DNA from: Pseudomonas turukhanskensis
GTDB taxonomy: Bacteria; Pseudomonadota; Gammaproteobacteria; Pseudomonadales; Pseudomonadaceae
DNA length: 64,000 nt
Reading direction: 5' to 3'
Assembly: GCF_027922365.1 (NCBI RefSeq)
Contig: NZ_BSFN01000008.1
Span: 62,001 to 126,000 of the forward strand
This document shows positions 1 through 64,000 of the stretch, in pieces. The notes under the pieces are model-generated. The model did no database searches. It was not told where the DNA came from and saw only the letters and a program-made list of their open reading frames with translations. Each line of letters opens with the position of its first letter. Position 1 is the first letter of the stretch. The position numbers and the translations under genes were made by a program.

Positions 1-97
1 TCCTATCCGAGATTCTGGATTCCCCGCCTGCGCGGGAATGACGGTGATCTTGCAAAAAAACGCCGTCGTCCCCGCGCAGGCGGGGACCCGGAATTCA
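1..97. repeat. Dispersed palindromic repeat, family A (inverted pair)
   Basis: Two oppositely oriented copies of a GC-rich palindrome built on CCCCGCCTGCGCGGG occur at about 10-44 and 61-96, separated by a short A-rich spacer. The arms GATTCTGGATTCC and GGACCCGGAATTC at the outer ends also roughly mirror each other. A related perfect palindrome lies at 30008-30037. This looks like a REP-type intergenic repeat. No coding signal is seen. Confidence 0.7.
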
Positions 98-110
98 GTA
101 GGAGAACCCG

Positions 111-668
111 TTAGTTCAGAGCGAGCTGTTGTACCTGAATGCCAGCGGCTAGCTCGCCAAAGCTGTTGGTGCCCAGCTCACCATCCCCCTCCAGCAACAC
201 CCCCTGCACACAAAAATCCCCCTGCTCATCCACCACCAGCAACAACGCCTGGCTGATCACTCCCGCCTGCACATCCAGCCGCGCCAACCCCATCAACTGC
301 GACCACACCCGAGGCCCCGCGCCGATAAACAGGTTTGGGCCTTCCAGCCCCAACTGCTGCGCCACATGAAAGCCGGCGGCATTGCTCACGCTGTTCACGA
401 ATTCGAAGGGCTTGGGTTGCTTGTGCTGCACGCACACGGCTTCCAGCAGGGCGATCATGGTCGGCCGTGCGGGGTGGCAGGAAGCGAGGTACAGGCCACA
501 GTCGCTGCGCACGTGGTCTTTGAGGGCGGCGGCGCCGAGTAACGCCTGAAATATCAGGCGGTCGATACGCCGGGGCGGGTTGCTCAGCCATTGGCTCAGC
601 GCCGCTTTCAAGTCTTTATCGCTGGTGCTGGCCGAGCCTCGGATTTCACTGGCGGCAATCACCTTCAT
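111..668 (-). CDS. Beta-ketoacyl synthase-like protein (short, Ketoacyl-synt_2 type)
   Basis: Protein of 185 residues. It resembles the short ketosynthase-N-terminal-like proteins that accompany true ketosynthases in aryl-polyene and flexirubin clusters. No active-site cysteine is visible: the corresponding region reads SVSNAAGFHV, where a real ketosynthase has a TACTS-type motif. It is therefore unlikely to condense chains itself and may be a partner or chain-length subunit; that role is inference. The start ATG at 668 overlaps the stop of the upstream ketosynthase (ATGA), so the two are translationally coupled. It is the last gene of the operon seen here. More genes may follow beyond the left edge, although repeats at 1-97 suggest an operon boundary. 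Confidence 0.7.
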   Translation of the reverse strand: MKVIAASEIRGSASTSDKDLKAALSQWLSNPPRRIDRLIFQALLGAAALKDHVRSDCGLYLASCHPARPTMIALLEAVCVQHKQPKPFEFVNSVSNAAGFHVAQQLGLEGPNLFIGAGPRVWSQLMGLARLDVQAGVISQALLLVVDEQGDFCVQGVLLEGDGELGTNSFGELAAGIQVQQLALN

Positions 669-1777
669 TGCGCACCTCCCATGCACTGCAACACCAGGCT
701 GGCGTTGTTGCCGCCGAAGCCGAAAAAGTTGGCCAGCAGTACGGCGTCGCCGGGCAATTGAATGCGCTCGCAGCTCAGGGGCAGGCTGGCCTCGGCGGCG
801 TAATCCAGGCCCGGCAATTGGTGCTGCTGGAGCGCTTTCATCAACAGCAGGGTTTCACTCAGGCCGCAGGCGCCAAGGGTGTGGCCGAGCCAGGGTTTGA
901 GCACGCACAGCGCCGGCATGTGTTCGCCGTACAGGCTGAGCATGCCGTTGCGTTCCGCCACGTCGTTGGCCTGGGTGGCGGTGCCGTGCAGTTTGACCAG
1001 GGCGATGTCGCCGGCCGTGCGCTCGGCGCTTTTGAGCGCTTGCTGCATCACCCAGTCGATATGGCTGCCGTCTTCGCGGGTGGTGGTCAGGCTGCTGGTA
1101 TCGCAGGCGCTGAAGCCGCCGAGCAGACGGGCCAGCGGTGCTGCGCCAGGCTCGAGCGAGAGCAGGGCGGCGGCGTAGGTTTCGCCCAGTACCAGGCCGT
1201 CACGTTCGGGGTGAAACGGCCGGTAATGGCCGCTGGGGCTTAGCAAGTCGAGCGCGCCGAAGCCTTGCATGGCCAACGCGCTGGGCGTTTCGTAGGCAAT
1301 CAGCACGGCGCGGGCAAACTGCCCATCGGCGAGCATCCGGGCGCCGTAGAGCAAGCCATTGGCGGCGCTGGTGCAGGCCGTGTTCAAGGTAAAGGCATCG
1401 GCGAAGCCCCAGCGCTCACGCAGCTGTTCGGCGATGCGGTCCAGCGAAGTGGAGTCGTCCGGCAGGAACTGCCCCTGTTCGGCGGCCTGGGTTTCCAGGT
1501 CGACGATGTCCAGGCTGGTGCTGGCGACGATCAACACACAGTCATCCAGCGACCCGTGCTCCGCGCCCAGGGTTTCGCGCAGCAGCTGATCCAGCCGTGC
1601 GTCTAGGGTGTGCGCAGGGCCGGCCACGTCCAGGTAGGTTCTGGGCTGTTGCAGTTCATGTAGAAGAAAGGAGCGTCCTTTCGCCTTTCGATCGTCGCCC
1701 AGGGCACGGCTGGCGGTCGCCAGGTCGGCACCCAGCGCGCACTGCAAGGCGCCGCGTTGCAGGTACACCGGCGTCAC
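665..1777 (-). CDS. Beta-ketoacyl-[ACP] synthase
   Basis: Ketosynthase of 370 residues, a little shorter than FabF (about 410). The Cys-His-His triad is visible: Cys135 in NTACTSAANG, His264 in KLHGTATQAND, and His299 in GHTLGACG with an upstream Lys294. It should carry out decarboxylative Claisen condensation of an acyl chain with malonyl-ACP. It overlaps both neighbours by 4 bases (ACP upstream, ketosynthase-like protein downstream), so the three probably work on one product. The cluster setting with an ABC exporter suggests a specialised, exported or membrane-bound acyl/polyene product rather than housekeeping fatty-acid synthesis; this is inference. Confidence 0.9.
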   Translation of the reverse strand: MTPVYLQRGALQCALGADLATASRALGDDRKAKGRSFLLHELQQPRTYLDVAGPAHTLDARLDQLLRETLGAEHGSLDDCVLIVASTSLDIVDLETQAAEQGQFLPDDSTSLDRIAEQLRERWGFADAFTLNTACTSAANGLLYGARMLADGQFARAVLIAYETPSALAMQGFGALDLLSPSGHYRPFHPERDGLVLGETYAAALLSLEPGAAPLARLLGGFSACDTSSLTTTREDGSHIDWVMQQALKSAERTAGDIALVKLHGTATQANDVAERNGMLSLYGEHMPALCVLKPWLGHTLGACGLSETLLLMKALQQHQLPGLDYAAEASLPLSCERIQLPGDAVLLANFFGFGGNNASLVLQCMGGAQ

Positions 1778-2040
1778 TGCGCTTGCCTGATATACGCGGC
1801 GATGGTGGCGATGGTGTTGAGAATGCGCCGGCCGTCTTTGGCCCCTTCGATGCGCACACCGTAGTGTTGTTGCAGCGCCAGGGAGACTTGCAGGGCGTCG
1901 AGGCTGTCCATCTGAATGCGGCTTTTGGGGCCGAACAGGGGCTCATCGTCGGCGATGCTTTGCCAGTCGATATCGTCTTCCTTGTCGCATTCGCGGATCA
2001 GCAGCTGCTTGAGCTGTTGTTCTAATAATGTGTGGTCCAT
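1774..2040 (-). CDS. Acyl carrier protein
   Basis: Small acidic protein of 88 residues with an acyl carrier protein fold signature. Ser46 in the MDSLDAL motif is the expected 4'-phosphopantetheine attachment site. It would carry the growing acyl chain for the adjacent ketosynthase and dehydratase. I chose the ATG at 2040 because it gives a normal ACP N terminus; an upstream extension would read into the permease gene. The gene overlaps the end of the ABC permease by 19 bases and the ketosynthase start by 4 bases, which indicates tight operon coupling. It is a dedicated carrier, as the housekeeping acpP would sit in the fab cluster. Confidence 0.88.
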   Translation of the reverse strand: MDHTLLEQQLKQLLIRECDKEDDIDWQSIADDEPLFGPKSRIQMDSLDALQVSLALQQHYGVRIEGAKDGRRILNTIATIAAYIRQAQ

Positions 2041-3203
2041 TGCGTGTGCTGCACTCGCTGCTTGAACAGAAACAACCCCAGACCGCCCAGCACAGCTGCA
2101 AGCAGCAACAGGCGAAGGCACCAGGGCGCAATATCGACCAGTGAGCCGTGGCCCACCAGCAGGGTGAGAAAGGCGTCCAGCGCCCAGCTCATGGGTGACA
2201 CTTCAGCCAGTTGCGCCATGGCCGCCGGCATCACGCTCTTGGGCACCATGATGCCGCCGATGGCGGCCAGCAGAATATTGATGCCGCCACCGAGCAGAAG
2301 TGCCTGCTCAGTGCTACGGGCCAACGCGGCGAGAAGCAGGCCCAGGCAACTGGTGGTCAGGGCGATGCTGATGGCCAGCAGCAGATACGCCAGCGGGTTG
2401 CCGGGCAAACTCAACGGTTCCAGGCCCAGCGCCGGCAAGCCATACACCCCGAGCGCCAGCAGCAGGGTGAACTGCAGCAGATTCAGCGCCATATACGGCA
2501 GCACCTTGCTCAGCACCAGCGTGCGCAAACTCAACCCCAGGCAGCGCAGGCGCAGCAAGGTGCCGCTTTGCTGCTCGCGTTGGAAGCCGCCGGCCATGGG
2601 CAGCACCACGAAAAACATGCCGAAGATCAGCCACGCCGGCACGCTCATCTGGGTGGCGTTGGCCTGGGCGCTGAGGTCGCCGTTGGCCAGTTGTTGCTGC
2701 TGGTCGATCTGGCTTTGAGTACGTTGTTGAATCAGTTCCAGGCGCTCGGCGGCGCTCAGTTGCGGGTCCAGCGCGCCGCTGTCTTGCAGGTAGGCGAGCA
2801 GGCGCGTCTGCGCCAGGGCGATGCTGACGGCGCTGTGCAAACGCTGGCGCGACAGGCGATCGAACTGCGCGGGAAAACTCAAGGTGGGGCCTTGGTGCGG
2901 CGTGGCGAGCAATGTGTCCGAAAAATCGGCGGCCAGGCGCACGGTGGCCACGTTCGCGCCTGTACCGATTTGGCTATCGGGCAATTGCGCCTGCAAGGCG
3001 GTGCGGAAAAAGTCGCTGGCCTCGCTTGGCTGCGGCACGTCGAGGCTGAGCTGCAACGGTGGCAAGCGGTCTTGCATATAGCTCGACATGGCGCCGGCCA
3101 TCAGCAGCAGAAACAGCGCCGGCATGATAAACAGCACGGCCAGCGCATGGGGGTCGCGCACCAGCAGTAGGCCTTCTTTGCGCATCAGAGCGAGCAGTCT
3201 CAC
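2022..3203 (-). CDS. ABC-2 type transporter permease
   Basis: Membrane protein of 393 residues: one N-terminal transmembrane helix (about 15-35), a large extracytoplasmic domain of about 190 residues, then about five membrane helices in the C-terminal half. This is the layout of ABC-2/YhhJ-type export permeases. The start is a GTG at 3203, seven bases after a strong GGAGG site, and it overlaps the stop of the ATPase gene (GTGA). A much longer upstream reading would overlap the ATPase and is not credible. With the ATPase it should form an exporter for the acyl or polyketide product of this cluster (inferred from context). Confidence 0.85.
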   Translation of the reverse strand: MRLLALMRKEGLLLVRDPHALAVLFIMPALFLLLMAGAMSSYMQDRLPPLQLSLDVPQPSEASDFFRTALQAQLPDSQIGTGANVATVRLAADFSDTLLATPHQGPTLSFPAQFDRLSRQRLHSAVSIALAQTRLLAYLQDSGALDPQLSAAERLELIQQRTQSQIDQQQQLANGDLSAQANATQMSVPAWLIFGMFFVVLPMAGGFQREQQSGTLLRLRCLGLSLRTLVLSKVLPYMALNLLQFTLLLALGVYGLPALGLEPLSLPGNPLAYLLLAISIALTTSCLGLLLAALARSTEQALLLGGGINILLAAIGGIMVPKSVMPAAMAQLAEVSPMSWALDAFLTLLVGHGSLVDIAPWCLRLLLLAAVLGGLGLFLFKQRVQHTQWTTHY

Positions 3204-4084
3204 AGCTGACCTCCGTTGAGGCGCAGGTAGAGCTGCTCCAGCGAAGGGCGGCCGAACCGCATCAGGGTCGGCAGCGGAGTTTGTGCGCTGACAAAGGTGC
3301 TGATGGCCGCCAGTTGCTCGCCATTCAATGCAGCGATGCGCAGGCCCTTGGGTAGCATTTCTGCATGCAGTTGCAGGCGGGAGAGCAGGGCGTCGAAGCC
3401 AGCGGGAATCTGCGCGGGCCATTCCAGCAGCAGGCCGTGGTCGGCGCCGAGCAGTTGCGTGGTGTCGAGGTCCAGGCGCACCTGGCCCTCGTGCAGCAGC
3501 AGAATGCGCTGGGCCACCCGTTCGACTTCTTCCAGATAATGGCTGGTGTAAATCACCGCTTTGCCGCTGGCAGTCAGTTGCTCAACGGCGGCCAGCAGCA
3601 GTTGCCGGCTCTGCGCATCGACGCCGACAGTGGCTTCGTCGAACAGGTACAACTGCGCCGGTTGCAGCAGACCGATGGCGAAATTCAGCCGCCGTTGTTC
3701 ACCGCCGGACAGGCTCTCGGCGCGGCGTTGCAGTTTGTCTGCCAGGCCCGTGCAATCGATGCACAGCTGCAAGCGCTCGCGGCGCTCGGCACTGCGCAGG
3801 CGATACAGGTCGGCAAACAGCTTGAGGTTTTCGCCCACCTTCAGCCCGGCGTAAAAAGCCAACTGCTGCGGCACCAGCGCCAGGCTGCGCGGGCCATCCC
3901 ACACAAGCTCGCCGCTTGAGGGGGCGAGCACAGTGCTGAGCAGCGAGAGCAGGGTGGTTTTGCCCGCGCCATTGCTGCCCAAAAGGCCCAGGCACTGGCC
4001 GGCGCGCAGGTGCAAGTTGATGCCCTGCAAGGCCGCGCGTTCGCTGCCCGGGTAGCGGTAGCCAAGGTTGCGCAGTTCAAGCAC
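3200..4084 (-). CDS. ABC transporter ATP-binding protein
   Basis: ATPase subunit of 294 residues. The Walker A motif GSNGAGKTT lies near the N terminus, followed by the ABC signature LSGGEQRR and Walker B LYLFDEATVGVD. A C-terminal extension of about 80 residues is typical of drug/lipid export ATPases (DrrA/CcmA type). The start is GTG at 4084, inside the end of the dehydratase gene (8-base overlap). It pairs with the permease directly downstream. Confidence 0.93.
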   Translation of the reverse strand: MLELRNLGYRYPGSERAALQGINLHLRAGQCLGLLGSNGAGKTTLLSLLSTVLAPSSGELVWDGPRSLALVPQQLAFYAGLKVGENLKLFADLYRLRSAERRERLQLCIDCTGLADKLQRRAESLSGGEQRRLNFAIGLLQPAQLYLFDEATVGVDAQSRQLLLAAVEQLTASGKAVIYTSHYLEEVERVAQRILLLHEGQVRLDLDTTQLLGADHGLLLEWPAQIPAGFDALLSRLQLHAEMLPKGLRIAALNGEQLAAISTFVSAQTPLPTLMRFGRPSLEQLYLRLNGGQL

Positions 4085-4484
4085 GGACGAGCACCAGCAG
4101 CAATTTGCCGTCCAGCAACAGGTGGTCGTTGGCGTGAATGCTGAAGGCGTACAGGGCGCCAGCCGGGCTCAGTGCTTCTTGCGTGGCAGCGACTAACAGC
4201 GCGCCGCTGCGCTCGGTCGGTTCATGGTGCAGTTGCAGCTGGGAGAGCTTGCCGACCAGGGCCATTTCAATGGCACTGTCCTCGCCGTATAAGGCACCAT
4301 GCGCGGCACACAGCTGGGCGGCAGCTTCGAACAGCAGGCAGGGCGAGGCGTCGTTGCCGAATGCAGTCAGGTGCTGCCAGGCACTCAACCCCTGAATGCG
4401 CAGGGCGTCGTGTTCGAGCAGGCAATCCAGCCAGAGGGCGTTGCCCTGATGGGGCAGCAGCGTGTGCAGTTCGGTGCGATCCAT
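4077..4484 (-). CDS. 3-hydroxyacyl-ACP dehydratase-like hotdog protein
   Basis: Protein of 135 residues resembling FabZ/ApeP-type hotdog dehydratases: LLPHQGNALWLD near the N terminus is like the PH(R/Q)xPMLLVD start of these enzymes. It would remove water from a 3-hydroxyacyl-ACP intermediate made by the cluster. The expected catalytic region is only loosely recognisable (LLFEAAAQLCA in place of FPGHFPxxPVMPGVL...EAxAQ), so activity is not certain. It is the first gene of the minus-strand operon. The ATG at 4484 is chosen because upstream sequence is not dehydratase-like. It faces the divergent methyltransferase at 4594, leaving a short shared promoter region of about 110 bases. Confidence 0.75.
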   Translation of the reverse strand: MDRTELHTLLPHQGNALWLDCLLEHDALRIQGLSAWQHLTAFGNDASPCLLFEAAAQLCAAHGALYGEDSAIEMALVGKLSQLQLHHEPTERSGALLVAATQEALSPAGALYAFSIHANDHLLLDGKLLLVLVRA

Positions 4485-4593
4485 TGCGTGCCGGGTAGGA
4501 ATTTTCGAAGGCCGGCAGTGTAACAGAGGGCCTGCAAGCGGCGCAGTGCCTGAGGCGGGCCTGTTTCGCAGGTGGCGATAAAAGGAGACGGGT

Positions 4594-5148
4594 ATGTGGC
4601 AACAGTGGCTGGCGTTCGCTCTGGGATCAGGCGTGCTGGTGGGGATTTCGTGGCGGGCCATGGGGCATCCGCAGTCCCATGGTTTTTATCGGTTCTGGGC
4701 CTGGGAGCTGATGCTGGCGCTGCTGGTGCTGAATGCGCCGGTATGGTTTTACGAGCGGTTCTCGTGGCACCAGGAGGTGTCGTGGGTGCTGTTGTTTCTG
4801 TCGTTGGTGGTGCTGTTTATGGGCATCTACCAACTGCGCCGCGACGGTCGGCCCAATGCCGAGCAGCGTACCGATGAAGAGCTGTATGCCTTTGAGCGCA
4901 CGTCGCAGCTGGTCACGGGCGGTATCTATGCACTGATTCGCCACCCGCTGTTTTGCTCGTTGCAGTTGCTCGACTGGGGCATCTTTTTCAAGCAGCCGGG
5001 CGTGCTGACGGGGCTGCTGGCGGTAGGCGCGAGTGTGTTTCTGTACCTGGCGGCCAAGCGCGATGAGGCCGAATGCACCGCGTTTTTTGGTGAGGCGTAC
5101 CGCAACTATATGCAGCGCACCAAGATGTTTGTGCCTTACATCTTTTAG
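4594..5148 (+). CDS. Membrane methyltransferase, isoprenylcysteine carboxyl methyltransferase-like
   Basis: Integral membrane protein of 184 residues with four to five hydrophobic helices. The C-terminal part contains RHPLFCSLQLLDWG and KRDEAECTAFFGEAYRNYMQRTKMFVPYIF-type sequence, matching the RHPxY...E...YxxYxxxVxRFIP pattern of the phospholipid/isoprenylcysteine methyltransferase fold. It likely transfers a methyl group from S-adenosylmethionine to a membrane-embedded substrate. The true substrate cannot be read from sequence. It is divergent from the ketosynthase operon, so a role in modifying that product is possible but unproven. Confidence 0.75.
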   Translation: MWQQWLAFALGSGVLVGISWRAMGHPQSHGFYRFWAWELMLALLVLNAPVWFYERFSWHQEVSWVLLFLSLVVLFMGIYQLRRDGRPNAEQRTDEELYAFERTSQLVTGGIYALIRHPLFCSLQLLDWGIFFKQPGVLTGLLAVGASVFLYLAAKRDEAECTAFFGEAYRNYMQRTKMFVPYIF

Positions 5149-5155
5149 GGAGAGG

Positions 5156-5240
5156 CGTAGGGCGAATATCCCATCGGGATATCCGCCGTCGCGGTGTGAG
5201 TGAATCGGCGGATATCCGCGATGCGGATATTCGCCCTACG
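5156..5240. repeat. Dispersed palindromic repeat, family B, copy 1
   Basis: An 85-bp imperfect palindrome whose outer arms are CGTAGGGCGAATATC and GATATTCGCCCTACG, with an inner pair GGATATCCGCC / GGCGGATATCC. It fills the space between the convergent methyltransferase and rimK genes. A second copy with the same arms lies at 10981-11061. Confidence 0.9.
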
Positions 5241-5256
5241 TTTCGACAGAGGACGG

Positions 5257-6162
5257 TTAACCCTTGCCTTTGGTACGCACCATATTCGGCCCGCCGTTCT
5301 TTTCCAGGTGCTGAATGATGATGCTGCCGACATCCTTGCCGGTGGTGACTTCAATGCCTTCCAGCCCCGGTGAGGAGTTCACTTCCATCACCAGCGGGCC
5401 GTGGTTGGAACGCAGGATGTCCACGCCAGCTACCGACAACCCCATCACCTTGGCCGCGCGAATGGCGGTCATGCGTTCTTCCGGGGTGATCTTGATCAGG
5501 CTGGCGGTACCGCCACGGTGCAGGTTGGAGCGAAATTCTCCGGGCTTGGCCTGACGCTTCATCGAGGCAATGACCTTGTCGCCCACCACGAAGCAGCGGA
5601 TGTCGGCGCCGCCGGCTTCCTTTATATATTCCTGCACCATGATGTTCTGCTTGAGGCCCATAAAGGCCTCGATCACCGACTCGGCCGCCTTTTCGGTTTC
5701 GCACAGCACCACGCCTATGCCCTGGGTGCCTTCGAGCACCTTGATCACCAGCGGCGCGCCGTTGACCATCTGGATCAGGTCGGGAATGTCGTCCGGCGAG
5801 TGGGCAAAGCCGGTAACCGGCAGGCCGATGCCACGACGCGAGAGCAGTTGCAGCGAACGCAGTTTGTCCCGCGAGCGGGCGATGGCCACGGATTCGTTGA
5901 GTGGGAATACCCCCATCATTTCGAACTGCCGCAGCACCGCGCAGCCGTAGAAGGTAACCGAGGCGCCGATGCGTGGGATAACCGCATCGAAGCCAGCCAG
6001 CGGTTTGCCGCGATAGTGAATCTGCGGCTTGTGGCTGGCGATGTTCATATAGGCGCGCAGGGTGTCGATCACTACCATTTCATGCCCACGCGCCTCGCCG
6101 GCTTCGACCAGGCGACGGGTGGAATACAGACGCGGGTTACGCGACAGCACAGCAATCTTCAT
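5257..6162 (-). CDS. rimK: Ribosomal protein S6 modification glutamate ligase RimK
   Basis: ATP-grasp ligase of 301 residues, the normal RimK length. It adds glutamate residues to the C terminus of ribosomal protein S6. Visible features: N-terminal [21 protein letters not shown]-grasp motifs [14 protein letters not shown] and [20 protein letters not shown], and metal-binding [14 protein letters not shown] near the end. The start at 6162 is the conserved MKIAVLS; upstream codons belong to the preceding rimB. The 4-base overlap with rimB indicates coupled expression. In Pseudomonas, RimA and RimB are known to regulate RimK; no rimA was recognised here. Confidence 0.95.
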
Positions 6163-6638
6163 GCAGCACCTGTGGAAGAGGAAGAGGTGGGAAACACCGG
6201 TTTGTCCTGGACATAACGAAGCCCCGGGTTGACCACCAGGTGGCCTTCGACCAGGGCTTTGGAACCGAGCAACAAGCGATAACGCATGGACTTGCGACAG
6301 GCCAGGGTGAATTCCACCTGCCATACCCGGTCACCCAGGGCCAGGCTGGTACGGATCACGTAACGGCTCTGGGTGTGACCGTTGGAGCTCTTAATGGTTT
6401 TAACTGCAACCAGCGGCGCTTCGCAGTGCCGATGCCGCAACTGCACCAACGTGCCCAGGTGCGCGGTGAAACGTACCCACGGCTGGCCGCCGCGCTGGAA
6501 CTCGACAATATCGGTGGCGTGCAGGCTGGAGGTGCTGGCGCCCGTGTCGATCTTGGCGCGCAGGCCCGCCACGCCAAGGTCCGGCAGGGCGATCCATTCT
6601 TTCAGGCCGACGACGGTGAGATGATCGAAAGTCTTCAA
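6159..6638 (-). CDS. rimB: RimB-like retropepsin-type aspartic protease (ATP-dependent zinc protease family)
   Basis: Protein of 159 residues of the DUF785/RimB family. The aspartic-protease motif DTGAS begins at Asp31, and [13 protein letters not shown] appears near the C terminus as usual for this family. In Pseudomonas fluorescens RimB acts with RimK to control glutamylation of ribosomal protein S6. The stop overlaps rimK by 4 bases. It is divergent from hslR. Confidence 0.85.
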
Positions 6639-6744
6639 AAGGTGCTATCCGCAAAAGGTCACCGGATTCTAGCTGCGCAGTATGACAACCGCATCCGTGG
6701 ATGAAGCGTTAGAGTTACAGCGTCACGAAACGCGAAGGACGTTC

Positions 6745-7146
6745 ATGAAAGAACACGAAGACGACAACAAAGTACGCCTGGATAAATGGCTGTGGGCCGC
6801 GCGCTTCTTCAAGACCCGTGCCCAGGCCAAAGAAGCGATTGAAGGGGGCAAGGTGCATTGCCGTGGTGAGCGCTGCAAGCCAGGCAAGGAACCGAAGGTG
6901 GGCGATGAATTGCAGATTCGCATCGGCTTTGACGAACGCACGGTGCTGGTGCAGGCATTGTCGGCCGTGCGCTGTGGTGCACCCCAAGCGCAGCTGTTGT
7001 ACAGCGAAACAGCCGACAGCATTGCCCGCCGCGAGTCTGCAGCCGCTCAGCGCAAGGCGGGCAGTATCGGCGTGGAAACCGATGGCCGGCCGAGCAAGAA
7101 GCAGCGCCGTCAGCTATTCCAGTTCCGTGGCGACCGCGGCTTATAG
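6745..7146 (+). CDS. hslR: Heat shock protein 15, ribosome-associated (HslR)
   Basis: S4-domain protein of 133 residues: VRLDKWLWAARFFKTRAQA at the N terminus, then IEGGKVHCRGERCKPGKEPKVGDEL, and a basic tail GRPSKKQRRQL. Hsp15 binds 50S subunits carrying nascent chains and helps recycle them after heat shock. The ATG at 6745 gives the typical start; the frame is open further upstream but overlaps the rimB promoter region. It lies just ahead of hslO, the same pairing known in E. coli and P. aeruginosa. Confidence 0.95.
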   Translation: MKEHEDDNKVRLDKWLWAARFFKTRAQAKEAIEGGKVHCRGERCKPGKEPKVGDELQIRIGFDERTVLVQALSAVRCGAPQAQLLYSETADSIARRESAAAQRKAGSIGVETDGRPSKKQRRQLFQFRGDRGL

Positions 7147-7239
7147 AAAGCACCCGCTGCGGCGATAGAGAAGACTCGCTTGGTAGCCGCAGGCTTTGCG
7201 CATAAAATCGCCGGCCCTGGCAAAGGTTGCGAATCCGCT

Positions 7240-8127
7240 ATGTCTGATTTTTCCCAACGCTTTATGTTCGACGACAGCGATGTGCGCGGCGAGCTGGTGT
7301 CCCTCGGTGAGAGCTACGCCCATGTGCTGGCCAAACACCCCTACCCGGAACCGGTCGCGCAACTGCTCGGCGAACTACTGGCCGCCGCAGCGCTGCTGGT
7401 TGGCACCATGAAGTTCGATGGTCTGCTGATTCTGCAGGCGCGCAGCTCCGGCGCCGTGCCGCTGCTGATGGTGGAATGCTCGAGCAACCGCGAAATTCGC
7501 GGCATCGCGCGCTACCACGAAGAGCAGGTGACTGCCGACGCCGGCCTGCGTGAGCTGATGCCCGAAGGCGTGCTGACGCTGATCGTCGACCCCACCAAAG
7601 GCCAGCGTTATCAAGGGATTGTAGGGCTCGATGGAATCAATCTGTCGGAATGCCTGTCTGACTACTTCGCTACATCTGAGCAACTGCCGACGCGCTTCTG
7701 GCTTAACGCCGATGGCCGCCGTGCCCGTGGTCTGCTTTTGCAGCAACTGCCGGCCGAGCGCATCACCGACGCAGAAGAACGCGCGGCCAGTTGGCAGCAC
7801 GTCACCGTGCTGGCCGACACCTTGAGTGCCGAAGAGCAGTTGGGGCTGGATAACCAGACCTTGCTGCACCGTCTCTATCACGAGGAAAACCTGCGTCTGT
7901 TCGACCCGCAACCGTTGCAGTTCAAATGCAGCTGCTCGCGGGACCGTTCGGCCAACGCGCTAGTGAGCCTCGGTGAACCGGATGCCGAAGCACTGCTGGT
8001 GGAAAGCGGCGGGACGATTGTTATCGACTGCCAGTTCTGCAACGAGCGGTACGCGTTCGATGCGGCGGATGTGGCGCAATTGTTCGCCGGTGGCGGGGTG
8101 AAATCCCCCTCCGATACTCGGCACTGA
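7240..8127 (+). CDS. hslO: Hsp33 redox-regulated molecular chaperone
   Basis: Chaperone of 295 residues, normal Hsp33 length. The redox-sensing zinc site is complete: FKCSCSRDR and, about 30 residues later, [10 protein letters not shown] (CxC...CxxC). Oxidation of these cysteines activates the holdase. The ATG at 7240 is chosen because [18 protein letters not shown] is the conserved Hsp33 N terminus. It is 93 bases downstream of hslR and may share its transcript. Confidence 0.96.
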
Positions 8128-8282
8128 TAATGCAGGGCGTTTAGCGCCCAGTGAAAATGATCAGAGGCTGCACCTCAATTGTGCTTTCTGGCATAATCCG
8201 GCCACTTTTTTATATGTAGTAGTTTTTTGATCGTTACTACAAAACGTTTGGAGGCTCGGCTCGAGGCCGACGGGGACCCCAT

Positions 8283-9827
8283 ATGACGCAAGCCAATAAC
8301 GCCGTTTACACCGACATTAGCGCCGCACAACTGGTTGAAGAGGCCATTCGTCGTGGCGAAGGCGAACTTGCCGCCAACGGCTCGCTGGTTGTCCGCACTG
8401 GCCACCGTACTGGTCGTTCGCCGGTGGATCGTTTTATCGTTGACGAGCCAGGCACCTCGGCTGCCATTGCCTGGGGCCCGATCAACCGCAAGTTCCCGGC
8501 TGACAAGTTCGACGCCCTGTGGGAGCGCGTTTCGGCGTTCGCCGAGGCCAGCGACCGTTTCGTTTCGCACGTGCATGTAGGCGCAGACCCTGCGCACTAC
8601 CTGCCGGTGAAAATGACCACCACCACTGCCTGGCACAACCTGTTCGGCCGCTGCCTGTTCATTGAACCGACCGCATACAACCCGAGCAGCAAAACCGAGT
8701 GGCAAGTGCTCAACGTGCCCGGTTTCGAATGCGTACCTGAGCGTGACGGCACCAACTCCGACGGTTGCGTGATCCTCAATTTCGCGGCCAAGAAAGTGCT
8801 GATCGCTGGCATGCGTTACGCCGGTGAAATGAAGAAAGCCATGTTCTCGGTGCAGAACTTCCTGCTGCCGGCCGTCGACGTGCTGCCCATGCACTGCGCT
8901 GCCAACATCGGCGAAGAAGGCGACGTGACCCTGTTCTTCGGTCTGTCGGGCACCGGTAAAACCACCCTGTCGGCCGATGAAAGCCGTTACCTGATCGGTG
9001 ACGACGAGCACGGTTGGGGCGTGGGCAGCGTGTTCAACATCGAAGGCGGCTGCTACGCCAAGTGCATCGACCTGTCGCAGAAGAACGAGCCGGTTATCTG
9101 GAAAGCCATTCAGTTCGGCGCCGTGCTGGAAAACGTGGTGCTGGACCCGGTTACTCGTCTGCCAAACTACGCCGACGACAGCCTGACCCAGAACAGCCGC
9201 GCCGCGTACCCGATCGAACTGGTCGACAAGCGCTCGGAGAAAAACCTCGGTGGCGAGCCGAACGCTGTGATCTTCCTGACCTGCGACCTGACTGGCGTGC
9301 TGCCACCGGTGTCGATCCTCAACGAAGAGCAAGCGGCTTACCACTTCCTGTCCGGTTACACCGCGCTGGTCGGTTCCACCGAAATGGGTTCGGGTGGCGG
9401 CATCAAGTCGACCTTCTCCACCTGCTTTGGCGCACCGTTCTTCCCGCGTCCGGCTGGCGAATACGCCGAGCTTCTGATCAAGCGCATCCGCGGCTTCGGC
9501 TCCAAGGTTTATCTGGTTAACACCGGCTGGACTGGCGGCGGCTACGGCGTCGGTAACCGCTTCAACATCCCCACCACCCGTGGCGTGATTGCAGCGATCC
9601 AGAGCGGCGCGTTGATCGGCACCGAAACCGAGCACCTGCCAATCATCAACCTCAGCGTGCCAAAATCGGTACCTGGCGTTGAGACCAAGCTGCTCAACCC
9701 ACGCAACACCTGGGCCGATGGCAATGCTTATGACGAAGCGGCCAAAGGTCTGGCGCAGCAGTTCGTGGAGAACTTCAAGAAGTTCGACGTTTCGGATGCC
9801 ATCAAGAACGCCGGCCCGCAGCTGTAA
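8283..9827 (+). CDS. pckA: Phosphoenolpyruvate carboxykinase (ATP)
   Basis: Enzyme of 514 residues that converts oxaloacetate and ATP to phosphoenolpyruvate, the entry to gluconeogenesis. The nucleotide-binding P loop [13 protein letters not shown] is clear, as are [10 protein letters not shown] (kinase-2-like metal site) and [20 protein letters not shown]. Length is close to other ATP-type PckA proteins. The start ATG at 8283 follows a GGGGA stretch. Upstream, at 8216-8240, the sequence is AT-rich with a short inverted repeat GTAGTA/TACTAC that may be promoter-associated. A strong terminator follows directly. Confidence 0.97.
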
Positions 9828-9843
9828 GTATTACGTCCAAAAA

Positions 9844-9867
9844 GAACCGCCTTCGGGCGGTTTTTTT
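9844..9867 (+). terminator. Rho-independent terminator of pckA
   Basis: Stem AACCGCC / GGCGGTT with a TTCG tetraloop followed by a run of seven T residues, 17 bases after the pckA stop. Confidence 0.95.
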
Positions 9868-10198
9868 ATGGACGACCGATCGGCTGCGCGTCGGCATTGC
9901 TGCGTTGAAATGGCTTTTTAAATGCTCATGGGCACCAGCCCATTGCGCTTTGAAAAGCCATTTCGCCTTGCCCTGCTCTAGCTCGCTCGATCTCGACCGA
10001 GTAAAGGCCTGTGTGTCTGTCTCGAGGGCCGGTGATGCCCAGTTGCGATCGCCGGGCTATCGCCTGGTGCGCGGAGCACACCCTACAAAAGCGATATCGC
10101 TGTCGGAAACATCCCGCTCGATTTAGATCAATGCTTTACCTGAACCTTGCCTGTATACCTGGTCTCCAACACCTACAACCGTCGTAAACGAGGTAGCT
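9868..10198. other. Intergenic region with repeat element, no gene seen
   Basis: This 331-base gap holds no credible gene. At about 9908-9963 there is an inverted repeat with arms GAAATGGCTTTT and AAAAGCCATTTC, inside a sequence of a type I recall as recurrent between genes in Pseudomonas (GCATTGCTGCGTTGAAA... CGCCTTGCCCTG). At 10066-10086 there is a half copy of repeat family C (GGTGCGCGGAGCACACCCTAC). The last 100 bases should contain the promoter of the HPF-like gene. Confidence 0.7.
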
Positions 10199-10621
10199 AT
10201 GCAAGTTCAAGTCAACAGCAACGATATGCAAGGCAGTGCCCGTCTCCAAGAGTGGGTAGGTTCAGCAGTCAGTGATCGGTTGGAGCGGTTCGACGATTTT
10301 CTCACCCGGTTGGAAATTCATTTAAGCGATGAGAACGGCGCCAAAGCCGGTACTGACGACAAACGTTGCCAGATCGAAGCCCGTCCAAAAGGCCACCAGC
10401 CTATTTCCGTTACCCATAAAGCCGACACCATTGACCTTGCCGTCGAAGGCGCGGCGGAAAAAATGCACCATGCGCTGGAGCACCTGATGGGCCGCCTGGA
10501 CGCCAAAACCCTGTCCACGGCACACATCCCCAACGAATTGAACGAAGGCACCGGCGAGGATCCCGATGCCCTGCTGCAAGAAGAATTTCTGGAGAAACAG
10601 GACGCCCTCGGCAAAGACTGA
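10199..10621 (+). CDS. HPF/RaiA-like ribosome-associated protein
   Basis: Protein of 140 residues. The N-terminal 100 residues fit the S30AE/HPF ribosome hibernation fold: start MQVQVNSND, then VSDRLERFDDFLTRLEIHLSDEN, and the conserved hydrophobic-acidic DTIDLAVEGAAEKMHHALEHLMGRLD helix. The C-terminal 40 residues are acidic and low in complexity. Such proteins bind the 30S decoding region under stress. It is distinct from the hpf gene of the rpoN operon, so it is a second, HPF-domain paralogue; the function is inferred from the fold. It has its own terminator. Confidence 0.8.
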   Translation: MQVQVNSNDMQGSARLQEWVGSAVSDRLERFDDFLTRLEIHLSDENGAKAGTDDKRCQIEARPKGHQPISVTHKADTIDLAVEGAAEKMHHALEHLMGRLDAKTLSTAHIPNELNEGTGEDPDALLQEEFLEKQDALGKD

Positions 10622-10635
10622 TAGCCGTCCGCCCA

Positions 10636-10668
10636 TAAAAAAACCGCCCTCAAGGGGCGGTTTTTTTA
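10636..10668. terminator. Bidirectional rho-independent terminator
   Basis: Stem AACCGCCC / GGGCGGTT with a five-base loop, flanked by an A run on the left and a T run on the right. It lies between convergent genes (HPF-like gene ending 10621, lipoprotein gene ending 10685) and can serve both. Confidence 0.93.
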
Positions 10669-10684
10669 TTCAGCGACCTGCGAA

Positions 10685-10894
10685 TTAACGCTCGATCAAC
10701 TGTTTCACCTGGCTTTGCGGAATCTGCTGCTCATTGCCATCGGCATCTTCGTATTGCAGCAGGCCGGTCTCATCATCGAGCTCCGGTTTACCTTGGGAGT
10801 TGATCATCTGGCCATCGGTGGTGTTGATGATGTAATCGCTGGAGCAACCGGCGAGGGTCAGCAGGCAGCAGGCGGCAAAGATCCATTGTTTCAT
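10685..10894 (-). CDS. YgdI/YgdR family small lipoprotein
   Basis: Lipoprotein of 69 residues. A signal peptide with lipobox LAGC (Cys16) is followed by SSDYIINTTDGQMINSQGKPELDDETGLLQYED, the typical SH3-like YgdI/YgdR sequence (DYVMxTxDGxxIxTxGKPxxDxxTGxxxYxD). It is anchored in a cell membrane; no precise function is known for the family. Confidence 0.93.
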   Translation of the reverse strand: MKQWIFAACCLLTLAGCSSDYIINTTDGQMINSQGKPELDDETGLLQYEDADGNEQQIPQSQVKQLIER

Positions 10895-10980
10895 GTGGTG
10901 TACTCCTGTGTGGGTCTACAGAAGTTGACCGGGCGGATGGCTAAAGGGTCCATGTTTTTTTGGGGGGAGCGGAACAGAGG

Positions 10981-11061
10981 CGTAGGGCGAATATCTGCAT
11001 ACGGATATCCGCCATGAAGATCGCTGCGGCGGATATCACCTGTGGCGATATTCGCCCTACG
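10981..11061. repeat. Dispersed palindromic repeat, family B, copy 2
   Basis: An 81-bp imperfect palindrome with outer arms CGTAGGGCGAATATC and GATATTCGCCCTACG, the same arms as the copy at 5156-5240; the centre differs. It ends 6 bases beyond the stop of the coiled-coil protein gene. Confidence 0.9.
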
Positions 11062-11067
11062 GCTCTG

Positions 11068-11565
11068 TTAAGCCACCAGACCCCGATTAAGCAGGTCCGG
11101 ACCCGCCTGTGTTTCCTGATAGACAGAAATCGCCTGAGTCGCTACCCGCGTGGTGACCTGATTCGGGTCGAGACCAAACTGCTGCGGGTTGTTATTCACC
11201 TCAAGCTGCTGACGCGCCAGGTTCTCGGCCGACAGCAGATTGTTGATCGAATCCTGCTGCTCGTTGAAGGCGTCGAGTCGCGCCTGCTCCAGTTGATCTT
11301 GCAGATACTGGATCTGCTGCTGGCGCGCTTCTCGCAGTTCAGCCTGACGTTGCTCACGCACATCCTGCTGTTCCTGCGCCCGCAGGTCACGCTGCTCTTG
11401 CAGCTCCTGCTGACGAGCTCGCGCGGCTTCGGCGTTGGCTGCCAGACGTTCCGCTAGCGAGGTACTGGTGGTGGCCTGCGTGGAGTTTGCTTGCAGGGCG
11501 TTCTGCTGCACGGACGGTGTGCTGGTGTAGAACGTGTTGTTTACGCTGTCGATGGCAAGGGGCAT
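11068..11565 (-). CDS. Hypothetical coiled-coil protein
   Basis: Protein of 165 residues that I do not recognise. It has no signal peptide and no membrane segment. The N-terminal 30 residues are Ser/Thr/Gln/Asn rich. Residues about 35-120 are a long, charged, Gln/Glu/Arg/Ala-rich heptad region (AERLAANAEAARARQQELQEQ and so on), almost certainly a coiled coil. The C terminus (TRVATQAISVYQETQAGPDLLNRGLVA) is more conserved in character. The Asn/Gln/Ser N terminus recalls secreted or flagellum-associated proteins, but there is no flagellar context. ATG at 11565 follows a GGAGAA site. Confidence 0.7.
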   Translation of the reverse strand: MPLAIDSVNNTFYTSTPSVQQNALQANSTQATTSTSLAERLAANAEAARARQQELQEQRDLRAQEQQDVREQRQAELREARQQQIQYLQDQLEQARLDAFNEQQDSINNLLSAENLARQQLEVNNNPQQFGLDPNQVTTRVATQAISVYQETQAGPDLLNRGLVA

Positions 11566-11848
11566 AAGGTTCTCCCTGGTTTTATGGCCCGGGATTGACA
11601 GTGTAAGTGCGCGGGAACCCGCTTCTTAGGCGGATGTGGCATATGGGCCAAAAAGCAGATGGTCTAGAACTTTTTCGCCTCGCTGCTGACCCAGCCTGCT
11701 CAGCAGTTGCCGCCGCTGCGCTTGATCGACCATAGGCAAAGGGCTGTAGCGAATGCTCCTTCGGTGCAGCCCAAAAGGACATTTGGCAAAACCGGCGCCC
11801 GTGCCTAAGGGTGCCCGCCGCGAAAAACCGACGAACGTAGCCTTTTTC

Positions 11849-12754
11849 TCAGACCCCAGGCTGGCCGATCAGCATGATCTGCTCCACTAGCCACTGCAGG
11901 GCCGGGTCGCGCAGGCGTTGGCCGAGGTGCACGGTCTCCAAGTGAAAAGGGCCCAGGGTGAAGGGCAATTCATGCAGTTGCAGCGGCAACAGCGTGGCGA
12001 AATGCTGCGCCAGTTGACTCGGCAGCGCTGCCGCCAATTCGCTGCTGGCAACAATATGCGCCGCTTGCAGGTAATTGGGTGTGGTGTAGCTGATGGTGCG
12101 GCTCAGGCCTTGTTCGCTCAGCCATTGGTCAACCATGCCGCGGGTTTGGCCGCCGTGTACCCACAGGTGGCTAAGGCTCAGAAAGGTTTTCAGATCCAGC
12201 GCGCCACTGAGCAGCGGGTGGTCTTTGCGCACTGCCAGGAGCAACGTTTCGCTCATCCAGTGACGGCGGGCAAAACGCGGCGGAATGTCTTCGAAGCGAC
12301 CGAGAACCAGGTCCAGGTCGCCCTTGTCCAGCGCATCGCTGGGCAGGCTTGGGCTCAGGTGGTGGATATCAATGCGGATGCCCGGCGCCAGCCGACTAAG
12401 CTGTTCCAGCAGACGGGGCATGCAGATCAATTCCACGTAGTCCGTCACGGCAATCTTGAAATGCTGCTTGCTGCGAGCCGGGTCGAAGATTTCGCCGGCG
12501 CTCAGGCTCTGCTCGATCTGCTGCAGGGCCGCGTGAATCGGCCCGGCCAGGGCCTGGGCGCGCGGCGTGGGCTGCATGGCGCGGCCCACCCGCACCAGCA
12601 GTGGATCGTCGAGCAATACGCGCAGGCGATTGAGCGCATTGCTCACCGCCGGCTGGCTCAAGGACAGGCGTTCGGCAGCCCGCGACACATTGCATTCGCG
12701 CAGCAGGGCATCGAGCACCCGCAGCAGATTGAGGTCGAACGTGGATATATTCAT
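11849..12754 (-). CDS. LysR family transcriptional regulator
   Basis: Regulator of 301 residues. Residues 1-65 form the winged HTH: MNISTFDLNLLRVLDALL, then NVSRAAERLSLSQPAVSNALNRLR. The rest is a ligand-binding domain of NodD/NahR-like type. The ATG at 12754 is the conserved LysR start; the frame is open further upstream but that would enter the promoter. It is divergent from the 3-hydroxyacyl-CoA dehydrogenase gene with a 114-base gap, so it probably controls the acyl-CoA catabolic block to the right. In P. aeruginosa the same regulator-enzyme arrangement is seen. Confidence 0.93.
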   Translation of the reverse strand: MNISTFDLNLLRVLDALLRECNVSRAAERLSLSQPAVSNALNRLRVLLDDPLLVRVGRAMQPTPRAQALAGPIHAALQQIEQSLSAGEIFDPARSKQHFKIAVTDYVELICMPRLLEQLSRLAPGIRIDIHHLSPSLPSDALDKGDLDLVLGRFEDIPPRFARRHWMSETLLLAVRKDHPLLSGALDLKTFLSLSHLWVHGGQTRGMVDQWLSEQGLSRTISYTTPNYLQAAHIVASSELAAALPSQLAQHFATLLPLQLHELPFTLGPFHLETVHLGQRLRDPALQWLVEQIMLIGQPGV

Positions 12755-12868
12755 TGGGTGAATTCCAAATATCACAAGACTAAATTTCAAAAATAGTAGC
12801 GCTTTACTTATGGTGTTGGGCGTTTTTGCATTTGCTGCGCCCGCCATTTAATAAAAAAGGAGTCCAAG

Positions 12869-14107
12869 ATGACCCAGACCTTCGATATCAAGCGCGCCGC
12901 CGTGATCGGCGCCGGCACTATGGGCCGTGGCATTGTCATGAGCTTGGCCAATGCCGGCATTCAGGTGCTGTGGCTGGACAACAACCCGCAGATGCTCGAA
13001 CAGGCCATGGGTGTGGTCGCCGACACCAACGCCCATAACGTCAAACTGGGCCGTATCACCCCGGAAGATTCTGCCGCTTGTCTGGCCTGCGTGACCCCGG
13101 TGGGCGACTACGCCGCGTTGGCAGACGCCGATCTGGTGATTGAAGCGGTATACGAAAACCTCGAACTCAAGCAGCAGATTTTCCGCACCCTGGACGACAC
13201 TGTTAAGCCGGGCGCGATTCTGGCCAGCAACACCTCGGCACTGGATATCGACGCCATCGCCAATGTCACCAAACGCCCCGAAGACGTGCTCGGCCTGCAC
13301 TTCTTCAGCCCGGCGCACATCATGAAGCTGTTGGAAATCGTGCGCGGCGACAAAACCAGCAAAGCGGTGCTTGATGCCGCAGTGGCCCTGGGCAAGCGCA
13401 TTGGCAAAGTCAGTGTGGTGGCCGGCAACTGTGACGGTTTTATCGGCAACCGCATGCTCGCCACCTATGTGCGTGAAGCGCGCATGCTGCTGCTCGAAGG
13501 TGCCTACCCGCATCAGGTGGACGCGGCGCTGCAAGGCTTCGGTTTTGCCATGGGCCCGTTCCGCATGTACGACGTGGTCGGCATCGACCTGGAATGGCGT
13601 GCCCGTGAGCTGGCAGGCAAGGGCCAGGACGACCCGGCCGTGCAAGTGGATAACCGCCTGTGCGAACTCGGCCGCTTCGGCCAGAAAGCACGCATGGGCT
13701 ACTACCGCTATGCCGAAGGCAGCCGCCAGGCCGAGCACGACCCGGAAGTCGACGCGCTAGTGCTGCAGGTGTCCGAGCAACTGGGCTTCAAACGCCGCGA
13801 CATCGGTCAGGAAGAAATCCTTGAGCGCTGCCTGCTGGCGCTGGTGAACGAGGGCGCAAAAATCCTCGAAGAGAACATTGCCGCCAACAGCCATGACGTC
13901 GACCTGGTGTACCTCAACGGTTACGGCTTCCCGAAAGAAAAAGAAGGGCCCATGAGCTGGGCCGACAGCCAGGGCGTGGACGATATTCTTGCGCGCCTGC
14001 AGACCCTGCAAACCCATTTCGGCAACCACTGGCAGCCGGCCAACTTGATCGAACAACTGGCCACCAGCGGCAAACGCTTTTCTGACGTTAAAGAGGGTTC
14101 GCTATGA
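12869..14107 (+). CDS. 3-hydroxyacyl-CoA dehydrogenase
   Basis: NAD-dependent dehydrogenase of 412 residues acting on (S)-3-hydroxyacyl-CoA in beta-oxidation. The Rossmann motif is GAGTMGRG near residue 14. NTSALDID, the catalytic region HFFSPAHIMKLLEIV, and GFIGNRML are all present, followed by two C-terminal helical domains. There is no enoyl-CoA hydratase domain, so it is the stand-alone type. The stop overlaps the acyl-CoA dehydrogenase start by 4 bases. A good ribosome-binding site (AAGGAG) precedes the ATG. Confidence 0.93.
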   Translation: MTQTFDIKRAAVIGAGTMGRGIVMSLANAGIQVLWLDNNPQMLEQAMGVVADTNAHNVKLGRITPEDSAACLACVTPVGDYAALADADLVIEAVYENLELKQQIFRTLDDTVKPGAILASNTSALDIDAIANVTKRPEDVLGLHFFSPAHIMKLLEIVRGDKTSKAVLDAAVALGKRIGKVSVVAGNCDGFIGNRMLATYVREARMLLLEGAYPHQVDAALQGFGFAMGPFRMYDVVGIDLEWRARELAGKGQDDPAVQVDNRLCELGRFGQKARMGYYRYAEGSRQAEHDPEVDALVLQVSEQLGFKRRDIGQEEILERCLLALVNEGAKILEENIAANSHDVDLVYLNGYGFPKEKEGPMSWADSQGVDDILARLQTLQTHFGNHWQPANLIEQLATSGKRFSDVKEGSL

Positions 14108-15894
14108 GCTACCAAGCCCCGCTGCGCGATATGCGCTTTGTGCTGCACGAGATGTTCGATGTCGGCGCCCACTGCGAGCTGCTCGACAATGGCCTGGACC
14201 GCGAGCTGGTGGACGGCGTGCTGGAAGAAGCGGCGCGCTACACCGGCGAAGTGGTGGCCCCGCTTAACCGTAGCAGCGACGAAGAGGGCGTGACCCTGGT
14301 CGATGGCAAGGTCACCACGCCTACCGGGTTTCGCGATGCCTACCAGCAATATGTAGATAACGGCTGGGCCAGCATGACCGGCCCCACCCAGTACGGCGGC
14401 CAGGGCTTTCCGCAGATGGTCGCGGCCAGCTTCCATGAAATGCTGATGGCGGCCAGCCTGTCGTTCCGCGTTTATTCCGGCCTCACCGAAGGCGCTGTAT
14501 TGGCGCTGTACAAGCACGGCAGCGAAGAGCTGAAAAATTCGTACCTGGGCAAGATGGTCAGCGGCAGCTGGACCGGCACCATGTGCCTCACCGAACCCCA
14601 GGCCGGCACCGACCTCGCCCTGCTGCGCAGCAAGGCCGAGCCGCAAGCCGATGGCAGCTATGCCATTACCGGCAGCAAGATCTTTATCAGCGGTGGCGAG
14701 CAGGACATGTCCGAGAACATCGTCCACCTGGTGCTCGCCCGTTTGCCCGATGCCCCGGCCGGCGTAAAAGGCATCAGCCTGTTTCTGGTGCCCAAATACA
14801 TTGCCAAGTCCAATGGCGCGCCGGGTGAGAAAAACACCCTGAGCTGCGGTGCTATCGAACACAAGATGGGCATCAAGGGTGCTGCCACCTGCGTGATGAA
14901 CTTCGACGGCGCCAAAGGCTGGCTGATCGGTTCGGCCAACCAGGGGCTGGCGTGCATGTTCACCATGATGAACGACGCGCGCTTCCAGGTCGGCCTGCAA
15001 GGCCTGGGCATCGCCGAGCGTTCCTACCAGGGCGCCTTGAGCTATGCCCGCGAGCGTCTGCAATCGCGCGCTCTCACCGGCGCCGCCGCGCCGGACAAAG
15101 CCGCCGACCCGATCATCGTGCACCCCGACGTGCGCCGCATGCTGCTTACCCAGAAAACCCTGGTGGAAGGCAGCCGCATGCTCTCGGCTTACACCGCGCG
15201 CCAGCTCGACCTCGAACACGGCCACCCGGACCCGGCCGAGCGCAAGGTGGCGAGCAAGCGCGTGGCGCTGCTGATTCCCATCGTCAAATCGTTCTTCACC
15301 GACATGGGCCAGGAAGTGGCCAGCCTGGGTGTGCAGATTTATGGCGGCCACGGCTATATCCGTGAGTGGGGCATGGAGCAGTTGATGCGCGACAGCCGCA
15401 TCACCCAGATCTACGAAGGCACCAACGGCATTCAGGCGCTGGACTTCATTCGCCGCAAACTGCTGGGCGATGGCGGTGCTGAGCTTAATGCGCTGCAAGA
15501 CGAATTCGCGGCCCTGTGCGACGCGCAAGCCGGGCGCAGCGAATTGACCGATCTGGTCGAGCCGCTGCAAGAACGTCTGCACGAATGGCGCGACCTGACC
15601 GCCGAAGTGCTGGCCGCCAGCAACCGCGACCCGCAAGAAATCGGCGCCTGCTCGGTAGACTTCCTGCAATACAGCTCGTACCTGCTGTTGGCCGGTCTAT
15701 GGCTGCAAGCAGCGGCACGGGCGCAGGATGCACTGGATGCCGGCACGGGCGAGGTGGATTTCTACACCGCCAAGCTGCACAGCGCGCGCTTCTACATGCG
15801 CCGTGTGTTGCCGCGCGTCAGCAGCCATCGCGAGATGTTGCTGGGTGGGGCCGATTGCCTGATGGCGTTGCCGGAAGCGCATTTCGCCTTTTAA
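14104..15894 (+). CDS. Acyl-CoA dehydrogenase (long form with C-terminal domain)
   Basis: Flavoprotein of 596 residues that catalyses the first oxidation of beta-oxidation. The length is that of the long acyl-CoA dehydrogenase group with an additional C-terminal domain, not the 380-residue core type. Motifs include MCLTEPQAGTDLALLRSKAE, ITGSKIFISGGEQ, and YGGHGYIREWGMEQLMRDSR followed by ITQIYEGTNGIQALDF. The N terminus MSYQAPLRDMRFVLHE is typical of this group. It is translationally coupled to the dehydrogenase gene upstream. Substrate length cannot be inferred. Confidence 0.93.
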   Translation: MSYQAPLRDMRFVLHEMFDVGAHCELLDNGLDRELVDGVLEEAARYTGEVVAPLNRSSDEEGVTLVDGKVTTPTGFRDAYQQYVDNGWASMTGPTQYGGQGFPQMVAASFHEMLMAASLSFRVYSGLTEGAVLALYKHGSEELKNSYLGKMVSGSWTGTMCLTEPQAGTDLALLRSKAEPQADGSYAITGSKIFISGGEQDMSENIVHLVLARLPDAPAGVKGISLFLVPKYIAKSNGAPGEKNTLSCGAIEHKMGIKGAATCVMNFDGAKGWLIGSANQGLACMFTMMNDARFQVGLQGLGIAERSYQGALSYARERLQSRALTGAAAPDKAADPIIVHPDVRRMLLTQKTLVEGSRMLSAYTARQLDLEHGHPDPAERKVASKRVALLIPIVKSFFTDMGQEVASLGVQIYGGHGYIREWGMEQLMRDSRITQIYEGTNGIQALDFIRRKLLGDGGAELNALQDEFAALCDAQAGRSELTDLVEPLQERLHEWRDLTAEVLAASNRDPQEIGACSVDFLQYSSYLLLAGLWLQAAARAQDALDAGTGEVDFYTAKLHSARFYMRRVLPRVSSHREMLLGGADCLMALPEAHFAF

Positions 15895-15895
15895 C

Positions 15896-15963
15896 CGTAG
15901 GGTGTGCTGTGCGCACCATGGCGTACACGCGTAAGTTGTTTGGTGCGCGCAGCACACCCTACG
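15896..15963. repeat. Dispersed palindromic repeat, family C, copy 1
   Basis: 68-bp inverted repeat with arms CGTAGGGTGTGCTGTGCGCA and TGCGCGCAGCACACCCTACG around a 28-base centre, two bases after the acyl-CoA dehydrogenase stop. Related copies lie at 27812-27878 and 50561-50626, with a half copy at 10066-10086. Confidence 0.92.
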
Positions 15964-16011
15964 TGTTGGTTTGGCGAGCTGGATAACCCATAACAATAAA
16001 AAGGGTGCCGA

Positions 16012-16980
16012 TTGAAAAAGCTCATTCGCATATCCGTAGTCGTGCTGGGCCTGCTCGCCTGCTTGCATGCCTACTTCGTCTACGCCCCGCGGCCTAACCC
16101 GCCGACCCTGAGCGCCACCCTGCAACACGACCATATCCAGGTCGCAGCGCTGGACCGCCAGTACAGCTACTACGTGCCCAAGCAGCTGCCGGCCAACCCG
16201 CCACTGCTGTTCGTGCTGCATGGCTCGCTGCAAACCAGCGACGACATCCGCGCCTACACCGGCTACGAGTTCGAGCGCCTGGCCGATGCCAAGGGTTTTA
16301 TCGTGGTGTACCCGCAAGGTTTCGAGAACAACTGGAACGACTGCCGCAAGGCGGCCGACTACGCGGCGCGTACCCAGAATGTCGATGACAAGGGGTTTAT
16401 CGCCGCCTTGATTCAGCGCTTCGCCGAGCAACAGCACATCGACCCTTCGCGGACCTTTCTGACGGGCTATTCCAGCGGCGGCCACCTGGGTTTCCGCTTG
16501 GCGCTCGAACAGCCGGACCTGCTCGCCGGCGTGGCGGCGGTATCGGCAAGCTTGCCGACCAACGACAACCTCGCCTGCCAGAGCAGCGGTAAACCGGCCT
16601 CGGTGCTGGTAATCAATGGCACCGACGACCCGATCAACCCATTCAACGGCGGCAAGGTCACGCTGTTTGGGCTGGGCAATCGCGGCACCGTGCGGTCGTC
16701 GGCCGATACCGTGGCCTACTTCGCAGGCCTTGCCGGTTACCCCGCGCTGGCCACCGCGCAGCAGGAATCGAGCGCCAACGTACGCTTCCAACATTGGCAG
16801 GCTGCGGGTAAGCATGAAGTAGCCCTGTATGCCCTGGCCGGCGGCGGCCATCTGGTGCCGCAACCGATTTACCGCGCCCCGCGTTTGCTGGGCCATAACA
16901 CCGAAGGCTTCAATGCACCCGAAGCCATCTGGGCCTTTTTCGCTCGCCAGCCTCGCGCTATTACACCGCCTTCACCCTGA
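16012..16980 (+). CDS. Secreted PHB depolymerase/feruloyl esterase-like hydrolase
   Basis: Alpha/beta hydrolase of 322 residues of the LpqC/poly(3-hydroxybutyrate) depolymerase family. It has an N-terminal signal anchor (residues 1-23), PLLFVLHGSLQTSDD (oxyanion region), nucleophile Ser in GYSSGG, Asp in INGTDDPINPFNGG, and His in AGGGHLVPQP. It would act on short polyester or aromatic ester bonds outside the cytoplasm; the substrate is unknown. The start is TTG at 16012 after an AAAGGG site. It sits between the acyl-CoA genes and the alcohol dehydrogenase and is not part of the equivalent block I remember from P. aeruginosa, so it may be an insertion into the operon. Confidence 0.82.
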   Translation: MKKLIRISVVVLGLLACLHAYFVYAPRPNPPTLSATLQHDHIQVAALDRQYSYYVPKQLPANPPLLFVLHGSLQTSDDIRAYTGYEFERLADAKGFIVVYPQGFENNWNDCRKAADYAARTQNVDDKGFIAALIQRFAEQQHIDPSRTFLTGYSSGGHLGFRLALEQPDLLAGVAAVSASLPTNDNLACQSSGKPASVLVINGTDDPINPFNGGKVTLFGLGNRGTVRSSADTVAYFAGLAGYPALATAQQESSANVRFQHWQAAGKHEVALYALAGGGHLVPQPIYRAPRLLGHNTEGFNAPEAIWAFFARQPRAITPPSP

Positions 16981-16990
16981 GGAGATCGTC

Positions 16991-18154
16991 ATGCATCCGT
17001 TCAGCTTTGCCACTACCGCGCAGATCATCTGCGAATCCGGCTCGGCCCGCCGCCTGGCCGCCCTGTGCCGCGAGCGGGGCGCCAGTTCGGTGTTGATCGT
17101 CACCGACCCGGGCATCACAAAATTCGGCCTGCTTAACGACGTGCTGCCCGGTTTTGCCGACGAGGGCCTGAGCGTGGCGGTGTTCGATCAGGTGGTGGCC
17201 GACCCGCCCGAGGCCATTGTGCTGAAAGCGGTGACCCAGGCCCGCGAGTTGCGCGCGCAACTGGTCATCGGCTTTGGTGGCGGCAGTTCCATGGACGTCG
17301 CCAAGCTGGTGGCGTTGCTGGCTCACCCGGACTGCAAGCAGGAGCTGAAAGATATCTACGGTGTGGGCAATGCCCGTGGTCAGCGCTTGCCGCTGATTCA
17401 GGTGCCAACCACCGCCGGCACCGGGTCGGAAGTCACCCAGATCGCCATCATCACCACCGGTGAAACCACCAAGATGGGCGTGGTATCGCCGCTGCTGCTG
17501 CCCGACGTGGCGCTGCTGGATGCAGACCTGACCCTGGGCCTTCCGCCCGCTGTTACCGCCGCCACCGGTATCGATGCAATGGTGCATGCCATCGAGTCGT
17601 ACACCAGCGCGCTGAAGAAAAACCCGCTGTCGGACCTGCTCGCCCGCGAAGCGCTGCGTCTGCTCGCCGCCAACCTGCACGAAGCGGTACACAACGGCCA
17701 GAACCGCAGCGCCCGGCAAGCCATGTTGCTCGGCGCCTTGCTCGCCGGTCAGGCCTTTGCCAACGCGCCGGTCGCGGCGGTGCATGCGTTGGCCTATCCA
17801 CTGGGCGGCCATTTCCATATTCCCCATGGCCTGAGCAACGCGCTGGTGCTGCCCCATGTGCTGCGCTTCAATGCCTCGTCCGCCCATGCCCTGTATGCCG
17901 AGCTGGCGCCGCTGCTGTTGGGCGATGCGCTCAAGGCCGGCGACACGCGGAGCCTGACTGAGCAATTTATTGCCGAACTTTCGGCGCTGAATGAACGCCA
18001 TGGTTTGCCGAGTCGTCTGCGCGATGCGGGCGTGCCGCAAGAGATGCTCGCGCGACTGGCCAGCGACGCCATGCTGCAACAGCGCTTGCTGGTGAATAAC
18101 CCGCGTGCCGTGACCGAAGCCGACGCCCTGGCGATCTACCAAGCCGCTTACTGA
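16991..18154 (+). CDS. Iron-containing alcohol dehydrogenase
   Basis: Type III alcohol dehydrogenase of 387 residues. The GGGSSMDVAK cofactor motif, the PTTAGTGSEVT segment, and the metal-binding region (DAMVHAIESY and later HALAYPLGGHFHIPHGLSNA) are complete, giving the expected Asp/His ligands. It oxidises an alcohol with NAD(P), substrate unknown. The ATG at 16991 follows GAGGAGA. It starts 10 bases after the hydrolase stop and its TGA overlaps the thioesterase ATG, so these three form one unit. Confidence 0.93.
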   Translation: MHPFSFATTAQIICESGSARRLAALCRERGASSVLIVTDPGITKFGLLNDVLPGFADEGLSVAVFDQVVADPPEAIVLKAVTQARELRAQLVIGFGGGSSMDVAKLVALLAHPDCKQELKDIYGVGNARGQRLPLIQVPTTAGTGSEVTQIAIITTGETTKMGVVSPLLLPDVALLDADLTLGLPPAVTAATGIDAMVHAIESYTSALKKNPLSDLLAREALRLLAANLHEAVHNGQNRSARQAMLLGALLAGQAFANAPVAAVHALAYPLGGHFHIPHGLSNALVLPHVLRFNASSAHALYAELAPLLLGDALKAGDTRSLTEQFIAELSALNERHGLPSRLRDAGVPQEMLARLASDAMLQQRLLVNNPRAVTEADALAIYQAAY

Positions 18155-18600
18155 TGAGTACACCCATGACCGACCGCCAACACCTGCGCAGCGACTACGC
18201 CCACTTCCAGCCGATCACCACGCGCTGGCACGACAATGACGTCTACGGCCACGTAAACAACGTGACCTACTACAGCTTCTTCGACAGCGCGGTAAATACC
18301 TACCTGATCGAGGTCGGCGGCCTGGATATTCATGACGGCGCGGTGGTCGGGTTTGTGGTGAGTTCGTCGTGCGACTACTTCGCCTCCATCGCCTTTCCCG
18401 ACCGTATCGAGATCGGTCTGCGGGTGGGCAAGTTGGGCAATAGCTCGGTGCAGTACGAGCTGGCGGTGTTCAAAGCCGGAGAAGACGAAGCCTGCGCGGC
18501 GGGGCGCTTTGTGCACGTGTTCGTTGATCGCGAAAGCAATCGCCCGGTGAGTATTCCGGATGGCTTGCGCAAGGCGTTGAGCGATTTGCTGGTGGGCTAA
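18154..18600 (+). CDS. Acyl-CoA thioesterase (4HBT hotdog family)
   Basis: Hotdog protein of 148 residues. The signature RWHDNDVYGHVNNVTYYSFFD contains the catalytic Asp of the YbgC/4-hydroxybenzoyl-CoA thioesterase group. It would release free acids from acyl-CoA made or used by the adjacent pathway. Its ATG overlaps the stop of the alcohol dehydrogenase. A bidirectional terminator follows. Confidence 0.93.
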   Translation: MSTPMTDRQHLRSDYAHFQPITTRWHDNDVYGHVNNVTYYSFFDSAVNTYLIEVGGLDIHDGAVVGFVVSSSCDYFASIAFPDRIEIGLRVGKLGNSSVQYELAVFKAGEDEACAAGRFVHVFVDRESNRPVSIPDGLRKALSDLLVG

Positions 18601-18630
18601 GCGCGTCGCGGCAAACGACATTGTTCGGCC

Positions 18631-18662
18631 AAAAAAAACCGCCCAACTGGGCGGTTTTTTTA
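18631..18662. terminator. Bidirectional rho-independent terminator
   Basis: Stem AACCGCCCA / TGGGCGGTT-like with an A run before and a T run after, between the convergent thioesterase and glycine-zipper genes. Confidence 0.94.
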
Positions 18663-18663
18663 T

Positions 18664-19131
18664 TCAGTCGTGACGACGATGTTTACGTTTTTTATGGCCG
18701 TAGTGATGGCCATTGTCATGACGGTAGTTGCGTTTGCGGCTGTGGCTTTCACGCTCATCATCCGCACGGCTGGCGCTGCCGTAGTTGTTGCCCAACGCAC
18801 CACCTGCCGCACCGCCTACGCCGGCACCGATCATCCCGCCGGTGCTGCCGCCCATTTTGTTGCCGATGACGTTGCCGCCGGCTGCGCCCAGGCCGCCACC
18901 AATGGCCGCCTCGGTTTTGTTGCCCTTGCGCGCGCCAACCGCCGCCCCGCCTGCACCGCCCACGCCAGCGCCAATGGCCGCGCCGGTGGCGCCGCCCATC
19001 TGTTCACCCACTACCGAGCCCAACACCCCGCCCAATGCGCCGCCAATACCGGCTTCGGTATTGCCTTCGGCCGCAAATGCCTGGCTGCCGAGCAAGCCAA
19101 GGGACAGGATAAATATGCGCGAGTACTTCAT
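18664..19131 (-). CDS. Glycine-zipper envelope protein
   Basis: Protein of 155 residues. The signal peptide ends near SQAFAAEG (cleavage around residue 21). Residues 25-120 are Gly/Ala-rich with repeating GGxxG...G patterns (ALGGVLGSVVGEQMGGATG and others), the glycine-zipper form found in membrane-inserting or outer-membrane proteins. The C-terminal 30 residues are His/Arg/Lys rich (HHYGHKKRKHRRHD) and could bind metal or nucleic acid. The frame is strongly biased and has no competing frame with a signal peptide. Function is unknown. Confidence 0.85.
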   Translation of the reverse strand: MKYSRIFILSLGLLGSQAFAAEGNTEAGIGGALGGVLGSVVGEQMGGATGAAIGAGVGGAGGAAVGARKGNKTEAAIGGGLGAAGGNVIGNKMGGSTGGMIGAGVGGAAGGALGNNYGSASRADDERESHSRKRNYRHDNGHHYGHKKRKHRRHD

Positions 19132-19291
19132 GCAGGGTTAAACCTATGTAGGAAAGACGCGCCGATCCTGTATCCGCTTCGGTACACATACAAGCCTCAA
19201 ACGACAGTCGGTACGGGTTTGTTCACGTTTCGTAAATATATGTTTTAGCTCGGAAACTTTTCGATTTTTAGCCATGTCTGACGCTCTTGAT

Positions 19292-19360
19292 CTACGGTGG
19301 GTGAGCTGAGCGGAGCAAGCGATATCGAGACGAACGCCGAGGTGCGCACAGCCCACCCGA
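19292..19360. repeat. Possible diverged family C repeat
   Basis: Ends TACGGTGGGTGAGCTGAGCG and GGTGCGCACAGCCCACCCGA form an imperfect inverted repeat similar in layout to family C (GTAGGGTGTGCT.../...AGCACACCCTAC) but with several changes. It lies just before the DUF2157 gene. Confidence 0.5.
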
Positions 19361-19403
19361 CGTGCCAGAATCGCCTGCACTTTCCCTTCGCCGAGGAGCG
19401 GGC

Positions 19404-20462
19404 ATGAACGCCGAACAGGCACAGCAACGGCTCGGTCAAATCGAGGCGTTTCGCCAGGAACTCAAGCAACTGCAAGCCGATAACGTGCTCATCCTTGAGC
19501 CCGGGCAGCGTCAGCAAGTTGATGACCACCACCGGCACCTGCTGCAGCACTTTTCAACCACCCTTGATATTGACGCCGACGAGCGCTCCCGCCAGCTCTC
19601 GCTGGGCATGCGCGCGGCCTCGCTGTTTGGCGCATTGGCGCTGGCCGCCAGTCTGTTCTTTCTATTTCACCAGTTCTGGGGGCTGTTTAGCGAAGTTCAG
19701 CAGGTAGTGATTTTGCTCGGCACCACCCTGGGCACTTTCGGCCTGACCATCTGGCTACACGGCCATGATCGCAGCGGTTACTACACCAAACTGGCGGCGC
19801 TACTGGCGTTTATCGCCTTTGTATTGAACCTGTCGCTGGCCGGGCAGATTTTCAATATCACCCCCTCCGACAAGGCCCTGATTCCCTGGGCCATGCTCGC
19901 GTTTCTGCTGGCTTACCAATGCAACCTGCGCCTCTTGCTGGCGGCTGGGCTGGTGTGCGTGGGTGGCTACGTCGCCGCGCGGGTCGGGGCATTTGGCGGC
20001 GGCTATTGGTTGTCGGTGGGCGACCGCCCGGAAAATTTCTTCCCCTCGGCGCTGGTGCTGTTCTGCATGCCACTGGTGATCAACCACGAGCGTTTCCCCG
20101 GCTTCGCGGCGCTGTACCGGGTGTTTGCGCTGTTGTTTGTTTTTCTGCCGGTGCTGGTGCTGTCGTTCTGGGGCGAAAGCAGTTATTTGGCGCTCGATGC
20201 CTCGGCTGTCGAGTCGCTGTATCAGTACCTGGGTTTTGTCCTGGCGGGGCTGGGCATCTGGTTGGGCATTCGCCGTGGCTGGCGTGAAGTGAGCACGACC
20301 TGCATGGTGTTCGGCGTGTTGTTTCTTTACACCAAGCTGTTCGCCTGGTGGTGGGAAAGCCTACCCAAATACCTGTTCTTCCTGGCGTTGGGCGCCATTG
20401 CGGTGTTGCTGCTGGTGCTGATGCAACGGTTGCGGCGCTATTCGGCAGGAGGTGCGTTATGA
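19404..20462 (+). CDS. DUF2157-type multi-pass membrane protein
   Basis: Membrane protein of 352 residues. The cytoplasmic N-terminal 75 residues (coiled, charged) are followed by about nine to ten hydrophobic helices. The layout matches DUF2157 membrane proteins. The start ATG at 19404 follows CGAGGAGCGGGC, a good ribosome-binding site. The stop overlaps the start of the next gene (ATGA). These two-gene units have no established function. Confidence 0.75.
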   Translation: MNAEQAQQRLGQIEAFRQELKQLQADNVLILEPGQRQQVDDHHRHLLQHFSTTLDIDADERSRQLSLGMRAASLFGALALAASLFFLFHQFWGLFSEVQQVVILLGTTLGTFGLTIWLHGHDRSGYYTKLAALLAFIAFVLNLSLAGQIFNITPSDKALIPWAMLAFLLAYQCNLRLLLAAGLVCVGGYVAARVGAFGGGYWLSVGDRPENFFPSALVLFCMPLVINHERFPGFAALYRVFALLFVFLPVLVLSFWGESSYLALDASAVESLYQYLGFVLAGLGIWLGIRRGWREVSTTCMVFGVLFLYTKLFAWWWESLPKYLFFLALGAIAVLLLVLMQRLRRYSAGGAL

Positions 20463-21253
20463 GCCCACTTGCGCGCACGTTCTGGCTGGGTGCCGGGTTG
20501 ATTGTGCTGAGCAACGCGCTGGCCCTCGGCGGGGTGGTTTACAACCGCAGTGGTGAGCCCGATAGCCTGTTGCGGTTGAGTGAGCGCGAGCTGTCGATGG
20601 CCTACGGGGTAGTTGTTGAAGGCAGCGAATACGCCGGTCAGGTGTTGGAGCTGGACTATCGCGTGGCCAAGGGTTGGGTCAATGTGCAGAAGCTGCGCAG
20701 CCTCGGGTTCGCCGCGCAAGACAGCAGTACAACCTTCAGACGCGACCGCGTCCAGCGTGAAGGCTTGGTCGTGCTGGAGCTCAATGGTGTTCAGTATCAG
20801 GCTGAGCTTGCAGCGGCCGAGGCTGACCTCAAGCAGACCTTGGACACGTTTGCTGCGGCGCCGCAAAGCGCTGAGGCCAGACAAAAAATGGAAATGGCGC
20901 AATACGAGCTGGACCGCCTGCGGGCCAGTAGCACTCGGCTGTATGTGGTGGATGCCGGCCTGGATGGCGACACTCTGCGCGAGCGCTACCCCGATCGCAC
21001 GCGGTACAGCGTGGTTCGGGCCAATTTGCGCATGGGTGTGCAATGGAAGCCGGCGGCTTCGGCCGAGGATGACTATCTTCTGTATGCCGACCTGCCCAAT
21101 CTGAGCGTGCCAGGGCAGTGGCGCACAGTCTTCAGTGCCTGGCAGCCGTATGACCGCTCGGCCGAAGAACGCAGCAAGGTCAGCGTGGAACTGGCTTTCG
21201 GCAAGCGGCTTGAGCCATGGATCACTTCGGCCCAGAAGGTCGAGTTACCGTAG
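20459..21253 (+). CDS. DUF4824-like membrane-anchored protein
   Basis: Protein of 264 residues. One N-terminal membrane helix (about 8-27), then a predicted extracytoplasmic region beginning NRSGEPDSLLRLSERELSM. I recall this sequence type as DUF4824, commonly paired with DUF2157 proteins. The ATG at 20459 overlaps the stop of the upstream gene, and longer readings would overlap it in another frame. No catalytic motif is seen. Confidence 0.7.
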   Translation: MSPLARTFWLGAGLIVLSNALALGGVVYNRSGEPDSLLRLSERELSMAYGVVVEGSEYAGQVLELDYRVAKGWVNVQKLRSLGFAAQDSSTTFRRDRVQREGLVVLELNGVQYQAELAAAEADLKQTLDTFAAAPQSAEARQKMEMAQYELDRLRASSTRLYVVDAGLDGDTLRERYPDRTRYSVVRANLRMGVQWKPAASAEDDYLLYADLPNLSVPGQWRTVFSAWQPYDRSAEERSKVSVELAFGKRLEPWITSAQKVELP

Positions 21254-21326
21254 GAGCGAGCGTGCTCGCGAAGCGCTTGATCGGCGGCGGACGACGAATC
21301 GCATTCGCTAGCAAGCTAGCTCCTAC
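21250..21326. repeat. Dispersed palindromic repeat, family D (REP-like)
   Basis: Inverted repeat with arms GTAGGAGCGAGCGTGCTCGCG and CGCTAGCAAGCTAGCTCCTAC, 77 bp overall, overlapping the stop codon of the DUF4824-like gene. This is the GTAGGAGCGAGCTTGCTCGC type of repeat common between Pseudomonas genes. Confidence 0.9.
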
Positions 21327-21348
21327 AAGATGGCTGTTCGGTTGCTAA

Positions 21349-23679
21349 TCAAATAATCCGGCCGTTGTCCCGAGCCGGCTCCAAGCGAATGGCGACAAAT
21401 TTCGAGGTGGGCGTGTAGCTGCCATCGCCCACGCTTTCCAGTGGCACCAGCGGGTTGGTCTCGGGGTAATACGCAGCCGCCTGGCCGGCCGGAATGTCGT
21501 AGGCCAGCAAGGTAAAACCGCTGATACGCCGCTCGCGGCCATCGCCCCATAACGACAACACGTCCACCTTCTGCCCCGGCTTGTAGCCCAGGCGGATGAT
21601 GTCGGCTTCGTTGGCGAACACCACATCGCGCTGGCCTTTCACGCCGCGGTAGCGGTCGTCGAGGCCGTAGATGGTGGTGTTGTACTGGTCGTGGGAACGC
21701 ATGGTTTGCAGAATCAGGTCCGGCACTTCGCCGCGGGCGCGAATGCCTTCGTGGATCAGATCGGCCGGCAGGGCGTTGGGCTTGAAGGTGGCCAGGCCCG
21801 AGGCGGTGTTCCAGCGCCGTTGCCCGGCAGCGTTGCCGAGGTAGAAGCCACCCGGGTCGCGGGCGCGTTGGTTAAAACCCTGGAAGCCCGGCACCACGTC
21901 GGCGATCAGCTCGCGAATGCGGTCGTAGTCTTCGATCAGCCACAGCCAGTTCACCGGCTTGTTGCCCAACGTGGCAGCGGCAATACCGGCGACGATTGCA
22001 GGCTCCGAGCGCATCTGCTTGCTCAGCGGCTGCAACTGGCCGTTGGAGGCGTGCACCATGCTGAAGGAGTCTTCCACGGTGACCGCTTGCGGGCCGTTGG
22101 CCTGGCGGTCGATATCGGTACGGCCCAGGCACGGCAGAATCAGCGCCTGTTTGCCCAAGGTCAGGTGGCTGCGGTTGAGCTTGGTGCTGATTTGTACGGT
22201 GAGGTCACAGTTCTGCAGGGCCTGGTGGGCGCGCGGGGTATCGGGCGTGGCTTGGGCAAAGTTGCCGCCCAGGCCGATAAACACCTTGGCCTGGCCGTCG
22301 AGCATGGCGTGAATGGCTTCCACGGTGTTGTGGCCGAATTCACGCGGCACCTTGAAGTCGAAACGGCGTTCCAGCGCATCAAGGAAAAACGCTGGCGGCC
22401 GGTCGTTGATGCCCATGGTGCGGTCGCCCTGCACGTTGCTGTGGCCACGCACTGGGCATAGGCCGGCGCCGGGCTTGCCGATGTTGCCGCGCAGCAGCAT
22501 CAGGTTGGCGATTTCCTGAATGGTCGGCACCGAATGGCGGTGCTGGGTTACGCCCATGGCCCAGCACATGATCACGCGCTCGGCGTTGCGGTAAATGTGT
22601 GCCATCTGCTCAATGTCGGCCTTGGTCAGGCCAGACTGCTCGATGATGTGCTCCCAGCTCGTGGCTTCTACGACCTCCAGATACGCCTCCACCTGTGAGG
22701 TGTGCTGGGCGATAAAGGCGTGGTCGAAGACCGTGGATTTGCCCTTGGCTTGTGCTTCGCGGTCCCACTTGAGGAGGAACTTGGCCATGCCGCGCAGCGC
22801 CGCCATGTCGCCACCCAGCGCCGGGCGGAAGAAGGTGGTGCTGGTCGGGCGGTCGCCGTTGCTGAGCATTTCAATCGGGTGCTGCGGATGCTGGAAACGT
22901 TCCAGGCCGCGCTCTTTCAGCGGGTTCAGGCATACCACCTGGGCGCCGCGCTGCACCGCTTCGCGCAGCGGCTCAAGCATGCGTGGATGGTTGGTGCCGG
23001 GGTTCTGGCCAATGACGAAAATGGCGTCGGCATGTTCGAAGTCTTCGAAAGTGACCGTGCCTTTACCGACCCCGACGCTCTGGCCCAGGGCCACGCCGCT
23101 GGCCTCGTGGCACATGTTCGAGCAGTCGGGAAAGTTATTGGTGCCGTAGGCGCGCACAAAGAGTTGGTAGAGAAACGCCGCTTCGTTGCTGGCCCGGCCG
23201 GAGGTGTAGAACTCGGCCTGGTTGGGGCTTTCCAGAGCATTGAGGTGTTGGGCAATAACTTCGAAGGCGGCGTCCCAGGAAATGGGTTTGTAATGGTCGC
23301 TCGCCGGGTCGTAGGCCATGGGCTCGGTGAGGCGGCCCTGGAATTCCAGCCAATAGTCACTCTGCTCACGCAGGGTGGTGACGCTGTGTTTAGCGAAGAA
23401 CGCAGCATCTACCCGGCGCTTGGTCGCTTCCCAGTTCACCGCCTTGGCGCCGTTTTCGCAGAACTTCACCATGCCGCTTTCGGCTGATTCACCCCAGGCA
23501 CAGCCGGGGCAGTCGAAGCCGCCGTGCTGGTTGGTTTTGAGCAGGGTGCGGATGTTTTTCAGGGCGTTGTCGCTCTCCAGCCAGAAGTGCGCCACGCTTT
23601 TCAGCGCGCCCCAACCGCCGGCTGCGCCTTTGTAGGGTTTGTAGCGTTGGGCTGGGTGGGTGTCGACCTGATGGCTCAT
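21349..23679 (-). CDS. FdhF/YdeP family molybdopterin oxidoreductase
   Basis: Molybdoenzyme of 776 residues of the YdeP group. Near the N terminus are CPGC (Cys57, Cys60) and a third Cys at 74, fewer than the four ligands of a classical [4Fe-4S] site. FPDCSNMCHEASGVALGQSVG corresponds to the region that holds selenocysteine in formate dehydrogenase H; here a Cys precedes His. AMGVTQHRHSVPTIQEIANLMLLRGNIGKPGAGLCPVRGHSNVQG is the molybdopterin-binding region of such enzymes. Its reaction is not established; E. coli YdeP is linked to acid resistance. The start at 23679 overlaps the fdhD stop, so enzyme and maturation factor are co-expressed. Confidence 0.9.
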   Translation of the reverse strand: MSHQVDTHPAQRYKPYKGAAGGWGALKSVAHFWLESDNALKNIRTLLKTNQHGGFDCPGCAWGESAESGMVKFCENGAKAVNWEATKRRVDAAFFAKHSVTTLREQSDYWLEFQGRLTEPMAYDPASDHYKPISWDAAFEVIAQHLNALESPNQAEFYTSGRASNEAAFLYQLFVRAYGTNNFPDCSNMCHEASGVALGQSVGVGKGTVTFEDFEHADAIFVIGQNPGTNHPRMLEPLREAVQRGAQVVCLNPLKERGLERFQHPQHPIEMLSNGDRPTSTTFFRPALGGDMAALRGMAKFLLKWDREAQAKGKSTVFDHAFIAQHTSQVEAYLEVVEATSWEHIIEQSGLTKADIEQMAHIYRNAERVIMCWAMGVTQHRHSVPTIQEIANLMLLRGNIGKPGAGLCPVRGHSNVQGDRTMGINDRPPAFFLDALERRFDFKVPREFGHNTVEAIHAMLDGQAKVFIGLGGNFAQATPDTPRAHQALQNCDLTVQISTKLNRSHLTLGKQALILPCLGRTDIDRQANGPQAVTVEDSFSMVHASNGQLQPLSKQMRSEPAIVAGIAAATLGNKPVNWLWLIEDYDRIRELIADVVPGFQGFNQRARDPGGFYLGNAAGQRRWNTASGLATFKPNALPADLIHEGIRARGEVPDLILQTMRSHDQYNTTIYGLDDRYRGVKGQRDVVFANEADIIRLGYKPGQKVDVLSLWGDGRERRISGFTLLAYDIPAGQAAAYYPETNPLVPLESVGDGSYTPTSKFVAIRLEPARDNGRII

Positions 23680-24518
23680 TGCAAAAACTCCGGGCTGTAA
23701 ACCCGCGGCGCATTCTTGTGCGGCAGGTGGATCAAGTTGAGGTTGTGGCGGCGGGCCCATTGCACGGCAAGGCCGGTGGGCGCCGAGAGGCTGACCAGGG
23801 TGGTGATGCCGGCGCGCAGCACTTTCTGGATCAGCTCCAGGCTGCAGCGGCTGGTCACCAGCGCCAGGCCGCCGGTGGTCGCAATTTGTTGGCGGGTGAG
23901 GGCACCGATCAGTTTGTCCAGGGCGTTATGCCGACCGATGTCTTCGCGGCCCAGCAGCAATTGACCCTGGTTATCCATAAACAGCGCGGCATGCACGGCC
24001 CCGCAGTGTTGGCCTAACGGCTGGAATTCGTTGATGCGATCGCGCAGGCCGACTAGCCATGCTGCGGGTGGCAGCAGTGCCTGGGTGAGGGCAGTGAGTT
24101 GCGGCAGCGCTTGCTCAACCGCCTCCACGCCGCACAGGCCGCAGCCGCTGGTGCCAGTCATCTGCCGGCGCTGCTGCTTGAGGTTCCAGAACGCACGGCT
24201 GCTGATTTGCACTTCAGCCTGGCGGGCCGAACCCGCGCCGCTGAGCTTGAGGTCATAAATCTCATCGATGGACTCGACGATGCCGCTGCCGAGGCTGAAG
24301 CCTACAACGAAATCTTCAAGATCATTGGGCGAAACCAGCATCACGGCCTGGCTGATGCCGTTATAGGAAATGGCCAGCGCCACTTCCTCCGCCAGGTCGG
24401 CAGGCGCGGCGGCGCTGTGCTCCAGCTCACAAAAGCTGTAGCTGTGGCTGGCTTGGTCAAGGGGGGAGTCAGGCACGCGGGGAGAAACTACCGCGAGAGG
24501 TTGGCGCTTGGTGTTCAT
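23676..24518 (-). CDS. fdhD: Formate dehydrogenase accessory sulfurtransferase FdhD
   Basis: Protein of 280 residues. FdhD transfers sulfur from IscS to the molybdenum cofactor of formate-dehydrogenase-type enzymes. The essential cysteine motif is visible in TGTSGCGLCGVEA (CxxC). LGREDIGRHNALDKLIG and VTSRCSLELIQKVLRAGI are family hallmarks. I chose ATG 24518; a GTG three codons earlier (24527) is an alternative. It overlaps the ydeP-like gene by 4 bases, which suggests it matures that enzyme. Confidence 0.94.
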   Translation of the reverse strand: MNTKRQPLAVVSPRVPDSPLDQASHSYSFCELEHSAAAPADLAEEVALAISYNGISQAVMLVSPNDLEDFVVGFSLGSGIVESIDEIYDLKLSGAGSARQAEVQISSRAFWNLKQQRRQMTGTSGCGLCGVEAVEQALPQLTALTQALLPPAAWLVGLRDRINEFQPLGQHCGAVHAALFMDNQGQLLLGREDIGRHNALDKLIGALTRQQIATTGGLALVTSRCSLELIQKVLRAGITTLVSLSAPTGLAVQWARRHNLNLIHLPHKNAPRVYSPEFLQ

Positions 24519-24672
24519 TGTCGTCACCGAGTTGCACGAGGTTCGGTTGATCGTTATTTGAACAGGTTAGGCCGGTTGATCGGTGGCGTCTAATCGCCAG
24601 TGCTGATGTGGTGATAGATGGTGTCGATGATGAAGGTTGGATCGCGGCGGCCAATAGCGCAGGTATCCGCTG

Positions 24673-25560
24673 TCACGATTCCAGAAGCATCGCACCGGCT
24701 TCCTGAAAACAGGCTTCGGCCAATGCCGAGCGTGGTGCGCTGCGACGCATGATCAGGCCCAGCGGTGCGAGGGTCTGGGCATCTTCGATAGGCTGCAGCT
24801 TGAGGTGTTTGGTCAGCATATCCAGGCCGCCATAGAGCGGCATGATCGCGCAGCACAAACCGCCGTGTACCGCTTGCACAAGCTGGTGTACCACGTCGGT
24901 CTCCAGCAGCGGCGTTGGTGTGAGGCCCCGGCTGCGGAAGTTGTGGTTGATGGATTGGCGAAAGTGCATGCCGCTGGAGAGCAGGCCCAAGGGCAGGTCG
25001 TTCAGCGCTTCCCAGGTCAGCTCGGCGGCTTCGAAGCGGAAGAAGCGCTGGTCATAGAGCAGGCCCATACGTGTTTGCATCAGGTTGAGGCTGTCGAAGT
25101 GTTCGCCGTTCAGGCGGTCGAGGTACGACACGCCAAGGTCGAGCCGGTTGCTGGCCAACTGTTCCAGGATTTGCTCGGAGCTGAGCGCCGACAGTTCAAA
25201 CCGCAGGCTTGGGTGTTGTTGGTGCAGGCGTTGCAGCAGGGGAATGGGGTCGTAGCTGGACAGCGGCACCACGCCCAGTCGCAGCGTGCCAATCAGGCTG
25301 CCACGGCACGCGGCGGCTTCGGCATTCAGGCCGTCGTAGGCCGCCAGCACGCTGCGCGCCCAGGCCAGCACCCGTTCGCCGGATTCGGTAAATCCTTCAA
25401 AGCGTTGGCCGCGTAGTACCAGCGGCAACTGCAACTCTTCTTCAAGGCTGCGCAAGCGCATGGACAGGGTGGGCTGGGTGACATGGCAACGCGCTGCCGC
25501 CTGGCCAAAGTGCCGGGTTTCATCGAGGGCAATCAGAAACTTCAGTTGCTTGATGTCCAT
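24673..25560 (-). CDS. LysR family transcriptional regulator
   Basis: Regulator of 295 residues. MDIKQLKFLIALDETRHFGQAAARCHVTQPTLSMRLRSLEEE is the winged HTH; the remainder is a CysB/OxyR-like effector domain. It lies 154 bases upstream of fdhD on the same strand and 21 bases downstream of the nucleotidase gene. In P. aeruginosa the same regulator-fdhD-ydeP arrangement exists, so control of that pair is a reasonable inference. Confidence 0.93.
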   Translation of the reverse strand: MDIKQLKFLIALDETRHFGQAAARCHVTQPTLSMRLRSLEEELQLPLVLRGQRFEGFTESGERVLAWARSVLAAYDGLNAEAAACRGSLIGTLRLGVVPLSSYDPIPLLQRLHQQHPSLRFELSALSSEQILEQLASNRLDLGVSYLDRLNGEHFDSLNLMQTRMGLLYDQRFFRFEAAELTWEALNDLPLGLLSSGMHFRQSINHNFRSRGLTPTPLLETDVVHQLVQAVHGGLCCAIMPLYGGLDMLTKHLKLQPIEDAQTLAPLGLIMRRSAPRSALAEACFQEAGAMLLES

Positions 25561-25581
25561 CCGTCACTCCTTTGACAGGCC

Positions 25582-26247
25582 TCAGACGAGGCCGTCTATC
25601 AGCAGGCGGTAATCTTCTACCGCCGGAAACTCTTCAGTGTCTTTCGGCTCTTTGCGACTGTCGGGCTCGCGTATGGCCAGCAGGTGAGCCACGCCATATT
25701 GCCGGGCGCTGCGCAAAATCGGCAGGCTGTCGTCGATAAACAGGCTGCGCTCGGGCTCGAAGGCGAAGTCGTTTTGCAGGGCGGCCCAGAAACGTTGGTC
25801 TTCTTTGGGATAACCATAGTCGTGAGAGCTGATCAGGCGGTCGAAATAGGGCGCCAGTTCAATGCGTTCCATCTTCAGCGATAGCGAGTCGCGGTGGGCA
25901 TTGGTGATCAGCACCACGCGCTTGCCGGCCTGGCGCAGGGCGACCAGAAACTTGTCGGCATCCGGGCGCAGGGATATCAGGTGCGCCACTTCCCGTTTCA
26001 GCTCGCGAATCGGCAGGTTCAACTGCGCGGTCCAGAAGTCGGTGCAGTACCAGTTCAATTGCCCGGCGTGGTCGCGAAACAGCGGCAGCATATGGGCGTT
26101 GGCCTGCTCGCGGCTGATGCCGTGCACCTCGGCATAGCGCTGGGGCAGGTGCTCGAGCCAGAAGTGGTTGTCGAAATGCAGGTCCAGCAAGGTGCCGTCC
26201 ATGTCGAGCAGGACGGTATCAATGGTGGACCAGGGCAAATGGGACAT
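25582..26247 (-). CDS. yrfG: GMP/IMP nucleotidase YrfG (HAD family)
   Basis: HAD hydrolase of 221 residues. Motif I is DTVLLDMDGTLLDL with the nucleophile Asp; motif II is VLITNAH; motif III/IV is KEDQRFW... LFIDDSLPIL. The family dephosphorylates purine nucleoside monophosphates. ATG 26247 is chosen because MSHLPWSTIDTVLLDMDGTLLDL is the family N terminus. It is divergent from nudE, as in P. aeruginosa. Confidence 0.9.
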   Translation of the reverse strand: MSHLPWSTIDTVLLDMDGTLLDLHFDNHFWLEHLPQRYAEVHGISREQANAHMLPLFRDHAGQLNWYCTDFWTAQLNLPIRELKREVAHLISLRPDADKFLVALRQAGKRVVLITNAHRDSLSLKMERIELAPYFDRLISSHDYGYPKEDQRFWAALQNDFAFEPERSLFIDDSLPILRSARQYGVAHLLAIREPDSRKEPKDTEEFPAVEDYRLLIDGLV

Positions 26248-26396
26248 AGCGATGGGCTCTGCTGTAAGACAGGACGTTTTCACACACCCTGTAAGGGAAA
26301 AGGGTCGTGATTGAGTCGGCAAGCGCAATCTGGCGCGGCGATAATCCGAAAAGCCGCGTTATGATAACCCGCCAGGTCATGCCAAGGAGCCGTCCC

Positions 26397-26990
26397 ATGC
26401 GTCAGAAACCCACCGTCCTCAACCGTGAAATAGTGGCAAGTAGCCGCCTGTTTCGCGTTGAGGAACTTCAGCTGCGCTTTACCAATGGCGTTGAGCGCAC
26501 CTACGAACGGTTGGTGGGCAAGGGCGTTGGTTACGGCGCAGTGATGATCGTGGCGCTGGTGGACGACGAGCATGTGCTGCTGGTGGAGGAGTACTGCGCC
26601 GGCACCGACGACTATCAGCTGTCGTGCCCCAAAGGCTTGATTGAGCCGGGCGAAGACGTGCTGGATGCTGCCAACCGCGAACTCAAGGAAGAGGCGGGTT
26701 TTGGTGCGCGCAAACTCGAACGTCTGACCGAGCTGAGTTTGTCGCCGGGCTATATGAGCCAGGTGATTCAGGTGGTGCTGGCCCGCGATCTGTACCCCGA
26801 AACCTTGCCGGGCGACGAGCCCGAGCCGATGGGCGTGGAGCGTTTCAGCCTTCGCGAGTTGTCCAGCCTGGCCCAGCATCCGCAATTCAGCGAAGGCCGC
26901 GCGTTGGCAGCACTGTACCTGGCCCGCGATGTTCTGACCCAGCGCGGCGAATTCAACCCGGCGTCGCGTCCATGGGCTACCTGCCCTTGA
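26397..26990 (+). CDS. nudE: ADP compounds hydrolase NudE
   Basis: Nudix hydrolase of 197 residues that cleaves ADP-ribose, Ap3A and NADH-type substrates. The Nudix box GLIEPGEDVLDAANRELKEE (continuing AGFG) is complete. The ATG at 26397 follows AAGGAGCC, a clear ribosome-binding site. Its 3' end overlaps the start of cysQ by 19 bases. Confidence 0.95.
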   Translation: MRQKPTVLNREIVASSRLFRVEELQLRFTNGVERTYERLVGKGVGYGAVMIVALVDDEHVLLVEEYCAGTDDYQLSCPKGLIEPGEDVLDAANRELKEEAGFGARKLERLTELSLSPGYMSQVIQVVLARDLYPETLPGDEPEPMGVERFSLRELSSLAQHPQFSEGRALAALYLARDVLTQRGEFNPASRPWATCP

Positions 26991-27799
26991 TGGAGCAGGT
27001 GGTGGCGCTGGCACGTGAGGCCGGCGCGGCGATTCTGCCGTACTGGCGCAGCGGCGTGGCCGTTACCGCCAAGGCGGACGATTCGCCCGTTACGGCTGCC
27101 GATTTGGCGGCCCACCATATTTTGGCGGCGGGCCTTGCCGCGCTGGATCCCAGCATTCCAGTGCTGTCCGAAGAAGCGGCCGATATCCCGCTGAGCGAGC
27201 GCGCGCAATGGACGCGCTGGTGGGTGGTCGACCCGCTGGATGGCACCAAGGAATTTATCAGCGGCAGCGACGAGTTCACCGTCAATGTGGCGCTGGTGGA
27301 GCACGGCAAGGTGCTGTTTGGTGTGGTCGGCATGCCGACTACCGGACGGTACTTCTACGGTGGCGCCGGCATCGGTGCCTGGCGTTGTGATGTGCATGGC
27401 CAGCCGCAGGCGGTGTCGGTTCGAAATGCGCCGGAAGATGGTTTTACGGTGGTGGCCAGCCGTCGCCATTCCAGCCCCGAGCAGGAACAATTGCTCGCCG
27501 GCTTGACCATCTTGTTTGGTGATTTGCAGCTGGCCAGCGTGGGCAGCTCGCTGAAGTTTTGCCTGTTGGCCGAAGGCGCTGCCGATTGCTATCCGCGGCT
27601 GGCGCCGACCTCGCAATGGGACACTGCAGCCGCGCAAGGCGTGCTGGAAGGGGCGGGTGGCGAGGTGCTGGATATTCAGGGTGAGGTGCTCACCTATGAA
27701 GCCCGTGAGTCTTTTTTGAATCCCTTCTTTTTGGCATTGCCGGCGAATGCGAGCTGGCGTGGCGAACTGCTGCGCTTGGCGCGCGGCCTTAGCGTTTAG
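26972..27799 (+). CDS. cysQ: 3'(2'),5'-bisphosphate nucleotidase CysQ
   Basis: Inositol-monophosphatase-fold enzyme of 275 residues that removes the 3'-phosphate from PAP, a by-product of sulfate assimilation. The metal-binding signature VVDPLDGTKEFISG is present, as are LSEEAAD and the C-terminal TSQWDTAAAQGVLEGAGG. Two starts are possible: ATG 26972 (MGYLPLMEQ) and ATG 26990 at the nudE stop. I favour 26972 because the residues around it align with the usual N terminus. Confidence 0.94.
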   Translation: MGYLPLMEQVVALAREAGAAILPYWRSGVAVTAKADDSPVTAADLAAHHILAAGLAALDPSIPVLSEEAADIPLSERAQWTRWWVVDPLDGTKEFISGSDEFTVNVALVEHGKVLFGVVGMPTTGRYFYGGAGIGAWRCDVHGQPQAVSVRNAPEDGFTVVASRRHSSPEQEQLLAGLTILFGDLQLASVGSSLKFCLLAEGAADCYPRLAPTSQWDTAAAQGVLEGAGGEVLDIQGEVLTYEARESFLNPFFLALPANASWRGELLRLARGLSV

Positions 27800-27811
27800 C
27801 CGATCTGCTCT

Positions 27812-27878
27812 CGTAGGGTGTGCTCCGCGCACCGGGCGACCCCTCGTCGATCGCAACGGTGCGCACAGCACAGCCTAC
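27812..27878. repeat. Dispersed palindromic repeat, family C, copy 2
   Basis: 67-bp inverted repeat with arms CGTAGGGTGTGCTCCGCGCACC and GGTGCGCACAGCACAGCCTAC (first arm quoted in part as GTAGGGTGTGCTCCGCGCAC), between the convergent cysQ and ketosynthase genes. Confidence 0.9.
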
Positions 27879-27886
27879 AAAGGCGG

Positions 27887-29791
27887 TCAGAGCATGTCTT
27901 TGAAGCGCTCATCCTTCTTGTACACCAGCGGCTGACTAAAGCCTGGAATACGCATCTGCTCGGCCGTGATTTCGATGGCCTGGTCTTCGATCATGTCCTG
28001 GCCGAAGTTGTAGATGATGTCCAACTGGCCGTTCAACGCGCGCTGGTTGTATGCCTCGGCGCTGGCACGGGTCTGTTCGCGGCGCGCAAGGTAGTCGGCA
28101 AACGCGGCGTTGCCGTGGCGCTTTTTCAACATGCGTTCGGCCACATGGGGCGCGAGAATTACGCCACTGGCGTTGTTGCCGCCAAAACCCTTTGAGTTGA
28201 TAAAACACACGTCCAGTTGCTCGGCGCCGACACTGCGGTCTTGCGTGGCGAACGCCAGGTGTTGCTGGTGCACGTCCGGTGCCACGGCGTCGATGGTTTT
28301 GATGCCGGGTATCACGCCGTACTTGAAGGTGCCGAGCGCCGAAATCAGTTGGTCGCCGCTGGCGGTGGCCAGCGAGTGGCCGACAAATGCCTTCACGGCG
28401 GTAACCGGCCAGCTGTCGATGTTGAAGGCACCGGCCACGCGGTCCAGCAGCTCGGATTCGGTCACGCGGTTTGCCGGGGTGCTTGAGCCGTGGGCGTGAA
28501 TAAAGCTGCGTTTCTGCACGCCTTCCAGGCCAACGATCTGCACGGCGCTGGCCACCGCCTTGGCCACGGTCAGGTAATTACCCGGGCCGGGTGCAGAGAT
28601 GGATTTCTTGAAGCCGTCGGCGTTGATAAATACATCGGCCACGGCGCCGTGAATATCGGCGCCCAGTTCCAGTGCCAACTCGTCATCCATCAACACGATG
28701 TATTGCGCTGACTCGGCCAGGGTAAACCCGCAGTTCTCGCCGAAGGGGCGGCTGGCGCGGCGGAAGTCGACGTCGTCGCGGCCCTCGATCAGGCGTAGGC
28801 CTTCCTCTGTGGCCAAGGCGCCCATGGCGCTGTAGCCCTCGATGCATTCGGAAAGAATCGGCGCTTCGCTGTTGCCGACGATGGCCACGCGCACCTGGCC
28901 GGCGTTGATCACGTCGATGGCTTTTTGCAGGTTGTAGAGGAAGGTCGCGCAGGCGCCTGTCACCGTGCCGGTGGTGCCGACGCTGCCCAGTACGTAGGCG
29001 TTGATAAAGTCGGTGGGCATGCTGTTGAAACCCAGCGGCAACTGTTTGGCCGACACGCGCTGGCCTTTTAGGCGCGACTGCATCAGACCGCCAAAACCGT
29101 TTTCGTCGAGCTGGCTCATGATGCTGCCGGAGAACACCGCCACTTCATCGGGCTGCACGTGGCTGACGATGGTCTGCCAGTCCAGGCCCGTGGAGCGCAG
29201 CGCGTCGGTGGCGGCAACCACCGACATCTGCAGACCGCGCGGGTGGAAGCGCGAGTTATACAGTTCGCTCGGCTCGAAACCGCTGGGCAATTGCCCGGCG
29301 GACTTCACGCTCAGGGCGCGCAGGCTGTCGACCTTGAATTCGCAGCTGCCGTGGATGGTGACGTGCACCTGATTGCCGTCGAGCGCTTCCACCGCCCAGT
29401 TGGCGGGCAGCGGCTCGGGCAGTTGTTTGCGCTGAGTGGTGAAGGTCAGCGGCTGGGCGTCGCTGGTGTCGACTTCCAGGTTTTTTTGCCAGTGCACGGC
29501 GTCGGGATCCAAGTGCTGCTTTTCAATGCGGCGCACCAGGGTGGACTGCAGAATCTGCGGGCCGAAGCGCTGCTCGATTTCAGCGGCGGTCAGGGTTTTG
29601 CCGGTGGTGTCTTGATACGTGCCGTCTACCCGACTGACCAGCTTCATCATGATTGCCAGACCCACCAGGGTTTCCTGGCGCGCGGCGGCGTCCATCGACT
29701 CGATGACGGTGCGGCGGAAACCATGGTGAAACGAGCTGCGGCCGGCGGCGTTGTAGCCACCAAACCCTACGATGACGGGTAGTCGAGACAT
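27887..29791 (-). CDS. Large beta-ketoacyl synthase (PA5174-type)
   Basis: Ketosynthase of 634 residues, about 220 residues longer than FabF. The catalytic residues are visible: Cys281 in TVTGACATFLYNL, His in FIHAHGSSTPANR, and His in FVGHSLATASGDQ. The extra sequence is mostly N-terminal to the active-site Cys. A protein of this size and position next to cysQ is known from P. aeruginosa (PA5174 as I recall), so it is a core gene of the genus. Its physiological substrate is not clear; a role in fatty-acid or polyketide chain initiation is inference. It is unrelated to the ketosynthase operon at 111-4484 by position. Confidence 0.9.
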   Translation of the reverse strand: MSRLPVIVGFGGYNAAGRSSFHHGFRRTVIESMDAAARQETLVGLAIMMKLVSRVDGTYQDTTGKTLTAAEIEQRFGPQILQSTLVRRIEKQHLDPDAVHWQKNLEVDTSDAQPLTFTTQRKQLPEPLPANWAVEALDGNQVHVTIHGSCEFKVDSLRALSVKSAGQLPSGFEPSELYNSRFHPRGLQMSVVAATDALRSTGLDWQTIVSHVQPDEVAVFSGSIMSQLDENGFGGLMQSRLKGQRVSAKQLPLGFNSMPTDFINAYVLGSVGTTGTVTGACATFLYNLQKAIDVINAGQVRVAIVGNSEAPILSECIEGYSAMGALATEEGLRLIEGRDDVDFRRASRPFGENCGFTLAESAQYIVLMDDELALELGADIHGAVADVFINADGFKKSISAPGPGNYLTVAKAVASAVQIVGLEGVQKRSFIHAHGSSTPANRVTESELLDRVAGAFNIDSWPVTAVKAFVGHSLATASGDQLISALGTFKYGVIPGIKTIDAVAPDVHQQHLAFATQDRSVGAEQLDVCFINSKGFGGNNASGVILAPHVAERMLKKRHGNAAFADYLARREQTRASAEAYNQRALNGQLDIIYNFGQDMIEDQAIEITAEQMRIPGFSQPLVYKKDERFKDML

Positions 29792-30007
29792 CTAGCGCAC
29801 GCTCCTAAAAATAACTTGGCCAATAGCCGATCACTAAAAATGATGAAGAGCGGCCCGCTAAGTGGGCTCGCGTGATCGAGAGACTATGCTGACGCGAGTT
29901 GTGACTTGTGAGTCACTGTCGACGGCAAGGTTGTTGGCCGTCAAGGTTGCTCGTCTGGCTGTAAGGAGGGCGCTTAAGAGAGGGAGTGCAGTTCGCAAAT
30001 CATTGCC

Positions 30008-30037
30008 CCGTCATTCCCGCGCGCGCGGGAATGACGG
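30008..30037. repeat. Perfect 30-bp palindrome, family A
   Basis: The half CCGTCATTCCCGCGC is followed immediately by its exact reverse complement. It lies 10 bases beyond the arcC stop, between arcC and the ketosynthase promoter. It is related to the repeats at 1-97 (shared GGGAATGACGG). As RNA it would form a very stable hairpin at the 3' end of the arc message. Confidence 0.92.
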
Positions 30038-30046
30038 TTTGGGGCG

Positions 30047-30976
30047 TTAGCGGTAAATGATTTCTTTGCTGGCTGAGGAAACCCGAGTACCGGCTTTGCC
30101 TTGCACAATGGCTTCGATATCCGCCAGCGAGCCAATCACCGCGACTTTGCCGGTGTTGCGGGCGAACTCGCAGGCTGCCTGCACTTTCGGCCCCATGGAG
30201 CCAGCCGCAAAACCAAGGCGTTCCAGCTCATCGGGATGGGCTTCGGCGATGGCTTTCTGCGTGGGCTTGCCCCAGTCGATATAGGTGGCAGCCACGTCGG
30301 TGGCGATTACCAGCAGGTCTGACTCCAATTGCTCGGCCAGCAGTGCCGAGCACAGGTCTTTGTCGATCACCGCTTCCACACCTTCGAGTTTTCCGGCGGC
30401 GTTGTAGCGGGTTGGAATACCGCCGCCGCCCGCGCAGATCACGATGGTGCCGTGGTCCAGCAGCCATTTTACCGGGCGGATTTCAAAGATCTGCTTGGGC
30501 CGTGGGCTGGCCACGACGCGGCGAAATTTGTCGCCGTCCGGCGCAATGCTCCAGCCTTTTTCGGCGGCCAGACGTTCTGCATCTTCCTTGGAGTAGACCG
30601 GGCCGATGGGCTTGGTCGGGTTGCTGAAAGCCGGGTCGTTAGCGTCCACTTCCACTTGCGTCAGCAAGGTGGCGAACGGCACTTCGATCGGCAGCAAATT
30701 GCCCAATTCCTGTTCGATCATGTAGCCGATCATGCCTTCGGTTTCAGCCCCCAATACGTCCAGCGGGTACGGGTTTACCGAGGTGTAGGCGGCCGCTTGC
30801 AAAGCCAGCAAGCCGACCTGAGGACCGTTGCCGTGGGCAATCACCAGTTGGTTGCCGGGCGCGATTTTGGCGATTTGTTCGGCGGCGACGCGGACGTTTT
30901 CTCGCTGGTTATCTGCAGTCATGGGTTCGCCACGACGCAGCAAGGCGTTACCACCCAGAGCGACGACGATGCGCAT
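30047..30976 (-). CDS. arcC: Carbamate kinase ArcC
   Basis: Enzyme of 309 residues, the third enzyme of the arginine deiminase pathway: carbamoyl phosphate plus ADP gives ATP, ammonia and carbon dioxide. Motifs [15 protein letters not shown] at the N terminus, [13 protein letters not shown], and [10 protein letters not shown] are typical. The last gene of arcDABC, preceded by an AGGAGA site; it starts 62 bases after the arcB stop. Confidence 0.97.
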
Positions 30977-31038
30977 GAGTGTTCTCCTGAATTGAAGGGG
31001 AGGCGATGTGACAGCGCGGCTGTCACATCGCGAAGGGG

Positions 31039-32049
31039 CTAGATATCGGCCATGGCCGCAACGAGGATCGCCTTGATGGTGTGCATGCGGTTTTCCGCTT
31101 GCTCAAAGGCGATGTTGGCGGGCGATTCGAAAACGTCTTCGGTCACTTCCACGCCGTTGGCCAGGTGCGGGTAACGGCTGGCGATATCTTTACCGACCTT
31201 GGTTTCGCTGTTATGGAACGCCGGCAGGCAGTGCATGAATTTCACCCGTGGGTTGCCCGAGGCTTTCATCATCTCGGTGTTCACCTGGTAAGGCAGCAGC
31301 TGCTTGATGCGCTCGTCCCAAGCCTCCACCGGCTCGCCCATGGAAACCCAGACGTCGGTGTGGATGAAGTCCACGCCTTTCACCGCTTCTTGCGGGTCTT
31401 CGGTGAGGGTGATGCGCGCGCCGCTTTCCTCGGCAAAACCTTGGCATTCTTTGACGAATTCAGGGCTTGGCCACAGCGCTTTTGGCGCGCCGATGCGCAC
31501 GTCCATGCCCAGCTTGGCACCGATCATCAGCAGCGAATTGCCCATGTTGTAGCGGGCATCGCCCAGGTAGGCATAGCTGATGTCATGCAGCGGTTTGTCG
31601 CTGTGCTCACGCATGGTCAGCACGTCGGCGATCATCTGGGTCGGGTGAAATTCAGCGGTCAGGCCGTTGAACACGGGTACGCCGGCATACTGGGCCAGTT
31701 CTTCGACAATCTCCTGGCCGAAACCACGGTATTCGATGGCATCGAACATACGGCCCAGTACGCGGGCGGTGTCCTTCATGCTTTCCTTGTGGCCGATTTG
31801 CGAGGAAGTGGGGTCGATGTAGGTAACGCTGGCGCCCTGGTCGTAGGCCGCCACTTCAAAGGCGCAGCGGGTACGGGTGGAGGTTTTTTCAAAGATCAGT
31901 GCGATGTTTTTGCGTTTGAGGTGTTGCTGCTCGGTGCCGGTGTATTTGGCACGTTTGAGATCGCGGGAGAGGTCGAGCAGAAAACGCAGTTCGCGCTGAG
32001 TGTGGTGCATCAGGCTGAGCACGTTGCGGTTGTGCATGTTGAACGCCAT
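31039..32049 (-). CDS. arcB: Ornithine carbamoyltransferase, catabolic (ArcB)
   Basis: Enzyme of 336 residues, the size of catabolic OTCases. It converts citrulline and phosphate to ornithine and carbamoyl phosphate. The carbamoyl-phosphate loop [13 protein letters not shown], the HPTQ motif ([10 protein letters not shown]), and HCLPAF are present. ATG 32049 ([13 protein letters not shown]) is the conserved start with an AGGAG site upstream. It lies between arcA and arcC. Confidence 0.97.
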
Positions 32050-32121
32050 TTTTCGAACTCCTGCAAAAAAAAGGGGTTTGGCGGCGCTGCCTGGCTGGCA
32101 GCGCCGTCGCAAGTCAGGGAC

Positions 32122-33372
32122 TCAGTAGTCGATCGGGTCGCGGATGATCGGGCAGGTCATGCAGTGGCCGCCGCCACGGCCACGGCCGAGCTCGCCTGCG
32201 CTGATGGTGATGACCTCGACGCCGGCTTTGCGCAGCAGGGTGTTGGTGTAGGTGTTGCGGTCGTACCCCACCACCACGCCTGGTTCCAGGGCCACTACGT
32301 TGTTGCCGTCGTCCCACTGCTCGCGTTCGGCTTCAAACGAGTTGCCGCCGGTGGGCACCACGCGCAGTTCTTTCAGCTTCAACGCCTCGGCAACCACTTT
32401 TACGAAATGCTGGTCTTCGCGGCGGACATCCAGGCCGTCGGCACGGTTACCGTCGGGGCGAATGCTGAACGGCACGATAGCGTCCACGGCCTCGGCAAAC
32501 ACGGTTACCAGGTCGCGGTCGCAGAAGCTGAATACGGTGTCCAAATGCATGGCCGCGCGGGACTTGGGCAAGCCTGCGACAATCACGCGCTCGGCTGCCT
32601 TGCTGGCGAACAGTGATTGCGCGAGTTGGCCGATGGCCTGGTGGGTGGTGCGTTCGCCCATGCCCACCAACACCACACCATTGCCGATCGGCATCACGTC
32701 GCCGCCTTCGAGCGAGGCGGCGCCGTGGTCTTGGTCGGGGTCGCCGTACCAAACCTTGAAGTCGGCGTTGACGAAGTCCGGGTGGAATTTATAGATGGCC
32801 GTTACCAGCAGGGTTTCCTGGCGGCGTGCTGGCCAGTACATGGGGTTGAGGCTGACGCCGCCGTAGATCCAGCAGCTGTTGTCGCGGGTGAATTGAGTGT
32901 TAGGCAGAGGCGGCAGAATAAAGCTGGAGCCGCCCAGGTAGCCGCGAAACATTTCAATGGCTTTGCCGCCGAAGCTGTCGGGCAGATCGGTGCCGGAAAC
33001 GCCACCTACCAGGTACTGAGCCAAGGCGCGCGGCTCAAGGCTTTCGAGCCAGGAGCGCAGTTCATTAACCAGGCCCAGGCCCACGTGGTTGGCGGTGACC
33101 TTGCGGTCGAGAATCCAGGCGCGGGCTTCGGGGATCGCAACGGTTTCGGTCAGCAGGTTGTGCATCTCCACAACGTCCACACCGCGCTCACGCATTTTGG
33201 TCACGAAGTCGAAGTGGTCACGCTTGGCCTGGCTGACCCAGAGCACATCGTCGAACAAGAGTTCATCGCAGTTGCTTGGGGTTAGACGCTGATGCGCCAG
33301 GCCTGGGGAGCACACCATCACTTTGTGCAGTTTTCCCGCTTCGGAATGGACGCCGAGTTTTACCTTGGACAT
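32122..33372 (-). CDS. arcA: Arginine deiminase ArcA
   Basis: Enzyme of 416 residues that hydrolyses arginine to citrulline and ammonia. The catalytic cysteine lies in [14 protein letters not shown] close to the C terminus; the His/Asp-containing EGGDVMPIG and [12 protein letters not shown] segments are also present. The ATG at 33372 follows AAAGGAGAA. It is 26 bases downstream of arcD. Confidence 0.97.
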
Positions 33373-33398
33373 GGCAGTTCTCCTTTCAGAATCAAACA

Positions 33399-34826
33399 TC
33401 AGAGGGTCAGGAAGCCGTCATAGAGGCCGTAGGCCGCTATCAGGGCGCCGATAACCACCAGGGCGAAAATGCCTTTTTCGATCTGGGTAAAAATCGGTTG
33501 GCCGATTTCGCGTTTGGCTTTGGCAAACAGGAAGGCGCCGGGCGCATACAGGAGCGCCGACAGCAACAGGTACTTGGTGCCACCGGCGTACAGCAGCCAC
33601 ACCGCATAAATCGTGGCGACGGCCGCGATGAGCAGGTCTTTATTGCGCTCCTTGGCGTCGTGCTCATAGGTTTCGCCACGCACCGTCATCAGCAAGGCAT
33701 AGGCCGCCGACCACAGGTAAGGCACCAGAATCATTGAAGTGGCGAGGTAGATCAGCGACAGGTATGTGCTGGCCGAGAACAAGGTGATGATCAGAAAGAT
33801 CTGCACCATGGCATTGGTTAACCACAGCGCATTGACCGGCGCCTTGTTGGCGTTTTCCTTGCGCAGGAATGCCGGCATGGTGTGGTCATTGGCAGCGGCG
33901 AAGAGAATTTCCGCACACAGCAAGACCCAGGACAGCAAGGCGCCGAGCAGCGAAATGATCAGCCCTACGCTGATCAACACCGCACCCCAGTGACCCACCA
34001 CATGCTCCAGCACGGCGGCCATCGACGGGTTCTGCAGTTTGGCTAGTTCCGGCTGGGTCATGATGCCCAGCGACAGCACGTTCACCAGCACCAGAATCAG
34101 CAGCACGCTGATAAACCCGATGATGGTGGCCTTGCCGACATCCGAGCGCTTTTCCGCACGGGCGGAAAAAATGCTCGCACCCTCAATGCCAATGAACACC
34201 CAGACAGTCACCAGCATCATGTTGCGCACCTGGTTCATCACACTGCCCAGATCGGGGTTTTTAATGCCCCAGATATCGGCGGTGAAGATGTCCAGTTTGA
34301 AAGCGAAGAAGGCGATCAGGATAAACAGCAGCAGCGGCACGATTTTGGCGACGGTGGTCACCAGGTTGATAAAGGCTGCCTCTTTTACCCCGCGCAGCAC
34401 CAGAAAGTGCACAGCCCACAGCAGCACGGAAGCGCCGATGATGGCTGCCGGCGTATTGCCTTCGCCAAACACCGGGAAGAAATAGCCGAGGGTGCTGAAC
34501 AGCAAGACGAAATAGCCGACATTGCCGAGCCAGGCGCTGATCCAGTAACCCCAGGCAGATGAGAAACCCATGTAGTCGCCGAAACCGGCTTTGGCGTAGG
34601 CATATACGCCGCCATCGAGGTTGGGTTTGCGGTTGGCCAAGGTTTGGAACACGAATGCCAGGGTAAGCATGCCGACCGCGGTGATGGCCCAGCCGATAAG
34701 TACGGCGCCGACATCGGCACTGGCGGCCATGTTTTGCGGTAAGGAGAAGATCCCGCCACCGATCATCGAACCGACGACCAAGGCGACGAGAGCGCCTAAA
34801 CGGAGTTTGTGAGCAGATTCGGACAT
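33399..34826 (-). CDS. arcD: Arginine/ornithine antiporter ArcD
   Basis: Inner-membrane exchanger of 475 residues of the APC superfamily with 12 to 13 helices. It imports arginine and exports ornithine with no net energy cost. The N-terminal [17 protein letters not shown] is the substrate-backbone-binding motif of APC transporters. I prefer ATG 34826 over 34835: the AAGG site lies only two bases from the first ATG but nine from the second. First gene of arcDABC. Confidence 0.95.
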
Positions 34827-34886
34827 GGTATGCATCCTTGACCTAATTAATTACAGGAATCTACGCACGTGTTGGTGAGTAGAAGA

Positions 34887-34900
34887 CTGACCTGAATCAA
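34887..34900 (-). promoter_or_regulatory. Candidate Anr/FNR box of the arc operon
   Basis: Read on the minus strand the site is TTGATTCAGGTCAG, close to the FNR/Anr pattern TTGAT-N4-ATCAA (8 of 10 positions). A TAGATT -10-like element lies at 34858-34863, which puts the box near -41 relative to a start at about 34851, the class II position used by Anr. It is 61 bases upstream of arcD. Anaerobic control by Anr of arcDABC is established in P. aeruginosa; the exact site here is inferred. Confidence 0.65.
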
Positions 34901-35250
34901 GAGCCGGCTAACTGTCCATGTTGAGCGTCTCTGAGCGTGCGGTGAGGGGACGTTGTGCTGAGAAAGTGGCGTTAAGACCGTCGCGCTAAAAGCACGAGCT
35001 AAAGCCTTTACATGCACCAACTTGATGCCGCCACGTGAAAGCTAGACGGGTTTTTTGAATGCGCAAGGCGCGGTATTACGGGGTTTGTGGGGTGGCCTAA
35101 GGCCATTGTTAGATCGGGAAATAGAATGCTATAGCGGTTATTTCGAAGAGGTCTAAATGCCGGTTGCCCTTGTCACGTTGAGCAATGTCCCGTCGCCGTT
35201 GCAACGACGGGAAACGTGTTTTCGAGGCGTTAAGCCGAAGGCGAACTGGC
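34901..35250. other. Intergenic region between arcD promoter and dctD, no gene seen
   Basis: No credible gene is seen. At 35188-35212 there is an inverted repeat TCCCGTCG / CGACGGGA that may act as a 3' hairpin for the dctD message, though no T run follows on that strand. In P. aeruginosa this position holds the dctPQM transporter genes; none are present. Confidence 0.6.
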
Positions 35251-36621
35251 TTAGTCGGTGTCTTCCTGACTGGCACTGAGGCCATGCTTGCGCAGTTTGT
35301 CGTGCAGGGTTTTGCGCGGCAGGCCAAGTGCTTCGGCCAGGCTGCGCAGCGAGTTATGCGGCCGGGCCAGTTCGGCAGCAATCAACGCGCGCTCGAACGC
35401 TTCCACCTGCTCACTCAGCCCGCCAGAGATTGCCGCGCTGGGCAGTTGCGCCGGTCCACTTTCAAGTGACAACTCCAGGCCGAGCGCAAAGCGTTCCGCG
35501 GCGTTTTGCAGTTCTCGCACGTTGCCGGGCCAGGTATGGCACAGCAGCGTGGCGCGTTGCCCGGGTTGCAGTTCTCGCACCGGCAAACTGTGGCGCACGC
35601 TGGCGGCTTCGGCAAAGTGTTGAAACAGCAACAGCGCGTCTTCGTTGCGTTCACGCAGTGGTGGAATGCGCAGGGGCGCGACGTTCAGGCGGTAATAGAG
35701 GTCGGCACGGAAACGGCCCTGGTCGGCGCTCTGACGCAGGTCTTCCTTGCTCGCCGCGATCACCCGGATATCGAGGGGGATCAACTGATTGCCGCCCAGG
35801 CGTTCCACCACCCGTTCCTGCAACAGGCGCAGCAGTTTGACCTGCACTTCCAGGCTCATGCTTTCGATTTCATCGAGAAAGAGGGTGCCGCCATTGGCGA
35901 ACTCGAACTTGCCGATCCGCCGCTTCTGCGCACCGGTAAAGGCGCCGGGCTCGTGACCAAATAGCTCGCTTTCGACCACCGACTCGGCCAAGGCGCCGGC
36001 ATTGATGGCGACAAAGGGCCCGTTGCGGCGGTTGGACAGGTCGTGCAGCGCACGGGCCACCACTTCTTTACCGGTGCCGGTTTCCCCGAGAATCAGTACG
36101 TCGGCGTTGATGGCCGCCAACGCGCCGATCTGCTCGCGCAAGCGCAACATGCTGGCTGACTGCCCGACCAGACGCCCCGACAGTTCCCGGCGATCGGCCA
36201 GGGCCAGGCGCAGGCTGCGGTTGTCCAGCACCAGGCGGCGTAATGCCAGCGCGCGGCGCACGCTATCGAGCAGGTCTTCGCTGGCGAAGGGCTTTTCCAG
36301 AAAGTCATAGGCGCCTGCGCGCATGGCCTGCACGGCCAGGGGGACATCACCATGGCCGGTAATCAGCAGCACCGGCAGCTCGCTGTCCTGTTCATGCAAC
36401 TGGGCCAGCAGCTCCAGGCCGTCTACGCCGGGCATACGAATGTCGCTGACCACCACTCCCGGCCAGTCTCGGCCGATGTTGCCGGCCAAACCCTTGGCGC
36501 TGGCCAGGCTGCACACTTTCAGGCCAGCCAGATCGAGGGTCTGACTCAGGGCTTGGCGCAGGTGGGGGTCGTCATCGATCAGCAGCACTTGGGCATGGCT
36601 ATCGAATGCGCTGTCGGTCAT
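35251..36621 (-). CDS. dctD: Sigma-54-dependent C4-dicarboxylate response regulator DctD
   Basis: NtrC-family activator of 456 residues. Receiver domain with phospho-acceptor Asp60 (VVVSDIRMPG) and Lys110; AAA+ domain with Walker A GETGTGKE (179-186), the sigma-54 contact loop GAFTGA (226-231), and FLDEIE Walker B; C-terminal Fis-type HTH (SLRSLAEALGLPRKTLHDKLRKHGL). It activates RpoN-dependent promoters for dicarboxylate transporters. The start overlaps the dctB stop by 4 bases. Confidence 0.92.
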   Translation of the reverse strand: MTDSAFDSHAQVLLIDDDPHLRQALSQTLDLAGLKVCSLASAKGLAGNIGRDWPGVVVSDIRMPGVDGLELLAQLHEQDSELPVLLITGHGDVPLAVQAMRAGAYDFLEKPFASEDLLDSVRRALALRRLVLDNRSLRLALADRRELSGRLVGQSASMLRLREQIGALAAINADVLILGETGTGKEVVARALHDLSNRRNGPFVAINAGALAESVVESELFGHEPGAFTGAQKRRIGKFEFANGGTLFLDEIESMSLEVQVKLLRLLQERVVERLGGNQLIPLDIRVIAASKEDLRQSADQGRFRADLYYRLNVAPLRIPPLRERNEDALLLFQHFAEAASVRHSLPVRELQPGQRATLLCHTWPGNVRELQNAAERFALGLELSLESGPAQLPSAAISGGLSEQVEAFERALIAAELARPHNSLRSLAEALGLPRKTLHDKLRKHGLSASQEDTD

Positions 36622-38429
36622 GCGCTGAGGTCCTCGGAAGAATGGTGGTTAACGCCGGGGGCGGCAGCACGCAGATGCAGTGTCAGCACCGCGCCGCCTT
36701 CAGGGTGGTTGGCCAACTGCAATTCGCCACCCAGTGCACGCATCAGGGTTTCACAGATCGCCAGGCCCAACCCCAGGCCCTGGGCACTGGTCTTGGTCGT
36801 AAAAAAGGGTTCGCGCGCGCGCTTGAGCGCATCCACGGAAAAACCCGGCCCATTGTCGCGGATGCTCAACTGCACACCCTGCTCGTCGGTGACTGCGCTG
36901 AGCCAGATGCGCCGTGGCGGGGCTTTTTCCACCAGGGCATCGAGGGCATTGGCCAAAACGTTGCCGAGCACCTGGCGCAGGCGTGTTTCGCCGGCCTGCA
37001 CCCACAGCGTGGCATCGGGCAGGTCGCGGATCAGCTCCACATCCATGGCCCGTCGCCGCTTGGCCAGCAAGGCAAGTGCGTCATCCAGGGCCGGTTGCAG
37101 GGCCACGCTTTCCGGCGCGTGACGGTCGCGACGGGCAAAGGCACGCAGGTGCGCAATGATGGAGGACATGCGCCCGGTCAGCTCGCCAATCAGCTTGAGG
37201 TTGCCGCGTGCGTCGTCGGTGCGTTGGTGGTCCAGCAGCACCGTGGCGTTTTCGGCATAGCTGCGTATGGCTGCCAACGGTTGGTTGAGTTCATGGCTGA
37301 TGCTGGCCGACATGGTGCCCAATGCCGACAACTTGCCGGCCTGTACCAGCTCGTCCTGAGCGCGCAGCAGTTCTTGCTGGGCATGCTCGCGCTCAAGCAC
37401 CTCATTTTTCAGGCGGGTGTTGAGGGTTTCCAGGTCGCGTGTTCGATCGAGCACACGAATTTCCAGTTCGCGACGGGCGCGGGCATCGATGGCAATGCGT
37501 TCCAGATAGTGGCGCCGGCGTTGCATCATCAAACCCAGCAACAAGATCAATACGAGCAAGGTGGCGCCACCCACTGCTACGGCCGTTTGCACTGGTCGGG
37601 CAACCTGTTCGGCCGGCGCCAGAATACTCACCGTCCAGCCGGTTTCGGCCAGGCTGCGGCTCTGCACTATCCAGGCGTTTTCGCGCAGCTTGAGTAGCTG
37701 CGGTTCCAGCGTGGGATAGGGTTTGTTGGCCGCGATTTCCAGACGTTCCTGTTCGCTCAGTGCGCGGGTTGCACGAAAGCGCCATTCGGCCCGGGAGGTG
37801 AGGATCACCACGCCATTGCTGTCGGTGACCAGCAATTGTTCCGGGGTTTTGCCCCATAGCGTTTCGGTGGTGTCCAGGTCGACCTTGACCACCAGCGCGC
37901 CAATCACCGTGTCGCCTTCTTTGACTGCCGCGGCAAAGTAATAACCACGCTTGCCCGAGGTGGTGCCCAGGCCGAAGAAGCGCCCGAGGTGACCGGTAAC
38001 GGCCTCGCGGTAGTAGGGCCGGAAGGCAAAGTTGCGGCCGACAAAGCTGTCTGGCTGCCGCCAGTTGGAGGCAGCCAGCGTAGTGCCGGCGGCGTCCATC
38101 AGGTAGATGGAATCGGCCCCGGTCTGGCCGCGTACTTCTTCCAGTAGCTGATTGGCGCGCACTTGTGCATCCAGGTTCTGCGGGTGCGTAAGCACGCCCC
38201 GCAACGCCGGCAGGTCGCCGAGTATGGGTGGCAGCACTTCGTACCGGCGCAGACTGCCCAGCAGGTTGGCAACGTACAGGTCGAGGGTTTGACGGTTCTG
38301 TTCGCTCAGCTCGCTGCTGTAATAACGTTCGGCCAGTTGTTGCAGCGGCCACAGCAATGGCGTCAGCAGCGCAGCCAGTAAGAGCAGGCTACGCCAGCGA
38401 GGGCGTCGCAGCGGGGAGTCAGTCGGCAT
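36618..38429 (-). CDS. dctB: C4-dicarboxylate sensor histidine kinase DctB
   Basis: Sensor kinase of 603 residues. Membrane helices at about 14-32 and 281-302 enclose a double PAS-like (dCache) periplasmic domain containing FRPYYREAVTGHLGRFFGLG and GTTSGKRGYYFAAAV, the typical DctB dicarboxylate-binding signature. A coiled coil leads to His379 in ASISHELNQPLAAIRSYAENA and a C-terminal HATPase (RDNGPGF, FFTTK, GLGLGLAI). It signals succinate/fumarate/malate to DctD. The start overlaps the end of rmlD by 11 bases, an unusual coupling to the rhamnose operon. Confidence 0.93.
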   Translation of the reverse strand: MPTDSPLRRPRWRSLLLLAALLTPLLWPLQQLAERYYSSELSEQNRQTLDLYVANLLGSLRRYEVLPPILGDLPALRGVLTHPQNLDAQVRANQLLEEVRGQTGADSIYLMDAAGTTLAASNWRQPDSFVGRNFAFRPYYREAVTGHLGRFFGLGTTSGKRGYYFAAAVKEGDTVIGALVVKVDLDTTETLWGKTPEQLLVTDSNGVVILTSRAEWRFRATRALSEQERLEIAANKPYPTLEPQLLKLRENAWIVQSRSLAETGWTVSILAPAEQVARPVQTAVAVGGATLLVLILLLGLMMQRRRHYLERIAIDARARRELEIRVLDRTRDLETLNTRLKNEVLEREHAQQELLRAQDELVQAGKLSALGTMSASISHELNQPLAAIRSYAENATVLLDHQRTDDARGNLKLIGELTGRMSSIIAHLRAFARRDRHAPESVALQPALDDALALLAKRRRAMDVELIRDLPDATLWVQAGETRLRQVLGNVLANALDALVEKAPPRRIWLSAVTDEQGVQLSIRDNGPGFSVDALKRAREPFFTTKTSAQGLGLGLAICETLMRALGGELQLANHPEGGAVLTLHLRAAAPGVNHHSSEDLSA

Positions 38430-39300
38430 TTTGCAGGCAGTCGGCGAGCGCCGCTTGCCACTCGGGCAGGTGCACCTTCCAGGCGGCTTGCAGGCGCGAG
38501 CAGTCCAGTCGCGAATTGAGCGGGCGTTGTGCAGGTGTCGGGTATTCGCTGCTGCTGATCGGTACCAGGCGAGCGCAGGGTTTGCCGGCGGTTTTCAGGT
38601 GCTCGGCAATGGCGCTGGCAAAACCGAACCAGGAGGTTTCGCCTTGGGCGTTCAGGTGGAAGGTGCCCCAAGGGCCGGCCTGGCCGGACCGCCATTGTTC
38701 GATCAGGGCGCCGGTGGTACTGGCGATGGTGCCGGCCCAGGTGGGGGCGCCGATCTGGTCGCTGACCACGCGCAACTCTTCACGCTCCTGCAGCAGACGC
38801 TGCATGGTCAGCAGAAAGTTGCGGCCGTACAACGAATACACCCAGCTTGTTCGCAGAATCAGGTGCTGGCCGCCAACTGCCGCAATGGCCTGTTCGCCTG
38901 CCAGCTTGCTTTGGCCGTAAACCCCTAGAGGGTGGGGCTGATCATGGTCCTGATAGGGCGAGCTTTTGCGGCCGTCGAACACGTAGTCGGTGGAGTAGTG
39001 AATCAGTGGTGCCCCGAGGGCCTTGGCTTCTTCGGCCAGCACGCCGGGTGCTGTTGCATTGACGGCGAAGGCCTGTTCAGGTTCGCTTTCGGCCTGGTCA
39101 ACGGCCGTGTAAGCCGCCGCGTTGATGATCAAGTCGGGGCGCAGGTCGCGCACTCGGCTGCGAACGGCGTCGGCATCACTCAGGTCCAGCTCGGCACGGC
39201 CCAGGCAGATCAGTTCACCCAGACCTTGCAGGCTACTAAGCAGCGCCTGAGCAACCTGGCCATTGCGCCCGGCAATGAGGATTTTCAGTGGCGCGCTCAT
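38419..39300 (-). CDS. rmlD: dTDP-4-dehydrorhamnose reductase RmlD
   Basis: NADPH-dependent reductase of 293 residues, the last step of dTDP-L-rhamnose synthesis. N-terminal ILIAGRNGQVAQAL replaces the usual GxxGQLG pattern with only small changes. The SDR catalytic motif YSTDYVFDGRKSSPYQD and YGQSKLAGEQA (Tyr-xxx-Lys) are present. It overlaps rmlC by 4 bases and dctB by 11 bases. It is fourth in the operon; in P. aeruginosa it is second. Confidence 0.95.
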   Translation of the reverse strand: MSAPLKILIAGRNGQVAQALLSSLQGLGELICLGRAELDLSDADAVRSRVRDLRPDLIINAAAYTAVDQAESEPEQAFAVNATAPGVLAEEAKALGAPLIHYSTDYVFDGRKSSPYQDHDQPHPLGVYGQSKLAGEQAIAAVGGQHLILRTSWVYSLYGRNFLLTMQRLLQEREELRVVSDQIGAPTWAGTIASTTGALIEQWRSGQAGPWGTFHLNAQGETSWFGFASAIAEHLKTAGKPCARLVPISSSEYPTPAQRPLNSRLDCSRLQAAWKVHLPEWQAALADCLQNAD

Positions 39301-39842
39301 GGAAACAGTTCCGCTTCCTTGTACAACGCCCCGGCCTGATCTTTGGCCGACAACTGCGGGGCGCCGCTGAGCTGCCAGTCGATGGCCAGGGTTGGGTCGT
39401 CCCAGCGAATGCAGCGCTCATGTGCGGGGGCGTAATAGTCGGTGGTCTTGTAGAGAAATTCGGCGAACTCGCTGAGCACGACAAAACCATGGGCAAAACC
39501 CGCCGGCACCCACAGCTGGCGTTTGTTTTCTGCCGACAGCTCCACGGCTACCCATTGGCCACAGGTGGGCGAACTACGGCGGATGTCCACGGCAATATCC
39601 AGCACCAGGCCTGCGCTCACGCGCACCAGCTTCCCCTGCGCCTGCTCAATCTGATAATGCAGGCCGCGCAGCACGCCCTGCTGCGAGCGTGAATGGTTGT
39701 CTTGAACGAATTGGCAGTCCACGCCTGTTGCAGCCCGAAAGGCCTGGGCGTTGAAACTCTCGTAGAAAAAGCCGCGCTCATCACCGAACACCTTTGGCTC
39801 GATAATCAGGACGTCGGGAAGTGTGGTTGCGATTACCTTCAC
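39297..39842 (-). CDS. rmlC: dTDP-4-dehydrorhamnose 3,5-epimerase RmlC
   Basis: Cupin-fold epimerase of 181 residues. Catalytic His in VLRGLHYQ and the acid/base Tyr region [22 protein letters not shown] are present, with VPAGFAHGF in between. The start is GTG at 39842 ([26 protein letters not shown]), overlapping the rmlA stop in a GTGA arrangement. It makes the L-configured sugar intermediate for RmlD. Confidence 0.95.
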
Positions 39843-40711
39843 GCCTGCTCTCCTGCCAACCGATAGAGGTACTGGCCATAGCCGGTCTTGCCGAAGAGCT
39901 TGGCCTGCGCCAGCAATTGCTCGCGGTCGATCCAGCCATTCTGGAACGCGATTTCCTCCAGGCACGCGACCTTCAGCCCTTGGCGGTGCTCGATGGTTTG
40001 TACGTACTGCGAAGCGTCCAGCAGGCTGTCGTGGGTGCCGGTATCGAGCCAGGCAAAGCCGCGGCCGAAGCGCTCCACACGCAAATCACCGCGCTTGAGA
40101 TAGGCGTTGTTGACGTCGGTGATTTCCAGCTCGCCGCGCTGCGACGGTTTGACCGCTTTGGCGATCTGCACCACGTCGTTGTCGTAAAAATACAGGCCGG
40201 TAACGGCATAGCTGGATTTAGGCTTGGCCGGTTTCTCTTCAATGGAAACGGCATTGCCGTCGGCGTCGTACTCGACCACACCGAAACGTTCCGGGTCTTT
40301 GACCCAATAGCCAAACACGGTGGCGCCGCTGGCGTGGCTAGCCGCGCGCTGCAACTGCTCGGTAAAGCGATGACCGTGAAAGATGTTGTCGCCCAGAATC
40401 AGGCACACCGAGTCGTCGCCAATGAACTGCTCACCAATCACAAAGGCTTGCGCCAACCCATCTGGGGAAGGCTGCGCCGCGTAGCTGAAATTGACCCCGA
40501 ACTGGCTGCCGTCGCCGAGCATCTTTTCGAACTGCGGCAGATCGTGGGGGGTGGAAATCAGCAGGATGTCTTTGATGCCGGCCAGCATCAGCACGGAGAT
40601 GGGGTAATACACCATCGGCTTGTCGTAGATCGGCAACAGCTGCTTGGACACGCCCAGCGTAATGGGGTGCAGACGTGTACCAGAACCGCCGGCCAGAATG
40701 ATTCCTTTCAT
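39839..40711 (-). CDS. rmlA: Glucose-1-phosphate thymidylyltransferase RmlA
   Basis: Nucleotidyltransferase of 290 residues, the first step of dTDP-L-rhamnose synthesis from glucose-1-phosphate and d[21 protein letters not shown] is the nucleotide-binding motif; [27 protein letters not shown] and [16 protein letters not shown] are typical. It starts 13 bases after the rmlB stop. Confidence 0.97.
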
Positions 40712-40724
40712 GGGATGATTTTCC

Positions 40725-41798
40725 TCATACCGGTGCCTTCGAGGCGCCGAGGCGTTCGCGTTGATAACTGCCATCTTGCACATGGCGGCACCAATCGAGG
40801 TTGTTGAGGTACCACTGCACGGTTTTACGCAGGCCAGTGGCGAAGGTTTCTTCTGGTGTCCAGCCTAGCTCGCGTTCGATCTTGCTGGCGTCGATGGCGT
40901 AGCGCAGGTCATGGCCGGGGCGGTCTTGAACGAAGGTGATCAACTGCTCATAACGTTCGACGCCGGCCGGTTTGTTCGGCGCCAGCTCTTCGAGCAAGGC
41001 GCAGATACCGCGTACTACGTCGATGTTCTGCTGCTCGTTGTGGCCGCCGATATTGTAGGTCTCGCCCACGTTGCCCTCGGTCACCACCTTGAGCAGCGCG
41101 CGGGCGTGGTCTTCGACAAATAGCCAGTCGCGAATCTGCGCACCATTGCCGTACACGGGCAGCGGCTTGCCATCGAGCGCATTGAGAATCACCAGCGGAA
41201 TCAGCTTTTCCGGGAAGTGGTACGGCCCGTAGTTGTTCGAACAGTTGGTGATCAGCACCGGCAGGTTGTAGGTGCGCTGCCAGGCACGCACCAGATGATC
41301 AGACGCCGCCTTGCTGGCCGAGTACGGCGAGCTGGGCGCGTAGGGGGTGGTTTCGGTGAACAGGTCATCCACGCCGTGCAGGTCGCCATACACCTCGTCG
41401 GTGGAAATATGGTGGAAGCGAAACGCTTGCTTGGCCGTGTCTGTCAGCCCCTGCCAATAGCCGCGAGTGGCCTCGAGCAGCGCATAGGTGCCAACGATAT
41501 TGGTTTGGATAAACGCCGATGGGCCGTCGATGGAGCGGTCGACATGGGACTCGGCGGCCAAGTGCATGATGGCCTCTGGCTGAAAGTCATCAAGTAGCGC
41601 ACGCACCTGGGGTTGGTCGCAGATATCCAGCTGAGCGAAACGATAGCGTGGGTTGTCGGCGACAGTGGCAAGCGAATGCAGGTTGCCGGCGTAGGTCAGT
41701 TTGTCGAGGTTGAGCACCTGATGCGTAGTGTTTTGCAAAAGATGGCGAATCAACGCCGAGCCAATAAAGCCCGCACCGCCAGTGATCAGAATTCGCAT
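40725..41798 (-). CDS. rmlB: dTDP-glucose 4,6-dehydratase RmlB
   Basis: Extended SDR enzyme of 357 residues. [19 protein letters not shown] is the NAD-binding motif; [11 protein letters not shown] and [12 protein letters not shown] supply the catalytic Thr-Asp-Glu and Tyr-xxx-Lys residues. It converts dTDP-glucose to the 4-keto-6-deoxy sugar. It is the first gene of the rmlBACD-dctBD run; the promoter should lie in 41799-41937. Product dTDP-L-rhamnose feeds lipopolysaccharide core, O antigen or rhamnolipid. Confidence 0.97.
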
Positions 41799-41893
41799 GC
41801 CAAGTGGCCTTGTCGGTTCACAGGCGCCTAGCTTGTCGGCAGCCCCCGCAAGAAGCAAGTCTGAATGCCCCCGGCGCTGCACCGCTCGGTGGC

Positions 41894-41932
41894 GGGTAAC
41901 TCGTCGCCTTGGTGACAGGCGACGTGTTACCC
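41894..41932. terminator. Strong hairpin between hydrolase gene and rmlB
   Basis: GGGTAACTCGTCGCC and GGCGACGTGTTACCC form a 15-bp stem with one mismatch and a nine-base loop, directly after the stop of the secreted hydrolase gene (41938) and upstream of rmlB. There is no T run, so it may be a processing or stability hairpin rather than a simple terminator. Confidence 0.6.
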
Positions 41933-41937
41933 GGTGA

Positions 41938-43311
41938 CTAGTTGGCTTTTTTCGCGGCGGCCGCTTTCTCGGCGGCGGCCTTGGCTGCAGTTGCCGCCTT
42001 GGTCGCTGCCGCCTTGGCTGCTGTAGCGGTGGCCGAAGCCTTGGCCGCTGCTTTGGCGGTGACGTTGGAGGCCGGTACCTGAACGATGATCGGGTGGTCG
42101 GTGACGCTCACTCGAACCGAATTGACGTTGCGCAGGGTTTGAATCGGGTCGGTGCCGATCAGCGGGTCGTAGATATTCACCGTGGTTTGAGTCTCACCCA
42201 GGTTCACCCCGATAAGCGTCGAGGGCCCGGGAAACGTATCGGGCTCGGCCCACACCACAATGTTGGTTTCGGTGTTGCTTTTAATCAGCGCCATACTGCT
42301 GCCGCTCGTGGGGACGCCGCCGGTAGAGTATTTGAGGATCTTCAGCGGCTCGAAGGTTCTCGCATCGGCGCCGGGGTCGGCCAGAATGGTATTGAAGTTA
42401 TGCAGGGCGACTGCGGCCGGCGTCGGCTGATTGCCCGCCTTGGAGAACAGACCGTAACCGTCTCCCTCATCCATTAGCTGATACACATAGGTGCGGTAGA
42501 TGTTGTTGTAGGCGCCGCTAACCAGAATATTCAGCAACCAGGCTGCACTCTGTGACGTGGTGGTCTTGGGCGCTTGATAGCCGGTTTCGGTGTACACCGC
42601 CGGGCCCAGGCCACCTTTGGTATTACCCAGCGCCGTGGTGCGCTTGAGCCAGCGAGCCGGCGGTCTGCCTGCGGCTGGGTAGGGGTGCTGGTTGTTGTAG
42701 TCGGCCAGCCCCGGCGTGAGGGCCGGGTCCGGGCCTTTGGGAATACCACCGGCGTTATACCCGGTGAAGTAAAACACTTTGGTATTTTGAAGCAGCGGAT
42801 GGGCCTTGGTCTGCCGGTACAGCTCGGCCTGATACGACAACGCCGCTGGCAGGCCGGTGGTGCCGTCCACGCCCCAGGTCAGCTTGAAGTTGTTGATCTC
42901 GTTCGGCCCTTCGACCGCGAGGGTCGAGCCGGGCACCGCCGCCTCCACTTTGGCCACATTGCTTAAAAACGTAGAAATAGTGTTGGGCGTGCGAGTACCG
43001 CCCACCGCACTGATGTAATTCCATTTGATGCCAGCCTTTGCCAGAACGGTGTAATAGCTGTAAGGCGGGTTGCCCCAGAAGGGGTTCAGGCTGTCCCTGG
43101 CATTGACGATGCCCAGGTAATTCATATTCGCAATCACCATCGGCATTTTCGAATAGTTGGACGAGCCCTGACTGACGTGCAGGTTGACCCCTTGGGTGTC
43201 GATGAAGTCTGCGGCCCGCATCAACGTGGTGGCCGCCTGCGTCGCCTGCATTGAAAATGCGCCTGCACCGAGCAGAAGCAGCAGGGTTGTAGTGCTGATG
43301 AACTTTTTCAC
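41938..43311 (-). CDS. Secreted clan GH-A glycoside hydrolase-like protein with Ala/Lys-rich tail
   Basis: Protein of 457 residues. A signal peptide (MKKF... cleaved near residue 26, ATQA-ATT) leads to a barrel-like domain. Glu138 in VEGPNEIN has the Asn-Glu form of the acid/base residue of clan GH-A hydrolases, and Glu242 in VYTETGYQ fits the nucleophile position on a later strand. Residues about 350-412 look like a small beta domain. The last 40 residues (418-457) consist almost only of Ala, Lys, Thr and Ser in a KAAA/KAAT pattern, like histone H1 or AlgP tails. Exact family and substrate are unknown; PslG-type polysaccharide hydrolases have the same length and layout. It sits upstream of and co-directional with the rhamnose genes but is separated from them by a strong hairpin. 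Confidence 0.75.
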
Positions 43312-43563
43312 GGTCTACCCCCTTTCAACGAATTCCAGGAACGTTATTGAGAAAGCTAGTCGGCCCCAATGGCCCTGTCGAAACCCTAATCGTAACGCGC
43401 CACGCTATCTGCTGAACGGCGCGTTTTAGACGCCTTTGGCAATAAGTTCTATTGCAAAAAAATGCCGGAACTTCGTGAACGTTTCGCCAGCGAGACAACC
43501 GAATGCTTTGGCTTGCAATGAAACGGCCAAATAAGCCGCCCATCGCGATGGCCTGACGAGCTG

Positions 43564-44895
43564 TCAGGTGTGGGCTGCGTTATCGAGATAGCGCATCAGC
43601 AGGCCATAGCGACCGTCGACAGTCGCCGGCAGGGGAAGATACAGCACATGGCCGTCGCCGGGAGCCACATCAATGCAAGCGCCAGCCTGGTTTTCCAGCG
43701 TCTGGAGAACGAAGGATTGGTTGCCCTGAGGCGTCATAAGTTCAAGCCGATCACCCACAGTAAACCGGTTTTTCACCCGCACTTCAGCGAGCTCGCCGCG
43801 CCATTGCCCGGTCAGTTCACCGACAAACTGCTGGCGTTCGGCGCGGGAATTGCCGTGCGCATAATTCTGATATTCATCATGCACATGGCGGCGCAGAAAG
43901 CCCTCGGTGTAGCCGCGGTTGGCCAATGATTCCAGGTCGGTGAACAGCTGTGGCGAGAAGGGCCTGCCGGCAACGGCATCGTCGATAGCCCGGCGATACA
44001 CCTGGGCGGTGCGCGCTACGTAAAAGTGGCTTTTGGTGCGGCCCTCGATCTTCAGCGAGTGCACTCCCATCTGCACGAGGCGCTCTACATGCTGCACCGC
44101 CCGCAAGTCTTTGGAGTTCATGATGTAGGTGCCGTGTTCGTCCTCGAACGCCTCCATCAGCTCACCCGGACGGCTTTCGTCCTCGAGCAGAAACAGGTGC
44201 TCTGTGCTTGCGCCCTGGCCAAGCGTTGGCGAGCACTGGCGCACAATTTCGCCCAACTCATTCTGTTGCCCGGCATGTGCCTGGTACTGCCAGCGGCACG
44301 CATTGGTGCACGTGCCCTGATTTGGATCGCGGCGGTTGATGTACCCCGACAACAGGCAACGCCCCGAATACGCCATGCACAGCGCGCCATGCACAAATAC
44401 CTCAAGCTCCATGGCCGGCACTTGTTGGCCGATCTCCTCGATCTCCTCCAGCGACAGCTCGCGCGACAGAATCACCCGGCTCACACCCTGCTGCTGCCAG
44501 AACTTCACGCTGGCCCAGTTCACCGCATTGGCTTGCACCGATAAATGAATGGGCATCTGAGGAAAGTGCTCGCGCACCAGCATGATCAAACCGGGGTCGG
44601 ACATGATCAGCGCATCCGGCGCCATGGCCACTACCGGTGCCAAGTCCTTGAGAAAAGTGCGCAGCTTGGCGTTATGCGGGGCGATATTGACCACGACGTA
44701 AAAACGCTTGCCCAAGGCATGCGCCTCGGCAATGCCCTGGGCCAGGTTGGCATGGTCGAACTCGTTGTTGCGCACCCGCAGGCTGTAGCGTGGCTGGCCG
44801 GCGTAGACCGCGTCTGCGCCATAGGCAAAGGCATAGCGCATGGCTTTCAACGTACCGGCAGGGCAGAGCAATTCGGGAGCAAGGGGACGGGACAT
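43564..44895 (-). CDS. trhP: tRNA 5-hydroxyuridine modification protein TrhP (YegQ, peptidase U32 family)
   Basis: Protein of 443 residues. The U32 signature EVFVHGALCMAYSGRCLLS is complete, and the cysteines here plus CTNACRW give the four ligands of an iron-sulfur cluster. LLCPAGTLKAMRYAFAYGADAVYAG is the family N terminus. In E. coli YegQ/TrhP makes 5-hydroxyuridine at the wobble position of tRNA using prephenate. ATG 44895 is chosen; a TTG two codons earlier (44901) is an alternative. Confidence 0.93.
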   Translation of the reverse strand: MSRPLAPELLCPAGTLKAMRYAFAYGADAVYAGQPRYSLRVRNNEFDHANLAQGIAEAHALGKRFYVVVNIAPHNAKLRTFLKDLAPVVAMAPDALIMSDPGLIMLVREHFPQMPIHLSVQANAVNWASVKFWQQQGVSRVILSRELSLEEIEEIGQQVPAMELEVFVHGALCMAYSGRCLLSGYINRRDPNQGTCTNACRWQYQAHAGQQNELGEIVRQCSPTLGQGASTEHLFLLEDESRPGELMEAFEDEHGTYIMNSKDLRAVQHVERLVQMGVHSLKIEGRTKSHFYVARTAQVYRRAIDDAVAGRPFSPQLFTDLESLANRGYTEGFLRRHVHDEYQNYAHGNSRAERQQFVGELTGQWRGELAEVRVKNRFTVGDRLELMTPQGNQSFVLQTLENQAGACIDVAPGDGHVLYLPLPATVDGRYGLLMRYLDNAAHT

Positions 44896-45070
44896 GGGCA
44901 AGCGCCTGGCTGATTTGGGCGCGCGATTCTAGGGAGCGAGTGAGGGCGGGATATTGATATGGGTCTATGAGGTGGCCCTTAAGTACACAGCCGAGCGTGT
45001 CGCCTTCTAGCAGGGAATACCGACAGCCAAACAGCATGTCGGCCCCTGCGAATTGCCGAGAAGCGCTGCC

Positions 45071-45439
45071 ATGCGGTTTGTCTCCATTTTCATTCTCTTC
45101 GTCCTGGTGTGTACGGTCTGCAGCGGCATCACTTTTCTGGCCATGCGCCAGGACGAACTGCCCAGGCAAGCTGCCGCCGAACCGCTCGCCGCGCCACCGG
45201 GTTTCGTCGCCACGCGCACCTCCGGTGGAAACGGTATTTTCTACCAGCGCCAGGACATCGCCGCGCTTCCCGCTCAACTGGGCAAAGCCGCATTTGGAAA
45301 AACTATGAACCTGAGCGAGCAGGCCAAATGCCGGCTGTCCATGGCCCAGGACCGCTCCACCCACGACCCCGAACGGGTGAAGGTTACGGATGAGTACTGC
45401 AATCAGTTGCTGGAGCAGGCCGAGAAAAAGGGCGATTGA
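45071..45439 (+). CDS. Hypothetical protein with N-terminal signal anchor
   Basis: Protein of 122 residues I do not recognise. A hydrophobic segment at residues 3-24 (RFVSIFILFVLVCTVCSG) is a signal peptide or anchor. The rest is soluble, with two cysteines about 30 residues apart (AKCRLSMAQD and DEYCNQLL) that could form a disulfide outside the cytoplasm. It converges on the HD-GYP gene with only one base between stops. Confidence 0.65.
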   Translation: MRFVSIFILFVLVCTVCSGITFLAMRQDELPRQAAAEPLAAPPGFVATRTSGGNGIFYQRQDIAALPAQLGKAAFGKTMNLSEQAKCRLSMAQDRSTHDPERVKVTDEYCNQLLEQAEKKGD

Positions 45440-45440
45440 A

Positions 45441-46670
45441 CTAACCCACCGGCACAATCAACCCTTTGCGCCGGTAGTGTTCGATATCGATACCAAAGGC
45501 GCCGGAGCGCTCTACCGCACGTACGCGTAGCTCTTTACCGTCGATGCCTTTGGGGTTGCGGGCCAGGTCGATCACGCGCTCGGAGCACGGCTGTTTGTTG
45601 GTGTCGCGTACCACTAACAGACGGGGCTTGAGTTTGTTGTCCGGCGGGCAACCGATGATGATCGCGACTTCACCGCTGCTGAGTTCGACGATTTCCCCAG
45701 GCGGGTAAATGCCGATCATGCTGATAAAGCAGCCAACGATATCCTCGTCGAAATGGCTGCCAGCCGAGTCGAACAGAATGCGCAAGGCTTCCAGGCTGGA
45801 CTTGCCCTTGCTGTAGATGCGGTCGCTGTTGATGGCATCGTAGGCGTCCACCACGGCAATGATCTTGGCGCTGTAGGGGATGCGACTGGCCTCCAGGCCA
45901 CGTGGATAGCCTTTGCCGTCCATGCGCTCGTGGTGGGCGTAGGCGACATCGACGGTGGAGGGGGTAATTTGCTGGTTGCTTAGCAGCAACTTGCGGCCAT
46001 GCTCGGAGTGCTGCTTCATCACCGCGAACTCTTCGGGGGTGAGGGCGCCCGGTTTATTCAGAATCTCACCCGGCACCTTGATCTTGCCCACATCATGGAG
46101 CATGCCGCACACGCCGATCTCTTCCAGTTGCAGAGGCAACATACCCAGGTCGCGGCCCAGCGCGATGGCGAAGATAGTCACCCGCAGTGAATGCTCGGCC
46201 GTGTAGTGGTCGTTGTTCTTGATACGCGCCAACCACAGTAGGGCCGCAGGGTTGCGCAGAATGCTGTCGACGCATTCCTTGACCACCGCCTTTACTGCCG
46301 GCACATCCAGCTCCATGCCTAACTGCACGGCGTTAAGTATGCGCAGCGACTCGGCATGCGCCGTTTGCCACACCGGCAAGGCCGTGGCGAGCTCTTGGAA
46401 GAAATCCACCTTGCGGATTTTTGCTTCGACGGCAGGCGCCTGGTCGGCCGCAACGGACGGCTCGGCCGTCTGGTGGGAACGTCTGGCGTCCACCCACACA
46501 AACTCACAGCTGGCCTGCACCGCACGTAATTCATGCTGGGTTTGCAGCAAGAAGCCTTGAAACAGAAACGCCGTTTCGGTCCAGGGGCGATCCAGTTCCG
46601 TAACGTACATGCCAATCTTAAGATCGCCGACGTTCACTTTTATGCGCTGATTATTCGAAGACGATGACAC
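45441..46670 (-). CDS. HD-GYP domain cyclic-di-GMP phosphodiesterase
   Basis: Protein of 409 residues. Residues 1-130 are a DUF3391 domain (KVNVGDLKIGMYVTELDRPW). The HD-GYP domain follows: EHSLRVTIFA, MLHDVGKIKVP (HD), KQHSEHG, and HHERMDGKGYPRGL containing the GYP triad. It should hydrolyse c-di-GMP in the cytoplasm. The start is GTG at 46670. No receiver domain is present. The metal-binding residues appear intact, so it is probably active. Confidence 0.93.
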   Translation of the reverse strand: MSSSSNNQRIKVNVGDLKIGMYVTELDRPWTETAFLFQGFLLQTQHELRAVQASCEFVWVDARRSHQTAEPSVAADQAPAVEAKIRKVDFFQELATALPVWQTAHAESLRILNAVQLGMELDVPAVKAVVKECVDSILRNPAALLWLARIKNNDHYTAEHSLRVTIFAIALGRDLGMLPLQLEEIGVCGMLHDVGKIKVPGEILNKPGALTPEEFAVMKQHSEHGRKLLLSNQQITPSTVDVAYAHHERMDGKGYPRGLEASRIPYSAKIIAVVDAYDAINSDRIYSKGKSSLEALRILFDSAGSHFDEDIVGCFISMIGIYPPGEIVELSSGEVAIIIGCPPDNKLKPRLLVVRDTNKQPCSERVIDLARNPKGIDGKELRVRAVERSGAFGIDIEHYRRKGLIVPVG

Positions 46671-46875
46671 CGTGATACTTCCTCGGCACAGGGGTGAAGC
46701 AGCACAAGACTACGGCCCGATAGAGCACGGGCTCACTATGGCGTGTTCGCCGATGTGTTGTGTAGTGGGCATTTGCGACGTCGTGGCTGGGTAAAGAGAG
46801 CCCTGGCGCGGTTTCAGGTTAGCAATGCCGCAAGCGCATTGCCGGGTAGCGAAGTGGTCGTCCGACGGCGAGTGC

Positions 46876-48003
46876 TTAGCCGATGGTTAGCTGATAGCGC
46901 GTGCTGCGCCCGCCGCCCGGCAGGCGTTCCAGCACGCCCTTTTCGAGCAGGTCGGCCAGGTGTCTGGTTGCTGTCGCTTTACTCACTTTGGCTACGGCCT
47001 GGTATTGGGCGGCGTTGATGCCGCTTTCGAAACCTTTCTCACCACCCTCCAGCAGTCGATTGATTACCTTCAATTGCTCGGCAGAAAGGGCGGTCGCCCG
47101 ATGCGTTTGCCAGAAGCGGGTTTTGCCGAGTACACGGTCGATCGTGGTCAGTGCATGAACGATGGACGCCAGCAACGTTTGCAGAAACCACGCCAGCCAC
47201 TCGGTGATGTCCAGCGTGCCTTTCTGCGTGCTCTCGAGAATCTGGTAATAGCCCTGGCGGTTATCGAGGATGCTCGCCGACATGGCATAGAAGCGAATGG
47301 CCTGGTGCTCGCCCTGGGCCAGCGCCAGGTCGGTAAGGGCGCGGGTCAGGCGGCCGTTACCGTCGTCAAACGGGTGCAAGGTGACGAACCAGAGGTGAGC
47401 GATACCTGCGCGTAGCAGAGGGTCCAGCTCGCGCGAGGGGCCGTTGAACCAATCGATGAAGACGCTCAGCTGTTGCTCCAGGCCGGCGCGCGGGGGAGCT
47501 TCGAAGTGCACCACCGGACGGTCCAGTCTGCCGGAAACCACGTGCATCGGCTCCTCGCCACGTAGCTCGCCTACACGCAGTTGATGCGTTGAAAGACGGG
47601 GGCCGGGTTCCGGAAACAACAAACGGTGCCATTGCAACAAGCGGTCGAGGCTTAACGGCTGCGCATAGTGCCTGGTGGCATCCAGCATCAGCTCAGCCAG
47701 GCCCTCGCTGCGCGCGGTCGGATGATTGCCCTGAGGTTCATCGACACCCAGTCGGCGGGCCAGGGAAGACCGTACCGAGCTGGCATTCAGCGCTTCGCCT
47801 TCGATGGCCGATGAGGTAATGATGTTTTGCAGCAGGGTGTCGAGCATGCTTTGCGCGTTGAGCTCTTCGTTTATGGCGCCCATTTTTCCGAGCAGTTGCC
47901 CCTGGCTGCCGGTGCATTGGCGCAGCAAATCAGCGAGGCGATCTGTTTGCCACGTGAAGGTCGGCCAAGCCTGCTGCTGCCAAATCCACTGCTGAAACAC
48001 CAT
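46876..48003 (-). CDS. Fic family protein with C-terminal winged-helix domain
   Basis: Protein of 375 residues. The Fic motif HPFDDGNGRLTR (from His210) is complete, so AMP transfer or a related activity is possible. An inhibitory motif SSAIEG (Ser64-Glu68-Gly69) lies N-terminal to the Fic core, which places it in class II. The C-terminal 70 residues (AEQLKVINRLLEGG... VSKATATRHLADLLEKGVLERLPGGGRSTRY) form a winged helix. ATG 48003 is chosen over an upstream start that would run through repeats in the promoter. Immediately upstream lies an array of inverted repeats, so it may bind its own promoter (inference). Confidence 0.92.
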   Translation of the reverse strand: MVFQQWIWQQQAWPTFTWQTDRLADLLRQCTGSQGQLLGKMGAINEELNAQSMLDTLLQNIITSSAIEGEALNASSVRSSLARRLGVDEPQGNHPTARSEGLAELMLDATRHYAQPLSLDRLLQWHRLLFPEPGPRLSTHQLRVGELRGEEPMHVVSGRLDRPVVHFEAPPRAGLEQQLSVFIDWFNGPSRELDPLLRAGIAHLWFVTLHPFDDGNGRLTRALTDLALAQGEHQAIRFYAMSASILDNRQGYYQILESTQKGTLDITEWLAWFLQTLLASIVHALTTIDRVLGKTRFWQTHRATALSAEQLKVINRLLEGGEKGFESGINAAQYQAVAKVSKATATRHLADLLEKGVLERLPGGGRSTRYQLTIG

Positions 48004-48017
48004 GGTCAATACACTCG

Positions 48018-48080
48018 TGAGCCGATTAAAACCTGTATTCGGCTCATTTTGTGAGCCGAATAGATAGCTTATTCGGCTCA
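48018..48080. promoter_or_regulatory. Operator-like array of four alternating half-sites upstream of fic
   Basis: Four copies of TGAGCCGAAT in alternating orientation: TGAGCCGAT at 48018-48026, ATTCGGCTCA at 48037-48046, TGAGCCGAAT at 48052-48061, and ATTCGGCTCA at 48071-48080. The middle two form a perfect palindrome with a five-base spacer. The array begins 15 bases upstream of the fic start codon and lies in its promoter region. Confidence 0.8.
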
Positions 48081-48162
48081 CGGGGAATTACAAGCTAATC
48101 CGCGGCGCATAGGGTTATTGGTGTTTAAACATGAGTGGATCTTGTGATAATCAAGAAAATAT

Positions 48163-48175
48163 TGAATTTGTCTCA
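48163..48175. promoter_or_regulatory. Possible MetR site upstream of metE
   Basis: TGAATTTGTCTCA fits the MetR pattern TGAA-N5-TTCA at 7 of 8 fixed positions, 57 bases upstream of the metE ATG. No metR gene is seen in the window, and one match of this length could be chance. Confidence 0.4.
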
Positions 48176-48232
48176 CTATGGCTGTGGTGGTGAGATGTGC
48201 GCCTTGAATTTTCATTGGAGCACACCCCCCAA

Positions 48233-50527
48233 ATGGCATTGGCCCACACCCTCGGTTTTCCCCGTATCGGCCGCGACCGTGAGCTGAAAAAAGCGCAAGA
48301 AGCCTTCTGGAAAGGTGAGCTTGATGAAGCAGGCCTGCGCGCCGTTGGCAGCGCATTGCGTGCTCGGCATTGGCAGGTGCAAAAAGACGCGGGCATCGAG
48401 CTACTGCCGGTGGGCGACTTCGCCTGGTACGACCAGGTGCTCACCCACTCGCTGACCTTCGGTGTGGTGCCCGAGCGTTTCCGCCCACACGATGGCAAGC
48501 CGAGCCTGCACACCCTGTTCGCCATGGCCCGCGGGGTAAGCGACAGCTGCTGTGGTGGCGCCCATGCCCAGGAAATGACCAAGTGGTTCGATACCAACTA
48601 CCACTACCTGGTGCCGGAGTTTTCCGCTGATCAGCAATTCACGCTGAGCTGGGAGCAGCTATTTGAAGAAGTGGCCGAAGCCAAGGCACTGGGCCATAAC
48701 GTCAAGCCGGTGGTGATCGGCCCGCTCACTTACCTGTGGCTGGGCAAAACCAAAGGCGCCGACTTCGACAAGTTGGACCTGCTGGAACGCCTGCTGCCGC
48801 TTTACGGCCAGATCTTCCAGCGCCTCGCCGCCCAGGGTGTGGAGTGGGTGCAGATCGACGAGCCGATTCTGGTGCTGGACCTGCCGCAAGACTGGAAGAA
48901 CGCCTACGAGCGCGCTTACAACCTGCTGCAAAGCGAGCCGCTGAAGAAGTTGGTCGCTACCTATTTTGGTGGTTTGGAAGACAACCTCGGGCTTGCGGCC
49001 AACCTACCCGTCGACGGCTTGCATATCGACCTGGTGCGCGCCCCCGAGCAGTTCCCCACCATTCTCGATCGCCTGCCGGCGTACAAGATTCTGTCGCTCG
49101 GCGTGGTCAACGGCCGTAATGTCTGGCGCTGCGACCTCGACAAGGCACTTGGCCTGCTGCGGTATGCCCAGGAGCGACTGGGTGAGCGCCTGTGGGTGGC
49201 GCCGTCGTGCTCGCTGCTGCACAGCCCGGTGGACCTGGCCCGTGAAGACAGGCTGGATGCCGAGCTGAAAAGCTGGCTGGCCTTTGCTGTGCAAAAGTGT
49301 GAGGAGGTGGCCATTCTGGCCCGTGGCGTCACCGCGCCTGATGCCCCCGACGTGCTCGAAGCGCTGGCCGCGAGCAATGCCGTACAGAAAAGCCGCGCCA
49401 CCTCGCCGCGTATTCACAAACCGGCGGTGCAGGCGCGTCTGGCGGCTGTGGGGCCGCAGGACAGTAAACGACTGTCGCCATTTCCCGTGCGTGCCGAGAA
49501 GCAACGTGCCGTTCTCGACCTGCCGCGTTTTCCGACCACCACCATCGGTTCTTTTCCGCAGACCACTTCAATTCGTCTGGCCCGCCAGTCGTACAAGCAA
49601 GGCAAGCTGAGCCTGGCCGAGTACACCGAGGCCATGTACAGCGAAATTCGGCACGCCGTGGATGTGCAGGAAAAACTCGGGCTCGACGTGCTGGTACATG
49701 GTGAAGCCGAGCGCAACGACATGGTCGAGTACTTTGCCGAGCAACTGGACGGCTACGTGTTTACCCGTTTTGGCTGGGTGCAGAGCTACGGTTCGCGCTG
49801 CGTAAAACCGGCGGTGATCTACGGTGACCTGAGCCGTCCGCACGCCATGACCGTCGACTGGATTCACTACGCCCAGGGCCTGACCACGAAAATCATGAAA
49901 GGCATGCTGACCGGCCCGGTCACCATGCTGATGTGGTCGTTTGCACGCGAAGATGTGAGCCGCGAAGTGCAGGCCCGGCAGTTGGCGCTCGCTATTCGTG
50001 ACGAAGTGGTGGAGCTGGAAGCCGCCGGCATCAAGGTCGTGCAGATCGACGAAGCGGCGTTCCGCGAAGGCCTGCCGCTGCGCAAGGAGCAATGGCAGCA
50101 CTACCTGGCCTGGGCCACCGAGTCATTCCGCCTGAGCGCCTCGGGCGTTCGGGATGAAACCCAGATTCATACCCACATGTGCTACAGCGAGTTCAACGAC
50201 GTGATCAAGGCCATCGCCGAGATGGATGCCGATGTGATCACCATCGAAACCTCGCGCTCGGACATGGAATTGCTGGATGCCTTCGAAGCCTTCGCCTATC
50301 CGAACGAGATCGGCCCGGGCGTTTACGACATCCACTCGCCGCGTGTGCCCAGCAGTGACGAGATGGCCAATCTACTGCGCAAGGCGGCGCAGCGTGTGCC
50401 GGCCAGTCGGTTGTGGGTAAACCCCGATTGCGGATTGAAGACGCGCAGTTGGCCGGAGACGGAAGCGGCGCTGGTGAACATGGTGGCGGCAGCGCGCACG
50501 CTGCGGGTGGAAATTTCAGCGGTATAG
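48233..50527 (+). CDS. metE: Cobalamin-independent methionine synthase MetE
   Basis: Enzyme of 764 residues, the normal MetE length. It transfers the methyl group of 5-methyltetrahydropteroyltri-L-glutamate to homocysteine. N-terminal [22 protein letters not shown], the catalytic-core start [22 protein letters not shown] and [11 protein letters not shown] carry the zinc and substrate ligands (His, Cys, Glu, Cys). ATG 48233 matches the family; an in-frame GTG at 48197 is less likely. Confidence 0.97.
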
Positions 50528-50560
50528 GCCGCGATGCAACGGCCTGGACGTCCTGCCTTG

Positions 50561-50626
50561 GTAGGGTGTGCTCCGCGCACCGAGCGATTCATGCCAGATC
50601 GCAATGGTGCGCAGAGCACATCCTAC
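50561..50626. repeat. Dispersed palindromic repeat, family C, copy 3
   Basis: 66-bp inverted repeat with arms GTAGGGTGTGCTCCGCGCAC and GTGCGCAGAGCACATCCTAC, between the convergent metE and histidine-phosphatase genes. Confidence 0.9.
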
Positions 50627-50680
50627 GAGATCAACAACGATTCATCCCAGGTCGCACCGAAGCACAGCTAAACGCCGTGG

Positions 50681-51229
50681 CTACACCCGTAATCGCCACT
50701 TGCCGTAGTAGCTCAATTCCACCATCGCCAGCGGCTCGACATCAATCCGCTGAGCGCTGGCCATCGAGCACTCCAGCACATGGGCCAGGGCCGCGCGAAT
50801 CACAAAGGGGTGAGTAACCGCCAGCCAATGCCCAGGCGTGCGAAAGCCGTCGAGCCATGCCCCCACCCGCGCGCGCACCGCGTCTAGCGACTCGCCGCCA
50901 TGGGGCGCTGCGCCGCTGTTGCTCAGCCATTGCTCCAGCGCCTCCGCTTGCTGTTCTTGCAGGGTTTTCAGGCTCAGCCCGCGCCAGTCACCCAGATCGC
51001 AATCAGCCAGTGCCGGCTCCAAAACGGCGTTGCTCGTCAGCAACGCGGCTGTCTGCCGGCTACGCAGTTCGAAGCCGCACCACACACCCTGGTGATCGCC
51101 GGCGCGTAACAACAACGCGCTGACCAACTCCGGCGCCACCGCTTCTATCGCTTCATCGTCCGCCAACCGTCCAAGCTTTTGCGCGGGCGTTCGGGCGTGG
51201 GCGATCAGGGTGATTCGCGTGGCTTGCAT
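50681..51229 (-). CDS. Histidine phosphatase superfamily protein, altered active site
   Basis: Protein of 182 residues with the phosphoglycerate-mutase-like fold: LRSRQTAALL, LGDWRGLSL, HGGESLDAVRARVGAWLD and LAVTHPFVIRAAL. The catalytic RHG motif is changed to AHA (IAHAR at 9-13), so the phosphate-binding Arg is lost while the nucleophile His11 and second His140 remain. It could be a weak phosphatase or a binding protein. It starts five bases after the OsmC-YcaO gene stop, so the two are one transcription unit. Confidence 0.78.
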   Translation of the reverse strand: MQATRITLIAHARTPAQKLGRLADDEAIEAVAPELVSALLLRAGDHQGVWCGFELRSRQTAALLTSNAVLEPALADCDLGDWRGLSLKTLQEQQAEALEQWLSNSGAAPHGGESLDAVRARVGAWLDGFRTPGHWLAVTHPFVIRAALAHVLECSMASAQRIDVEPLAMVELSYYGKWRLRV

Positions 51230-51234
51230 CGTGG

Positions 51235-53439
51235 TTACTCGCCGTGGGCGCTGACGTTCGCCCGCGCCGTGTGCAGTTTTTTTAAGCTGTCGATCAAGCG
51301 CAGGTGTCGATCCAGGCCTTCGAGTTTCATGCTGGTCGGCGTCAAGCCATAGAAGCGTACCGTGCCGTCTACCGAACCAATGGCCGCATCCATGCGCTCG
51401 TTGCCGAACATCTTGCGGAAGTTGACTTCGTAATCGGCCAGCTCCAAGTCCTCGTCCAGCTGCATTTCCAGCACCACGTTCACGGCCTGATAAAACAGAC
51501 CGCGCTCGACGGTGTTGTCGTTGTATTGCAGAAAGGCTTCCACCAGGTCCTTGGCTTGATCGTACTTTTGCAGGGCAAGGTAGATCAGCAGTTTCAGCTC
51601 GAGAATCGTCAGTTGGCCCCAGGCCGTGTTGTCGTCGAACTCGATGCCGATCAGGGTCTTGATTTCGGTGTAGTCATCCAGCTCGCTGTGTTCCAGCCCC
51701 TTGACCAGGTTGCGCAGGCCGACCTTGCTCAGGCTGTGCAAATTGAGGATGTCGGCGCGAAAATGCAGGGCTTTGTTGGTGTTGTCCCAGATAAGGTCTT
51801 CCACCGGATAGATTTCCGAATACCCCGGCACCAGGATGCGGCAGCCGGTGGCGCCGAGGTGTTCGTACACGGCCATATAGGCTTCTTTGCCCATGCCTTC
51901 GAGAATGCCGAACAGGGTGGCAGCTTCGTCGCTGTTGGAGTCTTCGCCCTGGCCGGAGAAATCCCATTCCACAAATTCGTACTCGGACTGGGCACTGAAA
52001 AAGCGCCACGACACAACGCCGCTGGAGTCGATAAAGTGCTCGACGAAATTGTTGGGCTCGGTCACCGCGTGGCCGGAGAACGTCGGCTGCGGAAGATCAT
52101 TCAGGCCTTCAAAACTGCGACCCTGCAACAGCTCGGTGAGGCTGCGTTCCAGCGCCACTTCGAAGCTTGGGTGGGCGCCGAACGAGGCGAACACGCCGCC
52201 GGTACGCGGGTTCATCAGCGTAACGCACATCACCGGGAATTCACCACCGAGCGAGGCGTCCTTGACCAGCACCGGAAAGCCTTGCTCTTCCAGGCCCTTG
52301 ATGCCGGCCAGAATGCTCGGGTATTTCTCCAGCACGTGCTGCGGTACATCCGGCAAGGCCATTTCGCCTTCGAGGATTTCGCGTTTTACCGCCCGCTCGA
52401 AGATTTCCGACAGGCACTGCACCTGCGCTTCGGCCAAGGTGTTGCCGGCGCTCATACCGTTGCTGAGGTACAGGTTTTCGATCAGGTTGGAGGGGAAGTA
52501 CACCACCTCGCCATCGGACTGGCGCACAAACGGTAGCGAAACGATGCCGCGCTGGGTGTTGCCGGAGTTGGTGTCGTACAGGTGCGAGCCGCGTAGCTCG
52601 CCCTCGCGGTTGAAAACCTTCAGGCAATAGGCGTCGAGAATTTCAGCGGGCAGTTCGTCATTGGGGCCCGGCTTGAACCAGCGCTCGTCCGGGTAATGCA
52701 CGAAGGGCGCATTGGCGATGTCTTCGCCCCAGAATTGATCGTTGTAGAAGAAGTTGCAGTTCAGCCGCTCGATAAATTCGCCCAGGGCCGAAGCCAGGGC
52801 GCCTTCTTTGGTCGCGCCTTTGCCGTTGGTAAAACACATCGGCGATTGCGCATCGCGGATATGCAGCGACCACACGTTGGGCACGATATTGCGCCACGAA
52901 GCGACCTCAATCTTCATGCCCAGGCCAGCCAGAATGCCGGACATGGTGGCGATGGTCTGCTCCAGCGGCAGGTCCTTGCCGGCGATAAAGGTGCTGGTGC
53001 TGGTGTCTGAATCCAGCATCAACAAGGCCTGGGCGTCTGCGTCCAGGTTGTCTACTTCCTCGATCACGAACTCGGGGCCGGCCTGCACCACCTTCTTCAC
53101 GGTGCAGCGGTCGATGGAACGCAGGATGCCTTGGCGGTCCTTGGGCGAAATATCCGCCGGCAACTCGACCTGAATCTTGAAGATTTGCTGGTAGCGGTTT
53201 TCCGGATCGACAATGTTGTTTTGCGAGAGGCGAATGTTCTCGGTGGGGATGTCGCGCGTCTGGCAGTACAGCTTTACAAAGTACGCCGCACACAGCGCCG
53301 ACGACGCCAGAAAGTAATCGAACGGCCCGGGAGCCGAGCCATCGCCCTTGTAGCGAATGGGCTGGTCAGCCACCACCGTGAAGTCATCGAACTTGGCTTC
53401 AAGTCGGAGGTTGTCGAGAAAATTGACCTTGATTTCCAT
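51235..53439 (-). CDS. OsmC-YcaO fusion protein
   Basis: Protein of 734 residues. Residues 1-140 are an OsmC domain with the redox pair Cys50 (SSALCAAY) and Cys112 (DRCTVKK). From about 150 a YcaO domain follows, with the ATP-binding GKGATKEGALASALGEFIER (about 207-225), NTLAEAQVQCLSEIFERAVKREI, and a helical, TPR-like C terminus (ILELKLLIYLALQKYDQAKDLVEAFLQY). YcaO enzymes use ATP to activate amide backbones, and E. coli YcaO is linked to RimO-dependent methylthiolation of ribosomal protein S12. The OsmC part suggests thiol peroxidase or thiol handling. ATG 53439 is chosen because MEIKVNFLDN starts the OsmC fold. A known architecture in Pseudomonas and Shewanella as I recall; activity is not established. 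Confidence 0.9.
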   Translation of the reverse strand: MEIKVNFLDNLRLEAKFDDFTVVADQPIRYKGDGSAPGPFDYFLASSALCAAYFVKLYCQTRDIPTENIRLSQNNIVDPENRYQQIFKIQVELPADISPKDRQGILRSIDRCTVKKVVQAGPEFVIEEVDNLDADAQALLMLDSDTSTSTFIAGKDLPLEQTIATMSGILAGLGMKIEVASWRNIVPNVWSLHIRDAQSPMCFTNGKGATKEGALASALGEFIERLNCNFFYNDQFWGEDIANAPFVHYPDERWFKPGPNDELPAEILDAYCLKVFNREGELRGSHLYDTNSGNTQRGIVSLPFVRQSDGEVVYFPSNLIENLYLSNGMSAGNTLAEAQVQCLSEIFERAVKREILEGEMALPDVPQHVLEKYPSILAGIKGLEEQGFPVLVKDASLGGEFPVMCVTLMNPRTGGVFASFGAHPSFEVALERSLTELLQGRSFEGLNDLPQPTFSGHAVTEPNNFVEHFIDSSGVVSWRFFSAQSEYEFVEWDFSGQGEDSNSDEAATLFGILEGMGKEAYMAVYEHLGATGCRILVPGYSEIYPVEDLIWDNTNKALHFRADILNLHSLSKVGLRNLVKGLEHSELDDYTEIKTLIGIEFDDNTAWGQLTILELKLLIYLALQKYDQAKDLVEAFLQYNDNTVERGLFYQAVNVVLEMQLDEDLELADYEVNFRKMFGNERMDAAIGSVDGTVRFYGLTPTSMKLEGLDRHLRLIDSLKKLHTARANVSAHGE

Positions 53440-53672
53440 GGGATTACCACAAGCGCGCAAGCTGAATTGGCGGCCATTATCCGGGATTTCAGCGGCAATG
53501 GGGCGTGGCGCGTACACGGGCCGGGTCTGCCGGCGCTCATCGTTCAAAGTCAGGCCCCCATAACCGGCTATGCAAATCAACTTCTTGCGTCTGATAGCGT
53601 CTAAGGCCAACCTGAGAATGAAAGCCGGATCGCATTGCCGAACGTTCTACTACTTCCACGGATTACTCTGCC

Positions 53673-54431
53673 ATGAGCGAACTGCCTCCCAAGCCTACTT
53701 GTGCAGCCTGTCAGTACGGCGCTGCCCTTGAATTCGATTTCAGCATGGCCTTTCAGCCTATCGTCGATATCCGCGACCGCAGTTTATATGCCTATGAAGC
53801 GCTGGTGCGCGGTACCGATGGCAGCGGTGCGGCGTCGGTTTTGGGGCGGGTTAACGACCAGAATCGTTATGCGTTCGACCAGGCGTGTCGGGTAAAGGCC
53901 GTAGAGCTGGCCAGCCGGCTGCAAATACCCTGTCTGCTGAGCATCAATTTTCTGCCCAACGCCGTATACAAAGCGGCCACTTGTATCCGCGCCACGCTGG
54001 ATGCCGCACGCCGCTTCAACTTCCCAACCCAGCGCATCATTTTCGAGCTGACCGAGGGCGAGGAGCTACAGGACAAGCAGCACCTCAAAGACATCATTGA
54101 CGAGTACCACAAGCATCAATTCCGCACCGCCATCGACGACTTCGGCGCCGGTTATGCGGGGCTGAACCTGCTGGCCGAATTTCAGCCGGACATCATCAAA
54201 CTGGATATGGCGTTGGTGCGCGATATCGACACCCATACCGTGCGCCAGGCGATTGTGCAGGGCATTCTGGGCGTGTGCCGGGCGCTTGATATCGAAGTGA
54301 TTGCCGAGGGGATCGAGTCGGTGGGTGAGCTGCGCCACCTGCACGGGCTGGGCATCAATCTGTTTCAAGGCTATCTGTTTGCCCGCCCTGCGTTTGAGGC
54401 CCTGCCGGCGGTGGACTGGCCGACGCTCTGA
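53673..54431 (+). CDS. Stand-alone EAL domain cyclic-di-GMP phosphodiesterase
   Basis: Protein of 252 residues that is almost entirely one EAL domain. Residues 42-44 are the EAL triad (YEALVRG); SINFLPN, FELTEGEE, AIDDFGAGYAGL (with the DD pair), KLDMALVRDI and AEGIES carry the metal and catalytic residues, so it should be active. A CAAC motif near the N terminus (residues 10-13) could bind metal or sense redox. Divergent from the OsmC-YcaO gene. Confidence 0.93.
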   Translation: MSELPPKPTCAACQYGAALEFDFSMAFQPIVDIRDRSLYAYEALVRGTDGSGAASVLGRVNDQNRYAFDQACRVKAVELASRLQIPCLLSINFLPNAVYKAATCIRATLDAARRFNFPTQRIIFELTEGEELQDKQHLKDIIDEYHKHQFRTAIDDFGAGYAGLNLLAEFQPDIIKLDMALVRDIDTHTVRQAIVQGILGVCRALDIEVIAEGIESVGELRHLHGLGINLFQGYLFARPAFEALPAVDWPTL

Positions 54432-54451
54432 CGGTGCGGGCCCAACGCGGG

Positions 54452-54745
54452 TTACGTTTCTACGCCTTCAGCCGGTAAAACCATTGGTGCCTGCGAATCG
54501 GGTTTTGCGGGGGCATCGTCTTTCTGCTCGGCTGGCTTGCCCAGTAATTCATTGGCCGATTTCTGCGCTTTATCGATCTGCTCGTTCAGCGCTGTTACGG
54601 TTTCGCCAATCGCTTCCGTGGCTAGCTCCTGTGCCGCCGCGGTGGCCTTGTCAGAGAGTTTTTCTGCGGAGTCTTGCGCAAGGTCGCAGCCGCTCAAGCC
54701 AACCAGGGTCACGAGTGTAAAGGCAGCAATGAGGGGTTTCTTCAT
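54452..54745 (-). CDS. Small lipoprotein, hypothetical
   Basis: Lipoprotein of 97 residues: signal peptide with lipobox LSGC (Cys20), then an Ala/Lys/Glu-rich amphipathic helix (SAEKLSDKATAAAQELATEAIGE and following) and a Pro/Ala/Asp-rich tail. The start ATG at 54745 follows GGAGATACC. The helical repeat pattern is common in small envelope lipoproteins; no function can be given. Confidence 0.8.
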   Translation of the reverse strand: MKKPLIAAFTLVTLVGLSGCDLAQDSAEKLSDKATAAAQELATEAIGETVTALNEQIDKAQKSANELLGKPAEQKDDAPAKPDSQAPMVLPAEGVET

Positions 54746-54800
54746 GGGAGGTATCTCCTGCGGTGGCGACCGCCCCGGTAGCTCCGGGGCGGCCGGCTGT

Positions 54801-55802
54801 TCAACGTGGGTCGGATTGGCTAGTGGCGGGTGCGTCGTGGCGGGTCTTCCACATCGACAGCAGCACGCCACCGAGTAGCAGGCCCACGGTGACGCTCAGC
54901 GAAATTACCGGCGGGGTTTTACCGATGATGCCAACCAGGAATATCTTGCAGCCGATAAATACCAGCACCAGGGCCAGGGCGTATTTGAGGTAAGCGAAAC
55001 GGTGAATCATCGCCGCCAGGGCGAAGTACAAGGCACGCAGGCCAAGGATGGCGAAGATGTTCGAGGTGTAGACGATAAATGGGTCCTGAGTGATGGCGAA
55101 AATCGCCGGCACGCTGTCTACGGCGAACACCAGGTCAGCACACTCGATCAACACCAATGCCAGAAGCAGCGGCGTGGCCCAAAGCACGGTACGGCCATCA
55201 GCATTGGGCTGACGCACAAAAAAACGGCCTTCGTGCAGACGGTCGGTAACGCGCATACGGCGGCGCAAAAATTTCACCAGTGGGTTCTGCGCCAGGTCCG
55301 GGTGATCGTCTACCTTGCTGAACAGCATCTTTACGCCGGTGAACAGCAAGAACGCGCCAAACACGTAGAGAATCCAGCTGAACTCGGCGATCAGCGCCGC
55401 ACCCAGGCCGATCATCAACGCCCGCAGCACAATCACCCCGAGAATGCCCCAGAACAGCACCTCGTGCTGGTACTTACGCGGGATGGCCAGGAAGCTGAAG
55501 ATCATCGCCATCAGAAACACGTTGTCCATCGACAACGATTTTTCGATCAGAAAGCCGGTGTAGTAATCCATGCCGGCGTCGCCGCCCTTAACCTGCCAGA
55601 CCCACAGGCCGAACAGAAGGCCGGCGGTGATATAGCCAGCCGAAAGCAGCAAACTTTCCTTCACCCCGATTTCGCGATGCTCACGGTGAAGCACCCCGAG
55701 GTCGAAGACCAGCAGGCTGATAACAATGGAAAGGAAGACAAGCCACAACCAGGTGGCAGTGCCGAGGAATTCGGCAAGAAAAAACGGTTCCAGGGTGCTC
55801 AT
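54801..55802 (-). CDS. TerC/Alx family membrane protein
   Basis: Membrane protein of 333 residues with about nine helices. FLIEKSLSMDNVFLMAMIFSFLAIP and IECADLVFAVDSVPAIFAITQDPFIVYTSNIFAILGLRALYF are the TerC metal-binding signatures with conserved acidic residues in helices. Alx-type members export manganese; tellurite resistance is another association. The start follows a strong TTAGGAGGGG site. The leader is highly structured. Confidence 0.92.
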   Translation of the reverse strand: MSTLEPFFLAEFLGTATWLWLVFLSIVISLLVFDLGVLHREHREIGVKESLLLSAGYITAGLLFGLWVWQVKGGDAGMDYYTGFLIEKSLSMDNVFLMAMIFSFLAIPRKYQHEVLFWGILGVIVLRALMIGLGAALIAEFSWILYVFGAFLLFTGVKMLFSKVDDHPDLAQNPLVKFLRRRMRVTDRLHEGRFFVRQPNADGRTVLWATPLLLALVLIECADLVFAVDSVPAIFAITQDPFIVYTSNIFAILGLRALYFALAAMIHRFAYLKYALALVLVFIGCKIFLVGIIGKTPPVISLSVTVGLLLGGVLLSMWKTRHDAPATSQSDPR

Positions 55803-55816
55803 GAGGCCCCTCCTAA

Positions 55817-55913
55817 GTCGAGTTGTACAAACTGCAACTCCGACATGGCAGCTTTAAAAAAGCTGTCAGAGGGGCCCGGCGTCGCCGCGACAATTTATCA
55901 GGCGAAGCCGGGC
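55817..55913 (-). promoter_or_regulatory. Structured leader between ilvE and terC (three hairpins)
   Basis: Three stems: GTCGAGTTG / CAACTCCGAC at 55817-55844 with one bulged base, directly before the ribosome-binding site; GGCAGCTT / AAGCTGTC at 55847-55867; and a 13-bp stem with one mismatch, GCCCGGCGTCGCC / GGCGAAGCCGGGC, at 55874-55913. The last may terminate ilvE; the others may control terC. It did not clearly match the yybP-ykoY manganese riboswitch by eye. Confidence 0.5.
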
Positions 55914-55994
55914 ACTCAAGGGTTTACTCGTTGCAAAGTGTCTCAGCGTGGCGGCCCTGACGTGGCAATAGCCAGCGCCGGGGCCACCGCGGGA

Positions 55995-57017
55995 TCACAC
56001 TTTTACGATCCAGCCAGCAGGCGCTTCGATGTCGCCGCACTGAATGCCGGTCAGCTCGCGATACAGGCGCTTAACAACCGGGCCGGCTTCGGTCTCGCTA
56101 TGGAACACGTGCAGCGTGTCGCCGAACTTGATGCCGCCGATCGGCGTGATTACCGCTGCGGTGCCGCAGGCGCCGGCTTCTTTGAAGCGGTCCAGCTCGT
56201 CGATGCGTACATCGCCTTCGCTGACCTTGAGGTTCAGACGATCGCGCGCCAATTCCATCAGCGACAGACGGGTGATACCCGGCAGTACCGATGACGAGCG
56301 CGGCGTGACGAATTCGTCGTCGCGGGTGATGGCGAAGAAGTTGGCCGAGCCCACTTCCTCGATCTTGCTGTGGCTGGACGGGTCCAGGTAGATACAGTCG
56401 GCAAAGCCTTGTTCTTTGGCTTGTGCGCCTGGCATCAGGCTGGCGGCGTAGTTGCCACCGACCTTGGCGGCACCGGTGCCGTTGGGGGCCGCGCGGTCAT
56501 AGCCGGAAATCACGAAGTTGTGCGGGGTCATGCCGCCCTTGAAATAAGCGCCGACCGGGATGCAGAACACGCTGAAGATAAATTCCGGCGCAGTGCGCAC
56601 GCCAATGTTCTCGCCCACGCCGATCACGAACGGACGCAGGTACAGCGCGCCGCCGGAGCCGTATGGCGGAATGAAGCGCTCGTTGGCCTTGACCACCTGA
56701 CGGCACGCTTCGATGAACTGCTCGCTGGACACCTGCGGCATCAGCAGACGGCCGCAGCTGCGCTGCATGCGCAGGGCGTTCTGGTCGGGGCGGAACAGGT
56801 TGATCGAACCGTCTTTGCAGCGATAAGCCTTCAGGCCTTCAAAGCACTGTTGGCCGTAATGCAGGGCAGTGGAGCCTTCGCTGATGTGCAGGGTGGCGTC
56901 TTCGGTCAGGGTGCCGCTATCCCACTGGCCATCACGCCAGTGCGACAGGTAACGGAAGTCGGTCTTTACGTAGCTGAAGCCCAGTGTGCTCCAGTCGATG
57001 CTAGTGGATTGGCCCAT
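55995..57017 (-). CDS. ilvE: Branched-chain amino acid aminotransferase IlvE
   Basis: PLP enzyme of 340 residues, the longer (eukaryote-like) BCAT form. It transaminates the 2-keto acids of leucine, isoleucine and valine. LHYGQQCFEGLKAYR, GTGAAKVGGNYAASL (PLP lysine region), EVGSANFFAI, PGITRLSLMELA and GTAAVITPIG are all typical. The gene lies upstream of terC on the same strand. Confidence 0.95.
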   Translation of the reverse strand: MGQSTSIDWSTLGFSYVKTDFRYLSHWRDGQWDSGTLTEDATLHISEGSTALHYGQQCFEGLKAYRCKDGSINLFRPDQNALRMQRSCGRLLMPQVSSEQFIEACRQVVKANERFIPPYGSGGALYLRPFVIGVGENIGVRTAPEFIFSVFCIPVGAYFKGGMTPHNFVISGYDRAAPNGTGAAKVGGNYAASLMPGAQAKEQGFADCIYLDPSSHSKIEEVGSANFFAITRDDEFVTPRSSSVLPGITRLSLMELARDRLNLKVSEGDVRIDELDRFKEAGACGTAAVITPIGGIKFGDTLHVFHSETEAGPVVKRLYRELTGIQCGDIEAPAGWIVKV

Positions 57018-57255
57018 GATGATCTCGTTGGGTGGTTACGATAAGTCGGTAACTGGCAGCCGGTTTTTCAGGGGGCTTCTACTGTAGCGCCGCAAACGGC
57101 GTCAGCGCCTATGCCTGAGTGGCGCACCTGCGCCGAAGAACCTGGCCATGGACGCCCATTGGAATCTGTCCGGGCGGAAAAAGAAAGCCTCGCATGCGGA
57201 CCACTCAGCAGAACGGGAACGCCTGGCGGTAGCGCTGCCCCCAGGCTTTGCCTGC

Positions 57256-58395
57256 CTACCGCTGCATGCCCATGATGCGATTCCCTATATCAATCCCCCA
57301 ATCGCTCATCGCATTGCCCTCGCTCAACTGCTGTCGCTCCCAATCCCTCAAGCCTTGCTTCAGGTCGCCAGGGGCGCTCAGCACCTTGGCCAGGGTTAGC
57401 GCATCGGTTGCCGCTTTTGCGGTACTGCCGGCGGTGTGCGGGCGGGGAATAAAGGCTGCATCGCCCACCAGCATCACCCGGTCGAACACCATGCGTGGAA
57501 CCCTGAGGTCCAGAATGGACTGCACAAAAATCTCGTCGGTTTGCTGCACCAGTTCGAGAAACGCTGGGTTCAAGCGCACTTCGGCCAAACGGCGAAACGC
57601 TCGGTCCTGCTGGGCGCTTAGCGCGCCCGGGGGAATGGAGTGTTCACGGCGGCGGCCGGTGTTGTCGGTAAGCAGCGCATCCAGTGGCGCGCCCGCCGCG
57701 GCCTTCAGGTACCACAGCCAGTTATGGCGGCGCGCACCGACAGCGGTTGCACCGTCAATGCCGGGCACCTTGTATTCCAGCATCAAGGATTCAGGGTCCT
57801 GCTGAAAAACGAAGTCGTCGCACAGTGCGTCGGCGGTCGCGGCGCTAATCGCCGTTTCGTTCACCAGGCCGCGCCACACCACATACCCTGAGTAGGTGGG
57901 CGTGACACCAGGAAGCAAAAGACGGCGAACGGTCGAGCCACCGCCGTCGGCGCCGATAATGATGTCGCCAGCAGCGCTGGTGCCATCTTCAAAGCGCGCC
58001 ATCACGCCCTGCTCATCCTGACTCAGCCCCACCAGTTTTTTGCCGCGGTGATAGTGCGCTTCAGGCAAGGCGTTGAGCAGATGCTGGTACAGGGTGTTCC
58101 ACGATGTCTGCGTTTGTGGGGCGTAGTGCTGGTGTTGCACGCCGCCATCGCGGTTCAGATAGGTTCTATTGATGGAACGAACACCCAGCGCGGTGCCGGG
58201 GTTGATGCCGGCAAACTTGAACGCTTGCAGCACTTCATGCTGCAGCACGATGCCGCCGCCACGGCTATCGAGGGTAGCCGGCGAGCGTTCGAAAACCTCG
58301 ACCTGCCAACCGACGGCGCGCAACGCGGTGGCGGTAAACAGGCCGCCCAGCGACCCGCCGATGATCAATGCGGTGCCGCGGCGCTGTTCAGACAT
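57256..58395 (-). CDS. FAD-dependent monooxygenase (aromatic hydroxylase type)
   Basis: Flavoprotein of 379 residues of the PHBH/2,6-dihydroxypyridine hydroxylase-like group. GGSLGGLFTATALRA is the dinucleotide-binding motif, GADGGGSTVRR the second FAD motif, and VMLVGDAAFIPRPHTAGST the C-terminal GD motif. It hydroxylates an unknown aromatic substrate using NAD(P)H and oxygen. ATG 58395 lies inside the MFS gene end (8-base overlap); a TTG at 58401 is an alternative. The transporter and LysR context suggests a small catabolic or detoxification unit. Confidence 0.9.
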   Translation of the reverse strand: MSEQRRGTALIIGGSLGGLFTATALRAVGWQVEVFERSPATLDSRGGGIVLQHEVLQAFKFAGINPGTALGVRSINRTYLNRDGGVQHQHYAPQTQTSWNTLYQHLLNALPEAHYHRGKKLVGLSQDEQGVMARFEDGTSAAGDIIIGADGGGSTVRRLLLPGVTPTYSGYVVWRGLVNETAISAATADALCDDFVFQQDPESLMLEYKVPGIDGATAVGARRHNWLWYLKAAAGAPLDALLTDNTGRRREHSIPPGALSAQQDRAFRRLAEVRLNPAFLELVQQTDEIFVQSILDLRVPRMVFDRVMLVGDAAFIPRPHTAGSTAKAATDALTLAKVLSAPGDLKQGLRDWERQQLSEGNAMSDWGIDIGNRIMGMQR

Positions 58396-59599
58396 GTTCA
58401 ACCCCCAGTGCGGCGGTTTTCTTCGCTTTGGTGTGTAGCCAGAACGCGGCCAGCGCCACGGCCGGCAGGGTCATTCCAACACCGGCGATCAGGCTCCAGC
58501 CGCCGTGATCATAGAGCCAGCTGGCGCCTATGGAGCCGGCCGCGCCGCCGATAAAGATGCTGGTCATATAGAGCGCGTTCAGCCGGGCGCGCTCGGCAGG
58601 GTTCAGGGCATAGACCTCGCGTTGGCCCAGCACCATGTTCATCTGCACGGCGAAGTCCAAGAGCACGGCGGTTAGCGCCAAGGCAACGAGGCGATGACCG
58701 GGCAACACCCAGATGCTGGAAAAACTCAGCACCGCCAGCGTCATGGCCAGCCAAGAGGCGCGATGGGTATGGCCGGCATCGGCCAGGCGTCCGGCAATCG
58801 GCGCCGCTATTGCACCCATGGCGCCCATCAAGGCGAAAAGCGCGATCTGGCTTTGGGACAGATGCAGCTCGCGGGTCAGCTCCAGCGGCACGGCGGTCCA
58901 GAACAGGCTGAACGCCGCAAACATCAAGGCCTGATAGATCGAGCGCCGGCGCAGCACGTTTTCTGTGCGAAACAGGCGCTCCAGCGACACCAGCAGCTGC
59001 AGGTAGGAGGCCTTATGCGCCGGTTGGCGCTCCGGCAAGGTGAACCTGACCACCACGATGATTACCAGCATCAGTGCGCCTGCTGCGAAAAACACCGCGC
59101 GCCAGCCGAAGTGGTCGGCTGCCAGACTGGAGAGCGGTCGTGCCAGCAGAATGCCGAGTAACAGTCCGCCCATGATCGAACCCACCACTCGCCCACGGGT
59201 GGCATCCGGCGCAAGGTGGGCGGCCAGCGGAATCAGCATCTGCACGGAAACCGAGCTGAAGCCGATCAGCGCCGAGACGACAAAAAACGCCGTCGCATGT
59301 TCAGTCAAACCCGCCGCGGCCAGGCTGAGGGCGCTTACGGCCAGGGTCGCCATCATCAGCCGACGGTTCTCCAGCAGATCAGCCAGCGGCACCAGAAACA
59401 GCAGCCCGAGGGCGTAGCCAATCTGGGTGAGCGAGACGATCAGGCTGGCGCTGCTGCTCGACAGGCCGATATCAGGGGCGATCATGTCGATGATCGGTTG
59501 TGCGTAATAGATATTGGCGACGATGGCGCCGCAGCAAAACGCAAAGAGCAGCACGAGGCCGCTGGTCAGCGCTGTTTGTTGAGTGGCGTTGCCTTTCAT
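58388..59599 (-). CDS. MFS transporter
   Basis: Transporter of 403 residues with 12 predicted helices. VPLADLLENRRLM is the loop 2-3 motif; ALMGAMGAIAAPIAGRLADAGH is the repeat of it in the second half. It resembles the YnfM/drug efflux branch. Its substrate is probably linked to the monooxygenase encoded downstream. Divergent from a LysR gene at 59798. Confidence 0.9.
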   Translation of the reverse strand: MKGNATQQTALTSGLVLLFAFCCGAIVANIYYAQPIIDMIAPDIGLSSSSASLIVSLTQIGYALGLLFLVPLADLLENRRLMMATLAVSALSLAAAGLTEHATAFFVVSALIGFSSVSVQMLIPLAAHLAPDATRGRVVGSIMGGLLLGILLARPLSSLAADHFGWRAVFFAAGALMLVIIVVVRFTLPERQPAHKASYLQLLVSLERLFRTENVLRRRSIYQALMFAAFSLFWTAVPLELTRELHLSQSQIALFALMGAMGAIAAPIAGRLADAGHTHRASWLAMTLAVLSFSSIWVLPGHRLVALALTAVLLDFAVQMNMVLGQREVYALNPAERARLNALYMTSIFIGGAAGSIGASWLYDHGGWSLIAGVGMTLPAVALAAFWLHTKAKKTAALGVEHV

Positions 59600-59797
59600 G
59601 CGAGTGACTCCGAGAACCGTTGGACGGTCACGAAGATAGGGGCGCCGGGCTGAGGAGAAAATATGACGCTGGCGCAACGTCGCATTGCGTTTTGCGCAAC
59701 GGCTGCCGTGGTGGTTAGGGCTGAAATACCCGCAACTAAAGACCGCCGAGGTGCAGTGTTGTAACGTTCACTCCTTCCTACAATGCAGGCGCACAGC

Positions 59798-60730
59798 ATG
59801 GACAAGCTGCTGGCAATGAAGATGTTTATTCAGGCCGTGGACTCCAAGGGTTTTTCTTCAGCCGCGCGGGCGCTGGGCCTGGCTACTTCGTCAGTTACGC
59901 GGATGATCGACAGCCTGGAAGCCGAACTGGGCACGGTGCTGCTCAACCGCTCCACGCGTCAGATCACCCTGTCCGACGCCGGCGCCGCCTACTACCGCAA
60001 AGCGCGTGATGTACTGGACGCGGTGGCAGACGCCGATGCGTCGGTCTTTGATCGTGGCGAAGCCCCGGCCGGGCAGTTGCGCATTTCCGTGCCGGTGACG
60101 TTTGGCAGCCGCCTGATCGCGCCGCACATTGCCGCACTGTTGCAGCGCTATCCGAAGCTTGTTCTCGATATGACCTTGAGCGACTCCATCGTCGAGCTTC
60201 TGGGCGAGCGAGTAGACCTGGCCATCCGCCTGGGCTCGGCGGCGCCGATGGACGATGTGGTCAGTCGCCCGCTCGGCACGTTTCAACGCTACGCGGTCGC
60301 CAGCGCCGATTACCTGGATACATGCGGTTTTCCCGAGCAGCCGACAGACCTTTTGCAGCACGAGTGCCTGCGCTTCAGCTATGGCGAGAAACAGCAGGTC
60401 TGGACCTTTCTCAAAGGCGAAGAGGAGTTGCGCGTACCGGTGCAGGGGCGCTTCAAAAGCAACAACATCGAAGTGCTGCGCGACGTCGCCCTGGCTGGCG
60501 GTGGTATTTGCCTGTTACCCGATTGGCTGGCCGACGATGACATTCGCAGCGGCCGGTTGACTCGCCTGTTCGGGCCATATGCCATCAACCCCAACAGCAC
60601 CAGTTCGGTCATTTCGGCGCTGTACCTGCCCAATCATCGGGGCTCGAAACGGGTAAATGCGTTTATCGATTTTCTTACCGAACTGCTTGAGCCCGAGGCG
60701 CCACCCCCGTGTGCGGCTGAGCTGAGCTGA
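59798..60730 (+). CDS. LysR family transcriptional regulator
   Basis: Regulator of 310 residues, of the CrgA/AaeR-like group (MDKLLAMKMFIQAVDSKGFSSAARALGLATSSVTRMIDSLE). The effector domain is normal. It is divergent from the MFS/monooxygenase pair, its probable target. The last codons and stop are built from a GCTGA tandem repeat (60716-60740), so the C terminus may vary between strains. Confidence 0.93.
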   Translation: MDKLLAMKMFIQAVDSKGFSSAARALGLATSSVTRMIDSLEAELGTVLLNRSTRQITLSDAGAAYYRKARDVLDAVADADASVFDRGEAPAGQLRISVPVTFGSRLIAPHIAALLQRYPKLVLDMTLSDSIVELLGERVDLAIRLGSAAPMDDVVSRPLGTFQRYAVASADYLDTCGFPEQPTDLLQHECLRFSYGEKQQVWTFLKGEEELRVPVQGRFKSNNIEVLRDVALAGGGICLLPDWLADDDIRSGRLTRLFGPYAINPNSTSSVISALYLPNHRGSKRVNAFIDFLTELLEPEAPPPCAAELS

Positions 60731-60740
60731 GCTGAGCTGA
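60716..60740. repeat. Pentanucleotide tandem repeat (GCTGA)x5
   Basis: Five perfect units of GCTGA. The LysR stop codon (60728-60730) lies inside the repeat. Change in unit number would shift the reading frame only for the last residues. Confidence 0.95.
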
Positions 60741-60850
60741 GCGGGGCGTTGCCTTTTGCGCAACGCAACGTTGCGCCGCCAACGGCTTCTACGAAAACCC
60801 GGCGATGCCTACCGTGCTGGTGTGAACACCCTTTAACCATGGAGAAAGCC

Positions 60851-61510
60851 ATGAGCGAACATTTGGCCACCGGCGATGACTCATTCATCCAGATAGTTTC
60901 CGACTTCATCTGCCCCTGGTGCTGGATCGGCGAAGAAAATCTGCAGCGTGCGCTGGCGGCGACCGAGCGGCGTGACGACCGCCGAATCATCTTTGTGCCC
61001 TACCAATTAAACCCGCACATGCCAGCAGCGGGCATGGACCGCAAAGCGTATCGCTCGGCCAAGTTCGGCAGCTGGGCCCATAGCCAGGCGCTGGACGCGC
61101 AGGTGGCTGAAGCGGGGCGCGCCGTGGGGCTGAACTTTGCCTACGACCGCGTGAAGAAAACTCCGAACACCCTTGCCGCCCACCGGTTGGTGTGGCGCGA
61201 ACAACACGCCGGCAGAAATACCGTGCCGTTGGTTCGCGCCCTCTTCAACGCCTACTTCGCGCAAGGGCAGGATATCGGCGATATCAATGTGCTCGCCGAC
61301 ATTGCTGGCGAGACGGGGCTGGACCGGCTCGACGCCCTTAGCTTTCTTGTTTCCAGTGAAGGCCGCGCCGAGGTGCTGGCGCTCGAAGCCACCTTCAGAG
61401 TCGCCGGCATTCGCTCGGTGCCAAGCATTCATATTGGTGAGCAGGTAATCAGCGGTGCGCAGCCGGTGGACGTGATGCTTGAAGTGTTACGTCGCTGCCA
61501 GCCAGCATGA
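60851..61510 (+). CDS. DsbA-family oxidoreductase (FrnE-like)
   Basis: Thioredoxin-fold protein of 219 residues. SDFICPWCWIGEENL contains the CPWC redox motif of FrnE/2-hydroxychromene isomerase-like proteins. NTLAAHRLVW and AGIRSVPSIHIGEQVISGAQP complete the fold. No signal peptide, so it is cytoplasmic. ATG 60851 follows GGAGAAAGCC; an upstream ATG at 60839 is in frame. It is co-directional with the LysR gene, 120 bases downstream. Confidence 0.9.
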   Translation: MSEHLATGDDSFIQIVSDFICPWCWIGEENLQRALAATERRDDRRIIFVPYQLNPHMPAAGMDRKAYRSAKFGSWAHSQALDAQVAEAGRAVGLNFAYDRVKKTPNTLAAHRLVWREQHAGRNTVPLVRALFNAYFAQGQDIGDINVLADIAGETGLDRLDALSFLVSSEGRAEVLALEATFRVAGIRSVPSIHIGEQVISGAQPVDVMLEVLRRCQPA

Positions 61511-61592
61511 AACACAAGCCGCCATGCGCCGGCTGGCCTATGCTTGGCACTCAATCTATTCAACCCTCAATCTGTTCAAGCAAGGAGTGCCT

Positions 61593-61868
61593 GTGGCCAG
61601 GATGACGTTTCCCTATGCGTGCGCGCGCCTGAAGGAATATTTCTATCCCATGGGCTTTGAGGCCGGTTTGGATTCCCCCGCATCGATGACCGCCCGCGTG
61701 TTCGATAAGAAAACCGGAGAAGACTTCGCCGTGCTCGCTGGCCTGAACTGGGGGCCGGACACCACCGATGACGATCTGGCCGAAATCATCGAGCTGATTG
61801 AAGAAGAGATGCACGCGCAAGAGTTTGTGCATGTGCCGAAGAAGGGGGATTCGTTGTTGGATGAGTGA
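61593..61868 (+). CDS. Hypothetical small acidic protein
   Basis: Protein of about 91 residues I do not recognise. The start is probably GTG 61593 after AAGGAG; ATG 61602 is an alternative. It has an acidic helical C-terminal half (TTDDDLAEIIELIEEEMHAQEF). No membrane segment. It is downstream of the DsbA-like gene in the same direction. Confidence 0.7.
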   Translation: MARMTFPYACARLKEYFYPMGFEAGLDSPASMTARVFDKKTGEDFAVLAGLNWGPDTTDDDLAEIIELIEEEMHAQEFVHVPKKGDSLLDE

Positions 61869-61941
61869 ATCGGTCGCGCGTAGACGCAGCGGCTTGGGCA
61901 GGGCGAACCTTGATCCACCTGCAGTTCTAAACGCCAGCCAA

Positions 61942-61978
61942 CAAAAAAGGCCTTCGATTTCTCGAAGGCCTTTCTTTT
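61942..61978 (-). terminator. Rho-independent terminator downstream of tRNA-Thr fragment
   Basis: Perfect 12-bp stem AAAGGCCTTCGA / TCGAAGGCCTTT with a TTTC loop, and A and T runs on the two sides. Read on the minus strand it is the former terminator of the tRNA-Thr gene; on the plus strand it can serve the small acidic protein gene. Confidence 0.93.
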
Positions 61979-61981
61979 ATA

Positions 61982-62031
61982 TGGTGCCGGCACCAGGAAT
62001 CAAACCCGGGACCTACTGATTACAAGTCAGT
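61982..62031 (-). pseudogene. tRNA-Thr(TGT) 3' fragment, probable attachment site
   Basis: The minus strand from 62031 to 61982 reads as the 3' 50 bases of a bacterial tRNA-Thr: anticodon stem and loop with TGT anticodon, variable loop, T arm, acceptor strand and CCA. The 5' half (D arm and 5' acceptor) is missing and replaced by unrelated AT-rich DNA. The T loop has TTTGATT in place of TTCGATT, losing invariant C56, consistent with lack of function. The intact terminator to its left shows this is the original downstream flank of the tRNA gene. Confidence 0.88.
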
Positions 62032-62170
62032 GACAAAGTCATGTTATTCACAGGTCATTTGGTTAAAGCTAACAGCATTGACGATTTGTAAATGCCTGAA
62101 TATAAAGGTTTTTAACGTATTTATTGGCTTTCAAGACTGAATATAGGCATTGATTACTATTTAGTCAAAA

Positions 62171-62222
62171 CCCTACCCCAGCCCTACCCCGAGCGCTATA
62201 ATCCCTACCCTAACCCTACCCC
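62171..62222 (+). promoter_or_regulatory. Phased CCCTACCC direct repeats upstream of integrase
   Basis: Four copies of CCCTACCCC (third copy CCCTACCCT) start at 62171, 62182, 62203 and 62214, i.e. with spacings of 11, 21 and 11 bases, about one, two and one helical turns. They end 21 bases before the integrase ATG. Likely binding sites for integrase arms or a regulator; binding partner is inferred. Confidence 0.8.
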
Positions 62223-62243
62223 AGAAACGGTCAGGATTTCGGT

Positions 62244-63614
62244 ATGACGACGCGCACGGCCATGAACGAACACACCCTGAAACGGCTCAAATATGATCCC
62301 GCAAAAGGCCGTGTCGAACTCCTTGATCCCCCTATGCCCGGACATGGCACATTCGGCGTGCGGGTCAACAAGACATGCAAAAGTTTCATCTTGCTCTACA
62401 GCTTTCATAACCATCCTCGTCGCCTGACGCTGGGTACCTACCCTGACTTGTCGCTTGCTGAGGCACGCGCCAAGGCCGCGCAGGCTGTCGAACTACTTAA
62501 GCAGGGCATCGATCCGGGACAGAAGAAGATTGTCGAGTTGGTCGAGTATCGTACGAGTCCGACTTTTGAGGAGGCCGTTGAAAGCTATCTGGAATGGGCC
62601 CGGACTAATAAGAAATCGTGGCGTGAGGATGAACGCATGCTGCGCACTGAGTTTGTGCCTCACCTGGGTAGAACCAAAATTGGTGATGTCAGGCGCAAGC
62701 AGGTGGTGGCGTTGCTCGATGAAAAGGCCAAGACCGCCCCCGTGCAGGCCAACCGTATGCTGGCCGTGATCCGCAAGATGTTCAACTTCTGCGTCGAGCG
62801 CGAGATTCTCGATGCCACACCCTTGGTGCAGATCAAGAAAGTAGCTAAGGAAACGCCACGGGAGCGCAGCCTCAATCGGCACGAGCTGGTTTGGTTTTTG
62901 CACCAGTTGGCCGGCGCCTCGCTGACTCAAAACACGCGCTTTGCTCTGTTGCTGAGCTTGATGCTGGCGCAGCGCTCGGGGCGCATCGTGGCCATGCGCT
63001 GGGTCGACTTTGATCTCGAAGACCGGATCTGGGATCGCAGTGGCAAGTTCGAGAAGAACAACAACCCCATTGCCATCCCGCTCTCGGACGATTTGTTGAG
63101 CATTTTGAAATATCTGCGCGAGCAACAGGTTCAGAAAGTGATGTCGCATGACCCTGAGCGCTGGGTGAATAGTAAAGCGCTGCCCAGTCCTGGGCAGTAT
63201 GTGTTTCCAGGGCGGTGGCCCACTAAACCGCAGACACAGCCTTCGCTAAACCGCGCGATGCGTCGCTTCTACGATGACTACGTGAAGGATTCAGATCGGG
63301 TCGAAGAAGAGAGCCTGCTGCGCGTTGCCGAAGGCTATCCGCGTCCAACCGTGCATGACCTGCGACGCACGGCGACCACGCACATGTCCAAGCACGGCCT
63401 GGGCAAGGAAGTCCGTAGTCGCATTCTTAACCACAAGGACCTTTCGGTAGATGCGATTTATGACCGCTATGCCTACTTTGAAGAAAAGGCAGAGGCTCTC
63501 CAGGGGTGGCATGCCTATCTGAAGGGGTTGCTGCAGAAGGAGTTTGGTGACGTGGATTGGGTGGAGTTTTATGGGCGACGCATGGAGTCTGTTCCGTCTA
63601 GTGAAGACAATTAG
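62244..63614 (+). CDS. Tyrosine-type site-specific integrase (P4-like)
   Basis: Integrase of 456 residues. N-terminal DUF4102-like arm-binding region (FGVRVNKTCKSFILLYSFHNHPRRLTLGTYPDLSLAEARAKA in part), SAM-like core-binding domain (about 105-200), and catalytic domain with Arg244 (AQRSGR), His371 and Arg374 (HDLRRTATTHM), His397 (ILNHKD) and Tyr406 (IYDRY). All catalytic residues are present, so it should be active. It catalyses integration and excision at the tRNA-Thr site. Start ATG 62244; ATG 62262 is an alternative. Confidence 0.94.
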   Translation: MTTRTAMNEHTLKRLKYDPAKGRVELLDPPMPGHGTFGVRVNKTCKSFILLYSFHNHPRRLTLGTYPDLSLAEARAKAAQAVELLKQGIDPGQKKIVELVEYRTSPTFEEAVESYLEWARTNKKSWREDERMLRTEFVPHLGRTKIGDVRRKQVVALLDEKAKTAPVQANRMLAVIRKMFNFCVEREILDATPLVQIKKVAKETPRERSLNRHELVWFLHQLAGASLTQNTRFALLLSLMLAQRSGRIVAMRWVDFDLEDRIWDRSGKFEKNNNPIAIPLSDDLLSILKYLREQQVQKVMSHDPERWVNSKALPSPGQYVFPGRWPTKPQTQPSLNRAMRRFYDDYVKDSDRVEEESLLRVAEGYPRPTVHDLRRTATTHMSKHGLGKEVRSRILNHKDLSVDAIYDRYAYFEEKAEALQGWHAYLKGLLQKEFGDVDWVEFYGRRMESVPSSEDN

Positions 63615-64000
63615 GAATAAGTCCACGTTCTGAGTGCAGGCTAGCGGGTGCCTTAGCTCCGTGCTGTTGGTTAATGTGTAGTCGTCATTGTCCTGAGCTG
63701 TCTCTAGGTCAGGAGTGTGTATCTACAGGTTAAATGTTGACGGGTGCGGTGCTGCCGGCGTTCCTGCTTCATGAACCCCGAATGTCTGCTTTCCCATTCA
63801 TGCGGTTGCTGCATGCGGCTGATGGAGTCGCTATTACCGACCGATCTACTAGAGTTGAGAATGAAGCGTTACGTGCTAGCTTCTCTGTGACGCTTTGACC
63901 TCCGCACTGTTTAGCCGGCCTCCTTGCCTTAGGGGCACCAAGGCCGTGCAGCGATGCTGGCATAGGATTGCGTTGTGTGGTGTTTTCTGAAATTTTTAAT
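63615..64000. other. Right-end region without recognised gene
   Basis: 386 bases downstream of the integrase show no convincing coding frame, RNA gene or repeat. A small minus-strand frame at 63769-63963 has no ribosome-binding site or recognisable sequence. Confidence 0.5.

Follow-up and report, generated by a model that had tools for sequence, protein, structure and literature searches.

A truncated tRNA gene beside an integrase raises the question of what was inserted there, and how far the insertion extends. Such a junction lies near the right end of the window analysed in this study, a 64,000-nucleotide stretch of the Pseudomonas turukhanskensis genome (contig NZ_BSFN01000008.1, hereafter C8, positions 62001-126000; the contig is 244 kb long and belongs to a 5.88-Mb draft of 61 contigs). 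An earlier note had described a 50-bp 3' piece of tRNA-Thr as the edge of one genomic island. The present analysis retained the island boundary but replaced the single island with two elements, because the 52.6 kb from the fragment to the intact tRNA proved to hold two elements in tandem. The fragment is very probably the outer attachment site of two integrative elements that entered one tRNA-Thr(TGT) gene one after the other, element X first and then element Y. This reading draws on several observations made directly in the sequence, namely both boundaries, a remnant of the tRNA in the middle, two integrase genes, an empty site in a relative, and ends like that of X standing against intact tRNAs in other genomes.

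The fragment covers the tRNA from the anticodon stem to the encoded CCA, with its 3' side pointing left, and the numbering used here is backed by the 52:62 stem pair, which covaries among relatives (Table 1). It occurs once in the window, where ARAGORN called no tRNA gene, and none of the shuffles of the window contained a match with three or fewer mismatches. The likeness to tRNA ends at 62032, and the sequence to the right departs from any tRNA, in agreement with the earlier statement that the 5' half had been replaced by element DNA carrying an integrase. Only the C56-to-T change distinguishes the fragment from the intact copy. C56 lies on the host side of the crossover and is retained both in the relative G120 and in the other fragments, so that the substitution most likely postdates displacement. 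The mutation had been correctly noted before and taken as a sign of decay; this fits, but a single substitution proves little, and the fragments beside int1 relatives keep C56.

Table 1. Features at the right edge of the window (window coordinates unless preceded by C8, which marks contig coordinates)
Feature	Position	Strand	Remarks
DUF gene	61602-61865		reading frame
Native terminator of tRNA-Thr, hairpin and T run, directly left of fragment	about 61942-61979	minus	same sequence adjoins intact tRNA-Thr in G120
Displaced 3' piece of tRNA-Thr(TGT), nt 27-76	61982-62031	minus	49/50 against intact tRNA-Thr, C8:176581-176656
C56-to-T change in fragment	62002	minus	sole difference from intact copy
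Start of element X	62032-64000		continues to C8:148349 beyond the window
CCTACCCC repeats, probable arm-type integrase binding sites	62171-62222	plus	matching repeats at other end of X, C8:148274 and 148285
int1, tyrosine integrase of X, 456 aa	62244-63614	plus	Pfam Phage_integrase, Arm-DNA-bind_3 and Phage_int_M above cut-off

The earlier note had predicted an intact tRNA-Thr with a near-identical 50-bp end at the other boundary, and a search of the same genome located it on the minus strand of the contig, 52.6 kb to the right of the fragment. A third copy of the tRNA 3' end, 23 bp long (nt 54-76), was found outside the window at C8:148350-148372, beside a different terminator, so that three copies stand in one contig in a common orientation. 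A 700-base query, made by placing the 50 bp between its left and right flanks, was then searched against 199 genomes of the genus. G120 matched this query across the join; its tRNA-Thr is intact, identical at 76 of 76 positions, and is followed directly by the terminator of the window, with 99% identity to G120 over window positions 61940-62031. Because the terminator is joined to an intact tRNA in G120, it is the native terminator, as had been proposed, and the fragment represents the end of the chromosomal gene, displaced from the rest. The suggested comparison with relatives lacking the element therefore yielded an empty site. A fragment-integrase junction fixed in all relatives had been named as the finding that would speak against an island; int1 was found in 5 of 398 congeners, and the tRNA is uninterrupted in both G120 and G320. 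To the right of the tRNA, the neighbouring gene is in synteny with G120 and four further relatives.

By Islander-type definitions, a fragment paired with an intact tRNA is the standard signature of an island (PMC4383910), and here an intact tRNA stands at one end and a displaced fragment at the other. In addition, tyrosine integrases are on board, int1 and int2 both scoring above the Pfam cut-off, and the site is uninterrupted in G120. An extra copy of the attachment site, the 23-bp remnant, separates two integrase-bearing elements, which is the mark of a tandem array. Both element X and the array as a whole have the 50-bp piece as their outer attachment site.

Element X is 24.3 kb in size. 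On the plus strand, the octamer CCTACCCC occurs only at the two ends of X (55.9 kb examined), with three copies at the left and two at the right that follow an 11-bp step within each group, a pattern suggesting that these repeats are probably the arm sites of the integrase. Among int1 relatives from named genomes (66-92% identity), 10 of 12 have a tRNA-Thr 3' fragment shortly before int1. The relatives in Pseudomonas, Stutzerimonas and Atopomonas adjoin the same tRNA-Thr piece while the host DNA on the far side differs, and the distance from fragment to int1 is nearly constant across many genomes and hosts. Furthermore, two or three copies of the tRNA 3' end are present in five int1-bearing genomes and one copy in four genomes without int1. 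When int1 was compared with plasmid and phage records, none reached 60% identity, and the best among the matches listed was 30%. ARAGORN called 77-nt tRNA-Thr genes beside int1 in L041, L042, L043, L045 and L087; each of these starts within the 50-bp fragment and extends beyond it into element DNA, and all were set aside as probable false genes.

The right end of X was equally informative. Its last 100 bp are 77-88% identical to DNA lying directly against intact tRNA-Thr in G202, G381, G288, G063 and L046, as against 34% for the Y end in the same alignment. What is conserved, and what directly borders the intact tRNA-Thr in these five cases, is an X-type end made of CCTACCCC repeats and a terminator. 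G202 and G381 are complete genomes with the X-type layout, and the Atopomonas locus L046 (9739-13923) contains a complete 4.1-kb version in the order fragment, int1, HipA-type gene, X-type end and intact tRNA. The cargo of this minimal int1 element consists of little beyond an HTH gene and the HipA-type gene. An X-type end also borders intact tRNA-Thr in G320 (L080), G166 (L057) and G060 (L058), three genomes with no close int1, and such an end alone is therefore no proof of an int1 element; these ends are possibly remnants, or belong to elements with a more distant integrase.

The position of the int1 crossover was mapped by comparing fragments, omitting L050 and L051, which are int1 relatives without a recognisable fragment. 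The loci L041, L042, L043 and L045 have the same left-end element sequence, and their fragments vary at nt 52, 59 and 62; as these nucleotides differ under the same element end, that part is host-derived. At the opposite side, the fragments of L046, L049 and L085 leave the tRNA sequence at nt 27, 28 or 31, which makes that part element-derived. The comparison places the probable int1 crossover between nt 31 and nt 52, a segment that includes the anticodon loop.

Element Y extends from C8:148373 to the tRNA (28.2 kb) and carries genes for int2, AlpA, a TrfA-like protein, the type I restriction proteins HsdR, HsdS and HsdM, a resolvase and a transposase, together with a HipA-like gene. Inside its hsdM-hsdS-hsdR operon (C8:162844-170470, L009) lies a SIR2-domain gene whose best PADLOC match is ThsA. 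The two integrases share 21% identity in an alignment that disregards L049, whose sequence had been read out of frame. With a P4-type integrase beside the tRNA 3' end and an AlpA regulator, Y has the features of a P4-like island. Its tRNA-proximal end is also present in five further genomes, next to tRNA-Thr(TGT) or tRNA-Thr(CGT) and accompanied by int2 relatives; one of these genomes, G244, has an 18-bp tRNA remnant 17 kb away. Conjugation families gave no match among the proteins scanned, a set that covered part of the ORFs.

Three other explanations of the locus were weighed. The whole 52.6 kb might be a single island with an integrase at each end, in which the middle 23-bp piece is a chance match or an internal relic. 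Such an island would be bracketed by the outer 50-bp repeats, as is the case, and int1 and int2 do lie at opposite ends; however, the middle piece is accompanied by a terminator and CCTACCCC repeats, just as at the ends adjoining intact tRNA-Thr in other int1 genomes, and int2 relatives sit at tRNA-Thr and leave short remnants, which renders this explanation improbable. It is very unlikely that the fragment is a long-fixed relic left by an element since lost, with no connection to the adjacent int1. The C56 change does suggest a copy that has been free of selection for some time, but the spacing between the fragment and int1 relatives is nearly constant across many genomes and hosts, the present genome has the matching far end, and paired copies of the tRNA end are found in int1 genomes.

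An assembly error that joined unrelated tRNA-bearing segments is worth considering in a draft genome of 61 contigs. Nevertheless, the three copies lie in the same orientation in one 244-kb contig, the right flank is syntenic with G120, and the X-type layout is also seen in two complete genomes, G202 and G381, so that hardly any weight can be given to such an error.

On the preferred reading, that of X and Y inserted in tandem, int1 would have carried out an exchange in the anticodon region, between the chromosomal gene and the copy of the tRNA 3' half carried by X. X would thereby have brought in a new 3' half and a new terminator, leaving the tRNA intact, and would have pushed the original 3' half and its native terminator to the far end. 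Y, by means of a distantly related integrase whose core is shorter (about 23 bp, from the T-loop to CCA), would have entered the regenerated tRNA later and moved X away from it. New tRNA insertions sit next to the tRNA, and X-type ends in other genomes stand directly against an intact tRNA; here the X end borders the 23-bp remnant and Y sits between this end and the tRNA. Judged by position, Y is therefore probably younger than X.

The insertion of Y would have split the inner attachment site of X, so that the right end of X would retain only nt 54-76, while the part needed by int1 would now lie 28 kb away at the tRNA, without the right arm sites of X. Because one of its core sites would have been split in this way, X is predicted to be trapped, without an efficient exit until Y leaves, whereas Y could leave alone. 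The mobility of both elements is likewise predicted from sequence features. A broader proposal is that int1 represents a distinct integrase family of elements in Pseudomonas, Stutzerimonas and Atopomonas, with a tRNA-distal integrase gene and a replacement terminator of their own, in which a later element locks an earlier one by splitting its core and islands at this tRNA exit only in reverse order of arrival; this proposal is tentative and less likely than not to hold.

Tandem islands at tRNA-Thr are known in Pseudomonas aeruginosa (PMC4739549). Like the X/Y array, pHS87b, an 11.2-kb integrative plasmid of this species with a P4-family integrase, uses the tRNA-Thr 3' end as its integration site, the repeat there being 45 bp long, and in strain NCGM 1984 a pHS87b-like region lies 36 kb from tRNA-Thr, behind a second insertion (PMC4739549). 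However, pHS87b is a plasmid with other genes, and the likeness drawn here follows its published description. Members of the PAGI-97A family resemble the present case in having a P4-type integrase at the 3' border, instead of the 5' one, and a 49-bp repeat of the tRNA 3' end, but they occupy tRNA-Pro(ggg) of P. aeruginosa, carry other cargo and come with no description of a tandem (PMC8373256). The composite island CGI48 of Shewanella putrefaciens likewise has two integrase-bearing islands at one tRNA locus, and its second island has restriction-modification and hipAB, which Y parallels with its own restriction-modification and HipA-like genes. In CGI48 the second island is nested within the first, whereas Y lies between X and the tRNA (PMC8978831). 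The arrangement described here is of a well-known kind, although the integrase family of int1 is little described, and the case is ordinary but cleanly resolved. The tRNA-Thr site is a hotspot, at least two copies of the 44-bp 3' part being present in 47 of the 393 congeneric genomes sampled. What began as a guess from a single edge has become a fully bounded, two-step insertion history at a hotspot tRNA, and the unequal core sites (about 50 and 23 bp) offer a definite case in which the trapping of one element by another could be tested.

The left flank has a history of its own. A search for a shared left junction found none of the sampled relatives to have the DNA left of the terminator, a point against the preferred reading. 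Directly beyond the tRNA and terminator, G120 has a U32 peptidase gene, while in the window this gene is 17 kb further left; the left flank has therefore been rearranged, by something outside the present explanation. The 17-kb block (44968-61940) that separates this peptidase gene from the native terminator contains HD-GYP, Fic, metE, ilvE, TerC, MFS and DsbA-like genes, and those parts of it that have matches in G120 are dispersed there among four locations. The left edge of the block showed no tRNA remnant, and a third tRNA remnant in the left flank is unsupported, as no match to the tRNA end longer than 14 bp occurs elsewhere in the window.

The cargo of X also deserves description. Its c-di-GMP and HDOD part comprises a receiver-GGDEF-EAL protein, an Hpt protein, a receiver-HDOD protein and an Hpt-receiver-GGDEF protein, and four large histidine kinases with PAS, GAF or CHASE domains are present as well. 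This phosphorelay and c-di-GMP cluster occupies C8:126061-142996 (L007, L008), and diverged relatives of it (66-73%) were observed in 18 of the 193 other congeneric genomes sampled.
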